Positions 1 to 64,000 of a stretch of 64,000 bases of DNA are shown here, in pieces; position 1 is the stretch's first letter; every line of letters starts with the position of its first letter. Under the pieces are notes generated by a model. The model did no database searches. It was not told the origin of the DNA and worked only from the letters and a program-made list of their open reading frames with translations. Origin of the DNA: Verrucomicrobiia bacterium (GTDB lineage: Bacteria > Verrucomicrobiota > Verrucomicrobiia > Verrucomicrobiales > DEV007); contig JAUIAH010000014.1 of the NCBI GenBank assembly GCA_030425385.1, positions 62,001 to 126,000 of the forward strand. Direction: 5' to 3'. A program made the position numbers and the translations under genes.

Positions 1-1049
1 AAATCATCGACAGGCTCAACCAGGCCCACCCCCATGACGGCCTTCCACAATCGATTGACGATGACCTTAGCGAAGCGCGGATTCTCCGGGCCCGTGAGCC
101 AATCGGCATAAGCGTCCAACTGATGTCCCGACCCGCCACCCGCGGCACGTTTCCCGAAGATAGTGTCCGGTCGCACTTCCTCGCGGGGCTCGGCATCGTC
201 ATACTGATAGTCGGAAGGGAGCTTGAGAATCTTCTCTTCGTCATGCTTCACCCGGTAACTCAAAGGCTCTAACAAATCCCGCAAAGCATTGCGCACCAAG
301 CGATTCATTTCCTTATTGCGATCGCGGCGTGCCCGTTTCTCCATCTTGTCCATCCGTTTGTCCACCCGCACGACTTTCTCAGGATTCACCCGCGTCTCGA
401 CACCGTAAGTGTAAGCGGCCATTTCGTAGTAGTCCTTCTGCTTCCACTTGTCGAAAGGGTGGTTGTGACACTGTGCGCAGACGAGTTGCGTCCCGAGAAA
501 GATCTGCGCCGTGTTCGACATGTTATCCAGCGGCATGCCGGCATCTCGCAAATAATACCCAACCGCTCCATTCTCCCAAATGTACCCCTCCGCGGTTACG
601 AGCGCATGCACCATGTCCTTATACGACATGTTGGCGCGCAGCGCTCCTTTCACCCAGTCAGCATAGGCTTCGCCGGCTCCCTGTTCCATGTCGGACTTCA
701 CCCGCAAGATGTCAGCCCAGTAGTTGAACCAGTGACTCACATAGCCTTCCGAGTGGAGCAGATGGCGGATCAACTGGGTCCGTTTACTCTTACTATCAGT
801 CCCCAGAAACTGTTGCGCCTCTTGATAGGTTGGGATGCGCCCAATGACATCAAGGTAGAGGCGCCGTAGAAAGATCTCATCACTCGAGGGCGGGTTCGGC
901 TTCACCCCGTGCGTCCGGTAGTTGGCCTCGACAAGGGCATCAATCTGTTGGCTCACCCGCCGATCATTCCCCAACGCCCAGGAAAGAGCGAGGGCACTGG
1001 CGATGATGGCGACGGCAAGGATCTTAGGGAGGGAGGTTCCAACAGTCAT
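1..1049 (-). CDS. DUF1549/DUF1553 exported protein (5' part; 3' end beyond window)
   Basis: I translated the minus strand from the ATG at 1049; it stays open to the window edge (349 codons), so the C-terminus is missing. Residues 1-27 form a signal peptide (hydrophobic run ending ALSWALG). A DUF1549 domain follows, with the typical opening DEIFLRRLYLDVIGRIP, then QLVCAQCHNHPFDKW, a CxxCH heme-like motif near residue 190. After a charged linker, a DUF1553 domain begins (AYADWLTGPENPRFAKV, then IVNRLWKAVMG). Proteins of this kind are abundant in Planctomycetes and Verrucomicrobia, often beside DUF1501 proteins and sulfatases. They are thought to be extracytoplasmic and redox-linked, but no reaction is established. 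A DUF1501 gene would be expected just outside the window. Family assignment is firm; function is unknown. Confidence 0.9.
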   Translation of the reverse strand, partial: MTVGTSLPKILAVAIIASALALSWALGNDRRVSQQIDALVEANYRTHGVKPNPPSSDEIFLRRLYLDVIGRIPTYQEAQQFLGTDSKSKRTQLIRHLLHSEGYVSHWFNYWADILRVKSDMEQGAGEAYADWVKGALRANMSYKDMVHALVTAEGYIWENGAVGYYLRDAGMPLDNMSNTAQIFLGTQLVCAQCHNHPFDKWKQKDYYEMAAYTYGVETRVNPEKVVRVDKRMDKMEKRARRDRNKEMNRLVRNALRDLLEPLSYRVKHDEEKILKLPSDYQYDDAEPREEVRPDTIFGKRAAGGGSGHQLDAYADWLTGPENPRFAKVIVNRLWKAVMGVGLVEPVDD

Positions 1050-1148
1050 GGGCGGGGGCGTTTGGAAGGCGTGCGGCGGGGTTGGTCCGACCTTCCAAGA
1101 TAGCGCCAACCACTAAAAGACGCAACTCTTCAGCCCCTCCTTGAACGC

Positions 1149-1186
1149 ACGAAGCCCCCTTCCGCCACGGGCAGAGGGGGCTTCGT
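1149..1186 (-). terminator. Intrinsic terminator-like hairpin after the L28/small-protein pair
   Basis: A perfect 12-bp inverted repeat (1149-1160 and 1175-1186, arms acgaagccccct / agggggcttcgt) encloses a 14-base loop. It starts 28 bases past the stop of the small gene at 1214. There is no clear T-tract on the minus strand (gcgttcaa follows), so Rho-independent function is likely but not certain. It separates this pair from the DUF1549 gene downstream on the same strand. Confidence 0.65.
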
Positions 1187-1213
1187 TATCGTAAACCTGA
1201 AATTTCGGAAGGC

Positions 1214-1420
1214 CTAAGCCTTCCGCTTCAGAAAAGGCAACCCGGTCGTCGAGTTCTCAATGACTTCGTAGCCCTCGGGCAACGCGTCACAGGCGCCTTC
1301 GTCTTTGATTGTGCCAGCAAAGAAGTAGAGCTTCGTTTCCTTGCCATCCTTGCGTTTGTTCACCCTCACGTGGAGGTAGTAGGTTTTTCCAGATTTCTTG
1401 CTTTCGACGCTATAGGCCAT
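1214..1420 (-). CDS. Conserved small protein (68 aa), unknown function
   Basis: A basic 68-aa protein lying 69 bases downstream of rpmB on the same strand and ending just before a hairpin. Its features are a central aromatic stretch (TKLYFFAGTIKD), then LPEGYEVIENSTTGLPFLK and a basic C-terminus (KRKA). From memory, similar small proteins with a YYLH...YFFA...GYEVVEN..GLPFLKKK pattern occur in varied bacteria as hypothetical proteins. The context next to L28 suggested a ribosomal protein, but it lacks the Cys pairs and sequence features of L33 or L36, so I do not name it. No membrane segment or signal peptide. The reading frame is supported by position in the operon and the terminator just after it. 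Confidence 0.75.
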   Translation of the reverse strand: MAYSVESKKSGKTYYLHVRVNKRKDGKETKLYFFAGTIKDEGACDALPEGYEVIENSTTGLPFLKRKA

Positions 1421-1489
1421 CAGGGTTTGTGGTTCCGCCAGACTCCGGACAATCTGACGCGTTTCGCCCTCCGAATTGAAACTGTGTCG

Positions 1490-1753
1490 CTAGATCAAAC
1501 CAGCTTTCTTGAGCGTCTTGTAGGCGCCGTTCTTCGACACGGTCTTGAGAGCGCGTGCCGTCAACTTGACCTTGACGTGACGGTTGAGCTCAGGCACCCA
1601 AATGCGCTTCACGCGTAGGTTGGGTTCGAAGGTGCGCTTCGTCTGTTTGACCAACTGCAATCCGATGCCGCCTTTCTTCTTGGCCAAACCGCGATGGTGA
1701 ATTCGGCGTCCTCTCGTGACGCGTGCCCCTGTGATGCTGCAAACTTTAGCCAT
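1490..1753 (-). CDS. rpmB: 50S ribosomal protein L28
   Basis: An 87-aa L28 of the large ribosomal subunit. The start is at 1753, where the protein begins MAKVCSITGARVTRG; the frame is open further upstream, but only this start gives the L28 N-terminus. Diagnostic stretches are the N-terminal C-x-x-T-G, the basic IHHRGLAKKKGG loop and TKRTFEPNLRVKRIWV. The family is usually near 60-80 aa, so this is slightly long, with a lysine-rich tail ending KKAGLI. It is followed at 69 bases by the small conserved gene and probably shares a transcript with it. The one thing it lacks is a clear Shine-Dalgarno; only a weak purine run (cagaga) precedes the start. Confidence 0.95.
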   Translation of the reverse strand: MAKVCSITGARVTRGRRIHHRGLAKKKGGIGLQLVKQTKRTFEPNLRVKRIWVPELNRHVKVKLTARALKTVSKNGAYKTLKKAGLI

Positions 1754-2083
1754 GATGGTATCTCTGCTCGTTGGTCGACTTCTGAAATGAGTCGGTAGGG
1801 GTAGCAGGATTCCCCAGCCCGTCAACCGCACATTTCCGGGCTCACCGATCATCATATTTGGCAGTGAAGCAGTTATCTTTGGGTCGCATTTATACAAACA
1901 GCTACATGCCGACCTCAGGATTATGCAGAGCAGTCTCCATCCAGGCCCCTGAGAAATAGTCTTCGACACGCAGAAGTACAACTCTTCCTGAAGATATCGT
2001 GCTATTGAGCATAGTAATTATTTGCCAATTGCCATAATTACTATATTTATTCTATTCTCGTCGCCCCTTTTCCCAATATTCCC
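1754..2083. other. Divergent intergenic region between rpmB and the first giant gene
   Basis: These 330 bases hold no supportable gene. The part near rpmB must carry its promoter. From about 1990 on the sequence is strongly AT-rich and contains the 2011-2044 inverted repeat listed separately. I looked for tRNA-like cloverleafs and small-RNA hairpins in 1790-1990 and saw none that were convincing. Confidence 0.6.
2011..2058 (+). promoter_or_regulatory. AT-rich inverted repeat and possible promoter of the first giant gene
   Basis: A perfect 11-bp inverted repeat, atagtaattat (2011-2021) and ataattactat (2034-2044), has a 12-base spacer and sits 40 bases before the ATG at 2084. It overlaps a possible sigma-70-like pair: TTGCCA (2029-2034) and TATTCT (2053-2058), with an 18-base spacer. 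The repeat could be an operator for a dimeric regulator. A terminator is less likely, because the stem is AT-only. This is inference from sequence alone. Confidence 0.4.
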
Positions 2084-5000
2084 ATGGTTCTCACCAAGCC
2101 TCTCCCCATCCACCTTGTGCGCCTAGCAACACAAGCTTGTAGATCTTCTAGATTCTCCGGATTCAAGATGCGAAACCTCCTCCTTTGGGCTTCTCTCTTG
2201 TTCGGCGTGAGTTGGGCATCCACGGTGCAGGCGCAAGGTCCTGGAACCATGCTCTTCGACCGCTTTGGGGTCGATCTTGATCTTGGCCCTTTCAATGCCT
2301 CTGCCGGTCCGGGAGCAACCGGAGGCTTTCCCTTCGACTGGACAAGTTTCGAGCCTGATCCTTCCCAAGCGCCCCGCTTCAGTGCCGGTGCCATTGATTG
2401 GACGGAGGCTGACTGGTTCGGGGCATGGTTGAACGACTTTACGGAAACGACAATTCAGCATGCCCCTGCCCCAGGTACGCCCGACCAGGATTGGAATCCC
2501 TCAGGAGGAGAGCCTTACGAGGTGGAGGGCCTCTATTTCGATAACGACTCCAACAATTACTACCTGGCAATTGTCACGTCGATTCCCCTTCTAGTGGAGA
2601 ACGACACGACTGACCCCACACCAACGAGCGACTATGGCGTGGTAGATCCCAGGGACTTCGGCTCTGCGGGATTTGGCGCCGCGATCCGCTCAGGTGACTT
2701 GTCGATCAGCTTCTTCGACGGGACTGCACGGAGCGAGCGGAATAGCACTGAGTGGCACTACAACTACGGTGTCGACCTGACCCAGGAGAACCGAGACAGC
2801 TATGGCACCTTCGCCGGGCTAGCGGTCCCTAACATGCGCTCCTTGGCGGTCGGAACAGGGCTTTACGAAACCAGTGCTGATCCAGGAGGAAGTCAAATTG
2901 ACGGCCCTAGTGGAGCGTCCGGCGACTGGTACACCTCGGCGGCTCCCCCAACAGGCGGTTCTGGAGCATCCGGAGCAACCCAAGGCAATTGGGAACATAC
3001 TAACTTTGATCCCCTTGCGTCGGGACACGTGCTCTCAAAACTCGGAGATGTCACCGTCAATTACTACGAGTATGACTTTGGTGGCGATGAGGAGAATGGA
3101 TATCCCACCTACGTCTACGAGATCACCATCCCTCGTTCTCTGTTTGGCGTGAATGACAAAGGGCATGGAGAGCAGATTGGGTTCCGCATGACGCCCGGTT
3201 GCCGCAATGACGGCAACGGCGCGGGAGATGGCACCATTTCGCTGATTGCAGCGGTCGATGATTTGGAAGTCGGCGACTTTGTGTTCAATGATAGGAATGG
3301 AAATGGTGTGTATGAACCGCTTCTTGGTGAAGCAGGCATCAATGATGTCGATGTCCAGCTGTTCCCTAGCGGAACGCCTACTTCAGGCACGCCCATCGCG
3401 ACGACGACCACCGCAACGCTAAGTGGCTCACCGGGACGCTACCTCTTCGGTTCTCTTCCATCGGGAGACTACTACATTCACATTCCGGCTACGGAATTTC
3501 AGTTAGGAGGAACCTTAGAAGGACTGATCTCATCGACGACCACAGAAGTGGATCCTGACGATGATGAGAACGAAGATGGTACTGGTGGCAATGGAGCAGG
3601 ATCTGGAGCGAGCACGGTCGGAGGAACGGGCGACGAGAACGGTATTGACGATGCCCTGGCAGCCACCAATGGCATCTCGACCGGGGTGTTCACGTTAAGC
3701 GGTGGCGATGAACCCACGGGAGAAGATGTCGCCTCCATTCAACAGACAGCACTCGATACCAACAGCAATCTCTCGGTCGACCTCGGTTTCTTGGAAGAAC
3801 TTGGCGCCATCAGCGGCTCAGTCCTTGCCGATACCGACAACGATGACGCGGGCGAAGTCGGCATCGCCAACGTCACCCTCACCCTCACCGATGCCGCAGG
3901 CGATCCCATCGATGCGGATGGCAACGCCGGCAATGGCATCCAACCCATCACTGCCGTCACCGACGGCAATGGTGATTACACATTCACCAACCTCCCTCCC
4001 GGAGACTACGGCGTCGCCGAAACCCAACCGACCGGGTATGATGATGTCAGTGATGGCGATAGCACCGATCCCACCGATGACGCGGCCAACGCCGATCCCT
4101 TGGACGACTTCATTCCCGTCAGCATTGACGCGGGCGAAACCGATACCGGGAACGATTTCATCGAGGAACAACCCGGCGCCATCAGCGGCTCGGTCCTCGC
4201 CGATACCGACAACGATGACGCGGGCGAAGTCGGCATCGCCAACGTCACCCTCACCCTCACCGATGTCGCAGGCGATCCCATCGATGCGGATGGCAACGCC
4301 GGCAATGGCATCCAACCCATCACCGCCGTCACCGACGGCAATGGTGACTACGCATTCACAAACCTCTCTCCCGGAGACTACGGCGTCGCCGAAACCCAAC
4401 CGACCGGGTATGATGATGTCAGTGATGGCGATAGCACCGGTCCCACCGATGACGCAGCCAACGCCGATCCTTTGGACGACTTCATTCCCGTCAGCATTGA
4501 CGCGGGCGAAACCGATACAGGGAACGATTTCATCGAAGAGGAGTATAGCTCGATTGGGGATCTGGTCTGGGCTGACCTCGACGGGGACGGCCTCTTCGAG
4601 CCTGGAGACGGTGAGTTTGGGATCAGCAATGTGACCCTCGAACTCTATCTGGATGTGAACTCCGATGGAAGCTTCACAGAAGGCACTGACACTTTAGCTG
4701 GATCGGCAGTGACCGATGCGTCCGGGGTTTACACGTTCTCCGACCTCGGAGCAGGTGATTACATCGTGACGATCACTGACGACAACAACGCCCTTATCGG
4801 CTACACGGCTACGTATGACGAGAACGATGCTACTACCAATCCCGATGGCGAAACCGATGTCGCCTTGATCGCTGGCGACGATCACGTCACGGCTGATTTC
4901 GGCTTTGAGCCGACCCTAGCAGGAATCTATGGAACGGTATACGATGACCACGACGTTTCCAATGACAACGCCATCAATAGCAACGAAGACGCCCCGCTTG

Positions 5001-8000
5001 GTGGGGTCGAGATCTCCTTGTTCACCGATCCTAACGGCGACGGCGATCCCAGCGATGGAGTGCTAGTGGGCGTGACATACACTGATCTATCGGGAGACTA
5101 TGCCTTCAATGATGTCTTGCCCGGCAACTATGTCGTCGTGGAGACCGACCCTAGCGGATTTGCCAGCGATACCGATACAGCAGGAGCCAACGACAACCGG
5201 GTCCCTGTGGCCCTTGCAGGGATCGATAGCACGGGCAACGATTTCCTCGATGATGGAGGCACGCTCTACAACTTGAGTGGCTCCGTCTATGTCGACACGA
5301 GTAAAGATGATAGTCTCAATGGTTCGGGAGAAGATCCTTTGGGCGGGGTGAGCGTCACCCTTTACGCAGATGCCAATGGCGATGGCCTTGCCGATGCCAG
5401 CGATACCGTTCTGGGAACGGCCACGACCCTCCCCGATGGCAGCTATCGCTTTGAGGGCCTGGTTCCAGGCGATTATGTGGTGGTGGAGACTGATCCCACC
5501 GGGGCCAGCAGTGATGACGATGTCCAGGGCGCTCCTACCGATAACACCGTGGCGGCGACCATCACCAATGCCGATAGCACGGGCAATGATTTCCTCGATG
5601 ATAATGTGATTCCGGCGTCCATCGCGGGGGCCGTCTATAATGACACCGCCGATGACAATGCTCTCAATGGCGCCGGGGAAACCCCCATCCCAGGGGTGAC
5701 CGTGACCCTCTTCACCGATCCCGATGGCAATGGCGATCCCAGTGACGGCGTCGCCCTGGCCACCACAGTGACCGATGGCAATGGTGCCTATCTCTTTGCC
5801 GATCTGGCTCCAGGCGACTATGTCGTGGCGGAGACCGATCCTAGCGGCTTCACTAGCGATGCCGATACGGCTGGCGCCAATGATAACCAGATCCCCGTCG
5901 CTTTGGCGAGTGGGGTCGATAGCACGGGGAATGATTTCCTCGATGATGGCACGGTTTACGCCATTTCTGGCACGGTCTACGATGATGACGATGCGACCAA
6001 CAATGATGCGATTGGCGCGGAAGACGCCCCCATGGGTGGGGTGAGCGTCGCGTTGTGGGCTGACACCGATGGCAATGGGTCGCCAGACACTTTGTTAGCG
6101 AGCACCGTGACCGCGGCCGATGGCACTTACCATTTCGCCGATCTTCCTCCAGGCGACTACGTCGTGGTGGAGACCGATCCTAGCGGGTTCACCAGCGATG
6201 CCGATACGGCTGGCGCCAATGATAATCAGATCCCCCTCACTTTGGTGAACGCGGATAGCACGGGGAATGATTTCCTCGATGATGGCGGCAGTCTGAACGC
6301 GATTGGCGGGATTGTGTATAACGATACTGCTGATGATGATACCCTCAATGGCACTGGAGAGACGCCGATCGTCGGGGTCACCGTGACGTTGTTTGCCGAC
6401 GTCGATGGCGATGGCGAGCACACCCCAGGCACCGATGTCGCGATCGCCTCCACGGTGACCGGCGCTGATGGGAGCTATCTTTTCCAAGATCTGCCAGATG
6501 GTGATTATGTGGTGGTCGAGACCGATCCAGCGACCGCTGTTAGCGATGATGATGCCGATGGCTCGGGCGCCAATGACACGAACACGGTGGCCGTGGCCCT
6601 CGCCGGGGCGGATGATTTGGATAATCATTTCCTCGATGATCTCCTCACTGGGAGCATTGCCGGGAGCAGCCTGGAGGACACCGCGAGTGACGATACCTTG
6701 AATGGCACCGGCGAAGCTCCCATCGCGGGGGTGACGATGTCTCTGCTCACCGATCCCAATGGCGATGGTGATCCGAGCGATGGGACGGTGCTGGCGACGA
6801 CGGTGACCGATACCAACGGCGCCTATCTCTTTTCCAATGTTGCCCCGGGGGATTATGTGGTCGTGGAGACTCAGCCTAGCGGATTCCCTACCAGTGATGA
6901 CGATACGAGCACCCTGATTGCCGATGGCACGGATGATTGGGTCGATGTGAGTCTGGCGGCTGGCGAGGACGCGACCGGCAATGATTTCCTCAATGATGGT
7001 GGCACGCTCTACGCTCTGAGTGGTTCGGTTTTCGTGGATACTGGCAATGATGATAGTCTCAATGGGTCGGGAGAAGATCCTTTGGGCGGGGTGAGCATCA
7101 CCCTTTACGCGGATGCCAATGGCGATGGCCTTGCCGATGCCGGCGATACCGATCTGGGAACGGCCACGACCCTCCCCGATGGCAGCTATCGCTTTGAGGG
7201 CTTGGTTCCAGGCGATTATGTGGTGGTGGAGACTGATCCCACCGGGGCCAGCAGTGATGACGATGTCCAGGGCGCTCCTACCGATAACACCGTGGCGGCG
7301 ACCATCACCAATGCCGATAGCACGGGCAATGATTTCCTCGATGATAATGTGATTCCGGCGTCCATCGCGGGGGCCGTCTATAATGACACCGCCGATGACA
7401 ATGCTCTCAATGGCGCCGGGGAAACCCCCATCCCAGGGGTGACCGTGACCCTCTTCACCGATCCCGATGGCAATGGCGATCCCAGTGACGGCGTCGCCCT
7501 GGCCACCACAGTGACCGATGGCAATGGTGCCTATCTCTTTGCCGATCTGGCTCCAGGCGACTATGTCGTGGCGGAGACCGATCCTAGCGGCTTCACTAGC
7601 GATGCCGATACGGCTGGCGCCAATGATAACCAGATCCCCGTCGCTTTGGCGAGTGGGGTCGATAGCACGGGGAATGATTTCCTCGATGATGGCACGGTTT
7701 ACGCCATTTCTGGCACGGTCTACGATGATGACGATGCGACCAACAATGATGCGATTGGCGCGGAAGACGCCCCCATGGGTGGGGTGAGCGTCGCGTTGTG
7801 GGCTGACACCGATGGCAATGGGTCGCCAGACACTTTGTTAGCGAGCACCGTGACCGCGGCCGATGGCACTTACCATTTCGCCGATCTTCCTCCAGGCGAC
7901 TACGTCGTGGTGGAGACCGATCCTAGCGGGTTCACCAGCGATGCCGATACGGCTGGCGCCAATGATAATCAGATCCCCCTCACTTTGGTGAACACCGATA

Positions 8001-9892
8001 GCACCGGGAATGATCTTCTCGATGATGGCGGTGACTTGGCGCTGATTTCAGGGCAAGTGCGCAATGACACGGATGGCGATGGTGATCCCGGAGACAGCGA
8101 CGCCCCTGTCAGTGGCGTCACGATCACGCTTTACACAGACCCGAACGGCGACGGCGACCCAAGCGATGGCCAAGTTCTTGGATCCACCACCACCTTGGGC
8201 GACGGCACCTATGCATTCGATAACCTTGTGGCTGGAGACTATGTTGTCGTCGAATCCGATCCGGTGGGGGCCACGAGCACCTATGATATCGAGGGGAATA
8301 GCACCGACAACGCCATCGCAGTTGCCCTGAGCGGCACGGACAGCACAGGCAATGACTTCCTCGATACGGTTCCAAAGCCCAACACTTGGGCAGACTACCT
8401 CTCTGAGAATGGTCTCAGTGGAGACGACGCCCTCCCCCAGCCCACCGGCGCGCTTCCCGAGGCAGGCAATCCTGACAAAGACATCTACGATAATTTGTTA
8501 GAATACGCCTTCTGCCTCGATCCCAATGATCCCATCCCGGCGTTCCCTCCGTTCTGTGCGGAAGTGAACACCTCGGGCGATCCCGATACCTTCGAAGCCG
8601 TTTTCTACCGTCCCGCGGGCGGTCTCACTGACGTCACCTACTGTCTGGAAGGACGCACGACCCTCCCCACCACGGGCGACACCACGTGGGTTCAGCTCAC
8701 CGTGGTGCCTGGCTCGGGGGTTCCCGGTGCGGGTGTCACCGTCACGGACCTTGGCAATGGTTTGGAAGAGGTGCGCATCGCCGACATCACAGCGGTCGCC
8801 ACCACTGGCGATACCTTGTTAGGCTTTGAAGATGCCGGAGCCCGTGGCTTTATCAGGCTCACCGTCAAGCTCGACACCGACGGGGGCGGCACTGATTTCA
8901 CCTCGCACACCCAGGTGCAAGGGTGGAAGCAAACGGACTGTGGACAGAACCAGTGCGCCTCGTTCAGTCACCCTTGGTTGCAGAAGGAAGCGTTCTCCGG
9001 TGCCGTGGCGAGTGTGTCAGGACAAGAGCTGACGATGACAGGCACGCCTGACCTTTCGAATGTTCTTGTGCCAGGATCCAGCTACTACTTAGAGATTCTT
9101 AGTGGTGACAATGAAGGGCATCGCTTCGATGTTGTCAGTACCAATGCTAGTGGTGTCATCACCCTCGCCATCGACACGGATCTCTGCGCGGGGCCACCCT
9201 TTAACACCAGCACGACACTCCCAGCGACTTTGGCAGAGGATCGCTTTGTCGTTCGCGCTCATCAAACGGTGGAAGGCCTTTTCCCAGCAGCAGCGCTCAC
9301 GCCGGAAGCCGATCCTGGCCTCGCCGATCGCCTCCTCATCTACGAAGGCGGCGCCATTCCCTGGAAGGTCCTTTACGTCGATGATCCCGCCGAATGGAAG
9401 AATGAGAGCTCAGGGACCAGTGCTAGTGACGACGTCTTGGCACCCCATCAAGGCTATTTCATTCACCCCAAACTAGGCACGCTCACCGTCCTCGGAATGG
9501 GCGTGGTGCGCGCCAATGACTTCCATTGTCCCTTGGGTGATGGCTATCGCATGGTGGCTGGAGGCTTTCCTATCGACACGTCCTTCACGGATCGCGGCCT
9601 GGATGACACGGTCAACCAAGTCACCGGCACGCTTGATCCGGCCACAGCGGATCAAGTGCACATCTGGGACGGCGATGGCAGCGTCTACAGTGAGTCCTTC
9701 ACTGGACACTTCCGCTTGGAAGGCAGCATCCCGAGCCTCCCGCCCTTCGCGCAGTGGAGCAATGTCGAAGACGTCAATCTTGATGACACCTCCGATGAGA
9801 AGGTCTTCAAGGCGGACCGCTCCGTCTTCTACTACCGCCTCGCAACGGGTTGTGACGCCGCCCACCAGCAACCCCTTCCTTGGACACCCTAA
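2084..9892 (+). CDS. Giant secreted repeat protein 1, SdrD-B-like units and TIGR02597-like C-terminus
   Basis: A 2602-aa exported protein. The ATG at 2084 gives a long signal peptide that loosely resembles that of the second giant; an internal ATG at 2168 also gives a good signal (MRNLLLWASLLFG...VQA). Residues to about 395 form an N-terminal domain with an EGLYFDNDSNNYYLAIVTS stretch. About 14 SdrD-B/Cna-B-like units follow (396-2095), each with a V/I-x-D-x-x-x-D start, a PGVTVTLFTDP strand, DGNGAYLFADLPPGDYVV and a TGNDFLDD end. These Asp-rich beta-sandwiches usually act as calcium-binding spacers in adhesins. Residues 2100-2602 are a Cys-containing module that opens with an 'NLLEYAFCLDPNDP' signature and continues with a region resembling TIGR02597 proteins of Verrucomicrobium. 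No C-terminal anchor is visible. A PEP-CTERM gene follows 23 bases later. Confidence 0.85.
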   Translation: MVLTKPLPIHLVRLATQACRSSRFSGFKMRNLLLWASLLFGVSWASTVQAQGPGTMLFDRFGVDLDLGPFNASAGPGATGGFPFDWTSFEPDPSQAPRFSAGAIDWTEADWFGAWLNDFTETTIQHAPAPGTPDQDWNPSGGEPYEVEGLYFDNDSNNYYLAIVTSIPLLVENDTTDPTPTSDYGVVDPRDFGSAGFGAAIRSGDLSISFFDGTARSERNSTEWHYNYGVDLTQENRDSYGTFAGLAVPNMRSLAVGTGLYETSADPGGSQIDGPSGASGDWYTSAAPPTGGSGASGATQGNWEHTNFDPLASGHVLSKLGDVTVNYYEYDFGGDEENGYPTYVYEITIPRSLFGVNDKGHGEQIGFRMTPGCRNDGNGAGDGTISLIAAVDDLEVGDFVFNDRNGNGVYEPLLGEAGINDVDVQLFPSGTPTSGTPIATTTTATLSGSPGRYLFGSLPSGDYYIHIPATEFQLGGTLEGLISSTTTEVDPDDDENEDGTGGNGAGSGASTVGGTGDENGIDDALAATNGISTGVFTLSGGDEPTGEDVASIQQTALDTNSNLSVDLGFLEELGAISGSVLADTDNDDAGEVGIANVTLTLTDAAGDPIDADGNAGNGIQPITAVTDGNGDYTFTNLPPGDYGVAETQPTGYDDVSDGDSTDPTDDAANADPLDDFIPVSIDAGETDTGNDFIEEQPGAISGSVLADTDNDDAGEVGIANVTLTLTDVAGDPIDADGNAGNGIQPITAVTDGNGDYAFTNLSPGDYGVAETQPTGYDDVSDGDSTGPTDDAANADPLDDFIPVSIDAGETDTGNDFIEEEYSSIGDLVWADLDGDGLFEPGDGEFGISNVTLELYLDVNSDGSFTEGTDTLAGSAVTDASGVYTFSDLGAGDYIVTITDDNNALIGYTATYDENDATTNPDGETDVALIAGDDHVTADFGFEPTLAGIYGTVYDDHDVSNDNAINSNEDAPLGGVEISLFTDPNGDGDPSDGVLVGVTYTDLSGDYAFNDVLPGNYVVVETDPSGFASDTDTAGANDNRVPVALAGIDSTGNDFLDDGGTLYNLSGSVYVDTSKDDSLNGSGEDPLGGVSVTLYADANGDGLADASDTVLGTATTLPDGSYRFEGLVPGDYVVVETDPTGASSDDDVQGAPTDNTVAATITNADSTGNDFLDDNVIPASIAGAVYNDTADDNALNGAGETPIPGVTVTLFTDPDGNGDPSDGVALATTVTDGNGAYLFADLAPGDYVVAETDPSGFTSDADTAGANDNQIPVALASGVDSTGNDFLDDGTVYAISGTVYDDDDATNNDAIGAEDAPMGGVSVALWADTDGNGSPDTLLASTVTAADGTYHFADLPPGDYVVVETDPSGFTSDADTAGANDNQIPLTLVNADSTGNDFLDDGGSLNAIGGIVYNDTADDDTLNGTGETPIVGVTVTLFADVDGDGEHTPGTDVAIASTVTGADGSYLFQDLPDGDYVVVETDPATAVSDDDADGSGANDTNTVAVALAGADDLDNHFLDDLLTGSIAGSSLEDTASDDTLNGTGEAPIAGVTMSLLTDPNGDGDPSDGTVLATTVTDTNGAYLFSNVAPGDYVVVETQPSGFPTSDDDTSTLIADGTDDWVDVSLAAGEDATGNDFLNDGGTLYALSGSVFVDTGNDDSLNGSGEDPLGGVSITLYADANGDGLADAGDTDLGTATTLPDGSYRFEGLVPGDYVVVETDPTGASSDDDVQGAPTDNTVAATITNADSTGNDFLDDNVIPASIAGAVYNDTADDNALNGAGETPIPGVTVTLFTDPDGNGDPSDGVALATTVTDGNGAYLFADLAPGDYVVAETDPSGFTSDADTAGANDNQIPVALASGVDSTGNDFLDDGTVYAISGTVYDDDDATNNDAIGAEDAPMGGVSVALWADTDGNGSPDTLLASTVTAADGTYHFADLPPGDYVVVETDPSGFTSDADTAGANDNQIPLTLVNTDSTGNDLLDDGGDLALISGQVRNDTDGDGDPGDSDAPVSGVTITLYTDPNGDGDPSDGQVLGSTTTLGDGTYAFDNLVAGDYVVVESDPVGATSTYDIEGNSTDNAIAVALSGTDSTGNDFLDTVPKPNTWADYLSENGLSGDDALPQPTGALPEAGNPDKDIYDNLLEYAFCLDPNDPIPAFPPFCAEVNTSGDPDTFEAVFYRPAGGLTDVTYCLEGRTTLPTTGDTTWVQLTVVPGSGVPGAGVTVTDLGNGLEEVRIADITAVATTGDTLLGFEDAGARGFIRLTVKLDTDGGGTDFTSHTQVQGWKQTDCGQNQCASFSHPWLQKEAFSGAVASVSGQELTMTGTPDLSNVLVPGSSYYLEILSGDNEGHRFDVVSTNASGVITLAIDTDLCAGPPFNTSTTLPATLAEDRFVVRAHQTVEGLFPAAALTPEADPGLADRLLIYEGGAIPWKVLYVDDPAEWKNESSGTSASDDVLAPHQGYFIHPKLGTLTVLGMGVVRANDFHCPLGDGYRMVAGGFPIDTSFTDRGLDDTVNQVTGTLDPATADQVHIWDGDGSVYSESFTGHFRLEGSIPSLPPFAQWSNVEDVNLDDTSDEKVFKADRSVFYYRLATGCDAAHQQPLPWTP
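3803..4546 (+). repeat. Tandem 372-bp repeat inside giant gene 1 (two copies)
   Basis: Copy 1 (3803-4174) and copy 2 (4175-4546) encode the same 124-aa SdrD-B-like unit starting GAISGSVLADTDNDD, with only a few substitutions (for example DAAGD/DVAGD, DSTDP/DSTGP). The unit length is a multiple of three, so the frame is kept. This is a recent in-frame tandem duplication. Confidence 0.9.
5460..6250 (+). repeat. Long exact direct repeat, copy A (791 bp)
   Basis: By eye this stretch is identical, base for base, to 7203-7993, 1743 bases (581 codons) downstream. The first mismatch on the left is C5459 against T7202; on the right, identity ends after gtgaac at 6250. Similarity continues more weakly to about 5270 on the left. 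It encodes the end of one SdrD-B-like unit, two whole units and most of the connection to the next. Confidence 0.9.
7203..7993 (+). repeat. Long exact direct repeat, copy B (791 bp)
   Basis: Second copy of 5460-6250, in the same frame. The flanking units differ (the unit before it starts YALSGSVFVDTGND, the one before copy A YNLSGSVYVDTSKD). The two copies enclose about three unrelated units, so deletion or expansion by recombination between them would remain in frame. Confidence 0.9.
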
Positions 9893-10667
9893 CTTAGCCC
9901 CCACCCACAGACACGGTGATCAACCTCCAGCTTTTGATCTTTGCCATCTTCATGATCCTCATCGGCATGAGCAAGGCCGTCACGATTCACTGGGGAAGTG
10001 CCGTCGGCGATTTCGTCTATGAGAGCGATGGGGTCACTCTCGTTGATCCCTCTGAGTACACCTTTGCGCTAGGCACTTTTGCCGATGGATTCACCCCCGA
10101 CGAGACCAACATGGCCGATTGGGAAGCCAATTGGCACACCCTCGATGTGGGCGGCTACAGTTCGACCACCGGACGGTATGCTGGTAGCGTCACCCTCCTA
10201 AACACCCCAGACGCCGATGGCACCATCCTTGATGGCAATGCCAGTGGTGGAGACACGGCCGCCACCTTCTTTGGCAAGGATGCCTACGTCTGGATCTACA
10301 ATCAGAACACGACGCTCGATAGTTCCATCGAGTGGGCGTTGCTCTCCAATCCCACCGGCGGCGGGGACCCGGAATCAGCCTGGACTTTCCCCTCGGCAGC
10401 GGAGTCTGGTGCCCACACCGAAGTGGTGGAAATGAACCTGTCCGATGACGGCGTCACCGCCAACTTCGGTGAAGAAACGGGGGGAAGTAGCACGACCTCC
10501 GGGAGTGGCCAATTCACGCAACGGCCGTCCACACCTTATGGCATCCAGACCTACACCATTCCAGAACCATCCAGCACCGCGTTGGTGCTGGCCGGCATAG
10601 GACTTCTGATAGGGCGACGGCAGCGCTCCGCGAGAAAAGCCTAGCTTTCGAAGCTTACGCTGACGAG
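8381..10667 (+). repeat. 3' cassette module, copy 1
   Basis: This block covers the last 503 codons of giant gene 1, the PEP-CTERM gene after it and 23 bases past its stop (ctagctttcgaagcttacg...). It matches 29281-31574. The giant-protein part has exactly the same length in both copies (1512 bases including stop) without indels. Differences look like roughly 7-10% of bases. The 23-base spacer between the two genes does not match the spacer in the other copy. Confidence 0.85.
9916..10644 (+). CDS. PEP-CTERM exported protein, partner of giant 1
   Basis: A 242-aa protein with a short N-terminal signal segment (INLQLLIFAIFMILIGMSKA) and a classic PEP-CTERM tail: PEPSS at about residues 216-220, a hydrophobic stretch (TALVLAGIGLLI) and a basic end (GRRQRSARKA). 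This tail is recognised by exosortase/PEP-CTERM sorting systems, which process surface proteins in bacteria with exopolysaccharide. The body is beta-rich and unrecognised (WGSAVGDFVYESDG, WIYNQNTTLDSSIEW). The GTG start at 9916 is chosen because the paralog at 30826 has ATG at the matching position and the same following sequence. It lies 23 bases after giant gene 1 and is probably co-transcribed with it. Function unknown; an anchoring role is inference. Confidence 0.88.
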   Translation: MINLQLLIFAIFMILIGMSKAVTIHWGSAVGDFVYESDGVTLVDPSEYTFALGTFADGFTPDETNMADWEANWHTLDVGGYSSTTGRYAGSVTLLNTPDADGTILDGNASGGDTAATFFGKDAYVWIYNQNTTLDSSIEWALLSNPTGGGDPESAWTFPSAAESGAHTEVVEMNLSDDGVTANFGEETGGSSTTSGSGQFTQRPSTPYGIQTYTIPEPSSTALVLAGIGLLIGRRQRSARKA

Positions 10668-10863
10668 AGGGCTTCCCGAGGTCGGATAGATACAAGATAA
10701 GGCCCTTTGCAGGAGAGCTTTGCCCTTTCCGCAACATTCAGGATCAAGAATGCAATCCTTCTATTATATGGATATTATGGAAACCATATTTAAATTTGAT
10801 TAAAGCCGCTAATTATTATACAAAGGTGCAGGGAATCGACCGACAACCCATTCTCTCTCCACC
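10668..10863 (+). promoter_or_regulatory. AT-rich upstream region of giant gene 2
   Basis: No gene fits between the first PEP-CTERM gene and the second giant. From about 10755 the sequence becomes AT-rich, with atatgg (10766-10771) facing ccatat (10784-10789) as a short inverted repeat. A possible sigma-70-like pair, TTGATT (10796-10801) and TATACA (10817-10822), has a short 15-base spacer. Its own promoter is therefore plausible, making the two cassettes separate transcription units. Weak evidence. Confidence 0.35.
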
Positions 10864-13800
10864 ATGGCAATTCGCTTATTCACACACTTCACGAATCTTC
10901 GGCTTGGACACGCATCCTCGATTCGTAGATTTCCTTCGCTAAACATTCTCTCTTTCATCTGCTGGGCACTTCTCCTGGTCCTGTCCTGCAGCGCCCAGGC
11001 CGCGCCGGAGGTTGATAACAATCTCGGGACTTGGACGGATTCGCTGAACGATGAACTTGGGACGCTCAGTTTGAACAATGTGTCCAACGACCCCTTTGCG
11101 GGCACGGCCTCGTTGGACTCGGGGCAGGCGAGCGGGTCGCAGACGACAGTGGTGATCTCGCCGCCGTCGTTCGATGGGTGGGAGAAGGTCTGCATCGACG
11201 CGAGCTATGGCGCGGTGGCGGATCTCGATGTGACGCTGCTCGACCCGAACAACGGCGACGCGCCGATTGCGGGTTTCGTGGACATGGATATGTCGAACCT
11301 CGACGCGGAGGGCTGCATCGACATCAGCGCACTAGATGTGGCGAGTTTTCCGGAGATCCGTGTACGCGTAGACCACACCCGAGGGGCTACTGCACCGACG
11401 GTTCGCGAGCTCAAGGTGACCTGGAACCCGCAGACCGTGCTCCTTTTTGATAAGAAGACACTTGAGACGATCCCGGCGGGCGTGCAGTTCCCGTATCAGG
11501 TGCGGCTGTCGGCGAACTTCGTCAACGCGCAGAACGTGATCGTGTGGGACACGCTGCCGATGAACGGCCGTGGCATCACTTACCCGACCGACTACGGCCA
11601 GGCGGACGAGCCGATCATCGGCCAGATCTCCGATGGCGGGATCTTCACCGCAGATGGCCTTACGGATGCGGCGACCGGCGACCCGCTGCCTTCGTTCCCG
11701 GATGGCATGACCGAGTTTCCTGAGGACACGGTGGTGTGGTATTTCGATGAGATCGAGGCCGGCAACTCGCTGGTTCTACAGCTGTTTGTGGAGGCTCCCA
11801 ACGGCACCCTGAACGGTACGGTCTACGAGAACAACGCCAACGTCCACGTCGACAACGGCGAGGACAAAGTCGCGCCGCCAGTGGAGACGATCATCACCTC
11901 TGAGCCGAAGCCGAACCTGACCAAGGCCGGCGCCACGCTGGCGTCGCCCGGCGTGACCCGAGTGTTCGGGCTCGGTGGCGAGAACTACGTCATCGCGCGC
12001 AACAGCCCGGCTGCAAGCGACACGCTGACCTTCCGCATCCGTGACCCCTTCGGGCCGGTCGATGGCAATGACTACGATGAGGAGAACCGCTCGCGGATGT
12101 ACAATACCGTGATCTACGATGACCTCTCCGGCCTCGTCGACCCGAACGGCGACGGCGACACCAGCGATTCGTATTTGCTCAACCCGACGAACCCGGCGCA
12201 CACGATCTCGGCGACGAAGTTCAACGCCGATGGCACGACGACGACGATCCCGGCGACCTTCACCGCGACGGCGATCACGGTGCATACCACCGATGTCCCC
12301 GCACAGAGCGTCTACTGGGACTTCGGCACGCTGGAGGTGGGCGACGGCTACCAGATCGAGTTCAAAGTCGATCTCGCTAGTGATATCCCGCAGCTCACCG
12401 AGTTCACCAACACCGCGGGCTTGGACTCCGACCAGACGGAGCTTCTCACTGACTCGTTGCCCATGATCGTCGATGTGCCGATCGGCGGTTGCTTCTGCAA
12501 GTTCGGCTACTTCCCGCACTACCTTCCGAAGGAGCAGGACGTCCCCTGCGGCCTCGACATCGATGGCGTCGTGCCCGTGGTCGCTGGCGACCCCGTCCAG
12601 TACCGGCTCTACAACACGAACTGCGGTGTGATCGAGCTGAACGATATCGTCTACTTCGACCGCATCCCGGCCGATGTCGACTTCGTCTCCGCAGCGCTGC
12701 ATAACCGTCAGACAAAGGAAGACATCACCGCCGCGGAGGGTGCGACCGTGTGGTACTATACTGGTGCGGGCTTCGCCGATCCCGAGGTGCATCCGCCCTT
12801 CGACTGGAGCGTCCTGCCCGGTGGTTCACCCGCTGACTGGAGCACGACCCGTCCGGCGACCGTGACCTGGGTGGCCGTGCACCACCCGTCGATGCCCTCG
12901 TTCATCGATTTCCCGAACGACCCCGGTTCGCGCGTGTTCGCGGCCTTCAACACGACCGTCAAAACCCCCGCCGACCCGTGCGCCGAGTTCTGGATCGAGA
13001 ACTGGGGCTTGGTCGATGTTTACCGCAAGACCGACGGCACGCTGCAGACGCTTGCCGATCCATTCGAGTACAAGAACGACGACCTCACCCGCGTGCGTCC
13101 GCCGCAGGGCGAGTTCTTTGTCGACTCCGATAGCGCCAGCGTCACGCCCGTGACCGTGATCCCCGGTGTTGCGGATTACTCGCTCACCGTTCGCAATGAG
13201 TCTGCCGAGTCCGGGCTGGTCGGCCTGGAGTCGTTCACCGATGTCGAAGTCGAGCTGCAGCTCACCCAGGTCAACGTCAACGGCGTGCCGACCTATCCGT
13301 CGATCCAGGGCGTCAGCGGGGGCATCATCACCGATTTCGACCCGGTCAATGGCACCGTCACCCTGCAGCTCGGGCGTCAGCTCGCGCCGGGCGAAGAGTC
13401 CACCATCGACATGGAACTCGGCTTCCCCAACGGCACCGAGAACCTCTCCACCTACACCGTCTCCGCGAACCTCACCGGCTTCGATGACCTTTGTTCCCCC
13501 TTCGAGGCCACGATCCAAACCTCGGGCGTCGTCTCCGGCACGCCGCTCTTACAAACCAACAAAGACGACGTGCTCAACGTCATCGGCAGCGGTGACGACG
13601 TCACCTACGAGGTGAACTACCGCAACGTCGGCACCGCGACTTCGGTCAATACTTGGGTGGCCGACCGGATCCCGTTCCGCACCACCTTCTCCAGCGCGAC
13701 CGCACCCAACGGCGAGGAGGTCTGGTTCACCGACAAGCTCCCGCCGTCGATGCCCGCCAACCAGATCAGCGTGCTCGACCCGATCGATTTCAGCGTCATC

Positions 13801-16800
13801 AGCGCGAATTTCTCGCCCGGCATCCACGACGACAACGGCACGCCAGGCAACTTCAGCGACGACACCTGGACGAGCCCCTTTGGCGACCAGACGACCTGGA
13901 TCGCTTACAAAGTCGACAACCCCAGCCTTTCGCCGCCGCAGCTGGAGGTCTCGCCGAACTACAGCACCGTGACCTTCACCGTCACCAATGACGACGACGG
14001 CACCGGTGCGGGAACCGCCGGTTCGCCGGAAGGCACCGTCCTCTTCAACGAGCTGGTCATCTTCTCCGACACGAACCTGCAGGCGGTGGGCAACGAGGTG
14101 CGCACGACCATCGAGGCATTCCCCGGACTCCAAATCAGCAAGACGAGTAACAAAGACCTCGTCACCGCGACCGAGAGCTTCCGCTGGCACGTCGATTACA
14201 TCAACAATTCGGGCTTCACCGACGACGTCGTCACCATCACCGACACCCTGCCGAAGGATGTGACGCTGAAGCGCGTCCTGCACGAGTGGAACGATGCAGC
14301 GGTGGGCAATGGTCAACCCGCTGGCGAGATCAACATCACCAGCGACCCGAACGTGACCATCACGAACAACGCCGATGGCACGACGACCGTAGAGATTCTC
14401 ATCGCGGGTTCGCCAGCCATGAAGTCGGACTTGCTCACGGGCGAGGGCGGTCGCCTGGTCTTCCGCGTGGCGCCGCTCTCCAGCACCGCGTCCGGCACAG
14501 AGACGATCAACGAGGTGCGCGGCTTCGCCTCGAACCCGCGCTCGTCCGTGGTGGTGAGCGACAGCGACCCAGTCACCATCGCAAACCCTGACCTGACTGT
14601 GAGCAAGATCGTTAGCAACGCCGAGCCGCAGAACGGCGATCGATTGACCTTTACCCTGCTCGTCGCCAACCGCGGCCTCAATAGCGCGTCCGATGTGACG
14701 ATCACGGACACCTTGCCAGCAGGCATGACCTTTGTCGAAGGCAGCACGCAGATGCTCACGCCGGGCTACAGCATCGCCGACGACCCGAGCGGCGGCGACT
14801 CCACGCTCGTGTGGACGTCATTGACGCAGGATGGCGGCGCGGCGGGCGAGTTGCCCGGCCAGTCGGTCGATGTCTACATTAGCTATCAGGTGGACGTTGC
14901 CGGCACGGCGGGTGATGCCTTGACCAACACGGCTGAGGTGAGCACCAGCGACCCGGAAGATCCGGCCTACCCGAACACCGACGAGCAGGAGGTCGTCCTG
15001 CCCTTCCCCGATCCGAAGATCGCGAAGTCCGCCGCCAGCGTTTCGCAAGCCGGCGAGACGGTGATGTGGACGATCACTTATAGTAATGCCGCGAATAACT
15101 CCGCACCGGACGTTTATATCATCGATACCATCCCGGCCGGCTTGACCTTTGAAACCGTCGTCCTGCCCTCGGGTGTCACCGCCTACTACACGGATGCGGG
15201 TGCGGCGCCGACCTTCACGCCGGGCACATCGGGCGCGGGTTGGAGTAGCACACCTCCCGCTGGCGTGACGTTTATCGCGTTTGAAATCGGCACCCTGCCC
15301 GCGAATCAGGGCGACACGAAGATCCTCGTCGGCACCTCGATCCCGGCCGCCGCCCCTCCCGGATCCAGCTATACGAACAGCGCCACCATCGCCACCAGCG
15401 CGACCGAGAATGACGATCCGGAGGATCCCACGGACGGAGCGGAGAACAATGCCGCCAGCGCCACGACGAAGATCCCCGGCGTGGACATGGCCGTGGCCAA
15501 GAGCGCCAGCGTGGAGGGCAGCGTGCCCGGTTTGCGCCCCGGCGACCCGATCACCTACACCATCGAGGTCACCAACACCGGCACGGAGACCGCCTACGGC
15601 GTGAAGGTGGAAGACACCCTCCCGGCGAACTTTGACCCACACCCGACGGCTTTCAACGGCTTTGCCACCGTCGAGGTCTTCGACGACCAAGGCGCGGCCA
15701 TGAACCTCGAGGACACCGGCGGCGCTCCGATCACGGTTCCGATAAGTGCCACCTTGGACAATGCCTCGCCGAGCGGCGGCGACACCGTTACCTGGCATCT
15801 CGGCACCACTGCCAATGACGCTGATCCGGACTACTACCGCAATGTCGGCGTCCCCGTGGGCGGCATCGTCACCTTCACCTTCCAGGGGTATGTCAATGCC
15901 GCTGCTGCCGATGGCGACGACGTCTTCAATAGCACGACCCTGATCGTCGACAACCAGGAGGACAGCGACCCGGCGGAGGAATTCCTCGCCAACAATACCG
16001 ACGATGTATCGACAAAGATCTACCGCCCCGAGGTCTCAGTCGGCAAGAGTGTGGTCAACGACTCCGACGGCGACGAGACTTGGACGGAAGCGGGTGAGAC
16101 GCTGACCTATACCATCGAGTACAACAACACCGGCAACGCCGATGCCGACGACGTGGTCATTTCTGAAATCATCCCGGCGGGCACCAGCTATGTGCCAGGT
16201 TCCCTGCAGCTTCCCGCTGGCGCGGGTGTAGTTTGGAGCCCGAATGCGGCCGATCCGGAGAGCTTCGAGGTGCAGTTTGAGAACCTCCCCGCCCCGGCGA
16301 CCTTTGACGGCAACCCCGGCTACGGCACGGGCACGGAGAACGATCCGTTCACCGACTTGCTCGCACTGGGGGGCGTGCCTACCGGCACCTACTGGTTCCG
16401 CATCGGCGGTCTCAGCTTCCAGGGCTACGTCGACGGCGAGACCGAAGGCGGCGGCTGGTTGATGATCCTCAACTATGTGCACGAGGGCGGCACGAACCCG
16501 GAGCTCGACGTGCGCACGACCGACTTGCCATTGCTGAACTCCGACACGCTCGGCGATGACGAGAGCGGCAGCGAGAGCTGGGGGCACGCAGGCAATGCCA
16601 TGGCCGCGCTGCTGGACTTCGACACCATGTACTTCCACGGCCGCACCAGTGGCCACACGCGGATCATGAACATCCGCACCACGGCCTTCTACGAGCGCGG
16701 CACCAGCTACGTGCAGACCGGCACGGGCAGCTTCAACAACATGCACTTCGATGGCAACTGGATCGCTGTCCCGGGGCACACCGCGACCATCCCGGCGACC

Positions 16801-19800
16801 GCGACCGGCGAGCAATCGGACAATGGCGACTTCGCCCTAACAGAGTTCCCGTTCTACGAGGGGAACACTGCCTATTGGGCGATCCGCGCGGGCGGCAACC
16901 GCTGGGAACTCGATGACTTCCCGGATGATGAGAGCAACGACACCATCCACCGGGTCTTCGTAAGGAAAGAGCCGATCGGCTCGGCAGGCGCAGTGCTCTG
17001 TCTTGAGCCGCCACGCAAGGTGGAGGTCGAGTCGTTCTTGTCGGAGATCAGCGCGCTCGACGCCGGCTACGACCAGCACGTGGCCTTCGACTTCGATGGG
17101 GACAATGATCCAGCCACCGACGACCCGCTGCACACGCGTTCTCAGCAAGTGACCTACCATGCGATCGGCGACCTGAACGGGGACGACATCATCGACTACG
17201 CGGCGGGATCTCCTTACCGCGATCTCGACGAGGCGAACGAGACCGACCTCGTGAACGTCAACTTCGGTGCCGTCCTCATCCATTTGATGAATGCCGACGG
17301 CACCATCGGAACTATCGTCGAACTCGCACAGGGCTCGACTGCTGCCAACGGCTTGCTGGCTGACATTGAAGCCAACGATCTGTTCGGCTACGCGCTCGAG
17401 CCGATTGGAGATGCGGACGGCGATGGCGTTCCAGACCTCGCAGTGGGCGCCCACGGCAACAATGAGCTGGGCGGTGGCGCAGCTCGCGGCGCGGTCTATC
17501 TGCTCTTCCTCAACAGCGATGGCACGTTGAAGGACTCGAAGAAGATCGAGTCCGGTGTCGCTGGCCTGGTGACCGCAAATGGACTGACGGCCGCCGATGA
17601 CCAGAACTCTGCGGGCATCGGGCGTGGCTTGGCTTATATCGAAGACTTCGCGGGAACGGGCAACTCCGTGCTCGTCGCGGGAGATGCCAGCCTGGACGGT
17701 AATGTCATCAATGGTGGCGGCTACTATTTCCTATTCCTCGAGCGCGATGGCAGCGGCCATCTCACCGGGAACGTGACCTCGTTCATCAAGATGCAATCGG
17801 ATCGCGACGCGCTCCTGACGCCGTTTCTCGACGAATCCGATCTCTTTGGCCACGACCTCGATTTCATCGGTGACATCGACGGCAACGGTGCGGAAGACCT
17901 CGTTGTTGGCGCGCCTGCTGACGACGAGGGTGACATCAACGAGGGCTCCGTCTACATTGTCCTGCTCGAAACCACCGGCGAACTCAAGGCGGTGAACAAG
18001 ATTTCGCCGCTCACGAGCCCGGCCTTGCCGCTGGATCCTTCGGACGACCTCGGCTATGGCGTCGCCGCAGTCGGAGACCTCGATGGAGACGGGCTCTCCG
18101 AGATCGCCGCTTCGGCCGCCAACGATGACGACAGCTCGCTGTCGAACGGCAACGGCAGCAACCGCGGCGCGACCTACATCATCTACCCGAACGCCGACGG
18201 CACCATGCGCGAATACTGCAAGCTCAGCCCGATCGAGGGCAACGGCTACCTCTTCCGCCAAGGGCAAAACGGCGGCCAGCGCATGAACGCTTACGACCTC
18301 GATGGCGACGGCATCCAGGAGCTCTTCTACGGCAGCCAGATCAACATCGGTGCCACCTACAACGCCCCTGGTGGCGGTACTCAAACGACGAACCCGACCT
18401 ACGCCTATGACGGCATGGGTGGTGCGACCCCGACCTTTGCCGCGAGCGTGACGTCTGGGTCGGATTCCGGTTGGCCCGGCGTCGTCGTGGCCAAACTCAA
18501 TTCCGGCAGCGGCGTTTACGAGACTTCGGTAAGCGAAGACTTCCCGGTCAGCGTGGACGGCACCTTGACCAGCTGGGATAAGTTGCTCGTCAATGTCGAA
18601 ACCGACGACGCGGTGACCGTCACCTTCGAGCTACGCGATTCCGGCGACACGACCAGCCTGTTCGGCCCCGTCGAGCTGGAGGACGGCTTCGCGGACATCT
18701 CGTCGATCGCCACCTCGAACACCGACATGATCCTGCGCGTCACCATGACCAGCACGGACGAAACCGCGACCGCTTGCCTTAAGAGCTGGCGCGCCACTTA
18801 CCTCGTCGAAGAGGTTCCCAGCTTCACCTTCCAAGTCACCGTCGACGATCCCGCACCCGCCGGGCAGAGCACGGTGGACAACACCGTGAGCATCGCCACT
18901 TCGACTCCGGAGATCGATGACAACACGGCCAACAACATCGCCGCTGACAGCATCAATATCCGCCTCACCGATCTGCTGGTCAGCAAGTCCGTCGATAAGG
19001 GAGCGGTCAAGGAGACTGACGGCGAGACCATCAGCTACACGGTATCCTGGGAGGTGCTGGGGCCGCAGGGCGCGATCAACGCCGAGGTCACCGACATCCT
19101 CCCGGCGTCAACCAGTTATGTCACGGCGGACGGAGCCCCGGCGGTGGACAGCGACTATCAGGGCAGCGGCTTGACGGCCCTGGTTTGGAGCCTTGGTGAC
19201 CAAAGTGTCGGCGCGTCCGGAAGTTTCACCGTCACGGTGACGGAGAGCGGGGCGGCCGCGGGCGACAGCTTGACCAACGTGGTCAGCATCAGCAACGACC
19301 GCCAGGAGACCGATTACACCAACAATGACGACAGCGCCATCACCGTGGTGACTGGTGCCGCGGGCTTGGCGAACGTCTGGATCGAAAAGGATACGACCAC
19401 CCCGGTGGTCGACCTTTACGGCGGGGGCTCGTTCACCATCAACTACGGCAACAACGGCAACGGTGACGCCACCAACGTCGTCATCAGCGACACGCTGCCG
19501 GACGGATTGACCTTTGTCAGCGCGACCCCCGGCACCGCTGCCGGCAACGGTTTCACCTACAATGCGGGCACGCTCGCACCGGGTGCGACAGGCTCGATCA
19601 CCGTCGCATTCAACGTCGACCAGACCTACATGACCGCGAACTGGGGCGAGACCCAGGTCAATATCGCGAGCATCGCCACCGATTCCCCGGAGACCGACCT
19701 CTCCGACAACAGCGACCCGGCGGAGGTCGATGTCATCCTCGAGCAGCTCGCCAGCCTCAGCGGGAAGGTCTATCACGATGATGACCGCACCGATGGCGAC

Positions 19801-22800
19801 GCCGGTGCCGACAACCTCGGCAATCTCGATCTCGGTGAAGCCGGCATCCCGGGCGTGACCATCACGCTCACCGGCACCGACATTTTCGGCAATCCGGTCA
19901 ATTTGACCACTGTCACCGACGAGAACGGCGACTACTCCTTCGCTGGCATCAACCCTGGAACCTACGACGTGACCGAGACCCAGCCGACTGGTTGGCTCTC
20001 GACCAGCACCGACCAGGGCGACATCATCGACACCACGGTTTCGCCCAGCGGCACCACCGCCGACCAGGGCACCGCGGGCAGCGACACCATCACCGGCATC
20101 ACGCTTGCGGGCGGCGAGCGCGGGGTGGACTTCAACTTCGGCGAAGACCTCGCCACCCTCGGCGACACCGTCTGGATCGATGGCGACGGCGACGGCGTGC
20201 AGGACTCGGGCGAGGCGGGCGTCCCCGGTGTGACTGTTAGGGTCTATACCGCCGCGGGTGAACTCGCGGGCACCACCACCACCGACATTAACGGCAACTA
20301 CCTCTTCGACGACCTGCTCGCGGGCGACTACTACGTCGAGTTCGACCTCGACACCCTGCCCTTCGGCCACAGCGCCACGGAACAGGACGCGGGCGGAGAC
20401 GACACGGCCGACAGCGACGCCGACCCGGTCACCGGGCGCACCCAGACCGTCACGCTCGCGGCCGGCGCGACCGACCTCGACCTCGATCTCGGCATCGTCG
20501 GGCCGCCTGTGGGCAGCATCGGCAACTACGTGTGGTTCGATGAAGACTCCAACGGCTACCAGGACGACGGCGAGCGCGGCATCGCTAACGTCATCGTGCA
20601 GCTCAAAGACGCGGACGGCAACGTCGTCGCCACCACCGTGACCGACGCCGATGGCGGCTACCTCTTCACCGGCCTGGAGGCCGGGCAGTACCATGTCGAC
20701 ATCGACGAGACCAGCCTGCCCGCAGGCATGACGCAGAGCCCGCTGACCAACGCGGGCGGCGACTTCGGCAACCAGGATCACAGCACCGGCTTCGGCTACC
20801 CCGTCACCCTCGGCGGCACCGAGCCGTTGGACAACACCACCGCGGACTTCGGCTACAACGTCAACCCGGCGGGCGACGTCAACAACCCGAGCGGCTCACC
20901 CGTTGCCGCCCTCGGCGACTATGTCTGGATCGATAGCGACGGCGACGGCGTGCAAGACCCCGGTGAAACGCCGGTCGCGGGCGCAGAGCTCACGCTCTAC
21001 AGCGACCACGATGGCGACGGCGTCTACGACAACGTCGTCGGCACCGCCACCACAGACGCCACCGGCCACTACATGTTTGACGGCCTCACGCCTGACGCCT
21101 ATGTCGTCGCCGTGACCGACAGCAGCTCGGCCAGCCACGACATCCTCGGCGCCGACTACAGCGCCACCGGCGACCCCGACCACTTCGGCACCAGCGGTGC
21201 CAGCGACAATATCAGCACGCCCATCGTGCTCGCCCCTGGTGACGTAATCCTCAACGGCGACTTCGGCTACCAGCCGAAAGGATCTGCCCCGGTTGGCAGC
21301 ATCGGTGACACTGTCTGGCTCGATCTTGACGGTGACGGCTCCGAGGACGCAGGTGAACCCGGCGTTCCTGGTGTCAGTGTTAGCCTAATCGACGACCTCG
21401 ACGGCAACGGCGAGTGGGATCCCGGCGAGCCGGTCATCAGCACGACGACCACCGCCTCCGACGGCAGCTACCTCTTCGATGATCTGCCCTACGGCGACTA
21501 CATCGTCTGGGTCAACGACAGCGACGGTGCGCTCGCAGGCACCACCCAGACCTACGACAGCGACGGCACCGCGCTCACCCCCAACCAGAGCGCGACTACC
21601 ATCGACGCCGGATCGCCAGACGACACCGACCAGGACTTCGGCTACACGCCGGGCGCACCGCTCGGCAGTATCGGCGACACCGTCTGGGGTGACCTCGACT
21701 CCAGCGGAGGCGACCAGTCGACCCAGAGCAACGAGCCCGGTCTCGCAGGTGTCACGGTCAACCTCTACGCCAGCGATGGCACGACATTGATCGCCACCAC
21801 CGTCACCGACAGCAACGGCGACTACCTCTTCGACGGCCTCGCTTTCGATGATTACGTGGTCGAGGTGGACACCGCCACGCTGCCCGCCGGCTACTCGGCG
21901 ACACCTACCTTTGACAGCGACGGCGATGGCGGCGCAGGCTTCGACAACACCAGCGCGGTCACCCTAACATCCGCACAGCCGGACAACCGCACGCAGGACT
22001 TCAGCTTCCCGCCGGACGGCACCCGCGGTGCCATCGGCGACACGATTTGGGCGGACGATGACAGCGACGGCACGCAGAACGGCGGCGAACAGGGCATCCC
22101 CGGTGTCACCGTGGAGCTCTGGACGCAGGGCGGAACGAAACCTCCGAAACTGATCGCGACGACGGTCACCGACGGCAACGGCGAGTATCTCTTCGACGGC
22201 CTGCCCTTCCGCGATTACGTGATCAAAGTCGATACGGACACCCTGCCCGCGGGCTACGACCCGGCACCGAGCGGTGACCCTGAGAGCGACGGCGACAACG
22301 ACAGCAACGTCACCATCAGCGCCGGCACGCCGACCGACCTCGATCAGGACTTCGGCTACCCACCGAGCGACACGCCAGTCGGCAGCATCGGCGACACCAT
22401 CTACGCTGACCTTGACAGCGACGGCACGCAGGGCAGCGACGAGCCCGGCATCCCCGGCGTCACCGTCACCCTAACCGATGACCAAGGCAACAGCTGGACG
22501 ACCGTCACGGACGAGAACGGCAACTACAACTTCCCCGGCCTCGATCCCGACCCGACGGTGACCTACACCGTCACGGTCGACGCCTCGACCTTGCCGCCGG
22601 AGTTCGACACCACCCCGACCGACGACCCCGAGGACGACGGCGACGTCACCTCCACGGTCAACCTCGACGTCACCGACCCGTCGACACGCAACAACGACGC
22701 GCAGGACTTCGGCTTTGCCCCCGCCACCGAGTTTGGCAGCATCGGCGACTACGTGTGGCTCGATAGCGACGGGGCAGGCGACCAGAACGAAACCGGCACC

Positions 22801-25800
22801 GGCATCCCCGGCGTGCTCGTGGAACTCTACGACGAGAACGGTGAACTCATCGCGACCACAACCACCGGCACCGACGGCGGCTACCTCTTCGGCGGCTTAC
22901 CGCTCGACGACGGCACCGGCGCGCCCGGCGCGGACTACACCGTCAAGGTAGCCGACAGCAACTTCGACCCCGGCGGCGCGCTCCAGGACATGGACAACAC
23001 CGCTGACAGCGATGCCGACAACGACAGCGAAGGCGAGCTCGTCACCCTGACCGGAGCGGCGCCAGTCGACCTCGACCAGGATTTCGGCTACGTCAGCGCT
23101 GACGACGGCTCCATCGGCACCACCGTGTGGAACGACATCGACAACGACGGCATCCTCGATCCCGGCGAGAGCGGCATCGAAGGCGTCACGGTAGCCCTTT
23201 ACCGCGACACCGACGGCGACGGCATCGTCGACCCCGGCGAACCGCAAGTCGGCACCACCACGACTGACGGCAGTGGCGAATACCTCTTCGACGGCCTGCC
23301 CTTCGATGACTACATCGTCGTCGTCACCGACGAGGACAGCGTCCTCGACGGCACGTGGCACAGCGTCGGCCCGAACCCCGGCACCGACGGCAACAGCCAG
23401 GAGGACAGCGGCTACCCGGTCACCATCAATAGCGGCAATCCCGATGACGACACCGCCGACTTCGGCTACTACGTCGACCCCGCCGCCGTGGGCAACTACG
23501 TCTGGTTCGACACCGATGCCGACGGTGTGCAAGACGCGGGCGAGCCCGGCATCGAAGGCGCGGTGGTCACGATGACTATCACCTACCCAGACGGCACCGA
23601 GATTGAGCTCGTCGATGTGACCGACGCCACTGGCCACTACGACTTCGGCAACCTGCTGCTAGACGAGGACTACAACACCGGCGGAGGCGGCGCCCAGCCG
23701 ACCTACGAGCTGACCGTGCAGACGCCGGTCGACACCGAACCCACCGTCATCAACTCCGGCGACGCCACCGCGCTCACCGACAGCAACGACCCGGCTGGCA
23801 CCCTCGCCATCCCGATCCAGGGCAGTAACAACACCGCGCTCGCCAGCACCGACTCAACGGCCAGCTACGACTTCGGCTTCACCAGTACTCTCGTGGCGCT
23901 CGGTTCGACGATCTGGCTCGAAGACGGCATCCCGAACGGCACCTTCGACGCTGGTGAGGGCGAGGCGGGTGTCCCAGTCGAGCTCTACTTCGCCGGACAG
24001 ACCCCAGGTGTTGACACCCCGGTCGCAGCCACCATCACGGCTGCGGACGGAGCCTACCTCTTCGACAACCTGCAGCCGGGCGACTATTTCATCTACATCC
24101 CGGCCAGTGCGTTCAACGGCGGCCCGCTCACGGGCACCAGTTCGATCCATGGCGGCTCGGTCGACGACAACATCGACGGAGACGACGACGGGCTCGATAC
24201 CCCGGAGAACGGCGGCTACCGCAGCAACGTGGTCAACCTCGACACCGGCGCCGAAGTGACTGGCGAGCCGAGCCAGGTCGACTATACCGGCATCCTCCTC
24301 GATGACTCAGTCAACATGACCGTCGACCTTGGCTTTACCCCGGTGATCGGGGAGGTGGCGATCGGAAGCACGATCTGGATCGACGGCTCCGGTAGTGGCA
24401 ATGCTGACGGCAGCTTCGATGATCCCTCAGAGGGCATCGGCGGCGTCGCTGTCGAGCTCTACGAGACGGGTCAGACACCCGGCGTCGACCCGCCGTTGCG
24501 CGTCACCACGACCGGCCCGAACGGCGACTACTACTTCGACGAGCTGCCGGAGGGCGACTACATCGTCCATGTCCCGGCCGACGAGTTCGCCAATGGCCCG
24601 TTGGCGGGCACGACCTCGATCGGAGGCGCCGGTGGCGACGACGGGACGGACAACGACGACAACGGTCTCGACACCCCGGTCAACGGCGGCATCAGCAGCG
24701 CGCCGATCACCCTCAGCGCAGGGGACGAGCCGACCACCGGTGACGACGACAGCGACTACAGCGGGGTCCTTTCCGACGACGCCGTGGATAGCACGGTTGA
24801 CTTCGGTTTCCAAGCCGCTACGGGCGAAGTCGCTTTGGGCAGTCGCATCTGGACCGATGACGACCAGAATGGAGTCTTCGACGTCGGAGAAGGAGCGGAT
24901 GGCGTTCCCGTGCAACTCTACTCGGACCCGAACGGCGATGGTGACTTTGGTGATGGCGTCCTGGTTGCCACGACGGCGACTTCCGCAGACGGTCGCTACC
25001 TCTTCGATCAGCTGCCGTCAGGCAACTATGTGGTCCACATCCCGGCAGATGCGTTCGCCTACGGTCCTCTCGCCAGTGCCACCTCATTGACGGGCGTCGA
25101 CGGAAGCGACCTCGATGAAGAGGCCGCAGGCAATGACAACGGCACAGATACGCCCGTAAACGGTGGGACTAGCAGTGGACCCATCTCCCTTTCAGTCGGC
25201 GGCGAACCTCAGGCGGAGAGCAGTCAGAGTGACTACGGCGGAACACTGCCCGATCATTCGGTCAACATGACGATCGACTTTGGCTTCGATCCCGCTGAGC
25301 CCGATCCTGCCATTGGTAATGCTGTCTTCTTCGACGACGATGGCGACGGCGTCATGGATCCTGGCGAAGGTGTGAACGGTGTGGTCGTGGAACTCTACAC
25401 CACAGATCAGGAGCCGGGCGTGGACTCGCCTTTCAGAAGAACAACTACGACGGCCGATGGCAACTACCTCTTCGACCTGTTGCCTGAAGACGACTACCTG
25501 GTCTACATCCCTGCCGAGAATTTCGCTCCGGGATCTCCCTTGTATCAAACTGAATCTCTGCCTGGCGCGGGCGGCGACGACACCAACGATGACGATGTGG
25601 ACGAGAATGGCCTCGACCAACTGCTTAACGGTGGTGTTGTCAGTGCGGTCATTATCATCCGTGACGGCGGCGAGCCCATTAATGAGAGTGGTTCCTCCAC
25701 GGGACCCACCTCGGTGTTGGCAGATGATCGCGTGAATTTCACGGTCGACTTTGGTTTCCAGCAGCAACCACCGCTCGGCGCAATTGGCAACTATGTGTGG

Positions 25801-28800
25801 GTCGATGAGAACAGCGATGGCCTCCAGGATGCTGGCGAGCCAGGCATCGCCAATGTTCTCGTCCAGTTGAAGGACCAGGATGGCAACGTAATCGCCACCA
25901 CCCTCACAGATAACCAGGGTGGCTACCTCTTTAATGCGCTGCCCGGCGGCGATTACTTCATCGACATTGACGAGAGCAGCCTTCCGACTGGCATGTCGCA
26001 AACGACTCCTGGACTCACCCCAGGCACCGACTTTGGCAATCAGGATCACAGCGGTGATGGTTATGCGGTGACGGTTGGCGGCGAGGAGCCTTGGGAAAAC
26101 ACGACGGGTGACTTTGGCTACAACTACAACCCTGACACAGATGTCAATGACGGAACTAACACAGCCGCGCTGGGTGACCGATTGTGGATCGATAGCGATG
26201 GTGATGGCATCCAGGACCCTGACGAAATCGGCGTAAAGGGGGCTGAGGTCACCTTAATCGCCGCTGGCCCCGACGGTCTGTTCGGGACAGGTGATGATGA
26301 CACAAGCATCACCACGACGACCGATGCGAATGGCAATTATTTCTTCGATGGGCTAGCGCCTGGCGCCTATCAGGTGGAAGTCACTGATAGTAATTCCGCT
26401 AGTCACAACATTCTTTCAACGGACGACTACGCTCAGACAGGGGATCCCGATCACTTTGCCGAGACGGATCCTGCGCCCTCTGCCAATGATCATCTTACAA
26501 CAACTCCCGTGGTGCTTGGTCCTGGCGATGTATTCCTCCAGGCTGACTTCGGCTACCGCCCAATCAAGGCAGGTGATCTCGGATCAATTGGCGACACCGT
26601 CTGGATGGACGCGGATGGCGATGGGGTCTTAGACGTTGATGAATCTGGCATTCCCGGAGTCACCGTCGCCTTGATCCAAGACATCAACGAGAACGGTGTC
26701 TTTGACGCTGGCGATCTGATCATTGCCAGCGACACCACTGATGAGAATGGCAACTATCTCTTCGACGATCTCCCGGTCGACGACGGTGATGGCGATGCGG
26801 ACTACCTGGTCTGGGTGAACGACACCGACAACGTGCTTTCTGGCACCATTCAGACCTACGACAGCAATGGGGCGTTGAGCAGTCCAAATGTCAGTGCGGT
26901 AGCGCTCACAGCGGCTAGTCCTGACAATAACACACAGGACTTCGGCTACACGCCTGGCACCCCTCCAGGGAGCATCGGCGACTACGTTTGGCTCGATGCT
27001 GACAGCGACGGCATTCAGGATGAGCCAGCGGCTGGCTTGGGCAAGGTCGTCATGGAATTGCTCGATGCCACTGGAACCGTAGTGGCGACGGCAACAACCA
27101 GTAGCGACGGTTACTACCTCTTCGAAGGCCTCCCGGTAGACGACAACACGGGTGCTGCAGGTGCAGACTATACAGTACGCGTAGCCAGCGAGAACTTCGA
27201 TCCAGGCGGTACCCTTGAGGGTTACACCAACACGTCGGATCCTGACAGTGGCACGACATCGCCTGACAACAGCGGCACCGCTATCACGCTCACGGCGGCG
27301 GCGCCACACAACCGCGTTCAGGACTTTGGGTATGTCACGACGGCGCTCGGCAGCATCGGCGACACCGTCTGGTTCGACGCTGACGACAGCGGCACCGCGA
27401 CCCAGGACCCCAGTGAGCCCGGCATCCCCTGTGTCCTCGTCAGCCTGTATGCGGACACCGACGGCGACGGGATCTTCGAACCAGGCACCGACGACATGCT
27501 CATCGGCCAGCAATACACCGACAGCCAGGGCAACTACCTGTTCACCGACCTTCCGCTCGACGTGACCTACTTTACCGAGGTCGACACCGACAGCCTGCCC
27601 GGCTTCGTCGACCCGGCAAGTAGCTACGAGGAAACCGGCGGCGGCGAGACCACCGCGGGCAACAACGTCAGCGACGCCACGCCCACCGCGGTCAGCCCGC
27701 ACGTCACCGACCAGGATTTCAGCTACGCGCCCTTCCCTGCAGCCACTGAACTTGGTTTCATTGGTGACCATGTATGGTTCGACGCCGATAGCAGCGGCGG
27801 CGACCAGTCGACCGCAAGCGGCGAGAGCGGCTTGCAAGGAGTTGTGGTCATTCTGAAAGACCACACCGGCACTGAGATCGCACGCACGACGACCGATAGC
27901 AGCGGCTACTACGTCTTCCTTGGCCTGCCTTTAGACGATGGCACAGGAGCCCCGGGAGCCGATTATACGGTCGAGGTGCTCACAAGCACCCTGACGCACA
28001 ATGTCAGCCGCACATCGACCCATGACGGGAGTGATGGTGGGAGTGATAGCACCTCCGTGACGACATTGACGGCAGGTGCTCCAGTAGATCTCGATCAAGA
28101 CTTTAGTTACCCGCCAGCGACGGCGCTTGGCAGCATTGGTGACTATGTATGGCTCGACAGCGACGGAGCGGGAGATCAGAACGAGACCGGCACGGGCATC
28201 GAAGGCGTGATCGTCGAACTGCTAGACACCAACGGCAACGTGGTCGTCAGCACCGAGACCGACGAGAATGGCTACTACCTGTTCCCCGGCCTGCCGCTCA
28301 ACGAGACTTACCAGGTGCAGGTCGCGCCCGAGAATTTCGCCCCCGGCGCGGTGCTCGAAGGCATGACGAACACCTTTGATAGTGATTCGCCAGGCGATAG
28401 CGTGGGCGCGGACGTCACCCTGACGAGCGGCAGCTCTACTGACCTCGGCCAGGACTTTGGCTATGTCGGCGCGGGCAGCGGCTCGATCGGTACCACGGTG
28501 TGGAACGACATTGATGCCGACGGCATGCTAGAAGCAGGCGAGCCCGGCATACCAGGCGTCACGGTCGCCCTCTACCGCGACCTGGATGGCAACGGCCAAC
28601 TTGATCCAGGCGAGCCCCTCATCGGCACGACCACGACCGACGGCAATGGCGATTATCTCTTCGAGGGCCTGCCTTTCGATGACTACATCGTCGATGTCAC
28701 TGATGAAGACGGTGTGTTAGGCGGATTCTGGCATAGCGACGGGCCGAATGACGGCAGCGACGGCAACAGTCAGAATGATGCTTACGCAGTCACTATCAAT

Positions 28801-30792
28801 AGTGGCAGTGCAAACGACAACACAGCAGACTTTGGATACTACAAGGATCTAGCCGCTCTTGGCAACTATGTGTGGGAAGACACCGATGCCGACGGCCAGC
28901 AAGACGCGGGCGAGCCCGGCATTGAGGGAGCCATCGTGACCTTGGAAATCACGTATCCTGACACCACCGTGGTCACCTTAAACACGACCACTGACGCAAA
29001 CGGCCACTACAGCTTCGGTAATCTGCTAGGAGATGAGGACTACAATGGCGGCGGAGTCGGCGAACCAAGCTATGAAATTAGCGTAGCCTCTCCAAGCCGA
29101 TACACCCCGACGCTGGTAGATCAATCTGCCGGGGGCATCACTGACCTCGACGATAGTGACAATCATGACGGGGTGAGCGCCTCCCCAGAGCAGGGATTGA
29201 CCGATGTGGCTGAGAACGCTGATCCGACTTTGGAAGAGACCATAGCCAGCTACGACTTCGGTTTCATCAAGGGCAAGGCGAACACCTGGGCAGACTTCCT
29301 CGGGGACAATGGTCTCAGTGGAAACGACGCCCTCCCCCAGCCTACCGGCGCGCTTCCCGAGGCGGGCAATCCTGACAAAGACATCTACGACAATTTGTTA
29401 GAATACGCCTTCTGTCTCGACCCCAATGATCCCATCCCGGCGTTCCCGCCGTTCTGTGCGGAAGTGAACACCTCGGGCGATCCCGATACCTTTGAAGCCG
29501 CCTTCTACCGTCCTGCGGGCGGTCTCACTGACGTCACCTACTGTCTGGAAGGACGCACGACCCTTCCCACCACGGGCGACACCACTTGGGTTCAGCTCAC
29601 TGTGGTGCCTGGCTCGGGGGGTCCCGGCGCAGGCGTCACCGTCACCGACCTTGGCAATGGTTTGGAAGAGGTGCGCATCGCCGACATCACCACGGTCGCC
29701 ACCACTGGGGATACCTTGTTAGGATTCGAGGACGCCTTGGCGCGTGGTTTTGTCAGGCTCACCGTCAAGCTCGATACTGATGGGGGTGGCACCGATTTCA
29801 CCTCGCACACCCAGGTGCAGGGATGGCAACAGACGGACTTCGGTCAGAATCAGTGTGCGACCTTCAGTTACCCATGGATGCAGAAAGAAGCATTCTCTGG
29901 TGCCGTGGCGAGTGTGTCAGGACAGGAATTGACGGTGACAGGCACACCCGATCTTTCGACTGCTCTCAACGCGGGCACGAGCTACTTCCTGGAGATCCTC
30001 AGTGGCGACAACGAAGGCCATCGCTTTGACATTGTTAGCGCTGATGCTAGTGGCGTCATCACTCTAGCTCCTGACAATGATCTCTGTGCAGGCCCGCCAT
30101 TTAACACGAGCACCACACTCCCAGCGAATCTGGCTGAGGACCGCTTCGTCGTCCGTGCTCACCAAACGGTGGAAGGGCTTTTCCCGGCAGCAGCACTCAC
30201 CCCAGAAGCCGACCCGAGTCTCGCCGATCGTCTGCTCATCTACGAAGGCGGCGCCATTCCCTGGAAGGTCCTTTACGTCGACGATCCGGCCGAATGGAAG
30301 AATGAAGGCTCGGGAGCCAATGCCGGTGACGATGTCTTGCCGCCATGTCAGGGATACTTCGTCCACCCCAAACTGGGCACGCTCACGGTTCTCGGAATGG
30401 GCGTGGTGCGCGCCAACGACTTCCATTGTCCCTTGGGTGATGGCTATCGCATGGTGGCCAACGGCTATCCCATAGACACGTCCTTCACGGATCGCGGCCT
30501 GGATGACACGGTGAACCAAGTGACGGGGTCACTTGATCCGGCCACAGCGGATCAGGTGCACATCTGGGACGGCGATGGCAGCGTCTACAGTGAGTCCTTC
30601 ACTGGACACTTCCGTTTGGAGGGCAGCATCCCAAGCTTGCCGCCCTTTGCTCAATGGAGCGACGTGGAAGACGTCAATCTCGATGACACCTCAGATGAGA
30701 AGGTCTTCAAGGCGGACCGTTCCGTCTTCTACCACCGGATCGCGACGGGATGCGATGCGGACCATCAGCAGCCTCTCCCTTGGGCGCCCTAA
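10864..30792 (+). CDS. Giant secreted multidomain protein 2 (6642 aa): DUF11, fibrinogen-like, FG-GAP, SdrD-B-like repeats
   Basis: A 6642-aa exported protein. No start codon other than ATG 10864 gives the signal peptide (to about residue 47, ending CSAQAA). Domains in order: a beta domain to about 190; about eight DUF11 repeats (about 193-1800; motif T-D-T-L-P-A-G-x-x-F-V); a fibrinogen-like domain (about 1837-2040, with VDGETEGGGW); about six FG-GAP units (2100-2500; motif GDLDGDGLSE); a second copy of the N-terminal beta domain (about 2500-2650); the second half of a DUF11 domain and two more; about 24 SdrD-B-like units (2963-6136; GSIGDxVWxDxDxDG...PGVxVxLY...YLFDGLPxGDY); and the 503-aa C-terminal module shared with giant 1 (6140-6642). 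No anchor follows. It is likely a calcium-stabilised adhesin or cell-surface fibre. A PEP-CTERM gene starts 33 bases downstream. One uninterrupted frame, no stops. Confidence 0.88.
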   Translation: MAIRLFTHFTNLRLGHASSIRRFPSLNILSFICWALLLVLSCSAQAAPEVDNNLGTWTDSLNDELGTLSLNNVSNDPFAGTASLDSGQASGSQTTVVISPPSFDGWEKVCIDASYGAVADLDVTLLDPNNGDAPIAGFVDMDMSNLDAEGCIDISALDVASFPEIRVRVDHTRGATAPTVRELKVTWNPQTVLLFDKKTLETIPAGVQFPYQVRLSANFVNAQNVIVWDTLPMNGRGITYPTDYGQADEPIIGQISDGGIFTADGLTDAATGDPLPSFPDGMTEFPEDTVVWYFDEIEAGNSLVLQLFVEAPNGTLNGTVYENNANVHVDNGEDKVAPPVETIITSEPKPNLTKAGATLASPGVTRVFGLGGENYVIARNSPAASDTLTFRIRDPFGPVDGNDYDEENRSRMYNTVIYDDLSGLVDPNGDGDTSDSYLLNPTNPAHTISATKFNADGTTTTIPATFTATAITVHTTDVPAQSVYWDFGTLEVGDGYQIEFKVDLASDIPQLTEFTNTAGLDSDQTELLTDSLPMIVDVPIGGCFCKFGYFPHYLPKEQDVPCGLDIDGVVPVVAGDPVQYRLYNTNCGVIELNDIVYFDRIPADVDFVSAALHNRQTKEDITAAEGATVWYYTGAGFADPEVHPPFDWSVLPGGSPADWSTTRPATVTWVAVHHPSMPSFIDFPNDPGSRVFAAFNTTVKTPADPCAEFWIENWGLVDVYRKTDGTLQTLADPFEYKNDDLTRVRPPQGEFFVDSDSASVTPVTVIPGVADYSLTVRNESAESGLVGLESFTDVEVELQLTQVNVNGVPTYPSIQGVSGGIITDFDPVNGTVTLQLGRQLAPGEESTIDMELGFPNGTENLSTYTVSANLTGFDDLCSPFEATIQTSGVVSGTPLLQTNKDDVLNVIGSGDDVTYEVNYRNVGTATSVNTWVADRIPFRTTFSSATAPNGEEVWFTDKLPPSMPANQISVLDPIDFSVISANFSPGIHDDNGTPGNFSDDTWTSPFGDQTTWIAYKVDNPSLSPPQLEVSPNYSTVTFTVTNDDDGTGAGTAGSPEGTVLFNELVIFSDTNLQAVGNEVRTTIEAFPGLQISKTSNKDLVTATESFRWHVDYINNSGFTDDVVTITDTLPKDVTLKRVLHEWNDAAVGNGQPAGEINITSDPNVTITNNADGTTTVEILIAGSPAMKSDLLTGEGGRLVFRVAPLSSTASGTETINEVRGFASNPRSSVVVSDSDPVTIANPDLTVSKIVSNAEPQNGDRLTFTLLVANRGLNSASDVTITDTLPAGMTFVEGSTQMLTPGYSIADDPSGGDSTLVWTSLTQDGGAAGELPGQSVDVYISYQVDVAGTAGDALTNTAEVSTSDPEDPAYPNTDEQEVVLPFPDPKIAKSAASVSQAGETVMWTITYSNAANNSAPDVYIIDTIPAGLTFETVVLPSGVTAYYTDAGAAPTFTPGTSGAGWSSTPPAGVTFIAFEIGTLPANQGDTKILVGTSIPAAAPPGSSYTNSATIATSATENDDPEDPTDGAENNAASATTKIPGVDMAVAKSASVEGSVPGLRPGDPITYTIEVTNTGTETAYGVKVEDTLPANFDPHPTAFNGFATVEVFDDQGAAMNLEDTGGAPITVPISATLDNASPSGGDTVTWHLGTTANDADPDYYRNVGVPVGGIVTFTFQGYVNAAAADGDDVFNSTTLIVDNQEDSDPAEEFLANNTDDVSTKIYRPEVSVGKSVVNDSDGDETWTEAGETLTYTIEYNNTGNADADDVVISEIIPAGTSYVPGSLQLPAGAGVVWSPNAADPESFEVQFENLPAPATFDGNPGYGTGTENDPFTDLLALGGVPTGTYWFRIGGLSFQGYVDGETEGGGWLMILNYVHEGGTNPELDVRTTDLPLLNSDTLGDDESGSESWGHAGNAMAALLDFDTMYFHGRTSGHTRIMNIRTTAFYERGTSYVQTGTGSFNNMHFDGNWIAVPGHTATIPATATGEQSDNGDFALTEFPFYEGNTAYWAIRAGGNRWELDDFPDDESNDTIHRVFVRKEPIGSAGAVLCLEPPRKVEVESFLSEISALDAGYDQHVAFDFDGDNDPATDDPLHTRSQQVTYHAIGDLNGDDIIDYAAGSPYRDLDEANETDLVNVNFGAVLIHLMNADGTIGTIVELAQGSTAANGLLADIEANDLFGYALEPIGDADGDGVPDLAVGAHGNNELGGGAARGAVYLLFLNSDGTLKDSKKIESGVAGLVTANGLTAADDQNSAGIGRGLAYIEDFAGTGNSVLVAGDASLDGNVINGGGYYFLFLERDGSGHLTGNVTSFIKMQSDRDALLTPFLDESDLFGHDLDFIGDIDGNGAEDLVVGAPADDEGDINEGSVYIVLLETTGELKAVNKISPLTSPALPLDPSDDLGYGVAAVGDLDGDGLSEIAASAANDDDSSLSNGNGSNRGATYIIYPNADGTMREYCKLSPIEGNGYLFRQGQNGGQRMNAYDLDGDGIQELFYGSQINIGATYNAPGGGTQTTNPTYAYDGMGGATPTFAASVTSGSDSGWPGVVVAKLNSGSGVYETSVSEDFPVSVDGTLTSWDKLLVNVETDDAVTVTFELRDSGDTTSLFGPVELEDGFADISSIATSNTDMILRVTMTSTDETATACLKSWRATYLVEEVPSFTFQVTVDDPAPAGQSTVDNTVSIATSTPEIDDNTANNIAADSINIRLTDLLVSKSVDKGAVKETDGETISYTVSWEVLGPQGAINAEVTDILPASTSYVTADGAPAVDSDYQGSGLTALVWSLGDQSVGASGSFTVTVTESGAAAGDSLTNVVSISNDRQETDYTNNDDSAITVVTGAAGLANVWIEKDTTTPVVDLYGGGSFTINYGNNGNGDATNVVISDTLPDGLTFVSATPGTAAGNGFTYNAGTLAPGATGSITVAFNVDQTYMTANWGETQVNIASIATDSPETDLSDNSDPAEVDVILEQLASLSGKVYHDDDRTDGDAGADNLGNLDLGEAGIPGVTITLTGTDIFGNPVNLTTVTDENGDYSFAGINPGTYDVTETQPTGWLSTSTDQGDIIDTTVSPSGTTADQGTAGSDTITGITLAGGERGVDFNFGEDLATLGDTVWIDGDGDGVQDSGEAGVPGVTVRVYTAAGELAGTTTTDINGNYLFDDLLAGDYYVEFDLDTLPFGHSATEQDAGGDDTADSDADPVTGRTQTVTLAAGATDLDLDLGIVGPPVGSIGNYVWFDEDSNGYQDDGERGIANVIVQLKDADGNVVATTVTDADGGYLFTGLEAGQYHVDIDETSLPAGMTQSPLTNAGGDFGNQDHSTGFGYPVTLGGTEPLDNTTADFGYNVNPAGDVNNPSGSPVAALGDYVWIDSDGDGVQDPGETPVAGAELTLYSDHDGDGVYDNVVGTATTDATGHYMFDGLTPDAYVVAVTDSSSASHDILGADYSATGDPDHFGTSGASDNISTPIVLAPGDVILNGDFGYQPKGSAPVGSIGDTVWLDLDGDGSEDAGEPGVPGVSVSLIDDLDGNGEWDPGEPVISTTTTASDGSYLFDDLPYGDYIVWVNDSDGALAGTTQTYDSDGTALTPNQSATTIDAGSPDDTDQDFGYTPGAPLGSIGDTVWGDLDSSGGDQSTQSNEPGLAGVTVNLYASDGTTLIATTVTDSNGDYLFDGLAFDDYVVEVDTATLPAGYSATPTFDSDGDGGAGFDNTSAVTLTSAQPDNRTQDFSFPPDGTRGAIGDTIWADDDSDGTQNGGEQGIPGVTVELWTQGGTKPPKLIATTVTDGNGEYLFDGLPFRDYVIKVDTDTLPAGYDPAPSGDPESDGDNDSNVTISAGTPTDLDQDFGYPPSDTPVGSIGDTIYADLDSDGTQGSDEPGIPGVTVTLTDDQGNSWTTVTDENGNYNFPGLDPDPTVTYTVTVDASTLPPEFDTTPTDDPEDDGDVTSTVNLDVTDPSTRNNDAQDFGFAPATEFGSIGDYVWLDSDGAGDQNETGTGIPGVLVELYDENGELIATTTTGTDGGYLFGGLPLDDGTGAPGADYTVKVADSNFDPGGALQDMDNTADSDADNDSEGELVTLTGAAPVDLDQDFGYVSADDGSIGTTVWNDIDNDGILDPGESGIEGVTVALYRDTDGDGIVDPGEPQVGTTTTDGSGEYLFDGLPFDDYIVVVTDEDSVLDGTWHSVGPNPGTDGNSQEDSGYPVTINSGNPDDDTADFGYYVDPAAVGNYVWFDTDADGVQDAGEPGIEGAVVTMTITYPDGTEIELVDVTDATGHYDFGNLLLDEDYNTGGGGAQPTYELTVQTPVDTEPTVINSGDATALTDSNDPAGTLAIPIQGSNNTALASTDSTASYDFGFTSTLVALGSTIWLEDGIPNGTFDAGEGEAGVPVELYFAGQTPGVDTPVAATITAADGAYLFDNLQPGDYFIYIPASAFNGGPLTGTSSIHGGSVDDNIDGDDDGLDTPENGGYRSNVVNLDTGAEVTGEPSQVDYTGILLDDSVNMTVDLGFTPVIGEVAIGSTIWIDGSGSGNADGSFDDPSEGIGGVAVELYETGQTPGVDPPLRVTTTGPNGDYYFDELPEGDYIVHVPADEFANGPLAGTTSIGGAGGDDGTDNDDNGLDTPVNGGISSAPITLSAGDEPTTGDDDSDYSGVLSDDAVDSTVDFGFQAATGEVALGSRIWTDDDQNGVFDVGEGADGVPVQLYSDPNGDGDFGDGVLVATTATSADGRYLFDQLPSGNYVVHIPADAFAYGPLASATSLTGVDGSDLDEEAAGNDNGTDTPVNGGTSSGPISLSVGGEPQAESSQSDYGGTLPDHSVNMTIDFGFDPAEPDPAIGNAVFFDDDGDGVMDPGEGVNGVVVELYTTDQEPGVDSPFRRTTTTADGNYLFDLLPEDDYLVYIPAENFAPGSPLYQTESLPGAGGDDTNDDDVDENGLDQLLNGGVVSAVIIIRDGGEPINESGSSTGPTSVLADDRVNFTVDFGFQQQPPLGAIGNYVWVDENSDGLQDAGEPGIANVLVQLKDQDGNVIATTLTDNQGGYLFNALPGGDYFIDIDESSLPTGMSQTTPGLTPGTDFGNQDHSGDGYAVTVGGEEPWENTTGDFGYNYNPDTDVNDGTNTAALGDRLWIDSDGDGIQDPDEIGVKGAEVTLIAAGPDGLFGTGDDDTSITTTTDANGNYFFDGLAPGAYQVEVTDSNSASHNILSTDDYAQTGDPDHFAETDPAPSANDHLTTTPVVLGPGDVFLQADFGYRPIKAGDLGSIGDTVWMDADGDGVLDVDESGIPGVTVALIQDINENGVFDAGDLIIASDTTDENGNYLFDDLPVDDGDGDADYLVWVNDTDNVLSGTIQTYDSNGALSSPNVSAVALTAASPDNNTQDFGYTPGTPPGSIGDYVWLDADSDGIQDEPAAGLGKVVMELLDATGTVVATATTSSDGYYLFEGLPVDDNTGAAGADYTVRVASENFDPGGTLEGYTNTSDPDSGTTSPDNSGTAITLTAAAPHNRVQDFGYVTTALGSIGDTVWFDADDSGTATQDPSEPGIPCVLVSLYADTDGDGIFEPGTDDMLIGQQYTDSQGNYLFTDLPLDVTYFTEVDTDSLPGFVDPASSYEETGGGETTAGNNVSDATPTAVSPHVTDQDFSYAPFPAATELGFIGDHVWFDADSSGGDQSTASGESGLQGVVVILKDHTGTEIARTTTDSSGYYVFLGLPLDDGTGAPGADYTVEVLTSTLTHNVSRTSTHDGSDGGSDSTSVTTLTAGAPVDLDQDFSYPPATALGSIGDYVWLDSDGAGDQNETGTGIEGVIVELLDTNGNVVVSTETDENGYYLFPGLPLNETYQVQVAPENFAPGAVLEGMTNTFDSDSPGDSVGADVTLTSGSSTDLGQDFGYVGAGSGSIGTTVWNDIDADGMLEAGEPGIPGVTVALYRDLDGNGQLDPGEPLIGTTTTDGNGDYLFEGLPFDDYIVDVTDEDGVLGGFWHSDGPNDGSDGNSQNDAYAVTINSGSANDNTADFGYYKDLAALGNYVWEDTDADGQQDAGEPGIEGAIVTLEITYPDTTVVTLNTTTDANGHYSFGNLLGDEDYNGGGVGEPSYEISVASPSRYTPTLVDQSAGGITDLDDSDNHDGVSASPEQGLTDVAENADPTLEETIASYDFGFIKGKANTWADFLGDNGLSGNDALPQPTGALPEAGNPDKDIYDNLLEYAFCLDPNDPIPAFPPFCAEVNTSGDPDTFEAAFYRPAGGLTDVTYCLEGRTTLPTTGDTTWVQLTVVPGSGGPGAGVTVTDLGNGLEEVRIADITTVATTGDTLLGFEDALARGFVRLTVKLDTDGGGTDFTSHTQVQGWQQTDFGQNQCATFSYPWMQKEAFSGAVASVSGQELTVTGTPDLSTALNAGTSYFLEILSGDNEGHRFDIVSADASGVITLAPDNDLCAGPPFNTSTTLPANLAEDRFVVRAHQTVEGLFPAAALTPEADPSLADRLLIYEGGAIPWKVLYVDDPAEWKNEGSGANAGDDVLPPCQGYFVHPKLGTLTVLGMGVVRANDFHCPLGDGYRMVANGYPIDTSFTDRGLDDTVNQVTGSLDPATADQVHIWDGDGSVYSESFTGHFRLEGSIPSLPPFAQWSDVEDVNLDDTSDEKVFKADRSVFYHRIATGCDADHQQPLPWAP

Positions 30793-31574
30793 CAATCACC
30801 CTCAAACTCCACAGCGTTACCACCCATGAACCTTCAATTCCTGATCTTCGCCATTCTCATGATCCTCATCGGCATGAGCAAGGCCGTCACGATTCACTGG
30901 GGAAGTGCCGTCGGCGATTTCCTCTATGAAAGTGACGGCGTCACTCTCGTTGATCCGTCTGAATACACCTTTGCGCTTGGCACCTTTGCCGATGGGTTCA
31001 CCCCAGACGAGACCAACATGACTGACTGGGAAGCCAACTGGCACACCCTGGACGTGGGCGGCTACAGCTCAACGACCGGACGATATGCTGGCAGTGTGAC
31101 CCTCCTGAACACTCCGGACGCCGATGGCACCATCCTTGATGGCAATGCCAGTGGTGGCGACACGGCTGCCACCTTCTTTGGCAAGGATGCCTTCGTGTGG
31201 ATCTACAATCAGAACACGACGGTCGATAGCTCTATCGAGTGGACACTCCTTTCCAATCCCACCGGCGGTGGAGACCCCAACTCGGCCTGGACCTTCCCCT
31301 CGGCAGCGGCATCCGGTGCCCACACCGAGGTGGTGGAAATGAACCTGTCCGATGATGGCGTCACCGCCAGCTTCGGTGAAGAAACGGGGGGAAGTAGCAC
31401 CACCACCGGAGATGGCCAATTCTCACAAACGCCGACCAATCCGTATGGCATCCAGACCTACACCATCCCAGAGCCATCCAGCACCGCCTTACTCCTAGCA
31501 GGCCTAGGACTTCTGATAGGGCGACGGCAGCGCTCCGCGAGAAAGGGCTAGCTTTCGAAGCTTACGCTGACGAG
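29281..31574 (+). repeat. 3' cassette module, copy 2
   Basis: This is the counterpart of 8381-10667: the last 503 codons of giant gene 2, its PEP-CTERM partner and the short conserved tail past the stop. Amino-acid identity in the giant C-terminus is about 90% by eye, with conserved cysteines and no gaps. The intergenic spacer is longer here (33 against 23 bases) and unrelated in sequence. Confidence 0.85.
30826..31551 (+). CDS. PEP-CTERM exported protein, partner of giant 2
   Basis: A 241-aa paralog of the gene at 9916, about 90% identical along its whole length. It has the same signal segment (NLQFLIFAILMILIGMSKA), the same body motifs (SAVGDFLYESDGVTLVDP, FGKDAFVWIYNQN) and a PEP-CTERM tail made of PEPSS, a hydrophobic run (TALLLAGLGLLI) and GRRQRSARKG. 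An ATG start at 30826 replaces the GTG of copy 1. It follows the second giant by 33 bases, probably in one transcript. Its body matches no domain that I recognise. The constant pairing with a giant that lacks an anchor suggests that the two act together at the cell surface. Confidence 0.88.
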   Translation: MNLQFLIFAILMILIGMSKAVTIHWGSAVGDFLYESDGVTLVDPSEYTFALGTFADGFTPDETNMTDWEANWHTLDVGGYSSTTGRYAGSVTLLNTPDADGTILDGNASGGDTAATFFGKDAFVWIYNQNTTVDSSIEWTLLSNPTGGGDPNSAWTFPSAAASGAHTEVVEMNLSDDGVTASFGEETGGSSTTTGDGQFSQTPTNPYGIQTYTIPEPSSTALLLAGLGLLIGRRQRSARKG

Positions 31575-31591
31575 GGTTGGGCCTTGTCGCT

Positions 31592-32074
31592 ATGAAATCG
31601 TTTGCCCTGTACCTCCTCTTGTCAGGAACCCTCCTCCTGGGGTTCGTCTCTTGTGCCTCCCTCGACACGACTCCGGAGGATCCTCAAGTGGCTCGTCTTC
31701 TTGGCACTCGCCCCCTGGCGTTGCAATGGATCAGCTGGGATGACTTTGGAGAAGCCACGGTGACTCGGAGCGGCTCTGGACCATTACGCATCCGAGGCGA
31801 ACAGCGAGGGGTTGGAAATGAGGATTATCTCACCATTGATGGTACCATTCGAGAGGTCACCGAAACCGGCTTCACGTTCGAGGGAACGATTGTGACCAAG
31901 GTGTCGCATAACAACGGCGGCGAGCCGTTTACCCGAGAGGGTGTCTATCACTTTGGTCGCTACCACGACCGCGGCTTCTGGCGACTCGTCGAGATGGAGA
32001 ATCCTGAAGGACATGTCGATTACGTGGACATCTTCGACAGCTTGGAAACGGCCAAAGCTCCGCCCCTGGATTAG
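31592..32074 (+). CDS. Small lipoprotein, unknown function
   Basis: A 160-aa protein. The ATG at 31592 is preferred over an in-frame TTG at 31577, because it starts directly at a lipoprotein signal: MKSFALYLLLSGTLLLGFVSC with Cys-21 as the lipidated residue and Ala-Ser after it. The mature part is a compact beta-rich domain (DYLTIDGTIREVTETGFTFEGTI, FTREGVYHFGRY, FWRLVEMENPEGHVDYVDI). I have an impression of similar hypothetical proteins with a 'WRLxEMxNPxxxxVDYVDIY' ending in other bacteria, but know of no assigned function. It starts just after the duplicated cassette ends and 86 bases before sucA, so it may share no function with either. Confidence 0.75.
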   Translation: MKSFALYLLLSGTLLLGFVSCASLDTTPEDPQVARLLGTRPLALQWISWDDFGEATVTRSGSGPLRIRGEQRGVGNEDYLTIDGTIREVTETGFTFEGTIVTKVSHNNGGEPFTREGVYHFGRYHDRGFWRLVEMENPEGHVDYVDIFDSLETAKAPPLD

Positions 32075-32160
32075 AGGGAGCGGCTTTCGAGGGGGATGAT
32101 CCCAATTCTTGGACAAATTCCGTTTGTGCCTGAGCGGAACCGTCGAATCGTGTCTTCGTC

Positions 32161-34926
32161 ATGACACCAAGCTCATCGCCGCGCCTCAATGTGGATTTGC
32201 TGGAAGAGAAATATGCCGCATGGAAGGACGATCCCGCGAGCGTGGGGCCCACCTGGGCAGCATTCTTTGAAGGTTTCGAACTGGGCACAGCCCAGCCGAA
32301 ACCGCAGCCCAAGACCGACAGCAAAGCTCCCGAGAGCACTGCAGCTCCTTCAGAGCAAGATCTGAGTCTGCGCGCACGGACCGGAGCCATGGTCTATGCG
32401 TATCGAACCATCGGACACACGGCCGCATGGATCAATCCGCTAGAGGATGCACCGCCTCAGGTGCCCGCCCTGGATCTGGGTGAATTCGGATTCTCCGATG
32501 AGGATTTGGATCGCCCTGTAGCCAGTCAGTATTACCGCGGAGGGGACTACATGCCGCTACGCGAAATGCAGGCAGAACTTCGCTCCACCTTCTGTGGCCG
32601 GATTGGCTTTGAGTTCATGCACATTCATAATCGCGAAGTGCGGAACTGGCTCCGGGAACACATCGAGTCCAACCTCGAGATGCAGTCGCAAGACGACGCC
32701 TCCAAGACGCTCGCCTTCCGAGCCGTGACTCACGCTGAGAGTTTCGAGCGTTTCCTCCACAAGAAATTTCCCGGCGAGAAACGCTTCTCATTGGAGGGTG
32801 CGGAGTCCCTCATGGCAGCTCTGGACACGATCCTTGAGAATGGCCCGTCCTTGGGAGTGGAAGAAGTGATGATGGGCATGGCTCATCGCGGTCGCTTGAA
32901 TGTCCTCGCAAACTTCCTGGGGAAATCGCTGAAGGTGCTGCTTTATGAATTTGAGCAGAACTATGTGCCCAATCTCGTGGCTGGCGACGGCGACGTGAAG
33001 TATCACCTGGGCTACGAATCTGTCCGCACGAACAGTTTGGGGGAAACGTTAGCCATCACGCTAGCGGCCAACCCCAGTCATTTAGAAGCCGTGGATCCCG
33101 TGGTTGAGGGAAAAGCGCGTGCGCGCCAGCGGCAACTGAATGACACCGAGACACGATCACGTGTCCTGCCCCTGCTCCTCCACGGGGACGCCGCCTTCGC
33201 CGGGCAGGGACTCGTCGCTGAGGTCTTGAATCTTTCGCAACTTCGCGGATACCGGACGGGCGGCACGGTTCACATCATTGTGAATAATCAGATTGGCTTC
33301 ACAACCATGCCAGAGGATGCGCGCTCCTCCGACTATTGCACGGACGTGGCCAAGATGATCGAGGCCCCTGTCATTCACGTCAATGGCGACTATCCTGAGG
33401 ATGTGATGCGCGCGACCGAGTTGGCCTTGCAATTCCGTCAGACCTTTGCCCGCGACGTCATCATCGACATTGTCTGCTACCGACGCCATGGGCACAATGA
33501 GGGAGACGAACCGGAATTCACGCAACCGCAAACCTATCGCAAACTGAAGACGCATCCGTCCGTGACGCGAGGGTTTGGCGAGCGCCTGGATGAGGAAGGC
33601 ACTTTGGATCGGGATGCGCAGAAAGATATCCGATCAGCCTACGAGGATCGGTTAGAGAACGAGTTAGAAGAGCTGCGACTCTTGGAGAAATCGGGAGAAG
33701 GCCATCCCTACATGGAATCCACAGCCGTGCATCAGGGCGCCTTCCATTTCAATCCCGTGCCCACGGGAGTGGCGGAAAGTCTTCTCAAAGAGATTGGCGT
33801 GAACCTTTGTGAGACCCCTGAGGGATTCCACGTGCACGACAAATTGCAACGCCGCTTTCTGGACAAGCGCAAGGAAGCTGCTGAAGCAGGTGGGCCCATC
33901 AACTGGGCCTTTGCTGAATCCCTCGCATTCGGTTCCCTGCTCCTTGAGAATCATTCCGTGCGTTTGTCAGGGCAAGATTGTCGACGCGGGACATTCAGCC
34001 AGCGCCACGCCGTTCTCTACGATTCAGAAACCCGCGACCGCTATGTGCCCCTGCAACACCTCGGTGAGGAGCAAGGACAGATGTGCGTGTATAACAGTTT
34101 GCTCTCTGAAGCTGCCGTCCTTGGGTTCGACTACGGATACTCCCTGGTAGCTCCCGAGATGCTCATCATGTGGGAAGCGCAATTCGGTGATTTCTCCAAT
34201 GGCGCTCAGGTGATCATTGATCAATTCATCACGTCTGCCGAATCCAAATGGGCGCGCCCTAGCAGAGTTGTCTTATTGCTACCGCATGGCTACGAAGGCA
34301 TGGGGCCCGAGCACTCCAGCGCTCGCCTCGAACGCTTTCTCCAACTTTGCGCGGAACAGAATATTCAAGTCGCCAACCTGTCGACGCCTGCGCAATACTT
34401 TCACATCCTTCGCCGCCAGGTATTGCGCGACATCGCCAAACCCCTGGTGCTGATGACTCCCAAGAGCTTGTTAGGCCTCCCTCAATGTGTCTCCCAGTTA
34501 GAAGACATGAGCGAGGGCACCTACTTCCATGAGATCCTTGATGACTATCGACGTCCTTGTGTGCCCGGGGACGTCAATCGGGTGATCTTCTGTTCTGGCA
34601 AGGTCTACTACGACTTGATCGCGCATCGGGAAGCGCAGGAGATCGACGATGCCGTCATCATCCGTGTGGAGCAACTCTATCCACTGCACCGCGAACGCCT
34701 GCGCGAGATCGCCAATCAATACGAACACGCGCACAAATGGGTGTGGTGTCAGGAGGAGCCCCTCAACATGGGGGCTTGGTCTTACATTGGCCCACGCCTG
34801 CAAGAATTGACACCTTACAAGATTCGCTACGCAGGTCGCGACCGAGCCTCCAGCCCCGCGACGGGCGCCAAGACGATCCACAAGCTCGAACAGAAACGAC
34901 TTGTTGAAGAAGCCTTCAATCTCTAA
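32161..34926 (+). CDS. sucA: 2-oxoglutarate dehydrogenase E1 component
   Basis: A 921-aa thiamine-diphosphate enzyme (EC 1.2.4.2) that decarboxylates 2-oxoglutarate in the citric acid cycle and transfers the succinyl group to the lipoyl arm of E2. Length matches the family (about 900-950). The N-terminal E2-interacting segment is present (LNVDLLEEKYAAWKDDP, VGPTWAAFFEGF). The core motifs are MAHRGRLNVLANFLGK, HGDAAFAGQG and IVNNQIGFTT (cofactor and Mg binding), then CYRRHGHNEGDEPEFTQP. The C-terminal transketolase half carries LLPHGYEGMGPEHSSARLER and WCQEEPLNMGAWSY. sucB follows at 35 bases. The E3 gene (dihydrolipoyl dehydrogenase) is not in the window. Cytoplasmic. Confidence 0.97.
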   Translation: MTPSSSPRLNVDLLEEKYAAWKDDPASVGPTWAAFFEGFELGTAQPKPQPKTDSKAPESTAAPSEQDLSLRARTGAMVYAYRTIGHTAAWINPLEDAPPQVPALDLGEFGFSDEDLDRPVASQYYRGGDYMPLREMQAELRSTFCGRIGFEFMHIHNREVRNWLREHIESNLEMQSQDDASKTLAFRAVTHAESFERFLHKKFPGEKRFSLEGAESLMAALDTILENGPSLGVEEVMMGMAHRGRLNVLANFLGKSLKVLLYEFEQNYVPNLVAGDGDVKYHLGYESVRTNSLGETLAITLAANPSHLEAVDPVVEGKARARQRQLNDTETRSRVLPLLLHGDAAFAGQGLVAEVLNLSQLRGYRTGGTVHIIVNNQIGFTTMPEDARSSDYCTDVAKMIEAPVIHVNGDYPEDVMRATELALQFRQTFARDVIIDIVCYRRHGHNEGDEPEFTQPQTYRKLKTHPSVTRGFGERLDEEGTLDRDAQKDIRSAYEDRLENELEELRLLEKSGEGHPYMESTAVHQGAFHFNPVPTGVAESLLKEIGVNLCETPEGFHVHDKLQRRFLDKRKEAAEAGGPINWAFAESLAFGSLLLENHSVRLSGQDCRRGTFSQRHAVLYDSETRDRYVPLQHLGEEQGQMCVYNSLLSEAAVLGFDYGYSLVAPEMLIMWEAQFGDFSNGAQVIIDQFITSAESKWARPSRVVLLLPHGYEGMGPEHSSARLERFLQLCAEQNIQVANLSTPAQYFHILRRQVLRDIAKPLVLMTPKSLLGLPQCVSQLEDMSEGTYFHEILDDYRRPCVPGDVNRVIFCSGKVYYDLIAHREAQEIDDAVIIRVEQLYPLHRERLREIANQYEHAHKWVWCQEEPLNMGAWSYIGPRLQELTPYKIRYAGRDRASSPATGAKTIHKLEQKRLVEEAFNL

Positions 34927-34961
34927 CATTCCCCAACTGATTCTCTAGCCCTTTCATTGTT

Positions 34962-36184
<1,223 letters not shown>

Positions 36185-36188
<4 letters not shown>

Positions 36189-37156
36189 TTCCGCCAGCCG
36201 TCGCCACCTTTCTCAAAGGCTATGCCATGGGGGCTGCCAATGTGATTCCCGGGGTCTCCGGGGGCACGGTCGCCTTCATCACCGGGATCTTTGAGACACT
36301 CGTCAACGCGTTGAAATCCTTCGATGCCTCAGCGCTTCAGTTACTCATCAACGGTCGTCTCCGAGAATTCTGGGCACACATCCATGGCAACTTTCTGCTT
36401 CCGCTAGGTGTCGGCGTCCTCGTCAGCGCCGTGAGCTTAGCCAAGCTGCTGACGTATCTCTTCGAGCATCATCCCATCCTTATATGGGCATTCTTCTTCG
36501 GGCTCATCCTCGCGTCTGCCTACTACGTTGGGCGCACTGTTGAGCGATGGCGCGCAGGCCCTATCATTGCTCTCATCGTCGGACTCGCCATTGCCGTTTC
36601 CTTTGCGTTGATCAAACCTACTGAGGAGAATCCCGCGACGGGCTATCTCATCCTCTGCGGGGTAGTTGGCATTTGTAGCATGATCATTCCCGGACTCTCG
36701 GGGTCTTTCGTGCTCATTCTCATGGGCAACTACATGCTTATTCTGGATTCTGTGAGAGAACTGGCCGACGCCGCCGCGAGTCTTGATTTCGCCGCCATGA
36801 CCGGGCCACTCAAGATCTTTGTGCCGGTGGCGATTGGAGCCGCCTTCGGTCTCCTCGCGTTTTCCCATCTCGTATCGTGGCTCTTTCGTAAATTCCGCAA
36901 TATCGCGGTGGCACTCCTCACCGGTTTCGTCGCAGGATCACTCCTTATCATTTGGCCGTGGAAGACGCCCATTCACGCCATGGCGGCCAATGGCGAGCCT
37001 CTCCTGCGATCGAGTGGGAAACAGATCGTGGAAGGCTACGAGTGGTTTCTACCTAGCCTTGCCAATGGCCAAACCTGGGCGGCCATCGGTCTGATCGTTC
37101 TTGGCGCAGTGGTTGTGATTCTGATGGAATCCTTTGGGGACCACCACCAGCAATAG
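36185..37156 (+). CDS. DUF368 polytopic membrane protein
   Basis: A 323-aa inner-membrane protein. The start at 36185 gives the DUF368 signature directly: [27 protein letters not shown], repeated in inverted fashion around [18 protein letters not shown]. About eight hydrophobic segments. DUF368 proteins include PopT-type transporters implicated in undecaprenyl phosphate translocation across the membrane; that assignment here is from family knowledge, and the exact substrate is not shown by the sequence. An upstream start at 36149 is unlikely because it lies inside sucB and adds a charged segment. It overlaps sucB by four bases and ends seven bases before the convergent sulfatase gene. Confidence 0.9.
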
Positions 37157-37163
37157 ACTATCT

Positions 37164-38612
37164 TCAGTGAGGCTCTCCCAATGGACTCGCTTTGCGGTCT
37201 AAGAGCGGTCTCAATTCGCGTTCCACCAGCCTTGCTCGGATGGCTTCGGATCGCTCGTGCCAGGCGTCCGGTTGGAATCCTTTAAAGTGCTTGGTGCTAC
37301 CAGCAACGGCTGCCCGGTAGTGATCCATGCCTTCTGGGGTGGCGCCCTGATCGCCCGTTTCGTGGATCCAAGTCTCCAATCGGGCACGCAATGCGATTAG
37401 CGTCTCTCCATATTGGGTATCCGACGCGAGATTGGTCGTTTCGTGAGGATCGACTTCCAAATCATAGAGTTCTTCAGCGGGCTTGGTATCAGCGAAGAAC
37501 CGCGCCTGCGTCCCATGCAGTTTGCCAGCGGCATACCATTCCTTGAGCACAGCAAAGGCTGGATAGCCTGTGAGCTTGTAGCGACTCGTCTGCCAAAAGG
37601 GAAGTTCGGGGTAGAAGTTACGGATGTATTTGAATCGCTCGGTGCGCACACAGCGGATGCGATCGTAGGCGTCGCCGCAGCGGTCACGGGCCGCGAAGAT
37701 CTCTCGACGCCGAGGGGCCTCAGGGGAGAGGAAACGTTGCCCTCGCAATTGCTGAGGCATGCCGCTCTCGACGTCTGCTAGGGCAAGCGCAACCGTTTCC
37801 TTACTGACATCTAGCAGGCTAACCAGGCGATCATCGACACTTCCCGCCTCAACCTCACCCGGCCAGCGAACGATGAGTGGCACTCGAATGCCGCCATCGT
37901 AGAGCCATTGCTTATCCCAAACATGAGGACGCCCGTGATCGCCGAAGAAGAACACAACTGTGTTCTCTGCCTGGCCCGCCTGATCGAGCCACTCCAAGAA
38001 TCGGCCGACTTTGTTGTCCAACCGCTCGATCACCTCCAGGTAGGCTGCCCAGTCCGATTGAATCACAGGGTACTCCCCAGGATACATGGGTGGGATCCTA
38101 GCATTCTCACGGATCTTTCCCGACGTTCTGAATGGACGGTGTGGTTCGGAGAAATTGACCATGAGAAAGAAGGGATTCGTGGGATCCCATGCTTCTTGAT
38201 CAAAGATATCTGTCGCCTTGAAGTTGAAATCGGTCTTTCCACTGGAACCAATCGTCTCGTCGCGAAAGTTGATGCATTGATAGCCCGCATTCCGCAAATG
38301 CTGCGTGATCGGCACGACGCCCGCCGGAAGAGCCTTCTTCGCGATGGTGCGATGATGATGGGCGCCGATCGATGTTTGATAGGCACCTGTGATCAATGCG
38401 CTGCGCGAGGGTGAGCATACCGGTGATGTCGCAAACGCCGCGGTGTAGCGTCTGCCCTGATCGGCAAGCGCGTCGATATTTGGCGTATTCACGGCCTCTT
38501 CACCGTAACACCTCAGATCAGGACTGAGATCATCACCAATGATCCAAACAAGATTGGGCCCCGCGAGCACCGAGGCCGCGCCGATGAACAAGATGAACAG
38601 GCAACCACGCAT
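37164..38612 (-). CDS. Exported sulfatase (formylglycine type)
   Basis: A 482-aa arylsulfatase-family protein that hydrolyses sulfate esters, probably on polysaccharides. The start at 38612 begins a signal peptide (MRGCLFILFIGAASVLA). The metal-binding N-terminus is PNLVWIIGDDLSPDLRCYG (Asp-27, Asp-28), and the maturation motif is CSPSR (Cys-66), which a formylglycine-generating enzyme would convert. Further conserved parts are GVVPITQHLRNAGYQ, FFLMVNFSEPHRPF and FFGDHGRPHVWDKQWLYDGGIRVPLIVRWPG. The length suits the sulfatase S1 class; the specific substrate cannot be told. It is the last gene of a minus-strand run (kinase, TM protein, sulfatase), 73 bases after the TM-protein gene. The frame remains open upstream to 38669, but this lacks a better start. 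Confidence 0.93.
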   Translation of the reverse strand: MRGCLFILFIGAASVLAGPNLVWIIGDDLSPDLRCYGEEAVNTPNIDALADQGRRYTAAFATSPVCSPSRSALITGAYQTSIGAHHHRTIAKKALPAGVVPITQHLRNAGYQCINFRDETIGSSGKTDFNFKATDIFDQEAWDPTNPFFLMVNFSEPHRPFRTSGKIRENARIPPMYPGEYPVIQSDWAAYLEVIERLDNKVGRFLEWLDQAGQAENTVVFFFGDHGRPHVWDKQWLYDGGIRVPLIVRWPGEVEAGSVDDRLVSLLDVSKETVALALADVESGMPQQLRGQRFLSPEAPRRREIFAARDRCGDAYDRIRCVRTERFKYIRNFYPELPFWQTSRYKLTGYPAFAVLKEWYAAGKLHGTQARFFADTKPAEELYDLEVDPHETTNLASDTQYGETLIALRARLETWIHETGDQGATPEGMDHYRAAVAGSTKHFKGFQPDAWHERSEAIRARLVERELRPLLDRKASPLGEPH

Positions 38613-38685
38613 GATGGCAACATGCCACATGAGCCCGGCTGGGCTCAAGAAATCCATTCGACGCCCCATGGAAAGACGTTTGCGA

Positions 38686-39546
38686 TCACATATCGACGCC
38701 TTCTACCCAACTAAACGCTTTGATATCTTCGATGAGGACTTGTTCACCGTGGGCGTTCTGGGGAAACCGGAGCTTTGCAATCACTGGCATTGATACCAGA
38801 TTTGAGAGGAGTCGAACGGCGACAAATGATTTGTAAGCCTGGCTTTCTTTATCGAGATAACCATAGAGATACTTCTCCGAATAGGGCACGCGGAGCATGA
38901 AACAATCGAAGAGTTCATCGTCTCGGAAATCATGATTGAAGTATGGCTCATCGACCAAGTATTCCATGGTCACTCGAAAGAGCCCGCCTTCCGTATCGCG
39001 CTCTTCGATGAAGGTATCCCAGTCTTTCTCGGCATAGGCCACCGCCACTTCCCATTGCAATTTCAATTCATCCTCATCGCTCTTCTCAAAGACCCAGAAA
39101 GCATCGGTGCCGTCTTCGAAGAGGACTTTGCCCATCAGAAACTCGCGATCGGAGGCGACATGAAGCTGCGGAGCTAGGAAGTCTTTGAAGCGTTTCTCCG
39201 TCCAGGGGCGGCGTTGATAGTGCCTCTCCATGAGCGGCATGACCCGGCGTGGATCCACCACGAAACGGGCGCGGGACGGCACCGATTCCGCTTTGAGAAA
39301 TCCTTTGGCAGTCTCAGTCGCTGCGGCCTGCATGTCCTCAATCGTCATCCCTTGCGAGACGCTCTCGTCAACAGGATCCGCCGAGCCGAAGCCTCGCTGA
39401 ATCATGAAGATGACGATACCAAGGAGAATCAGCGCAAAGACACTGAGAGTGATGATCGCAAAGCGTTGCCACGCCTGCCGAATTTCATCCTGCGTTTCCG
39501 TGGCCACGGATTCCGTGACTCGTTTGCGTACTTCTTTGCGGTCCAT
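38686..39546 (-). CDS. Single-TM membrane-anchored protein, unknown function
   Basis: A 286-aa protein with a basic cytoplasmic N-terminus (MDRKEVRKRVTESVATETQDEIRQAWQR), one transmembrane helix (about residues 29-49, FAIITLSVFALILLGIVIFMI) and a large outside domain rich in aromatic and acidic residues (YQRRPWTEKRFKDFLAPQLHV, DAFWVFEKSDEDELKLQWEVAVAY, EWLVDEPYF-like turns). I recognise no family. The architecture, a tail-less bitopic anchor facing the periplasm, and the position between the kinase and the sulfatase (63 and 73 bases) suggest a partner of one of them. Codon use resembles its neighbours, so the gene is probably real. Confidence 0.75.
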   Translation of the reverse strand: MDRKEVRKRVTESVATETQDEIRQAWQRFAIITLSVFALILLGIVIFMIQRGFGSADPVDESVSQGMTIEDMQAAATETAKGFLKAESVPSRARFVVDPRRVMPLMERHYQRRPWTEKRFKDFLAPQLHVASDREFLMGKVLFEDGTDAFWVFEKSDEDELKLQWEVAVAYAEKDWDTFIEERDTEGGLFRVTMEYLVDEPYFNHDFRDDELFDCFMLRVPYSEKYLYGYLDKESQAYKSFVAVRLLSNLVSMPVIAKLRFPQNAHGEQVLIEDIKAFSWVEGVDM

Positions 39547-39609
39547 GTGGAGTGATGGGCACCATAGTCGGCGATGACGTGCTTTGGCAAGCGATGAAGA
39601 GGGAGCGAT

Positions 39610-41835
39610 CTAGCGTTTCTTCTGCTGGAGGAAGGCAGCCACCCGTGCGTCCCACGCGTCACGATCGTCGGACGATTCCTCCATCCAATGCTTGTAGGCC
39701 GCCCCTGGCCCTAACTCTTGTCCACAGATGCCCCGGTCTGGATATCGTATCTTAAGGGCTGGACTCGTCGCCAGCAGGGCCGCGCTGACCTTGCCCTCGA
39801 CCCGACGGCGATGGGGCGTCATGACATAGTCGTTGGGAAGGACACCTTCCGCGATAGCCCGCTCGGCAAGCACCGTCTCCTTCTCAATGACTCCCTCATG
39901 GGCCTCCCATTGATCGAGGCGACGGGTCGCATACGCCACTCCAGGTTGACCGCCTGCGAATGATGTTAGGAATAACTGACAGGCGTAAAGATTCTTCGTG
40001 CCCAACCACCTACAATCAGCGAGCCGCTCCGTAAAGCCCGTCCAATCCATCATGCCACCCAAGAGCGTGTGCCCGTCGAAGACATTGCGATCAGCTTCCA
40101 CTGTCAGTGTTCGAAAACGTCCTGTTTTCTCAAGAGAAACCGCCGCCCCTCCCAAGAGATTATTCGACCGCAAGCGCACGAACATGTCGGTGCCGAAGTC
40201 GGCAGGGTCCAGATTGGCAATGAAGGCTCCCGTGAGAGCACAGTGATCCAGCTCTAACAATTCCCCACGATGATGGATCAACTTGGATGAAGGAGCGTAG
40301 AACTCTGAATCTCGGGCGACGAATGCGCCTCCATCCACGTGGATCATGGAGCCGCTGAGGAGGCGTTGTTTCCCTCTCCAAATCCGCTCACACCGACAAT
40401 GCGTCATCAACACGGAAGACCGGCTGATCAGCATGGGACGGTAGTTCGAATCATTCTGGGGATACTGGGCCAATGTCAGTCCCTCAAGCGTCAACGCCGC
40501 GCCTGCCTCGACCTGGACGAGGATCCCGCCTTGTGTCCGAAACTCGGGCGTTTCCCCGGCTCCGGCACGAATCCGCAAGGAGTGTCTCACATGGAGCGGG
40601 TCCATTTGCACCACACCACTCTCGTGAATCGTGATCGTATCGCCCGGAAGTGACGCCACCACCGCTTCCCCTAGCGAAGCCCAAATCTGATCAGAACTGC
40701 TAAGGCTGAATCCCTCGGATGGCGGAGGCGGAGGGGTGCGCATCCAATGCACCAGCCCCACACTCACGAGAGCGATAAGCGCTAGGGAAGCCAGGAGAAT
40801 TCTTCGGGAGAGGACAGGGACCTTTCGCAGGCGTTTGGGTGCGCGCCGTTCGCGCAACCGTACGACCACATCATGGGCGGACGGAAGCCGGTCTCCTGGC
40901 ACTTTCTCTAAAAGGCGCCAGACGATATCCTGAAACCACGACGGCAGGCGCGCGGCCTCCCCCTCAAAAGGAGCGGGGGAATCGAGGCTCACGCGCTTGA
41001 GAATCGCAGTCATGTGAGGCCCTTCGAAGGCGGGCCGACCGGTGGCCATGAAATAAAGGACGCCTCCCAAGCTGAAGAGATCAGCATGGGCATCCACATC
41101 ATTCCCATCCACCTGTTCCGGTGCCATGTAGTGAGGCGAACCCGCAAGAGATCCCGTTTGCGTCAAATCGCCTTTTCCTATCAAACGTGCTAATCCAAAG
41201 TCCGTGATGCGCACCTGTTCGCCATCCTCACTCAACAAGATATTCGCAGGCTTCACATCGCGATGCACCAGGCCTCGCGCATGCGCCACCCTTAGCCCTT
41301 CGGCAATGGCGATCCCGATACGGCGAATCTCATCCAGAGGGAGAGGTCCTCGTGTGGCCACCCACTCTTCCAAGGAGCTCCCTTGATTGTAAGCCATCAC
41401 AAAGTAGGGAATGGCCCCCTCGCGCTCCACGAGATAGACGGGAATGATGTGAGGATGCTCCAAGGCAGCGGCCGCCTGCGCTTCCCGCAGAAATCGCTGC
41501 TTGGCACCCTCGGACACCGCGAGAGACGGCGCGAGCATCTTGATCGCCACTTCCCTCCCCAGGGCATCGTCTCGGCCTCGAAAGACGATCCCCATGCCTC
41601 CGCGATCGATTTCCTCAAGGACGACATAGTGCGCAAGCCGACCCAGGCAGGAGCCATCCTCACTCGGAGACCAATGAGCCAAGCGTGCGAGTTCTCGCAA
41701 ACTCGCCACCCGCGTCTGGCAGGAAGGGCAGCGCTGCAAATGGGCATCCATGGTCGACGACACCGCGCCATCACCGGCCAGATGGGCATGCCACTGGGCA
41801 GGATGGGGACAAGCGCGGTGAGGGTCTGAAGCCAT
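39610..41835 (-). CDS. Membrane Ser/Thr protein kinase with zinc-finger-like N-terminus and beta-helix-like sensor
   Basis: A 741-aa Hanks-type kinase. The N-terminus has an anti-sigma-like H/C cluster (His-32, Cys-36, Cys-39 in AHLQRCPSCQ). The kinase domain spans about 67-335: glycine loop IDRGGMGIVFRG, Lys-99 in VAIKM, the catalytic loop HRDVKPANILL (191-201), DFG at 212-214 and MAPEQ. All key residues are present. A TM helix (346-364) is followed by a proline spacer (TPPPPPSE) and an outside domain of about 370 residues whose short repeating strands (SLRIRAGAG, GILVQVEAGAALTLEGLTL, MIHVDGGAFVARDSEFY) suggest a pectate-lyase-like right-handed beta-helix. It probably senses an external ligand, perhaps a glycan. 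It is the first gene of the minus-strand run with the TM protein and the sulfatase. Confidence 0.9.
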   Translation of the reverse strand: MASDPHRACPHPAQWHAHLAGDGAVSSTMDAHLQRCPSCQTRVASLRELARLAHWSPSEDGSCLGRLAHYVVLEEIDRGGMGIVFRGRDDALGREVAIKMLAPSLAVSEGAKQRFLREAQAAAALEHPHIIPVYLVEREGAIPYFVMAYNQGSSLEEWVATRGPLPLDEIRRIGIAIAEGLRVAHARGLVHRDVKPANILLSEDGEQVRITDFGLARLIGKGDLTQTGSLAGSPHYMAPEQVDGNDVDAHADLFSLGGVLYFMATGRPAFEGPHMTAILKRVSLDSPAPFEGEAARLPSWFQDIVWRLLEKVPGDRLPSAHDVVVRLRERRAPKRLRKVPVLSRRILLASLALIALVSVGLVHWMRTPPPPPSEGFSLSSSDQIWASLGEAVVASLPGDTITIHESGVVQMDPLHVRHSLRIRAGAGETPEFRTQGGILVQVEAGAALTLEGLTLAQYPQNDSNYRPMLISRSSVLMTHCRCERIWRGKQRLLSGSMIHVDGGAFVARDSEFYAPSSKLIHHRGELLELDHCALTGAFIANLDPADFGTDMFVRLRSNNLLGGAAVSLEKTGRFRTLTVEADRNVFDGHTLLGGMMDWTGFTERLADCRWLGTKNLYACQLFLTSFAGGQPGVAYATRRLDQWEAHEGVIEKETVLAERAIAEGVLPNDYVMTPHRRRVEGKVSAALLATSPALKIRYPDRGICGQELGPGAAYKHWMEESSDDRDAWDARVAAFLQQKKR

Positions 41836-41940
41836 GGTGAAGTCCTCTTGAGCCTATGATGGGCTCTCCCCATCGTAAAGCGTCGTTCCGAAGTGGCCGT
41901 ATCTTGAAAGCGCGGGCGAGAGCGGTTTAGTAGCCTTACC
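41836..41940. promoter_or_regulatory. Divergent promoter region between the kinase and the small TM-protein gene
   Basis: These 105 bases must hold the promoters of both transcription units. I could not pick a confident -35/-10 pair for either strand. Confidence 0.4.
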
Positions 41941-42321
41941 GTGACCCCTGCCCCTCTCACTCAACGCGTCCGTGGCGAACAGATCCCCGTCAATGGGGTC
42001 CGGATGCGGTTGTTGGAAGTGGTCATCGACGAACACCAGACGCCATTCTGGAAGGCCCGCTGTCTTCAAACGGGAAATCTACTGACGGTAGCTCTGGATG
42101 GGCTGGTGCAAACGCCAACCGCACCCGTCCCGAGCAACGCCGCGACGCCAGACTACCACCGAACGTACCGCCGACGACGCATGCGCAAACGGGTCGTCTT
42201 CTTGTTAGGATCCATCCTCCTCGCCGGGGGTGCCTTTGCTTTTCGAGAGGAGATCATGGTGATCTTGCCTCAGCTGCGCGAAACCCTCCGCGCATTCCTC
42301 CCCGATTGGATTTCACAATGA
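41941..42321 (+). CDS. Small single-TM protein, unknown function
   Basis: A 126-aa protein read from a GTG at 41941. An N-terminal domain of about 75 residues (VNGVRMRLLEVVIDEHQTPFWKARCLQTGNLLTVALDG) is followed by a very basic patch (YHRTYRRRRMRKR), one TM helix (VVFLLGSILLAGGAFAF) and a short tail. The positive-inside rule puts the N-terminal domain in the cytoplasm. I recognise no family. It overlaps the SGNH hydrolase gene by ATGA, which suggests translational coupling, and it is divergent from the kinase gene. The 'VNGVRMxLLEVVIDExQTPFWKA' stretch resembles a short OB- or PilZ-like beta strand pattern only weakly. Confidence 0.65.
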   Translation: MTPAPLTQRVRGEQIPVNGVRMRLLEVVIDEHQTPFWKARCLQTGNLLTVALDGLVQTPTAPVPSNAATPDYHRTYRRRRMRKRVVFLLGSILLAGGAFAFREEIMVILPQLRETLRAFLPDWISQ

Positions 42322-43595
42322 CCGCCCACCGCCCCCTTTCCCTTCTCCTTCTGTTATGCTTGCACCTCGGTCACCCTTGTTTCGGAACGGAGCGGATCGC
42401 CGTCTTTGGTGATAGCTTGAGCAAAGAGTACCAAGTGGAGTTCTCCAATTTCGACGCCCGCAATTGGATCGAACTCCTGGATGAACATCGCCACGATGAC
42501 TTCAACGTCGGTTCCTTCGAAGTCTTTCCGGATTTCCGGGTCACCGGTCACGAATACAACTGGTCTTTCCCTGGTGCCACGGCTGACGACATGTTAGACA
42601 ACCTCACGGACGACGGCTTCTTTCAAGAGATCGCCCAAGATGAGATCAAGGATCAGCTACGGAAAGAAGTGGACCGCGTGGTGATCTTCCTCGGCGGGAA
42701 TGACATGCGCAATGGGTATCGCCGCCTCTACGAGAATGATGAGCCTGACCAATACACTAATCGCGTCTTCAACAACATACAGAGCATCCTCAACTGGGTC
42801 CGCGCACGCAATGCGAACCTAGAGATCGTCCTTGCCAACGTGCCTCACATTGGGGCGACACCGCTTATCAAAGAAGACTACGGCACGGATCCTGCCAAAG
42901 TCGCGAACGCCACCGGAGCTATTTCTCGCCTCAATCAGCGTCTCGCCACCCTCGCCCAAGAAGTCGGCGTGGGCTATGCCGATGTCTTCCGCATCACGAC
43001 GGATCTTCTTGAGGAGAAGCCCTTCTGCATCTCGGGCGTGCGTTTCCTCGATGAGTCGAACAACAATGCGGGGAAATTCTATCTTTGGTTAGGCGGGATT
43101 GGGGGCGATTTCCATCCAAATACGAATGGTCAAACGGCCGTGGCCAATGCAATCATCAAGGCTTTCAATGATACCTATGACGCGGGCATCGTTCCCCTCG
43201 GAGGCACGGAGATCCTTTCCGAAATCTTGGGCATCGAGTCCAACCGCAGCTTCGAAGACTGGATCGCTTGCTATGAGCCCGGTGCTCTGGGCAATCCCTG
43301 GGATGATCTGGATCGCGATGGGTATGACAATTTCACCGAATTCGCATTCGACATGGATCCGACTCGTCTCGATGCCCTCCCCATCACGAGCACGGCTCCC
43401 TACCAGGTAACCTTCCGGCCGCGATTGCGAACATCCGAGCACGTGGCGTGGCGCTTCGAAACGTCCACGGACCTCGCCAACTGGTCCCCCGCCCCGCCGG
43501 CATCCCTCACTGAGACCGCCTTTGGCCGTTACCGTTGGCAAACCACCGAAACCGCACCCGCACTCTTCACCCGCATCGTCGTGGTGAAACCGTGA
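42318..43595 (+). CDS. Exported SGNH/GDSL hydrolase
   Basis: A 425-aa exported esterase-like enzyme. The ATG at 42318 is preferred to an in-frame TTG at 42306: it starts a signal peptide (MTAHRPLSLLLLLCLHLGHPCFG) and overlaps the preceding stop by four bases. Catalytic blocks of the SGNH fold: block I FGDSLS (Ser-33), block II with a Gly in SFPGATADDML, block III GGNDMR (Asn) and block V DFHPN (Asp and His). The target ester, such as an acetylated polysaccharide or lipid, is unknown. The C-terminal ~110 residues carry the motif DRDGYDNFTEFAFDMDP followed by a short beta-sandwich tail, shared with other exported proteins in this window. It ends eight bases before the convergent recN. Confidence 0.9.
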   Translation: MTAHRPLSLLLLLCLHLGHPCFGTERIAVFGDSLSKEYQVEFSNFDARNWIELLDEHRHDDFNVGSFEVFPDFRVTGHEYNWSFPGATADDMLDNLTDDGFFQEIAQDEIKDQLRKEVDRVVIFLGGNDMRNGYRRLYENDEPDQYTNRVFNNIQSILNWVRARNANLEIVLANVPHIGATPLIKEDYGTDPAKVANATGAISRLNQRLATLAQEVGVGYADVFRITTDLLEEKPFCISGVRFLDESNNNAGKFYLWLGGIGGDFHPNTNGQTAVANAIIKAFNDTYDAGIVPLGGTEILSEILGIESNRSFEDWIACYEPGALGNPWDDLDRDGYDNFTEFAFDMDPTRLDALPITSTAPYQVTFRPRLRTSEHVAWRFETSTDLANWSPAPPASLTETAFGRYRWQTTETAPALFTRIVVVKP

Positions 43596-43603
43596 GGACA
43601 TCA

Positions 43604-45256
43604 TCAGCCCAGGAGGCTCTTGGCATGGGCCTTGGCGGACTTGGCATCACCGCCTAACATGCGCGCCAATTCATCGATGCGGTCATTGCCATCAATGGTG
43701 CGCAGCTTGGAGACGGTGCGTTTGCCAGAGACGTCTTTCTCGACGACACAATGTCCCTTGGCCAGGGCGGCTACTTGCGGGAGATGCGTGATTGAGATCA
43801 CTTGATGGTTCTCAGCCAATTGCGCCATCTTGGCACCGACGGCACTGGCAATTTCACCACCCACATTGGCGTCAATTTCATCAAAGACGAGCAAGGGGAT
43901 GGCATCTTGTTTCGCCAGGGCACTCTTCACGGCCAGCATCACTCGCGCCATTTCGCCACTGGAGGCAATGAGCCGGAGCGGCTTGGAAGGCTCTCCTGGA
44001 TTGGGAGCGAAGATGAAATCTGCCGTCTCCGCGCCTTGCGCACTCGGAGCATCAAACGGCACCAACTCGACCTCAATCTTGGAACGCTTGAATCCAAGAT
44101 CGGCAAGATGTTCCGCGATGCGCCGCCCAAGCTTGGGAGCCGCCGCACGGCGCGCTTGCGTGAGCTTGACCGCCCGAGCATCAACATCTCTGCGGGCGTC
44201 CTTTACCGCCTGCTCCAGGCGGGCGATGGCGTCCCCTCGCCCATCGATCCGTTCGAGCTTTGCCTCGGCGCGCTCGCGGAAGGCGATCACTTCATCAATC
44301 GTGTTCCCATACTTGCGTTTGAGCGTCTCGAGCGAGTGGATCCGCTCCTCAATCTCAGCCACTTCACCGGGGTCAACTTCCAAGTCACTGACATAATCCT
44401 GCATGGAGCGCACCATCTCCTCCAACTCCACCTGGGCACTATCAAATTCACGCGTGAACGCATCCGTTTGCGGGTCCATGCCCTGTAGTTCGCGGATCAA
44501 GCGCTGCGTCTCGCCTAACTGACTGAGGATGCTATTCTCGCTTTCGTCGAGTTGATAGAGAATCTTCTGTGAAAGCGTGAGAAGATGGGTGGCGTTGGAA
44601 ACGACCTTGAAGCGCTGCTCCAACGGCCCCACTTCATCTGGTTGTGGATCCACCGAGGCAATGTCCTGAATTTGGAACTTCAAGAGATCGATCTCTTGTT
44701 CGGTCGCCCGTTCACTCTGGGTCAACTCTTCCAATTCCTCGGATGCTCGCTTCCACTGCTTATAGGCTTCCCGATAGGATTGCCGCGCTTTCTCCGCCCC
44801 AGCAAAAGCGTCTAACATATGAAGCTGGCGATCTTGAGAAATGAGAGATTGGTGATCATGAGGCCCATGCAGATCGACGAGAAAGTGCCCTAACACTTTC
44901 AGCACGGCCAAGGTCGCGGGTGAACAATTGATAAACTGCTTCCCGCCGCTCTTGGCACCGATGACACGCTTGATCACCAATTGATTGTCCTCACAGGGAT
45001 CGAATCCGAAGGCCTCCAACTGCTCATTCACCAGAGCGACGTTTGGCAATTCGAAGACCGCCTCGACCGTGCACGCATCGGTGCCCGTCCGGACAAGGGA
45101 CCTGTCGGCGCGATCTCCGAGGACCAGCTTGATGGCTCCGACGATGATGGATTTCCCGGCTCCCGTCTCGCCAGTGACGCACACGAGCCCGTCGCCGAGT
45201 TCCCATGTGAGGGAGTCGACCAGGGCGAGATTGGTGATCTTGAGAACGGACAGCAT
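43604..45256 (-). CDS. recN: DNA repair ATPase RecN
   Basis: A 550-aa SMC-like ATPase that acts in double-strand break repair. The start at 45256 gives the usual N-terminus (MLSVLKITNLALVDSLTWEL); an in-frame start at 45307 adds a non-homologous 17-residue extension and is rejected. Walker A is GETGAGKS (29-36); the middle carries two coiled-coil segments rich in Glu/Gln/Arg (EQEIDLLKFQIQDI, ERIHSLETLKRKYGN); the C-terminal half has the signature LIASSGEMARVMLA and Walker B LLVFDEIDANVGG, then HQVISITHLPQVAA. Length matches the family (about 550). It is divergent from the metallo-hydrolase gene with 59 bases between. Confidence 0.97.
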   Translation of the reverse strand: MLSVLKITNLALVDSLTWELGDGLVCVTGETGAGKSIIVGAIKLVLGDRADRSLVRTGTDACTVEAVFELPNVALVNEQLEAFGFDPCEDNQLVIKRVIGAKSGGKQFINCSPATLAVLKVLGHFLVDLHGPHDHQSLISQDRQLHMLDAFAGAEKARQSYREAYKQWKRASEELEELTQSERATEQEIDLLKFQIQDIASVDPQPDEVGPLEQRFKVVSNATHLLTLSQKILYQLDESENSILSQLGETQRLIRELQGMDPQTDAFTREFDSAQVELEEMVRSMQDYVSDLEVDPGEVAEIEERIHSLETLKRKYGNTIDEVIAFRERAEAKLERIDGRGDAIARLEQAVKDARRDVDARAVKLTQARRAAAPKLGRRIAEHLADLGFKRSKIEVELVPFDAPSAQGAETADFIFAPNPGEPSKPLRLIASSGEMARVMLAVKSALAKQDAIPLLVFDEIDANVGGEIASAVGAKMAQLAENHQVISITHLPQVAALAKGHCVVEKDVSGKRTVSKLRTIDGNDRIDELARMLGGDAKSAKAHAKSLLG

Positions 45257-45315
45257 GTTGATTTCTGGGGCGGCGAGCTTAGGTAGGCGACCATGCCAAT
45301 GCAACACGCCGTTTG

Positions 45316-46098
45316 ATGGAAAAGCTGCGCGTCACCTTCCTCGGAACCGCCACCTCGATCGGTATCCCTGTGATCGGGTGCGACTGCTCGGTGTGCCGCT
45401 CTGAGGACCCGCGCAACAAGCGTTTGCGGTCATCCATCTACGTGGAGACCGACGCCTGCTGCTGGGTGGTCGACACGGGACCGGATTTCCGTACGCAATG
45501 CCTGCGTGAGGATATCCGGCAGGTGGATGCCGTGCTCTACACGCACTCGCACATGGATCACGTGGTGGGATTCGACGACCTGCGCCGCTTCACCTTCGGC
45601 CATGACATCGAAATGCCCATTCACGCCACGGCTGAGACCCTCGACGACCTCCAGCGGATGTTTCATTATGCCTTTAATGGTGAGAATCGCTATACTGGCT
45701 ATATCAAACCAAATCCTCATGTCATCGATGGCTCCTTCCAACTGGGCGACTGCGAGGTCACGCCCTTGCCCGTTTCTCATGGCAAGGTGGAGACCATTGG
45801 ATTCCAGTTTCAGTTACCCAGCGGCCCCCGGTTTGGCTATGTGAGTGATTGCAAGACGCTCTCTGAGGCGGCCGAAGAGACCCTCAGGGAGGTGGATGTC
45901 CTTGTGATCGATGCCTTGCGGTTCACACCGCACCCCACCCACATGAATTTCGACGAGGCGCTCGCCACCGCCGAGAGACTGAACGCGCGCCAGACCTGGT
46001 TCACCCATTTCAGCGATGAGGTGGATCATCAAAAGGCGGAAGCCACGCTTCCCAAAGGCGTGGCCCTCGCGTATGATGGACTGAAGCTGGAAATATGA
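45316..46098 (+). CDS. Metallo-beta-lactamase-fold hydrolase, PhnP-like
   Basis: A 260-aa metal-dependent hydrolase related to PhnP (phosphoribosyl 1,2-cyclic phosphodiesterase). The MBL motif is HSHMDH (His-77, His-79, Asp-81, His-82). The N-terminal Cys cluster GCDCSVC (Cys-22, Cys-24, Cys-27) matches the structural zinc site known from PhnP. Later metal ligands lie in VSHGKVETIGFQ and near FTHFSDEVDH. The start at 45316 (MEKLRVTFLG) is chosen over an upstream TTG. There are no other phn genes nearby, so phosphonate use is not implied and the substrate may be a different cyclic or phosphodiester compound. It overlaps the TIGR03790 gene by ATGA. Confidence 0.88.
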   Translation: MEKLRVTFLGTATSIGIPVIGCDCSVCRSEDPRNKRLRSSIYVETDACCWVVDTGPDFRTQCLREDIRQVDAVLYTHSHMDHVVGFDDLRRFTFGHDIEMPIHATAETLDDLQRMFHYAFNGENRYTGYIKPNPHVIDGSFQLGDCEVTPLPVSHGKVETIGFQFQLPSGPRFGYVSDCKTLSEAAEETLREVDVLVIDALRFTPHPTHMNFDEALATAERLNARQTWFTHFSDEVDHQKAEATLPKGVALAYDGLKLEI

Positions 46099-47657
46099 TG
46101 ATGTTAGCACCCTGCCGTTCTCCCCTGATTGCCCTGCTATGCCTGACCCTTGCCTCCTTGGGGACCGCTGTCGCGAAGGACTCCGTCTACTCCGACTCGA
46201 CGGTGGTGATCTACAACAAGAACTTTCCGGGCTCGGATGTTGTGGCCTCGCATTACGTCACCCAGCGTAGCATCAACTCCAACAACCGCATCGCCCTGGA
46301 TTGCCCTCCCACGGAGGAGATCAGTCGGGAACAATACCGCGATACCATCGAGGCGCCTCTTCGCGAGATCTTTCAGAAGAAAGGGTGGTGGCAAGTTGAG
46401 GAGCTCGGCAATACCAAGCGCGTCGTGAAGAATGCCATTCACGTCGTGGTCCTGGCTCACGGGATCCCCCTCAAGATCAAGGATCCGATCCAGGAGAACA
46501 CTAGCAAACAACACACGGACGCGGCCAGTGTGGACTCTGAACTGACGATGCTAGCAGATTACCGCGAGCGCTTCGTTGGCTGGCAGCCGAATCCCTACTT
46601 CCGCAAAGACGTCGCCTTTGGAGATGCCGCCCTCACGGGGCTCATGCTCGTGGGCCGTTTGGACGGCCCTGATGTCGCGAGTTGTCGGCGCCTCATCGAT
46701 GACGCCTCCAAGGTGGAACGCGTGGGCCTTTGGGGGCGAGCCTACGTCGACCTCGCGCAGAAGACCGATGGTGGATTCAAGCAAGGGGAAGACTGGCTGA
46801 CGAGTATCATCGCCCAATGCGACCGCGATGGCATCGCCACGGTGCTCAACACCCAGAAAGCGGCGTTTCCCACGCACTATCCCATGGAAGACGCGGCCCT
46901 CTACTTCGGCTGGTACACACGCAACGCCAACGGCCCGTTCCTCAATCCCGAGTTCCAACTCAAGAAAGGCGCGGTGGCCTGTCACATTCACAGCTACAGC
47001 GCCATGACCATCCGCTCGGACGCTAAGGAATGGGTAGGCCCCCTCGTTTCCAAAGGAGCCTGTGGGGTACTCGGCAATGTCTACGAACCCTTCCTCGGGG
47101 CGACCACCCATCTCGACCTCTTCTTGAGACGCTTGTTAGATGGCTACACGCTGGCCGAAGCTGCCTACATGTCGACGCCGTATCTCTCGTGGATGAGTGT
47201 CGTGGTCGGCGATCCACTCTACCGTCCTTTCGACGGATTCCGGACCTATGAACCGCAATTCTTCCGGAGTGATTCCGACCTCCATGCGAAAACCTATCAT
47301 GTGGCCAACAAGCTTTGGGCCGATGAGCCGCACACACTCACAGAGAAACTGAAGAATGCCTCCACGAAACATCGCACGGGCTTTTATTTGGAAGCGCAGG
47401 CCGCACGCCTCCACGCGGGACACATGTATAACCGCGCAGCGACGCTCTATCATCAAGCGAAGGCTCGATACCTCCAACCCATCGACCAGCTTCGGGTGGG
47501 ATTGCAACTGGTCGACCTTGAGCTCTCACGCAACAACAAGGCTCAAGCCGTAGGCCTCCTCCGTGGCATGCAATCGGAGTTCTCCGAGCTTCCAGAGGTC
47601 AAAGCGGTCACGGCGATGATCAATCAGTTAGACCCACCTGGCCCCTCGGGATCCTAG
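46095..47657 (+). CDS. TIGR03790 family exported protein
   Basis: A 520-aa exported protein. A signal peptide (residues 1-27, PLIALLCLTLASLGTAVA) precedes the typical family opening VVIYNKNFPGSDVVASHYVTQRSI. Further recognisable parts are HVVVLAHGIPLKIKDP, FGDAALTGLMLVGRLDGPDV, YFGWYTRNANGPFLNP, ACHIHSYSAMTIR and GDPLYRPFDGF. TIGR03790 proteins occur in Verrucomicrobia, Planctomycetes and Acidobacteria, with no known reaction; the HGIP and GWY...GP motifs hint at a peptidase-like (gingipain/caspase) fold, which I infer only weakly. The C-terminal ~130 residues look helical (TPR-like). It overlaps the upstream gene by four bases and the downstream one by a single base, so all three form one operon. 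Confidence 0.88.
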   Translation: MMMLAPCRSPLIALLCLTLASLGTAVAKDSVYSDSTVVIYNKNFPGSDVVASHYVTQRSINSNNRIALDCPPTEEISREQYRDTIEAPLREIFQKKGWWQVEELGNTKRVVKNAIHVVVLAHGIPLKIKDPIQENTSKQHTDAASVDSELTMLADYRERFVGWQPNPYFRKDVAFGDAALTGLMLVGRLDGPDVASCRRLIDDASKVERVGLWGRAYVDLAQKTDGGFKQGEDWLTSIIAQCDRDGIATVLNTQKAAFPTHYPMEDAALYFGWYTRNANGPFLNPEFQLKKGAVACHIHSYSAMTIRSDAKEWVGPLVSKGACGVLGNVYEPFLGATTHLDLFLRRLLDGYTLAEAAYMSTPYLSWMSVVVGDPLYRPFDGFRTYEPQFFRSDSDLHAKTYHVANKLWADEPHTLTEKLKNASTKHRTGFYLEAQAARLHAGHMYNRAATLYHQAKARYLQPIDQLRVGLQLVDLELSRNNKAQAVGLLRGMQSEFSELPEVKAVTAMINQLDPPGPSGS

Positions 47658-49093
47658 TGGAGAAGGCTCCCCAGCTAGTGAAGCTTTCCGGGAGTGCTCG
47701 CTACGCGGCTCTTCGTGAGCAACTCATCGCCAACGACACGCTCGCCTCGCGAGTACGCGACGAGCGATCCCATCTATCCGAGTTAGAACTGCAGAGCCTC
47801 TGGTTCGCGGGCGCCTTCGGCAACCGTTTCGCCACCGTTGATGGTGAACCTGTTGAGATCATCCAATTCGGGCATTGGAATCACGCAGCAGGCCCCGATT
47901 TCACGGACACCGCGATTCGGCTTCGCGGGGAAACGCGTCGTGGCCCCATCGAACTCGATCCGCATGTGCGGGACTGGGAACGGCACGGACACGATGAGAA
48001 TGCGGCCTATGATCGTGTCGTCCTCCACGTCTACTTTGAAGAAGGCCCTGAGCGCTTCTTCACCCGCACCTCACATCACCACGAGGTCCCGCAAGTCCGC
48101 CTGGACCTCCATGCCTACCCCGATCTTGAGCCCCTTTCCTATCTTCCCGCAGATGCGCATTTGGGTCGTTGCTCTTACATCTTCACCGAGCTCGATGATT
48201 CACTCGTTGAAGAGATTCTTGAGGGCGCAGCTCAGTATCGTCTAGAATGCAAGGCCCAACGCCTGGCCCGCGTCGCCGATCTCCATGGTGAGGACCAAGC
48301 CCTTTTCCAAGGCATGGCAGAATGCCTTGGCTACCGCCACAACCGGTTCCCCATGCGTGTGCTCAGCCAGCGTGCGCCTCTGACCACCTTGCAGAAGCGC
48401 GAAACGCCCGAAGCGATCGACGCGCTCCTCTTCGGCCTGGCTGGCTTCTTGGAAGGCGAGCGCCACGTCGAATCTCCTCACACAGACACCACCGCCTATC
48501 AGCGTGCGCTTTGGAGCCTCTGGTGGCACGAACGCGATGCCTGGTCGTCGGCCACTCGGATTCCTCTGCCTTGGAAAACCGCAGGAGCGCGGCCGCAGAA
48601 TCATCCTCAGCGACGCCTGGGAGCCCTCACCCATCTGGCTCATGCCTGGCAAGACTTCTCCAAACTCGCCCTGCGGCTAGACCCTGACATCAAGCGCGTC
48701 GAAGCTTTCCTGACACAACTGCGACACCCTTTCTGGGACCAGCACTACACGCTACGGGCCGCCAGTGCACGCCGCCTCGCCCTCATCGGTCCCTCGCGTG
48801 CGCGTGACGCCGTGGCCAATCAGGTCCTTCCCCTCGCCTACCGGAAAGACGCTGAAGCCGCATGGCTTCGTTTCCGCCAGCTTCGCGCCTCACAAAGCAA
48901 CGATAAGCTCCGGCGGGCAGCCATTCGCCTATTCGGAGAACACCCACGCCAGGATCGCTTCCTCAAGAAGGTCTATCATCAGCAGGCGCTCCTGCAGATC
49001 TACGATGACTTCTGCCTCGCAGACGCCTCCGCCTGCGAAGCATGCCCATTTCCCGAGCAGCTCTGGCACTTGACGGCGGATCACCGCCAATGA
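47657..49093 (+). CDS. DUF2851 family protein
   Basis: A 478-aa cytoplasmic protein read from the GTG at 47657, which shares one base with the preceding TAG. DUF2851 features: LSELELQSLWFAGAFGNRFATVDGEPVEII, GHWNHAAGPDFTDTAIRL, then IELDPHVRDWERHGH and YDRVVLHVYF. The conserved H-x-x-x-W-x-x-H-x-H cluster suggests a metal or nucleic-acid site. The C-terminus carries CLADASACEACPFPEQLW, a Cys cluster typical of this family. No function is known. The genetic link to the TIGR03790 and MBL genes is tight and may be conserved in relatives; I cannot check that here. Confidence 0.88.
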   Translation: MEKAPQLVKLSGSARYAALREQLIANDTLASRVRDERSHLSELELQSLWFAGAFGNRFATVDGEPVEIIQFGHWNHAAGPDFTDTAIRLRGETRRGPIELDPHVRDWERHGHDENAAYDRVVLHVYFEEGPERFFTRTSHHHEVPQVRLDLHAYPDLEPLSYLPADAHLGRCSYIFTELDDSLVEEILEGAAQYRLECKAQRLARVADLHGEDQALFQGMAECLGYRHNRFPMRVLSQRAPLTTLQKRETPEAIDALLFGLAGFLEGERHVESPHTDTTAYQRALWSLWWHERDAWSSATRIPLPWKTAGARPQNHPQRRLGALTHLAHAWQDFSKLALRLDPDIKRVEAFLTQLRHPFWDQHYTLRAASARRLALIGPSRARDAVANQVLPLAYRKDAEAAWLRFRQLRASQSNDKLRRAAIRLFGEHPRQDRFLKKVYHQQALLQIYDDFCLADASACEACPFPEQLWHLTADHRQ

Positions 49094-49102
49094 CGTGGCT
49101 TG

Positions 49103-49140
49103 GGCGAGACCTCACTCCGGGACGCCCGTGAAGTCTCGCC
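49103..49140 (+). terminator. Terminator-like hairpin after the MBL/TIGR03790/DUF2851 operon
   Basis: An 8-bp inverted repeat (ggcgagac 49103-49110, gtctcgcc 49133-49140) lies ten bases after the DUF2851 stop and is followed by gttta. A second, smaller hairpin (gagggc 49148-49153, gccctc 49166-49171) follows. The loop is long (22 bases) and the T-run short, so this is a moderate candidate. Confidence 0.45.
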
Positions 49141-49208
49141 GTTTAGTGAGGGCAACCACTCAGTCGCCCTCGGAGCCACTTCCTTTGACCACAGTCCTCT
49201 CGATACGT

Positions 49209-49634
49209 TCAGAGAAACGTCCTCCGATCTTTGTGAGGATAGACATCGGTGAAATAGAGGCATGCGATGATCATGCCGGTCACCATTGCAGAGAGAGTTT
49301 CAAGGAGGTCGGTCCACCCATGGGCGATCCGAAGGCCGGAAGTCGGCATCAACAGGAAGCCCGGGATCAATGTCAGAACATAGAGGGGTCGCGAATAGGG
49401 CTTGAGCATCCAGAGCCAAACCCACACAAAGATGATGATTGGCAAGATCCCCAAGGCCATCAGAACAAGGACAGACTCACTCTCGATCAGGTTCTGTCGT
49501 TCCTGTCTCAGCAGCCATTCCTCAAGGGCGGGATCACTCTCCAAGTGCGCAAACCACCACCAATCGACTTTCACCCCGACGATCAATAGGCAAATCTCGA
49601 TGGCAATGAGCCATTGAAGCGTTTGCCTCGTCAT
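49209..49634 (-). CDS. Small polytopic membrane protein, unknown function
   Basis: A 141-aa protein with about four hydrophobic segments: LQWLIAIEICLLIVGV, VLVLMALGILPIIIFVWVWLWML, LYVLTLIPGFLLM and LLETLSAMVTGMIIACLYF. Charged loops between them (HLESDPALEEWLLRQERQN, PHKDRRTFL at the end) fit a membrane protein, which supports a real gene over a chance frame. I recognise no family. It stands alone: it is convergent with the DUF2851 operon and lies 49 bases downstream of the aldolase/dehydrogenase gene on the same strand, so it could be read through from there. Confidence 0.6.
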   Translation of the reverse strand: MTRQTLQWLIAIEICLLIVGVKVDWWWFAHLESDPALEEWLLRQERQNLIESESVLVLMALGILPIIIFVWVWLWMLKPYSRPLYVLTLIPGFLLMPTSGLRIAHGWTDLLETLSAMVTGMIIACLYFTDVYPHKDRRTFL

Positions 49635-49683
49635 TTATGGAAATGCCAGAGTTTCAACGAAGGGCTCGTTTCTCACAGACTCC

Positions 49684-51657
49684 CTAAATCACGCGATCGT
49701 TCCCACCATCGACAGGGACTTGCGCACCAGTCGTCTTGCCGAAGATAGGGCCAGCCATGGCCGCGACCATGTTGCCCACATCGGCGGATTTGATCTCCGT
49801 CTTCATGAGATTGCGCTTCTTGTACTCCTCCACGGTGATCCCGTAGCGTTCCGCAGATCGAGCGAGCACTTCGGGTGTCCAAAGTTTGGTGTCAAAGACC
49901 GCATCCGGATGGACGATATTCACGCGGATACCCTCTGGAGCGAGTTCCAGGGCAGCGACGCGCACGAGCTGGGTCAGACCCGCCTTGGCACAGGAATACG
50001 AGGCGGCCCCCGCACCAGGAGCATGAACGTTGCGCGAGCCTATATAGATGGCGGTGGGATCGATCCCATGCCGGAGATAAGGCACGCAATGATGTAAGAG
50101 GCGCACGTGACTGGTGAGATTCACCGCCATGCTCTTGTCCCAGTTCTCCGGCTCTAACTTTTCCACATGGGCACCCGCAGTGAAGATTCCGGCATTGCTA
50201 ACGAGAATATCCAGGCCGCCGAAGCGCTTCACGGTTTCGTCGACGACTCCTCTCGTAGCGTCGTCATCGGTGAGGTTGCAGATCACGCCCAGACGATCGT
50301 CGTCTTGGAGTTCCTCAATCTCAGGATTCAAATCCACGCCCACCACCGCGGCGCCCGCATCATAGAGCGCCTGCAAACACGCGCGACCGATCCCCGCCGC
50401 CGCTCCGGTGATCAAGGCCACCTTGCCCTCAAGCGGACGCGGTGCTGGGGCTTTCTTCAACTTGGCTTGTTCCAAATCCCAATACTCGATATCAAAGAGC
50501 GCGCTTTCGGTGAGCGGGCTCCACCCGCCCAATTCCTCCCCCCACTGGATCGTCTCGCGGGTCGTCTTCACGATGTCCCCCACCACGTCGGCGCTCCGCA
50601 CATTTCTGCCAAAGGATACCGTGCCATTGCCTAACCACACGGCCCACCGCGGCGCCTGATCGAGCATTTGCAAATCCGGCGTCGCAAAGCGCTGAAAGTA
50701 GTTCTGATAGTGTCCCGCGTAGGCATCCACGGCTCCGTCTAAGTCCCCATTCTCAAAGACCAGGGGAACGCGCTTGGTGCGCAAGACGTGATCGGGAGTC
50801 ACAGGGCCGCGCTGGGCGATGTCACCAACGTCAGGTCGCAACGCAAAGCCTGCAGCCTCCGCTGACGCATCCAGGCGGGCGATCATGGCTTGTTCCGCGG
50901 CTTCCGACACGTCATGACGCAATTGTGCTAGTTTGACCAAATCAAGATCCTTCGGTTCGCCGGTGGGAAAGGAGAAGGCTGAGCACCCCTGCTTCATAAA
51001 ATCTTCCGCCTCCCCCACGAGAGCGATCATGCGATCGTAGGATTCCTGCGCGGTCTGACCGAAACTGAAGATCCCATGATTCAGGAGCACCATGCCCTCG
51101 ATCCCAAAGAAATCTTGCCCCTGGATTTGTTCGAAAACGTGCCGTGCCAAGACAAATCCCGGCATGATGTAAGGGACGATGAGCACCCGCGACCCATAGA
51201 TTTCTTTCACCCGGGCCTCACCACGATCGTGATTGGTCACGGCCAGGATCGCATTGGCGTGGGTGTGATCGACAAAGGTGAATGGCAGGACGGCGTGCAA
51301 GATCGCCTCGATCGAACCGGTGGGCGCTGCAGGATTCGTCATACCTGCGCGCATCTGGGTCACCATGTCTGCGTCGCTCAGCGACTCCAAGGCGGCCAAT
51401 TGCATCAACACCTCCATGCGAATGGGAGCGAAGCCTTCCTTGGCAATCGTCCCCAAGTCCCAACCGGACCCCTTCACATAGAGAATCTCCTCTTCGTCTC
51501 CGAAGAAGGATTGCTCGGTGATCTTCACAGAGGTGTTGCCCCCTCCATGCAAGACCAACTCAGGGTCCTGGCCCAACAATTGCGAACTGTACACGCGCTG
51601 AGCGAGGAGATCATCCCCCAGCGCACTGGCTTCTGCGGCGTTCCAACGATTCTTCAT
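49684..51657 (-). CDS. Bifunctional class II aldolase / short-chain dehydrogenase
   Basis: A 657-aa fusion enzyme. The start at 51657 (MKNRWNAAEA) is chosen; the upstream extension to 51768 is Cys- and Trp-rich and looks non-coding. The N-terminal class II aldolase domain carries LVLHGGGNTSVK, the metal-binding His pair in FVDHTHANA and MVLLNHGIFSFG. The C-terminal SDR domain (from about residue 420) carries TGAAAGIGRA, a NAGI stretch and the catalytic Tyr and Lys in ASYSCAKAGL, and ends PVDGGNDRV. The architecture is that of rhamnulose-1-phosphate aldolase/alcohol dehydrogenase relatives, but no rhamnose genes lie nearby, so I give no symbol. Expected role: cleavage of a sugar phosphate to a C3 unit and lactaldehyde or a similar aldehyde, then redox conversion. 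Cytoplasmic. Confidence 0.9.
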   Translation of the reverse strand: MKNRWNAAEASALGDDLLAQRVYSSQLLGQDPELVLHGGGNTSVKITEQSFFGDEEEILYVKGSGWDLGTIAKEGFAPIRMEVLMQLAALESLSDADMVTQMRAGMTNPAAPTGSIEAILHAVLPFTFVDHTHANAILAVTNHDRGEARVKEIYGSRVLIVPYIMPGFVLARHVFEQIQGQDFFGIEGMVLLNHGIFSFGQTAQESYDRMIALVGEAEDFMKQGCSAFSFPTGEPKDLDLVKLAQLRHDVSEAAEQAMIARLDASAEAAGFALRPDVGDIAQRGPVTPDHVLRTKRVPLVFENGDLDGAVDAYAGHYQNYFQRFATPDLQMLDQAPRWAVWLGNGTVSFGRNVRSADVVGDIVKTTRETIQWGEELGGWSPLTESALFDIEYWDLEQAKLKKAPAPRPLEGKVALITGAAAGIGRACLQALYDAGAAVVGVDLNPEIEELQDDDRLGVICNLTDDDATRGVVDETVKRFGGLDILVSNAGIFTAGAHVEKLEPENWDKSMAVNLTSHVRLLHHCVPYLRHGIDPTAIYIGSRNVHAPGAGAASYSCAKAGLTQLVRVAALELAPEGIRVNIVHPDAVFDTKLWTPEVLARSAERYGITVEEYKKRNLMKTEIKSADVGNMVAAMAGPIFGKTTGAQVPVDGGNDRVI

Positions 51658-51827
51658 CACGTAAAGGTGCCGCCAGCATGCCGTAGGAGCGCCAATCCGC
51701 CAGCGGAAACACCCGGTCAGAGGGCAGTTCTTGGTCTTTCCCCCAGGAATCAATCCTTCGAACGCCACCTACAATCTTAGAAAGAAGTTGTAGTGTAAGA
51801 TCTTGATCACAGCTTTACTCTCTGACG

Positions 51828-52184
51828 GTGAACAAATCTGACGCATCCAATGCGCTCTCGACAGCTGCTAGCCCCTTCTACATCTCTGCTGCATTGCTAG
51901 GGATATTCGGGTTTCTAGGGGGGATTGGAACCCTAGCCCTATGGCCTCCTGATTCTAACGCAATCGCGGCGTTAGGACTCATGCTTGGCTTCTCTGTTAT
52001 TCTTGGAGGAATAGCCTGGGGAATTCAGAACGGTAGACGATGGTCTTGGCATCCAGCTATGGTTCTGGCTACCATTATTGCAGCCGCCTTTCCAATCGGA
52101 ACGATCATCTCCTACCACGCAGTGAAAGCTTTATGGAAGTTGCGAGAAGAATTTCAAGTTCATGCAAACACTCACTTCCAATAG
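51828..52184 (+). CDS. Small membrane protein, unknown function
   Basis: A 118-aa protein read from a GTG at 51828, with three hydrophobic segments (FYISAALLGIFGFLGGIGTLAL, AIAALGLMLGFSVILGGIAWGI, AMVLATIIAAAFPIGTIISYHAV) and a charged end (KALWKLREEFQVHANTHFQ). The pattern resembles the small 'DUF' membrane proteins with a NGRRWSW...A loop between TM2 and TM3. I know no function. It is divergent from the aldolase/dehydrogenase gene (170 bases) and its base composition is more AT-rich than its neighbours. Real but unassigned. Confidence 0.6.
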   Translation: MNKSDASNALSTAASPFYISAALLGIFGFLGGIGTLALWPPDSNAIAALGLMLGFSVILGGIAWGIQNGRRWSWHPAMVLATIIAAAFPIGTIISYHAVKALWKLREEFQVHANTHFQ

Positions 52185-52332
52185 TTTAGAAGCTTCCGAA
52201 AGGATGTTGGTGGCCCCCTCGATTCGCGGATTTCACCCACGGTGATCGTGCTTGGTGTTTCTACGGTTCTTTCACAGCCATTCACCGTATGCGACCCACC
52301 GCTCATAGCTCATCTCGCTAGACTGTTAGATC

Positions 52333-52695
52333 ATGCCAACGCCCCACTTTGTCCCTGGTAACAACATAGCCCTTAAGGTTCCACCCCATGAGTTTGACGC
52401 GACAGTGGCTTTCTACCGCGATGTCCTCGGCTTCCCATTGCTCGAGAAGGATGGTGAAAGTGTGGGAATCGATTTCAATGGCAAGAACCTCTGGATTGAT
52501 CGCGTGGAGACGGTGAGTCACGCGGAAGTGTGGCTCGAGATCTGTGCCGACGACATTCCTGCGGCCGAAGCCTATTTCGAGGAGAAGGGTGTCACCCGCC
52601 GGGATGAGATCGAGACCTTGCCCGAGGACTTCACCGGTTTCTGGATCGCGACGCCCTCCAATCTGATCCATCTCGTCACGGAACGTCCCTCTTGA
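52333..52695 (+). CDS. VOC-fold (glyoxalase/bleomycin-resistance-like) protein
   Basis: A 120-aa single-domain vicinal-oxygen-chelate protein. Paired beta-alpha-beta-beta-beta modules are visible: NNIALKVPPHEFDATVAFYRDVLGFPLLEK, then SHAEVWLEICADDIPAAEAYFEEKGV and the last strands FTGFWIATPSNLIHLV. Possible metal ligands are His and Glu residues in VPPHEF, HAEVWLE and LIHL. Such proteins range from glyoxalases to dioxygenases and resistance proteins; nothing in the context tells which. It stands alone on the plus strand, 148 bases after the small membrane protein gene. Confidence 0.85.
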   Translation: MPTPHFVPGNNIALKVPPHEFDATVAFYRDVLGFPLLEKDGESVGIDFNGKNLWIDRVETVSHAEVWLEICADDIPAAEAYFEEKGVTRRDEIETLPEDFTGFWIATPSNLIHLVTERPS

Positions 52696-52730
52696 CGGTT
52701 GGGTCCAGGCTCGTCCGCTGGCGGGGGCGA

Positions 52731-52757
52731 ATGGCACGGCTTGACGTCCCGTGCCAT
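52731..52757 (+). terminator. Hairpin after the VOC gene
   Basis: A perfect 9-bp inverted repeat (atggcacgg 52731-52739, ccgtgccat 52749-52757) with a 9-base loop stands 36 bases after the VOC stop and 48 before the CotH start. No T-tract follows, so it may be a terminator without a tail, or a regulatory hairpin in the CotH leader. Confidence 0.35.
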
Positions 52758-52805
52758 GGTTGGTAAACCCCGGGGCTTGATACCTCCCCTCACCCTCATT
52801 TGCCC

Positions 52806-55800
52806 ATGAAACCTCGCTTTACCCTACCCTTTCTCCTGGCAGCGTCGCTGTCATCCGCCTGGGCGCAGCCCATCCTTTCTGAATTCCTCGCGTCCAATGG
52901 CGATGGGCTGCAAACGGCTGCAGGTGCGACTGCTGATTGGATCGAACTCACCAACACAGGCGACACCGCGATCAATCTGGAGGGCTATCATTTGACTGAT
53001 GATCCTGAGAATCCTACGCGCTTCGCCCTGCCAGCCGTCGACATCGCTCCTGGCACTTTCCTCATCATCTTTGCATCTGGCGACCCCGCCTCGGCGGGCG
53101 AGGGAGAAATCCATACCAACTTTCGGCTCAATCGCGATGGAGGTTATCTTGGCCTCACGGGAGCAGATGGGGGTGCCCTCTCCGCGTTCGAAGACTATCC
53201 GCCACAGCGGACCGATGTCTCCTACGGGATGGCGGGCTCTGATCCTCTCTATTTCGAAACGCCCACGCCTGGCGAGGCAAATCCTTCGACTGGTGTGTTA
53301 GGCTTCGTGGCCGATACGAAGTTCAGCGTGGATCGCGGCTACTACGAAGAGCCGTTCGAGGTGGAGATCACCTCTGCCACCGAAGACGTGCGCATCATCT
53401 ACACGACCGATGGCCGGGAACCCTCGAAAGGTTCCGTGTTCACTGGGGCGATTGGAGACGATTATAGCGGTCCCATCATGATTGATCGGACCACAACCCT
53501 GCGGGCAGTGGCCTTCAAGGATGGGTTCAAGCCTTCTAACATCGACACGCAAACCTATCTCTTTCTCAATGATGTGCCCACTCAAACGGGGCAGCATTTG
53601 ATCGATGCCTGGGGTGACGATTGGGGATCTGGGGAAGATGCGGACTACGAAATGGATCCCCGCGTGATCAATGATCCCCGATGGAAAGATACGATTCTCG
53701 ATGATCTCAAGACGCTCCCGGTATTGTCTCTGACCGTTGAGCCGGAAGATTTCTTCTCATTGAACAAAGGCATTTATCCAGGAAAGATCGGTCAAGATGG
53801 GATCGATATCCCGGCCTCCGCCGAACTCTTGCATCCCGATGGCAAAGAAGGATTCCAAATTGATTGCGCCGTGCGCATCGTAGGACAGACCAGTCCACAG
53901 CGATGGAAGATCAAGAAATTATCGATGCGTCTGCGTTTCGATACCGACTATGGTCCCGGCACCTTGCGCTATCCTCTCTATGATGATCCGACTGCGGTGG
54001 ATGAATTCAATACGCTCACTTTGGATGCCAGGCACAATAACACCTGGGCCTACAACGGCGGCTCGATTCCATCGCAACAACGCGAGTGGGCGCAGTATTT
54101 GCGCGACCAAACCGCGGCGGATTTGCATCGTGGCATGGGCGGCATCAGTCCGCATGGGCGCTATGTATTCACCTTCGTCAATGGGGTCTTCTGGGGCATG
54201 TACAATTTGCACGAACGCCCAGACGACGCCTTCAATGCGACGTATCAGGGCGGAAATCGCGCCGATTGGGTCGTGACGCGTCACGGGGATCCAGGAAATG
54301 GTGGCGTCGATGTCAGCGGAGATGCCATCAGCCTTTATCGCGAACTCAATAGCTTCGCCCGCGATGCCGATGATCCTGACGTCTACGCACAAATGGAGCA
54401 GCAACTCGATATCGACGATTTCATCAATTACATGATCGTGAATGTAGGCCTGGGCAATGGGGACTGGGGTCACAAGAATTATTACGCGAGCTTGAGCCCA
54501 TTGGATGGGAAATGGCGTTACCATTCCTGGGATGCAGAGAAGGTCTTCCAACGGCTCAATGACGATATCTCCAACGCCAATAACAACCCTGGCCCCACAG
54601 GCATTCATCGGAGCCTAAGTCAGAATGACGATTATCGGATGCGCTTTGCGGACGCGGTGCAGAAGCATTTCTACAATGGCGGAATCATGTCGACGGAAGG
54701 CCTCCAGCGCACCTACAAGCGGCGCACGGATGAGATTGATCGGGCGGTGATCTTGGAATCTGCCCGTTGGGGCGATGCCGCGCGGCCCACCCCCTACACG
54801 AAGGAAGACTGGGACAAAGAACGCGATCGCCTCATGAACGATTATTTCGTCAAGCGTCCTGACATTGCGGTAGACCAATTCAAGAGTGCTGGCCTCTTTG
54901 GTGATCTCGACGTCCCTAGCTTCGAGGATCACGGCGGCCACTTCGAAGATGGGTATGCCGTCACGATCAAGACGTCGATCTTTGCTAGTGGAGACCTCTA
55001 TTTCACCACTGATGGCAGCGACCCTCGCCTGCCCGGAGGGGATCTCTCACCTGATGCGGTGGAGTACTCCGAGCCGATTGCCCTGCCTGAGACGGCCACC
55101 GTGAAGGCTCGCCTCTTCAAGGGCAGTATCTTTGGCGCTAAAGAGTGGTCCCCCTTACTGGAGGCCACTTTTGTCATTGGCGCCGTGGCCGCGAGCGCGG
55201 ACAACTTGGCAATCACGGCGATCAATTTCCACCCCGCCGGTGCGAGCGATGCCGAGCAAGCCGCCGGTTTCTCTCGGAAAGATTTCGAGTTCGTCGGCCT
55301 CACCAACCTGAGTGACGCCGCCGTGAGCCTCCTGGACCTCGACTTGGTCGAAGGCATCCGCTATCACTTTGCCGATGGGGACATCACCGAGATCGCCGGA
55401 GGCGATACGGCGTTCTTGGTCAAGAATCGCGCGGCATTTGAAATGCGTTATGGTTCCGCATTCACCGTGATCGGCGAATACGCAGGCAGTCTCTCCAATG
55501 ATGGCGAACGTCTCCTCTTACAAAGCGCGAACGCGGACACCGTGATCGCAGACTTTGCTTTCAATGACAACAGTGAGTGGCCTGAGGGCACCGATGGGGA
55601 TGGCGCCTACCTGGTGCTTACCAATCCCGGCCCCACCACGGACTCAAGCAAGGCTGGCAGTTGGCGGGCGAGCACGGCTGACGATTCTCCCGCAGGCGTT
55701 GCCGACGGCGGGGATGGCTCTCCCGGCGAGACGATGACCTATACAGCATGGGCGGAAACCGCTTTCCCAGAGGGCGCAACGTTGACCGCTCCCAATGACG

Positions 55801-56138
55801 ACGCTGATGGAGATCAGTTTGTCAACTATCTCGAATTTGTGTTAGGGGGAGACCCGACCGATGCCAGATCGACCCCTTGGTTGCAGGTTGTGTCACAAGC
55901 CGATGCCCTTCCCATCTTCGAGGTCTCCACTCGTCTCGGCGTCGACGCCTCTTTCACGTTGGAATCGGGGCGCACGCTTACAAGTTGGGCCGCGGTGCCG
56001 AACGATGCGCTGGAAACACTCGCCCCGCGCCCTGGACCAGAGGCCACCACCGAGATCCATCGGTATCGCGTCCTGCAATTGACGAAGGACGCCGTCTGGA
56101 CGGAACGCTTCGTGCGCGTGCGTGCCGACCTGCCATAG
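52806..56138 (+). CDS. Exported lamin-tail / CotH-like surface protein
   Basis: A 1110-aa exported protein. The ATG at 52806 starts the signal peptide (MKPRFTLPFLLAASLSSAWA); a TTG two codons earlier is not needed. Domains in order: a lamin-tail domain (about 20-140, ILSEFLASNGDGLQ, DWIELTNTGDTAINLEGYHLTDD); a chitobiase-like beta domain (about 160-255, IIYTTDGREPS); a CotH kinase-like core (about 300-650, with PVLSLTVEPEDFFSLNKGIYPG, LYDDPTAVDEFNTLTLDARHNN and YMIVNVGLGNGDWGHKNYYASL); a second chitobiase-like segment (LYFTTDGSDPRLPGGDL); a second lamin-tail domain; and a C-terminal tail with DADGDQFVNYLEFVLGGDP. CotH proteins are related to a spore-coat protein kinase. The usual role in these bacteria is unknown, probably surface-associated. 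Confidence 0.9.
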   Translation: MKPRFTLPFLLAASLSSAWAQPILSEFLASNGDGLQTAAGATADWIELTNTGDTAINLEGYHLTDDPENPTRFALPAVDIAPGTFLIIFASGDPASAGEGEIHTNFRLNRDGGYLGLTGADGGALSAFEDYPPQRTDVSYGMAGSDPLYFETPTPGEANPSTGVLGFVADTKFSVDRGYYEEPFEVEITSATEDVRIIYTTDGREPSKGSVFTGAIGDDYSGPIMIDRTTTLRAVAFKDGFKPSNIDTQTYLFLNDVPTQTGQHLIDAWGDDWGSGEDADYEMDPRVINDPRWKDTILDDLKTLPVLSLTVEPEDFFSLNKGIYPGKIGQDGIDIPASAELLHPDGKEGFQIDCAVRIVGQTSPQRWKIKKLSMRLRFDTDYGPGTLRYPLYDDPTAVDEFNTLTLDARHNNTWAYNGGSIPSQQREWAQYLRDQTAADLHRGMGGISPHGRYVFTFVNGVFWGMYNLHERPDDAFNATYQGGNRADWVVTRHGDPGNGGVDVSGDAISLYRELNSFARDADDPDVYAQMEQQLDIDDFINYMIVNVGLGNGDWGHKNYYASLSPLDGKWRYHSWDAEKVFQRLNDDISNANNNPGPTGIHRSLSQNDDYRMRFADAVQKHFYNGGIMSTEGLQRTYKRRTDEIDRAVILESARWGDAARPTPYTKEDWDKERDRLMNDYFVKRPDIAVDQFKSAGLFGDLDVPSFEDHGGHFEDGYAVTIKTSIFASGDLYFTTDGSDPRLPGGDLSPDAVEYSEPIALPETATVKARLFKGSIFGAKEWSPLLEATFVIGAVAASADNLAITAINFHPAGASDAEQAAGFSRKDFEFVGLTNLSDAAVSLLDLDLVEGIRYHFADGDITEIAGGDTAFLVKNRAAFEMRYGSAFTVIGEYAGSLSNDGERLLLQSANADTVIADFAFNDNSEWPEGTDGDGAYLVLTNPGPTTDSSKAGSWRASTADDSPAGVADGGDGSPGETMTYTAWAETAFPEGATLTAPNDDADGDQFVNYLEFVLGGDPTDARSTPWLQVVSQADALPIFEVSTRLGVDASFTLESGRTLTSWAAVPNDALETLAPRPGPEATTEIHRYRVLQLTKDAVWTERFVRVRADLP

Positions 56139-56161
56139 CGCTCACTAAACTTTAACAAAAC

Positions 56162-56181
56162 TCTCGCCACTACAGGCGAGA
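56162..56181 (+). terminator. Terminator-like hairpin after the CotH gene
   Basis: A 7-bp inverted repeat (tctcgcc 56162-56168, ggcgaga 56175-56181) with a 6-base loop is followed by cttctt, 23 bases after the CotH stop. Its arms use the same GGCGAGA/TCTCGCC word as the hairpin at 49103. Confidence 0.5.
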
Positions 56182-56247
56182 CTTCTTGGGTGAGAAGTTA
56201 GGCTTTCGCTTGCCAGCAAATGCGAGGCGAGGTTTGCTGGGCGGCTC

Positions 56248-59200
56248 ATGCCCGCACCCGACGCCCGCTACGCAGATGATCTCCGACAAAGCGCTTGGCT
56301 CGGGGATACAACCATCAAGGCGAGTCAGAATGGTGCCAAGTTGCAGGCCCTCGGGTTGGTGAAGGGTTTCTCCGCGACGTCCGTGGCCAATGGCCAATTA
56401 CGGATCACCGCGAATGTGCGCTATCTCAAAGGGAAGACCTCCGCTGGCGTGCTCATCTTCCTCTCGCGCCAACCGGACGGTAAGGTGATGATCACGCCTA
56501 ACTGTTCCTGCCCGCGGGACCACATGTGTGAGCATGTCGTGGCCGTGATGCACGAGTTCATGGAACGTTGTCAGGAACATTCCCTGGCTGAGCGCAGTCG
56601 AAAGCCCCTGAGACCTCGGCAACAGGCCCGAGAGCGAGGCGTGCGTGAGAAACTCTACTTGTCTTGTCAGATCCTCATTGCGGAGGACGGCGTACTTGTC
56701 TTGGAGGTGTTGAAGTCTCCGCGCCCCGTGATCGACGGCCCTGGGTTTCGCCCGTGCACGGGTGAAGACTTGTTTCACTCGGATCTCGAAGAGGCTCTCA
56801 GCCAGCGATGGATGCGCGCCCTCCTGGAGCGCCTGCAGAAGGCCGCCGCAGACCACGAAGACTCCCAAGCGACCCTGCAACTGCGCCCAGATCCTGACAT
56901 GTGGACCACTCTCATTCAGGAATGTCTCAAGTGGCAAATCCTCTACTGGGGTGGCGGCCCCAACCCCGTGCTCCTGCACCATCACTCCCCTCGCCCAGCC
57001 ACCCCCACGTGGACATTTGATCGCGAGGTGGACGGCTTTCTCACTTCCTGGTCCTTCGGTGAGGATGCCCTCGTTGTCGTCCCTAGCTCGCCCTTGCACT
57101 ATGTCGATAGTCGCCGGCGACTGGTGGGCCAAGTGCAGACCGATTTCACGAATGAGGACGCCGCTCGCTGGGTCGCGGGCGACCGTCAGCCGGAAATGGC
57201 CACTGTGCAGACGTGGAATATGGCCCTCCAACGCGCACGACAGGACGCACGCTTTCCCCTTCCACCCTCACAGGAACTCATTGACGGTCGCGAGACGCGT
57301 CCTACCCCTTGTCTCTACTTGGGACAGCAGGAACTTCCTCGCAATACCATGCGCGGCTTCTGGAGCCCTGTCTATCAATCACGCCCCACTGGATCCTTGC
57401 TCTTTCGCTATGGCGATCACGAATTGCCTGAGCGTGGGCAAGCCAACGCCTTGGATGATGCCCGCGTGCGCGTGATGCGCAATGAATCGGCTGAACGCGA
57501 GGCCGGTGAGCGTCTTGATCGTGCAGGCATGCCTTCCTTCGCGGACACCCTCCCCGAGGAGGAAATCAACGAGGACTACATCAATCGCCGCTGGATCGGC
57601 ACCTGGGAAACCGCAGCCTCGCAGGCGGCGTGGATGACCTTCATGACGGAACAAGTGCCCCAGCTGGAGAAGGATGGTTGGGAAATCCGTTATGGGGATG
57701 ATTTCGAAATGCGTTTCGTGCGCCCGGATCGCTGGGTGCAGGAATTGCGGGAACAGCGCAACCGATCCTGGTTTGAGTTTGAACTCGGCATCGAGTGTGA
57801 GGGCGAACGGATTGATCTCATTCCCGTGCTCATCGCCTACCTAGAACACCACGCCGACATCGAGCGCCAGATCGAATTTCTTGATCCTGAAGACAAGGTC
57901 CCCATTCAACTCGATGATGGCCGCTACCTGGCTTTCCCTGTCAAAAGACTTGAGCCGATTGTCAGGATCATGCGTGACATTCTCGAAGGTCGCGGACGCA
58001 AGACGGAGGAAGATCTTGGGCAGATCCACCAGTTGGTGGCCGCTGATTTCCTCAAAGAAGCCTCGGAATTCACCGACGCCGGGCCCGCCACACCGGCCTT
58101 AGAATTGATCGCGCACCGCCTGCGTGATTTCGCCGGAGTGAAATCGATCGCCGCGCCGCGCGGACTGCAAGCGACCTTGCGTCCTTACCAAGAAGACGGG
58201 TTCCGCTGGTTGCAGTTCCTCGCCGAGGTGGGCCTTGGCGGCATCCTGGCCGATGACATGGGCTTGGGCAAGACCTTGCAAACCATCGCCCATTTGCAGG
58301 CCGAGAAAGAGAAAGGCAACCTCACCAAGCCTGTTCTCATCGTGGCGCCTACAAGTTTGTTAGGCAATTGGGAAGACGAGTTAGGCAAATTTGCACCCGA
58401 TCTCCGCGTGCACATCCACTACGGCACAGGAAGGCACACGCGACGGCAGCATTTCGACGCCGCAGACGTGATCATCACCTCCTATGCCCTCATCTATCGC
58501 GATCAGTCGGCCTTGGAGAAATGCTGTTTCTCACACCTGATTCTGGATGAGGCTCAGAACATCAAGAACCCGGCCTCCCGCTCGGCTCAAGCCGTCTGCG
58601 CGCTCGATGCGGAGCGTCGCCTCTGTATCAGCGGTACTCCCATGGAGAACCACCTGGAAGAGCTGTGGTCGCTCTTTCACTTTCTCATGCCCGGCTTTCT
58701 CGGTCGTCAGGAAAGCTTCCGTCAGCGGTTCCGACATCCCATTGAGAAGGACCAGGACGAGCATGCGCGCGATCTCCTCGCCAGTCGCGTGGGCCCGCTC
58801 ATGCTTCGCCGCAAGAAGACCGAGGTCGCGACCGAACTGCCACCCAAGACGGAGATGATTCGCTCGGTCGCCTTGGAAGGCCCCCAACGCGATCTCTACG
58901 AAACCATCCGAGCCAGCATGGAACGGCGGGTGCAGGAAGTCATCGCCGAACAGGGAATCGAACGTGCCCATCTCTACATCTTGGACGCCTTGCTCAAACT
59001 ACGGCAGGTGTGTTGCCATCCACACTTGTTAGACCTTGAGGCTGCTCAAAGTGTCGACACGTCAGCGAAGATGGAATTGCTCTTCGACCTTCTTCCCGAG
59101 ATGATCCGCGAAGGGCGTCGAGTGCTCGTCTTCTCACAGTTCACCAGCATGTTAGGGCTGATCCAGAAACGGCTCGCAGCTGAAGGGATCGATCATGTCA

Positions 59201-59574
59201 AACTGACAGGGAACTCGCGCAATCGCCCCGAACTGGTGAAGCGCTTTCAAGAAGGGGAGGTGCCCCTATTTCTCATCAGTCTCAAGGCAGGTGGTGTCGG
59301 ACTCAATCTCACCAAAGCCGACACCGTCATCCACTACGATCCCTGGTGGAATCCTGCCGTCGAAGCACAGGCAACGGACCGCGCCTATCGCATCGGTCAG
59401 GACAACCCGGTCTTCGTCTACAAACTCATCACCAAAGGCTCGATCGAAGAACGCATCGTCGCCATGCAAGAAGACAAGAAAGAGCTCGTCGAGAGCCTGC
59501 TCTCAGCCGGCACAAAGCGCGCGCTCAAGCTCGACCGCGCCGACCTTGAGCGCCTGCTCAAGCCGCTCTCATAG
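56248..59574 (+). CDS. SWIM zinc-finger SNF2-family helicase
   Basis: A 1108-aa DNA translocase. A SWIM-type zinc finger lies near residues 85-105 (CSCPRDHMCEHVV: C-x-C...C-x-H). The middle region (about 150-600) is the usual uncharacterised bacterial SNF2-associated segment. The helicase core carries the Q/I region (LRPYQEDGFRWLQFLAEVGLGG), Walker A DDMGLGKT, Walker B DEAQ, motif III SGTPMENHLEELWSLF, and motifs V and VI (GVGLNLTKADTVIHYDPWWNP, ATDRAYRIGQ). Full-length, with no missing key residues. It probably remodels protein-DNA complexes in repair or transcription, as HepA/RapA relatives do. It is separated from the CotH gene by a hairpin and from the chaperone operon by 137 bases. Confidence 0.93.
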   Translation: MPAPDARYADDLRQSAWLGDTTIKASQNGAKLQALGLVKGFSATSVANGQLRITANVRYLKGKTSAGVLIFLSRQPDGKVMITPNCSCPRDHMCEHVVAVMHEFMERCQEHSLAERSRKPLRPRQQARERGVREKLYLSCQILIAEDGVLVLEVLKSPRPVIDGPGFRPCTGEDLFHSDLEEALSQRWMRALLERLQKAAADHEDSQATLQLRPDPDMWTTLIQECLKWQILYWGGGPNPVLLHHHSPRPATPTWTFDREVDGFLTSWSFGEDALVVVPSSPLHYVDSRRRLVGQVQTDFTNEDAARWVAGDRQPEMATVQTWNMALQRARQDARFPLPPSQELIDGRETRPTPCLYLGQQELPRNTMRGFWSPVYQSRPTGSLLFRYGDHELPERGQANALDDARVRVMRNESAEREAGERLDRAGMPSFADTLPEEEINEDYINRRWIGTWETAASQAAWMTFMTEQVPQLEKDGWEIRYGDDFEMRFVRPDRWVQELREQRNRSWFEFELGIECEGERIDLIPVLIAYLEHHADIERQIEFLDPEDKVPIQLDDGRYLAFPVKRLEPIVRIMRDILEGRGRKTEEDLGQIHQLVAADFLKEASEFTDAGPATPALELIAHRLRDFAGVKSIAAPRGLQATLRPYQEDGFRWLQFLAEVGLGGILADDMGLGKTLQTIAHLQAEKEKGNLTKPVLIVAPTSLLGNWEDELGKFAPDLRVHIHYGTGRHTRRQHFDAADVIITSYALIYRDQSALEKCCFSHLILDEAQNIKNPASRSAQAVCALDAERRLCISGTPMENHLEELWSLFHFLMPGFLGRQESFRQRFRHPIEKDQDEHARDLLASRVGPLMLRRKKTEVATELPPKTEMIRSVALEGPQRDLYETIRASMERRVQEVIAEQGIERAHLYILDALLKLRQVCCHPHLLDLEAAQSVDTSAKMELLFDLLPEMIREGRRVLVFSQFTSMLGLIQKRLAAEGIDHVKLTGNSRNRPELVKRFQEGEVPLFLISLKAGGVGLNLTKADTVIHYDPWWNPAVEAQATDRAYRIGQDNPVFVYKLITKGSIEERIVAMQEDKKELVESLLSAGTKRALKLDRADLERLLKPLS

Positions 59575-59711
59575 TGGCAATAGCTCTTCCAACGCTTCTA
59601 GGTTCTCAACAAACTCGGAAGGCAACACGTTCCTGTTTTGACGAGCCGGAGGTTTGCCCCGTATCCTCTTAGCACTGAGATCTATCATTCACTCATTGCC
59701 TGTATTCTCCT

Positions 59712-62324
59712 ATGGCGAAACGCCGCAAACGCAAGACTACCCGTAAATCAAAGCCCAAGAAAGCGCTCACCTTAGATCCGGCGAGGATCGAGTCCATGGC
59801 CCGCCAAGACCTGGCCAATGGTGAATTCCGTCGGGCACGCGAAGGCTTCCGAAGATTGCTTAAAGGAGATCACGAGGCCTTTGGTCCGCTCTATTTGGAG
59901 GCAACCAAGGGTTACCTGGACCTCCTCGTGAGCTCAGATCGGCTTGGCCAAGCACAAGACGTCATCAATCAAACGCGGAAGCTCCTCGGAGACGATGCAA
60001 AGGATCTTGAGAAATGCTTGCTAAGCCCTGAGGATCGCGACTGGGACGCCGAAGCACGTGAGGCCATGGAAAGCGGGAGCGACACCATGGCGGACAGGTG
60101 GGTGCTGGCCTCAAATCCTCCCCCAAATTCGAATGATCCCACCTTTACCGAGGACGGGCGCGCGATTAAGCAAGCGCTAGAAGCTCTTGCCAAGGGAGAT
60201 AAGGATGCCGTGGAGGTACAGTTACGCCCCATCGGTCGACGCTCTGCCTTCGCTGACTGGAAGATCGCGCTCAAGGCGTTCCTAGCCTTTCGGTTAGGCG
60301 AAACCGAAAGGGCAACCAAAGGCGTAGAACGCCTCCGTCAATCCTCAAATGTCCCCGGCAAGCTCGCACGTGCTCTTCACGAAATCCTAACAGGCCACCC
60401 CTCGAAGGCGGCGCTCGCCCTATCTTGCTGGTGCCTGGGCGAGTCCGATGCTGCCGCCCTTTTCGTGCGGGCCGAGGCCTTTTGGAAAGCTGGAAAAGCC
60501 CTCCCTGCATACAAGGAATTCGAAAAGCATCCAGACTTTCCCTGCGCCTCGCGCCTAGGATTGTGGGGATGCCTCACCGACCTCCTGCTCGGACAACCGC
60601 TGCTTCCTAATGGAGCCTCCAATCAAGCATTGCAGGATCATGCCCTCAGCAAATTCCACCGGAAATCCTATCGTTCAAAGAAGGAAGAGGCCGCCATTTC
60701 CCGTGCCATCCTTTACTGGCACCTTGCCTCTAGTCTCTCCGAGGACGAACAGGCTGCACATGCCTATGCCAGCGCCTACTCGAAGGCCTACGGAGACTCC
60801 CCCAAGCTTTCCGCTCGTATCTTCACGCGCTTGGTGGAGTTTCTCGAAGAATCACGGGCGCAGGCACTGGCGACCGGATTCATGGGATTTGATCCACAGC
60901 ACTTTGATCGCGTCAGTCAGCGGCTGCTAGACGATGCCCTCGCGTTGGATCCCGAATTGCTCGAGGCACACATGCTCAAGCTCAGAATCCTCCGTAAGTC
61001 TGGAGAAACGAGCAAGGCTAACAAATGGCTGGACGGGCTCACCAAGCGTTTCCCAGAGAACAAGGCAGTCTTGTTAGAGTCAGGAATCGAATGCGTGCGC
61101 CGGAAAGCGTATGTGAAAGGCATGGGCATGCTCCGTCGAGCTCACGAAGCCGATCCCCTTGATCGCCAAGTACGTGCAGAGATGATCCTCGCACTGGCAG
61201 CGCAAGGGTTTCGTTATGCACAGCAGAAGAAGGCCGAGCGTGCGCGTGCCCTCTACCCTGAAATGGAAGCCCTCGCGGCCCCTGAAGCCCACGACTACGA
61301 CTGTGGCTTGTCAACCGTGCGCCTCCATCAATGGGTGATCGAGTCCTTCATCGAAGGGAGCATCATCGACGCTCCGAAACTTGAGGAGCAATGGCCATCC
61401 CACTTTCGACAATTCGCCCAGGGCGTTCTCTCAGGCTATCATTTCTCCAAAGCAACGGGGCTCAGTCGCCGCTGCTTCCTCCTCAATCAGGACTACCTCG
61501 AATCCCCTGAGGCCAATGGGAGTGAAGCCATCCTCATGTATCGCTTTCATCTCCACTTCTCCAATCACCTTCCAGAGGCACGCAATCAGACCTATCGCCA
61601 ACGGCTCGACCAATACATCGGAACGGCCTTGGATCACGATAGGATCTCCAGTGAAGACGCGCGCCGCCTCATCCTCACCGAGTTGCGCAAAGGCTCCCAT
61701 TACGTCGTGACTCCGATTCTCACAGAACCCTTTATGGAGAAGAAAGGATCCGCTCCATTCTTCGCCATTGCCGATAAGGAACTCTATCACAGAGACAACA
61801 TCGATTGGGATGATTTGGAAGAGTTGCGAGAAGATGTGCGGCGAGCGGAAGAGCAGCATGATCAAGAAGCCGTAGCCCTGGGCAAACGCTTGATCAGCCG
61901 TTGGGAACCCCTTGTCGATGATCCCGATGACGAACCGTTCGACATTCCTTTGAATCCCTTTGGCGGCGCCAGTCCTTTCGACGATCCCAACATGCCCAAT
62001 CTATTGGCCAACATTCTTGATGTCACTGATCCCGATCTCCTTGAGATGTATCGAGACCTCAAGAAAGAAAACCCAGATCTCGACGAACTCTTAGTGGACA
62101 TCATCAATACGCCTCCCCATCTCCGATACCGAATGTCGGAAGCGACGGGGACGCCCAAGGTGATCTTTGATCTCTTGGCACAGATGGCTGACAAGCTCCA
62201 CGAACGGGGACTCCTGCCTGCGGCGTCCCTCCCATCACCACCGCCGAAGAAGACCGCCCGCCGCCCCGCCACAAAGAAAGCTCCCAAGTCTTCCCCTGAC
62301 CAGTTAGACCTCTTTGATTCCTAG
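59712..62324 (+). CDS. Large TPR-like protein of the chaperone operon
   Basis: An 870-aa protein with a very basic start (MAKRRKRKTTRKSKPKKAL) followed by helical repeats that look like tetratricopeptide units (DLANGEFRRAREGFRRLLKGD, ALALDPELLEAHMLKLRILRKSGETSKANKWL, GMLRRAHEADPLDRQVRAEMILALAAQGFRYAQQKKAERARALYPEMEAL). A second part is acidic (LISRWEPLVDDPDDEPFDIPL), and the end is Pro/Lys-rich and finishes in DQLDLFDS. No signal peptide, so cytoplasmic. It starts the operon: the J-protein gene begins nine bases after its stop. In this context it is likely a client-binding or scaffold subunit for the Hsp70 encoded three genes downstream. Inference from repeats and context; I know no characterised homolog. 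Confidence 0.8.
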   Translation: MAKRRKRKTTRKSKPKKALTLDPARIESMARQDLANGEFRRAREGFRRLLKGDHEAFGPLYLEATKGYLDLLVSSDRLGQAQDVINQTRKLLGDDAKDLEKCLLSPEDRDWDAEAREAMESGSDTMADRWVLASNPPPNSNDPTFTEDGRAIKQALEALAKGDKDAVEVQLRPIGRRSAFADWKIALKAFLAFRLGETERATKGVERLRQSSNVPGKLARALHEILTGHPSKAALALSCWCLGESDAAALFVRAEAFWKAGKALPAYKEFEKHPDFPCASRLGLWGCLTDLLLGQPLLPNGASNQALQDHALSKFHRKSYRSKKEEAAISRAILYWHLASSLSEDEQAAHAYASAYSKAYGDSPKLSARIFTRLVEFLEESRAQALATGFMGFDPQHFDRVSQRLLDDALALDPELLEAHMLKLRILRKSGETSKANKWLDGLTKRFPENKAVLLESGIECVRRKAYVKGMGMLRRAHEADPLDRQVRAEMILALAAQGFRYAQQKKAERARALYPEMEALAAPEAHDYDCGLSTVRLHQWVIESFIEGSIIDAPKLEEQWPSHFRQFAQGVLSGYHFSKATGLSRRCFLLNQDYLESPEANGSEAILMYRFHLHFSNHLPEARNQTYRQRLDQYIGTALDHDRISSEDARRLILTELRKGSHYVVTPILTEPFMEKKGSAPFFAIADKELYHRDNIDWDDLEELREDVRRAEEQHDQEAVALGKRLISRWEPLVDDPDDEPFDIPLNPFGGASPFDDPNMPNLLANILDVTDPDLLEMYRDLKKENPDLDELLVDIINTPPHLRYRMSEATGTPKVIFDLLAQMADKLHERGLLPAASLPSPPPKKTARRPATKKAPKSSPDQLDLFDS

Positions 62325-62333
62325 TCTCTCATC

Positions 62334-62630
62334 ATGGATCCCTATCTCATCCTCGGTATTCCGCCAGACGCTTCTGATGAAGCCATCCGCACTGCCTACC
62401 TCGCCGCCATTCGGGTGCACACGCCGGATCATTCACCGGAACGCTTCGCCCAGATCTCAAAGGCCTATGAAGCGATCAAGAGTGATGAGCAGCGCCTTGA
62501 ACGCCTCCTTGGCCAACCTGAACCGATCGAAGGCACTCCGGGACAACTATTACTCCATCTCGCGCAATTGTCAGGATCCCAGCCGCGCTCGGCCGAGAAA
62601 CTCACAAACTTGCTGCGCACGCTCGCCTAA
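62334..62630 (+). CDS. Minimal J-domain protein
   Basis: A 98-aa protein made almost only of a J-domain (DPYLILGIPPDASDEAIRTAYLAAI...FAQISKAYEAIKS). The HPD loop that activates Hsp70 reads HTPDHSP, with one extra residue between His and Pro-Asp. There is no zinc-finger or C-terminal substrate domain, so it cannot be a full DnaJ; the short tail (QLLLHLAQLSGSQPRSAEKLTNLLRTLA) may dock on a partner, such as the TPR-like protein or the GrpE-like protein beside it. It is nine bases from both neighbours, in the middle of the operon. Confidence 0.85.
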   Translation: MDPYLILGIPPDASDEAIRTAYLAAIRVHTPDHSPERFAQISKAYEAIKSDEQRLERLLGQPEPIEGTPGQLLLHLAQLSGSQPRSAEKLTNLLRTLA

Positions 62631-62639
62631 CGCTCGTAT

Positions 62640-63335
62640 ATGGACGACCAGTTCTCTCCTCTCCCATCAACTCCCGCATGGAAGGATCAGTTGCGTCAAC
62701 GCTTCGAAGAAGCCTTGGCTTCTCTCCCTGATCCTCCTGAAGGTTGGGATAATGCAGAGGAACCCGATATCACCCCTGACATCTTTCAATTCTACGAAGA
62801 ACTTGCCGCCCTTCGCAATGAATACCGGCAAGCCAACCGCCGTGCCGCCGAGACCTTCACTCAGTTCGGCGATAGCCTCGGAAATCTAGATGGTGAACTC
62901 GCACAACTCCGCCGACAACTTCAGACCTTTTCGGAAAAGACTAATTCCGCCCCCGCGCTGACGAAGACGCGTGCCCTATCGCTCATCGAGATCGCCGACA
63001 AGATTGATCGCTTGTTAGATCAACTCAACAAGCCGCCGCAGCCTAAGGAAAGCTTCTTCTCCCGCACACCCGCTGAATGGCCTCAGGCCTGGGAAGGTGT
63101 CCGTGCCGCCGTGGAGATCTTCGCTCGCCATGTGCAAGGCCTCCTGGCCGACTTGGAAATTCGTCCCCTCTCGTGTCTGGGACAGCCCTTCGATCCGACC
63201 AATATGCAAGCCGTCGCCCGAGATACCGATAGCCAAGCCGCCGCAAATACCGTCACGGGAGAGATCACCCGCGGCTACCTCTGGCAGGGCAAGCCCCTTC
63301 GACTCGCCGACGTGAAGGTCAACACGCGCGCTTAG
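62640..63335 (+). CDS. Divergent GrpE-like nucleotide exchange factor
   Basis: A 231-aa protein. The N-terminal ~75 residues are acidic and unrelated to GrpE. A long helical part follows (ELAALRNEYRQANRRAAETFTQFGDSL, ELAQLRRQLQTFSE), as in the GrpE dimer, and the C-terminus matches the GrpE beta-wing: GQPFDPTNMQAVARD, then TGEITRGYLWQGKPLRLADVKVN. The pattern G-x-x-F-D-P and G-Y-x-x-x-G-x-x-L-R-x-A-x-V-x-V is the standard GrpE signature. It sits between the J-protein and Hsp70 genes (nine and 23 bases), so it likely exchanges nucleotide on that Hsp70. I leave the symbol blank because a housekeeping grpE presumably lies elsewhere. Confidence 0.8.
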   Translation: MDDQFSPLPSTPAWKDQLRQRFEEALASLPDPPEGWDNAEEPDITPDIFQFYEELAALRNEYRQANRRAAETFTQFGDSLGNLDGELAQLRRQLQTFSEKTNSAPALTKTRALSLIEIADKIDRLLDQLNKPPQPKESFFSRTPAEWPQAWEGVRAAVEIFARHVQGLLADLEIRPLSCLGQPFDPTNMQAVARDTDSQAAANTVTGEITRGYLWQGKPLRLADVKVNTRA

Positions 63336-63358
63336 CTTCACTTGATCACTCTACCATC

Positions 63359-64000
63359 ATGAAAGATACTATCATAGGCATCGATCTCGGCACGACCAAC
63401 TCCGCCGCCGCCGTATTGAAGGACGGCAAACCAATCGTTATTCCGTTAGATGGAGACCTCTCCATGCCTTCGTGTGTTGGGCTCGATTCCGCAGGCGAAC
63501 TCGTTGTGGGCCGCCACGCGCTCAACCAACTCGTGGCCGCTCCCGAATCCACCGTCCTCTCGATCAAACGCTCCATGGGGAAGCCCATCACTACTAAACT
63601 CGGTGACAAGAGCTTTAGTCCTGAGGAAATCTCCTCCTTCATTCTCAGAGAGATCAAGCAGCAAGCTGAGAAGTATCTCGGCACTCAAGTGACGAAGGCC
63701 GTCATCACCGTGCCCGCATACTTCGATGAAGCCCAGAGGAAAGCCACCACGCACGCCGCTGAACTCGCTGACTTAGAGGCCATCCGCATTCTCAATGAAC
63801 CTACGGCAGCTGCCCTCGCTTACGACGCCAATCGCGAAGGCAATGAGAATCTGCTTGTCTACGATCTTGGTGGCGGCACCTTCGATGTCTCGTTAGTCGT
63901 CGCTCAAGATGGCGTCGTGGAAGTACAATCCAGTCACGGAGACACCGCACTGGGAGGCGACGACTTTGACCAGTGCCTGATCGATCACGTCGTGGAGCAT
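63359..64000 (+). CDS. Hsp70 (DnaK-family) chaperone, 5' part; 3' end beyond window
   Basis: The first 214 codons of an Hsp70 from the ATG at 63359; the rest is beyond the window. The ATPase domain is intact so far: IGIDLGTTNSAAAV, ITVPAYFDEAQRKAT, ILNEPTAAALAYD and VYDLGGGTFDVSLV, then GDTALGGDDFD. All are Hsp70 nucleotide-binding motifs. It follows its own GrpE-like and J-domain genes and a TPR-like protein, so it is likely an accessory Hsp70 with a dedicated cochaperone set, not the main stress DnaK. Whether a substrate-binding domain and lid are present cannot be seen. Cytoplasmic. Confidence 0.93.
   Translation, partial: MKDTIIGIDLGTTNSAAAVLKDGKPIVIPLDGDLSMPSCVGLDSAGELVVGRHALNQLVAAPESTVLSIKRSMGKPITTKLGDKSFSPEEISSFILREIKQQAEKYLGTQVTKAVITVPAYFDEAQRKATTHAAELADLEAIRILNEPTAAALAYDANREGNENLLVYDLGGGTFDVSLVVAQDGVVEVQSSHGDTALGGDDFDQCLIDHVVEH

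Follow-up and report, generated by a model that had tools for sequence, protein, structure and literature searches.

Does an 840-residue block of other domains in a giant bacterial protein lie inside a single stalk repeat, or between two complete domains? The question is raised by a gene in the 64,000-nucleotide stretch of Verrucomicrobiia DNA that was analysed here (the window; contig JAUIAH010000014.1, positions 62,001 to 126,000). The gene is a continuous open reading frame (10864-30792, plus strand, as are all features below) encoding 6642 amino acids. The protein consists of an N-terminal beta domain (11011-11439, ends approximate), 12 DUF11-like repeats with boundaries set by hand, an SdrD_B-like stalk, in which Pfam recognizes 24 SdrD_B stretches, and a C-terminal domain. 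A gene for a small PEP-CTERM protein (9916-10644) adjoins it on the 5' side, and a PEP-CTERM gene occupies the equivalent upstream position in two relatives, G139 and L005 (TIGR02595 above cut-off in each of the three). Pfam scans of 10864-15699, 15700-19100, 18970-19368, 19747-29679 and 29680-30789 detected no RTX families. The product is probably a fibrillar surface protein of the bacterium.

A DUF11 repeat in two parts

The interruption is in DUF11 repeat 10. Its first half comprises residues 1721-1811 (16024-16296) and its second half residues 2652-2702 (18817-18969), and the insert between them (residues 1812-2651, 840 amino acids) is in frame, as the first-pass annotation had proposed. 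The two parts cover complementary portions of the Pfam DUF11 profile, positions 10-51 or 10-52 of 114 for the first and 78-113 for the second. Taken alone, the second half scored 16.0 bits (E 0.015), under the curated cut-off of 24.6. When the halves were joined and the insert omitted, a single match to positions 10-113 was obtained with 47.3 bits, compared with 31.8 bits for the first half with its natural continuation. The joined-halves scan covered the window protein and two relatives: the corresponding values for L005 were 44.5 and 26.3 bits, and the joined halves of G194 scored 35.3 bits over profile positions 1-112.

A second DUF11 profile of length 154 was built from 22 intact repeats (repeats 6-9, 11 and 12). 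Repeats 1-5 were excluded from the profile, and from the residue counts given below, because they were too divergent to be delimited, and the sample contains no repeats 11 and 12 from G194, whose contig ends at that point. On the uncut window unit this profile gave two complementary matches, to positions 8-61 and 99-151, with 107-151 corresponding to the second half as delimited above, and an N-terminal match before the insert with a C-terminal match after it was found in all four proteins (in G139 with two weak additional matches, iE 0.5 and 2.6). With the true second half appended, the first half scored 59.9 instead of 47.7, and none of 500 shuffles attained this value. When segments of the protein were appended instead, 192 of 1319 scored at least 59.9; these lay in the DUF11 region or overlapped the second half, and none started at residues 1766-2631 or after 2931. 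The best score in the cargo was 53.2, and the best after residue 2961 was 52.4. Since the DUF11 region is the source on which the profile was trained, the shuffles are the cleaner control. No uninterrupted repeat 10 came up among the relatives found. Judged by these profile matches, repeat 10 is a stalk domain that is interrupted by other domains and then completed.

The inserted domains

The first part of the cargo (16303-16998) had been described as a fibrinogen-like domain. Only its GGGW motif is clear; the label itself is weak, with 17.6 bits for the NCBIfam family GGGWT_bact (NF040941; cut-off 30) and, for Pfam Fibrinogen_C (PF00147), E 0.086 in a long piece and no match with the domain alone. 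The corresponding domain of G139 is 69% identical and scored 15.9 bits with NF040941. Searched as a profile against the PDB, the GGGW domain gave 7ue2 (RPB_PLP3_R6; E 9.5e-7), a short match of 44 residues that was judged spurious, and two further weak matches.

The second part (16999-18387) consists of FG-GAP repeats resembling an integrin-alpha propeller (Pfam FG-GAP, PF01839, 50.7 bits, cut-off 22.1), and among PDB sequences they matched integrin alpha-V (E 3.6e-7). The FG-GAP assignment of the first-pass annotation was thus borne out, but no tool confirmed its number of six units, which is also the count by eye: three stretches pass Pfam and four are found with a loose motif. The third part (18511-18816, start approximate) is a beta-sandwich domain that leads back to the stalk and is present with all three cargo types described below. 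By hhalign it is a relative of the N-terminal beta domain of the same protein (probability 88.6, E 2.6e-6), with no relationship to DUF11 (E 0.25).

No relative of the cargo was found in the viral contigs searched, and none of the GGGW domain in the plasmids searched. GC and GC3 of the cargo are similar to those of the flanks and so provide no compositional hint that it was acquired recently from a foreign source.

The same split with different cargo

Three relatives (G139, L005 and G194) carry the split at the identical point. The cargo of G139 is of the window's type, a GGGW domain with FG-GAP repeats. That of G194 has 14 FG-GAP stretches (281.7 bits with Pfam FG-GAP, cut-off 22.1). The cargo of L005 may tentatively be called LamG-like: it scored 14.4 bits with Laminin_G_3 (PF13385), under the cut-off of 27.6, with no NCBIfam match and nothing in the PDB profile search. 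In the four proteins the first half is uniformly 92 residues long and the second 51, 51, 51 and 49, and the cargo measures 753, 747, 265 and 1031 residues, plus a beta domain of 86-97.

In each of the three comparisons with the window protein, conservation is higher in the half-domains than in the cargo. Identities of the first and second halves were 88/86% (G139), 75/88% (L005) and 49/63% (G194); those of the cargo were 65, 26 and 29%, and those of the beta domain 77, 34 and 27%, in the same order. The intact repeats (71-78% in G139, 55-70% in L005 and 35-46% in G194, by BLAST) remain below the halves; among the repeats compared, conservation is thus highest in the split one. L005 is 63% identical to the window protein upstream and 66% downstream, around heads of differing type. 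At the level of sequence it is clear that the repeat is split, that the split is exactly conserved in four proteins and that three cargo types occur at one point. The proposed nesting within one DUF11 repeat is upheld by Pfam with and without the insert, by the second profile and by three relatives, of which two carry other cargo. That the module differs while its position stays the same suggests a standard slot for exchanging binding heads, in a sample of only four proteins.

Structure models

Structure prediction, the check proposed in the first-pass annotation for the folding of the halves into one domain, gave a divided answer at low confidence. The AlphaFold2 alignments contained the window and L005 sequences only, and mean pLDDT was 48 for the L005 unit and 40 for the window unit. 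The cargo was mostly below 45, and the second half, at about 30-43 (L005) and 34-49 (window), had no confident fold of its own. The counterpart of the third cargo part in the L005 model reached 81-90 across most of the domain.

Of the 50 PDB matches listed for the low-pLDDT model of L005, 35 run from the first half into the second and align 82-111 residues. Among them is 9IFR, a crystal structure of DUF11, with Z 7.3 and 104 aligned residues of 123, over a range across both halves. Such a range gives only the first and last aligned residue and does not show the inner ones, and a Z near 7 could reflect no more than a shared Ig-like arrangement. None of the 50 matches listed for the low-pLDDT window model spans both halves; all begin within the beta domain (model residue 832 or later), and five continue from there into the second half (to model residues 971-985). 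The L005 model is compatible with halves packing as a single Ig-like domain, and the window model gave no support.

Putative isopeptide residues

In the split repeat a putative isopeptide Lys, Lys1728 (16045-16047), aligns with the first-strand Lys of 9IFR; it was placed by motif, as the window row of the alignment begins after it. By alignment of the repeats, the putative isopeptide Asn is Asn2673 (18880-18882), and the place of the catalytic Asp is taken by Glu1768 (16165-16167). Lys and Asn are each present in all 22 intact repeats and in all four split ones, whereas the catalytic position is Asp in all 22 intact repeats and Glu in all four split ones; the repeats counted are orthologues and hence not independent. 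Lys and Asn of the split repeats stand on opposite sides of the insert, and their placement in the first and the penultimate strand, taken from the alignment with intact repeats, holds for all four. The Asp of 9IFR is Asp748 in PMC12617251 and 749 when counted from the alignment with Lys 715; the two were taken as the same residue.

Because Glu stands at the Asp position, the split repeat was not classed as a proven isopeptide domain, and the bond may not form. Retention of Lys and Asn in G194, at 49/63% identity, is not by itself strong evidence. With both residues kept across the insert, the cargo may nevertheless lie within a loop that is closed by a covalent bond and carries no load.

Interpretation and alternatives

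The explanation that we consider probable as a whole is a split host domain with a projecting, exchangeable cargo and a possible isopeptide closure. About five strands of DUF11 repeat 10 would be made first. The chain would leave the host through the turn between 'FEVQFENLPAP' and 'PSFTFQVTVDD', build the 840-residue cargo (GGGW domain, FG-GAP propeller and beta domain) and return to add the last strands, the halves then folding together. By its domain type the cargo would be a ligand-binding head pointing sideways from the stalk, and heads may have been exchanged between lineages through recombination, with the host domain retained. An isopeptide bond between Lys1728 and Asn2673, with 945 residues between them, may form across the insert; it would close the cargo into a loop, and pulling force would take the path over the bond and bypass the head. 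We infer the binding of a ligand, the exchange of heads and the formation of the bond. A stronger version is conceivable but doubtful: a covalently stapled standard display slot, in which a DUF11 repeat marked by the Asp-to-Glu change and closed by Lys and Asn holds an exchangeable head of about 360-1120 residues, swapped by recombination and free of load, while the stalk stays mechanically continuous.

A reading in which each flank belongs to a domain of its own, the first a truncated DUF11 that is stable although its last strands are missing and the second formed by the beta domain with the 51-residue tail, appears quite improbable. The low model confidence of the tail would agree with it, as would the window model, in which five of the 50 listed matches join beta domain and tail and none the two flanks. 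However, both profiles align the tail with the C-terminal portion of DUF11 that the first half lacks. The beta domain shows no detectable relationship to DUF11 and reaches good model confidence in the absence of the tail (L005 model), and between L005 and the window the tail is 88% identical but the beta domain 34%. An assembly chimera can be practically dismissed: the genomes are draft assemblies (74 contigs for G000), yet the frame is open throughout and the same split occurs in four separate assemblies.

If the insertion in one domain is accepted, its cargo could still be a spacer or structural decoration. The cargo has no known ligand, the GGGW and LamG-like assignments are under curated cut-offs, and FG-GAP propellers are present in non-adhesive proteins as well. 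We regard a spacer as unlikely, since one slot holds three cargo types, each resembling adhesion or glycan-binding families, and the split hosts of RTX adhesins carry ligand-binding domains according to the parts of PMC12077191 consulted. Ancient independent insertions in one permissive loop, or gradual divergence, might also have diversified the cargo with no exchange of heads. Loops at this stretch are long and variable in other DUF11 repeats of the protein too, FG-GAP units are common to G194 and the window, and all four proteins share the beta domain; against this, L005 and the window protein are similar upstream, in both halves and downstream, yet differ in head type, which leaves this origin rather unlikely.

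Comparison with known systems

In the sections of PMC12617251 drawn on here, DUF11 is described as recently renamed CLIPPER, an isopeptide-forming fold with a Lys-Asn bond and the most broadly distributed isopeptide domain, and CnaA-like folds are said to tolerate inserted domains; insertions in DUF11 proper are not mentioned in those sections. Nor was one described in the titles and abstract starts of the open-access literature, among the matches listed. DUF11 and FG-GAP are named with other proteins in the parts of PMC9957290 and PMC2605481 consulted.

The structure 9IFR, a CLIPPER domain of Acinetobacter silvestris B9T28_05395 (PMC12617251, same sections), belongs to the family of the window repeats, and its bond-forming Lys and Asn correspond to theirs; it is uninterrupted and has Asp, whereas the split repeat has Glu and the 840-residue insert. 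The FG-GAP repeats of the cargo are shared with integrin alpha propellers, but here they are bacterial, nested in a stalk domain and number 3-6 by method.

The nearest parallels are split domains. In RTX adhesins (AhLap, FrhA and MpIBP; PMC12077191 and PMC10865825, in the parts consulted, and Graham et al. 2024, Proteins, cited by the former) an Ig-like stalk domain is likewise interrupted by an off-axis binding domain and completed afterwards. The window protein differs in its DUF11/CLIPPER host and in having no RTX repeats in the scanned stretches. Its type of cargo varies between relatives and is larger than the 17- and 28-kDa domains of AhLap, its gene follows a PEP-CTERM gene, and its insert is flanked by a Lys/Asn pair. 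In Gram-positive pilins and pilus adhesins (RrgA, the GBS104-like 3TXA and Spy0125; PMC12617251, same sections), folds of the isopeptide type likewise accommodate large domains between the residues that form the bond. The 3TXA host comprises residues 137-211 and 587-717, so that its insert falls between Lys188 and Asp597; in the window protein, of 6642 residues and with a DUF11 host, it comes after the acid, Glu1768, and before Asn2673. The rule of split domains known from RTX adhesins would extend to DUF11, and a natural series with a single host domain and three cargo types is available. Two points can now be tested: whether, in giant surface proteins, split DUF11 repeats generally mark binding heads, and whether a head can be shielded from force by an isopeptide bond that forms across an insert of 840 residues. 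Split domains that project binding domains are already known from RTX adhesins and Gram-positive pilins; what is new here is a split DUF11 with differing cargo.

Repeat 10 of the giant protein is split

The giant protein is encoded by a single open frame on the plus strand (10864-30792, 6642 amino acids). It begins with what by eye is a signal-like segment, followed by a beta domain, twelve DUF11-like repeats whose limits were set by hand, an SdrD_B-like stalk (24 Pfam stretches) and a C-terminal part in which no Pfam match was found at E 0.001. The first-pass annotation had proposed that one of the DUF11 repeats is split by nested modules. This is repeat 10, in which the cargo (residues 1812-2651) lies between two halves (residues 1721-1811 and 2652-2702). 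In the uncut unit the Pfam DUF11 profile matched only with positions 10-51, and the first half followed by its natural continuation scored 31.8 bits (10-52). The 50 amino acids behind the insert matched positions 78-113 with 16.0 bits, which alone is below the curated cut-off. When the insert was removed, a single match covering positions 10-113 of 114 was obtained (47.3 bits), confirming that the named repeat is a split DUF11. The joined-halves scan covered the window protein and two of its three relatives, L005 and G194 (the third is G139); it gave 44.5 bits for L005 (14-113) versus 26.3 with the natural continuation (14-53), and 35.3 bits for G194 (1-112).

A profile of our own, built from 22 intact repeats of the four proteins with repeat 10 excluded, matched all four uncut units with its N-terminal part ahead of the insert and its C-terminal part behind it. 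Shuffling the second half 500 times never produced the joined score of 59.9. By profile, repeat 10 is a DUF11 domain. By our reading the chain leaves the repeat between the strands FEVQFENLPAP and PSFTFQVTVDDP, at what appears to be a short turn in intact repeats.

In the AlphaFold2 model of the L005 unit (mean pLDDT 48) the first half formed five strands at pLDDT 56-79, the second half was at about 30-43, the cargo was low and the beta domain reached 81-90 across most of its length. When this model was compared with solved structures, 35 of the 50 listed matches spanned from residue 1-6 to residue 471-489 while aligning only 82-111 residues; Z scores were below 8, confidence was low, and the ranges leave the inner aligned residues unseen. 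Among these 35 was the DUF11 crystal structure 9IFR, which was also the sole PDB entry matched below E 0.01 by the intact-repeat profiles; the other 15 matched the beta domain. We read the L005 matches as two halves that pack together into a single domain, the alignments passing over most of the cargo. For the window model (mean pLDDT 40) all 50 listed matches began in the beta domain, none joined both halves and five continued from the beta domain into the second half. Structure prediction is therefore compatible with nesting without establishing it. We consider it probable that repeat 10 is a host domain interrupted by cargo. Two points lower our confidence slightly, here and in the stapled slot proposed below: the matches give first and last residues only, and five from the window model run from the beta domain into the tail.

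Relatives carry different cargo in the same repeat

L005 came from a genome collection (Akkermansiaceae MAG), G139 and G194 from genomes of the same order; a further genome, G338, has the L005 sequence on an equally long contig and is counted together with it. The first half measures 92 amino acids in each of the four proteins and the second half 49-51, and the beta domain closes the cargo. By hhalign this beta domain is a relative of the protein's own N-terminal domain (E 2.6e-6); a relation to DUF11 was not detectable (E 0.25). The cargo of the window and of G139 consists of a GGGW domain plus FG-GAP, that of G194 contains 14 FG-GAP stretches, and in L005 a motif search found neither GGGW nor FG-GAP. 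With Pfam the L005 cargo shows a LamG-like domain at 14.4 bits, a label that fails the curated cut-off and is tentative only; the same holds for the earlier label 'fibrinogen-like', which also fails its cut-off and is kept as tentative. The first-pass observation and its main reading, cargo nested in one DUF11 repeat, stand up and gain strength from the differing cargo at one slot.

Identities to the window for the first and second halves were 88 and 86% (G139), 75 and 88% (L005) and 49 and 63% (G194). The corresponding values were 71-78, 55-70 and 35-46% for the intact repeats compared by BLAST, 65, 26 and 29% for the cargo (the L005 and G194 alignments being forced), and 77, 34 and 27% for the beta domain. 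In all three relatives the two halves are more alike to the window than any of these other parts: strong constraint acts on the host repeat, and the cargo it carries changes. The differing heads may have arisen by exchange through recombination or may have separate origins.

Within the order, a profile of the beta domain plus second half matched in 4 of 386 genomes; within the phylum it matched in 2 of 377, these being the window's own genome and G139 again. Searches with the N-terminal part (4/386 and 2/387 genomes) returned the identical set, and an uninterrupted repeat 10 did not turn up among the sequences that these searches gave. The giant-protein family is rare among the genomes searched. 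In G194 the N-terminal part is present in two copies (contigs C404 and C493), and the second contig stops ahead of the slot. The N-terminal part of the window protein (11458-12588; family f1) shares 91% identity with its counterpart in G139 (contig C13; family f2), but 64% with the one in G338, a member of G139's family. Horizontal transfer of the giant gene and a binning error are both possible explanations of this pattern.

Gene context

Directly upstream of the giant gene lies a gene for a PEP-CTERM protein (9916-10644; TIGR02595 above cut-off). PEP-CTERM genes, likewise above cut-off, occupy the same place in G139 (1190-1945 of L008) and in L005/G338 (6064-6837 of L034), with products that resemble the window copy at only about 27 and 34%. 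In G194 no same-strand ORF of at least 100 amino acids was found within ~580 bases upstream. Exosortase genes occur in all four genomes with the split repeat. The PEP-CTERM neighbour and the exosortases suggest that the giant protein acts on the cell surface or within the matrix, and do not imply a mode of anchoring for it.

Two units stand in tandem in the window (2084-10644 and 10864-31551); in both, a PEP-CTERM gene comes after a giant gene of the SdrD_B type. Their PEP-CTERM proteins are 92% identical, the final 362 amino acids of the giants 90%, and a 2.3-kb DNA block (about 8375-10667 versus 29275-31574) 87%. In the neighbouring giant protein (2084-9892) two near-identical internal blocks were seen by eye, which appear to stem from recent duplication; self-BLAST listed the full-length self match only.

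A putative isopeptide bond across the insert

DUF11 received the name CLIPPER once 9IFR had revealed an isopeptide bond between Lys715 and Asn806, for which Asp748 is the presumed catalyst; the bond conferred resistance to heat and protease (PMC12617251). All 22 intact repeats examined (repeats 6-9, 11 and 12) have the Lys, the Asp and the Asn; these repeats are orthologues and hence not independent. The split repeat keeps Lys and Asn in 4/4 proteins and has Glu at the catalyst column in each (window 16165-16167). None of the 22 intact repeats shows this exchange, which could be used to pick out split DUF11 domains in searches. In the window Lys1728 and Glu1768 lie ahead of the insert and Asn2673 behind it; Lys and Asn are 945 residues apart (939 in G139, 468 in L005, 1230 in G194).

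With Asp exchanged for Glu the bond could have been lost, and repeat 10, lacking the Asp and having only a putative bond, is not classed as a proven isopeptide domain. By analogy, Glu may still catalyse in the split repeat, because CnaB-like folds use Glu as catalyst (PMC12617251). That paper also notes a tolerance of CnaA and CnaB folds for inserted domains and lists 3TXA, in which Lys188, Asp597 and Asn692 are placed around an insert (PMC12617251). A bond across an insert therefore has precedent, although 3TXA and the split DUF11 differ in where the insert lies with respect to the acid. If formed, the Lys-Asn bond would turn the cargo into a closed loop; tension on the stalk would cross the bond from the first strand to the penultimate one, leaving the head unloaded. 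Such a covalently stapled slot, with heads swapped by recombination, is a tentative proposal about which we are more doubtful than confident.

Comparison with known systems

Searches of an open-access literature library listed no description of an inserted DUF11. Pfam listed no RTX repeats in those parts of the giant protein that it scanned, and the protein is not assigned to the RTX adhesin class. The arrangement nevertheless resembles that of RTX adhesins, whose split domains project binding domains from a stalk (PMC12077191, PMC10865825); the split repeat of the giant protein would work likewise.
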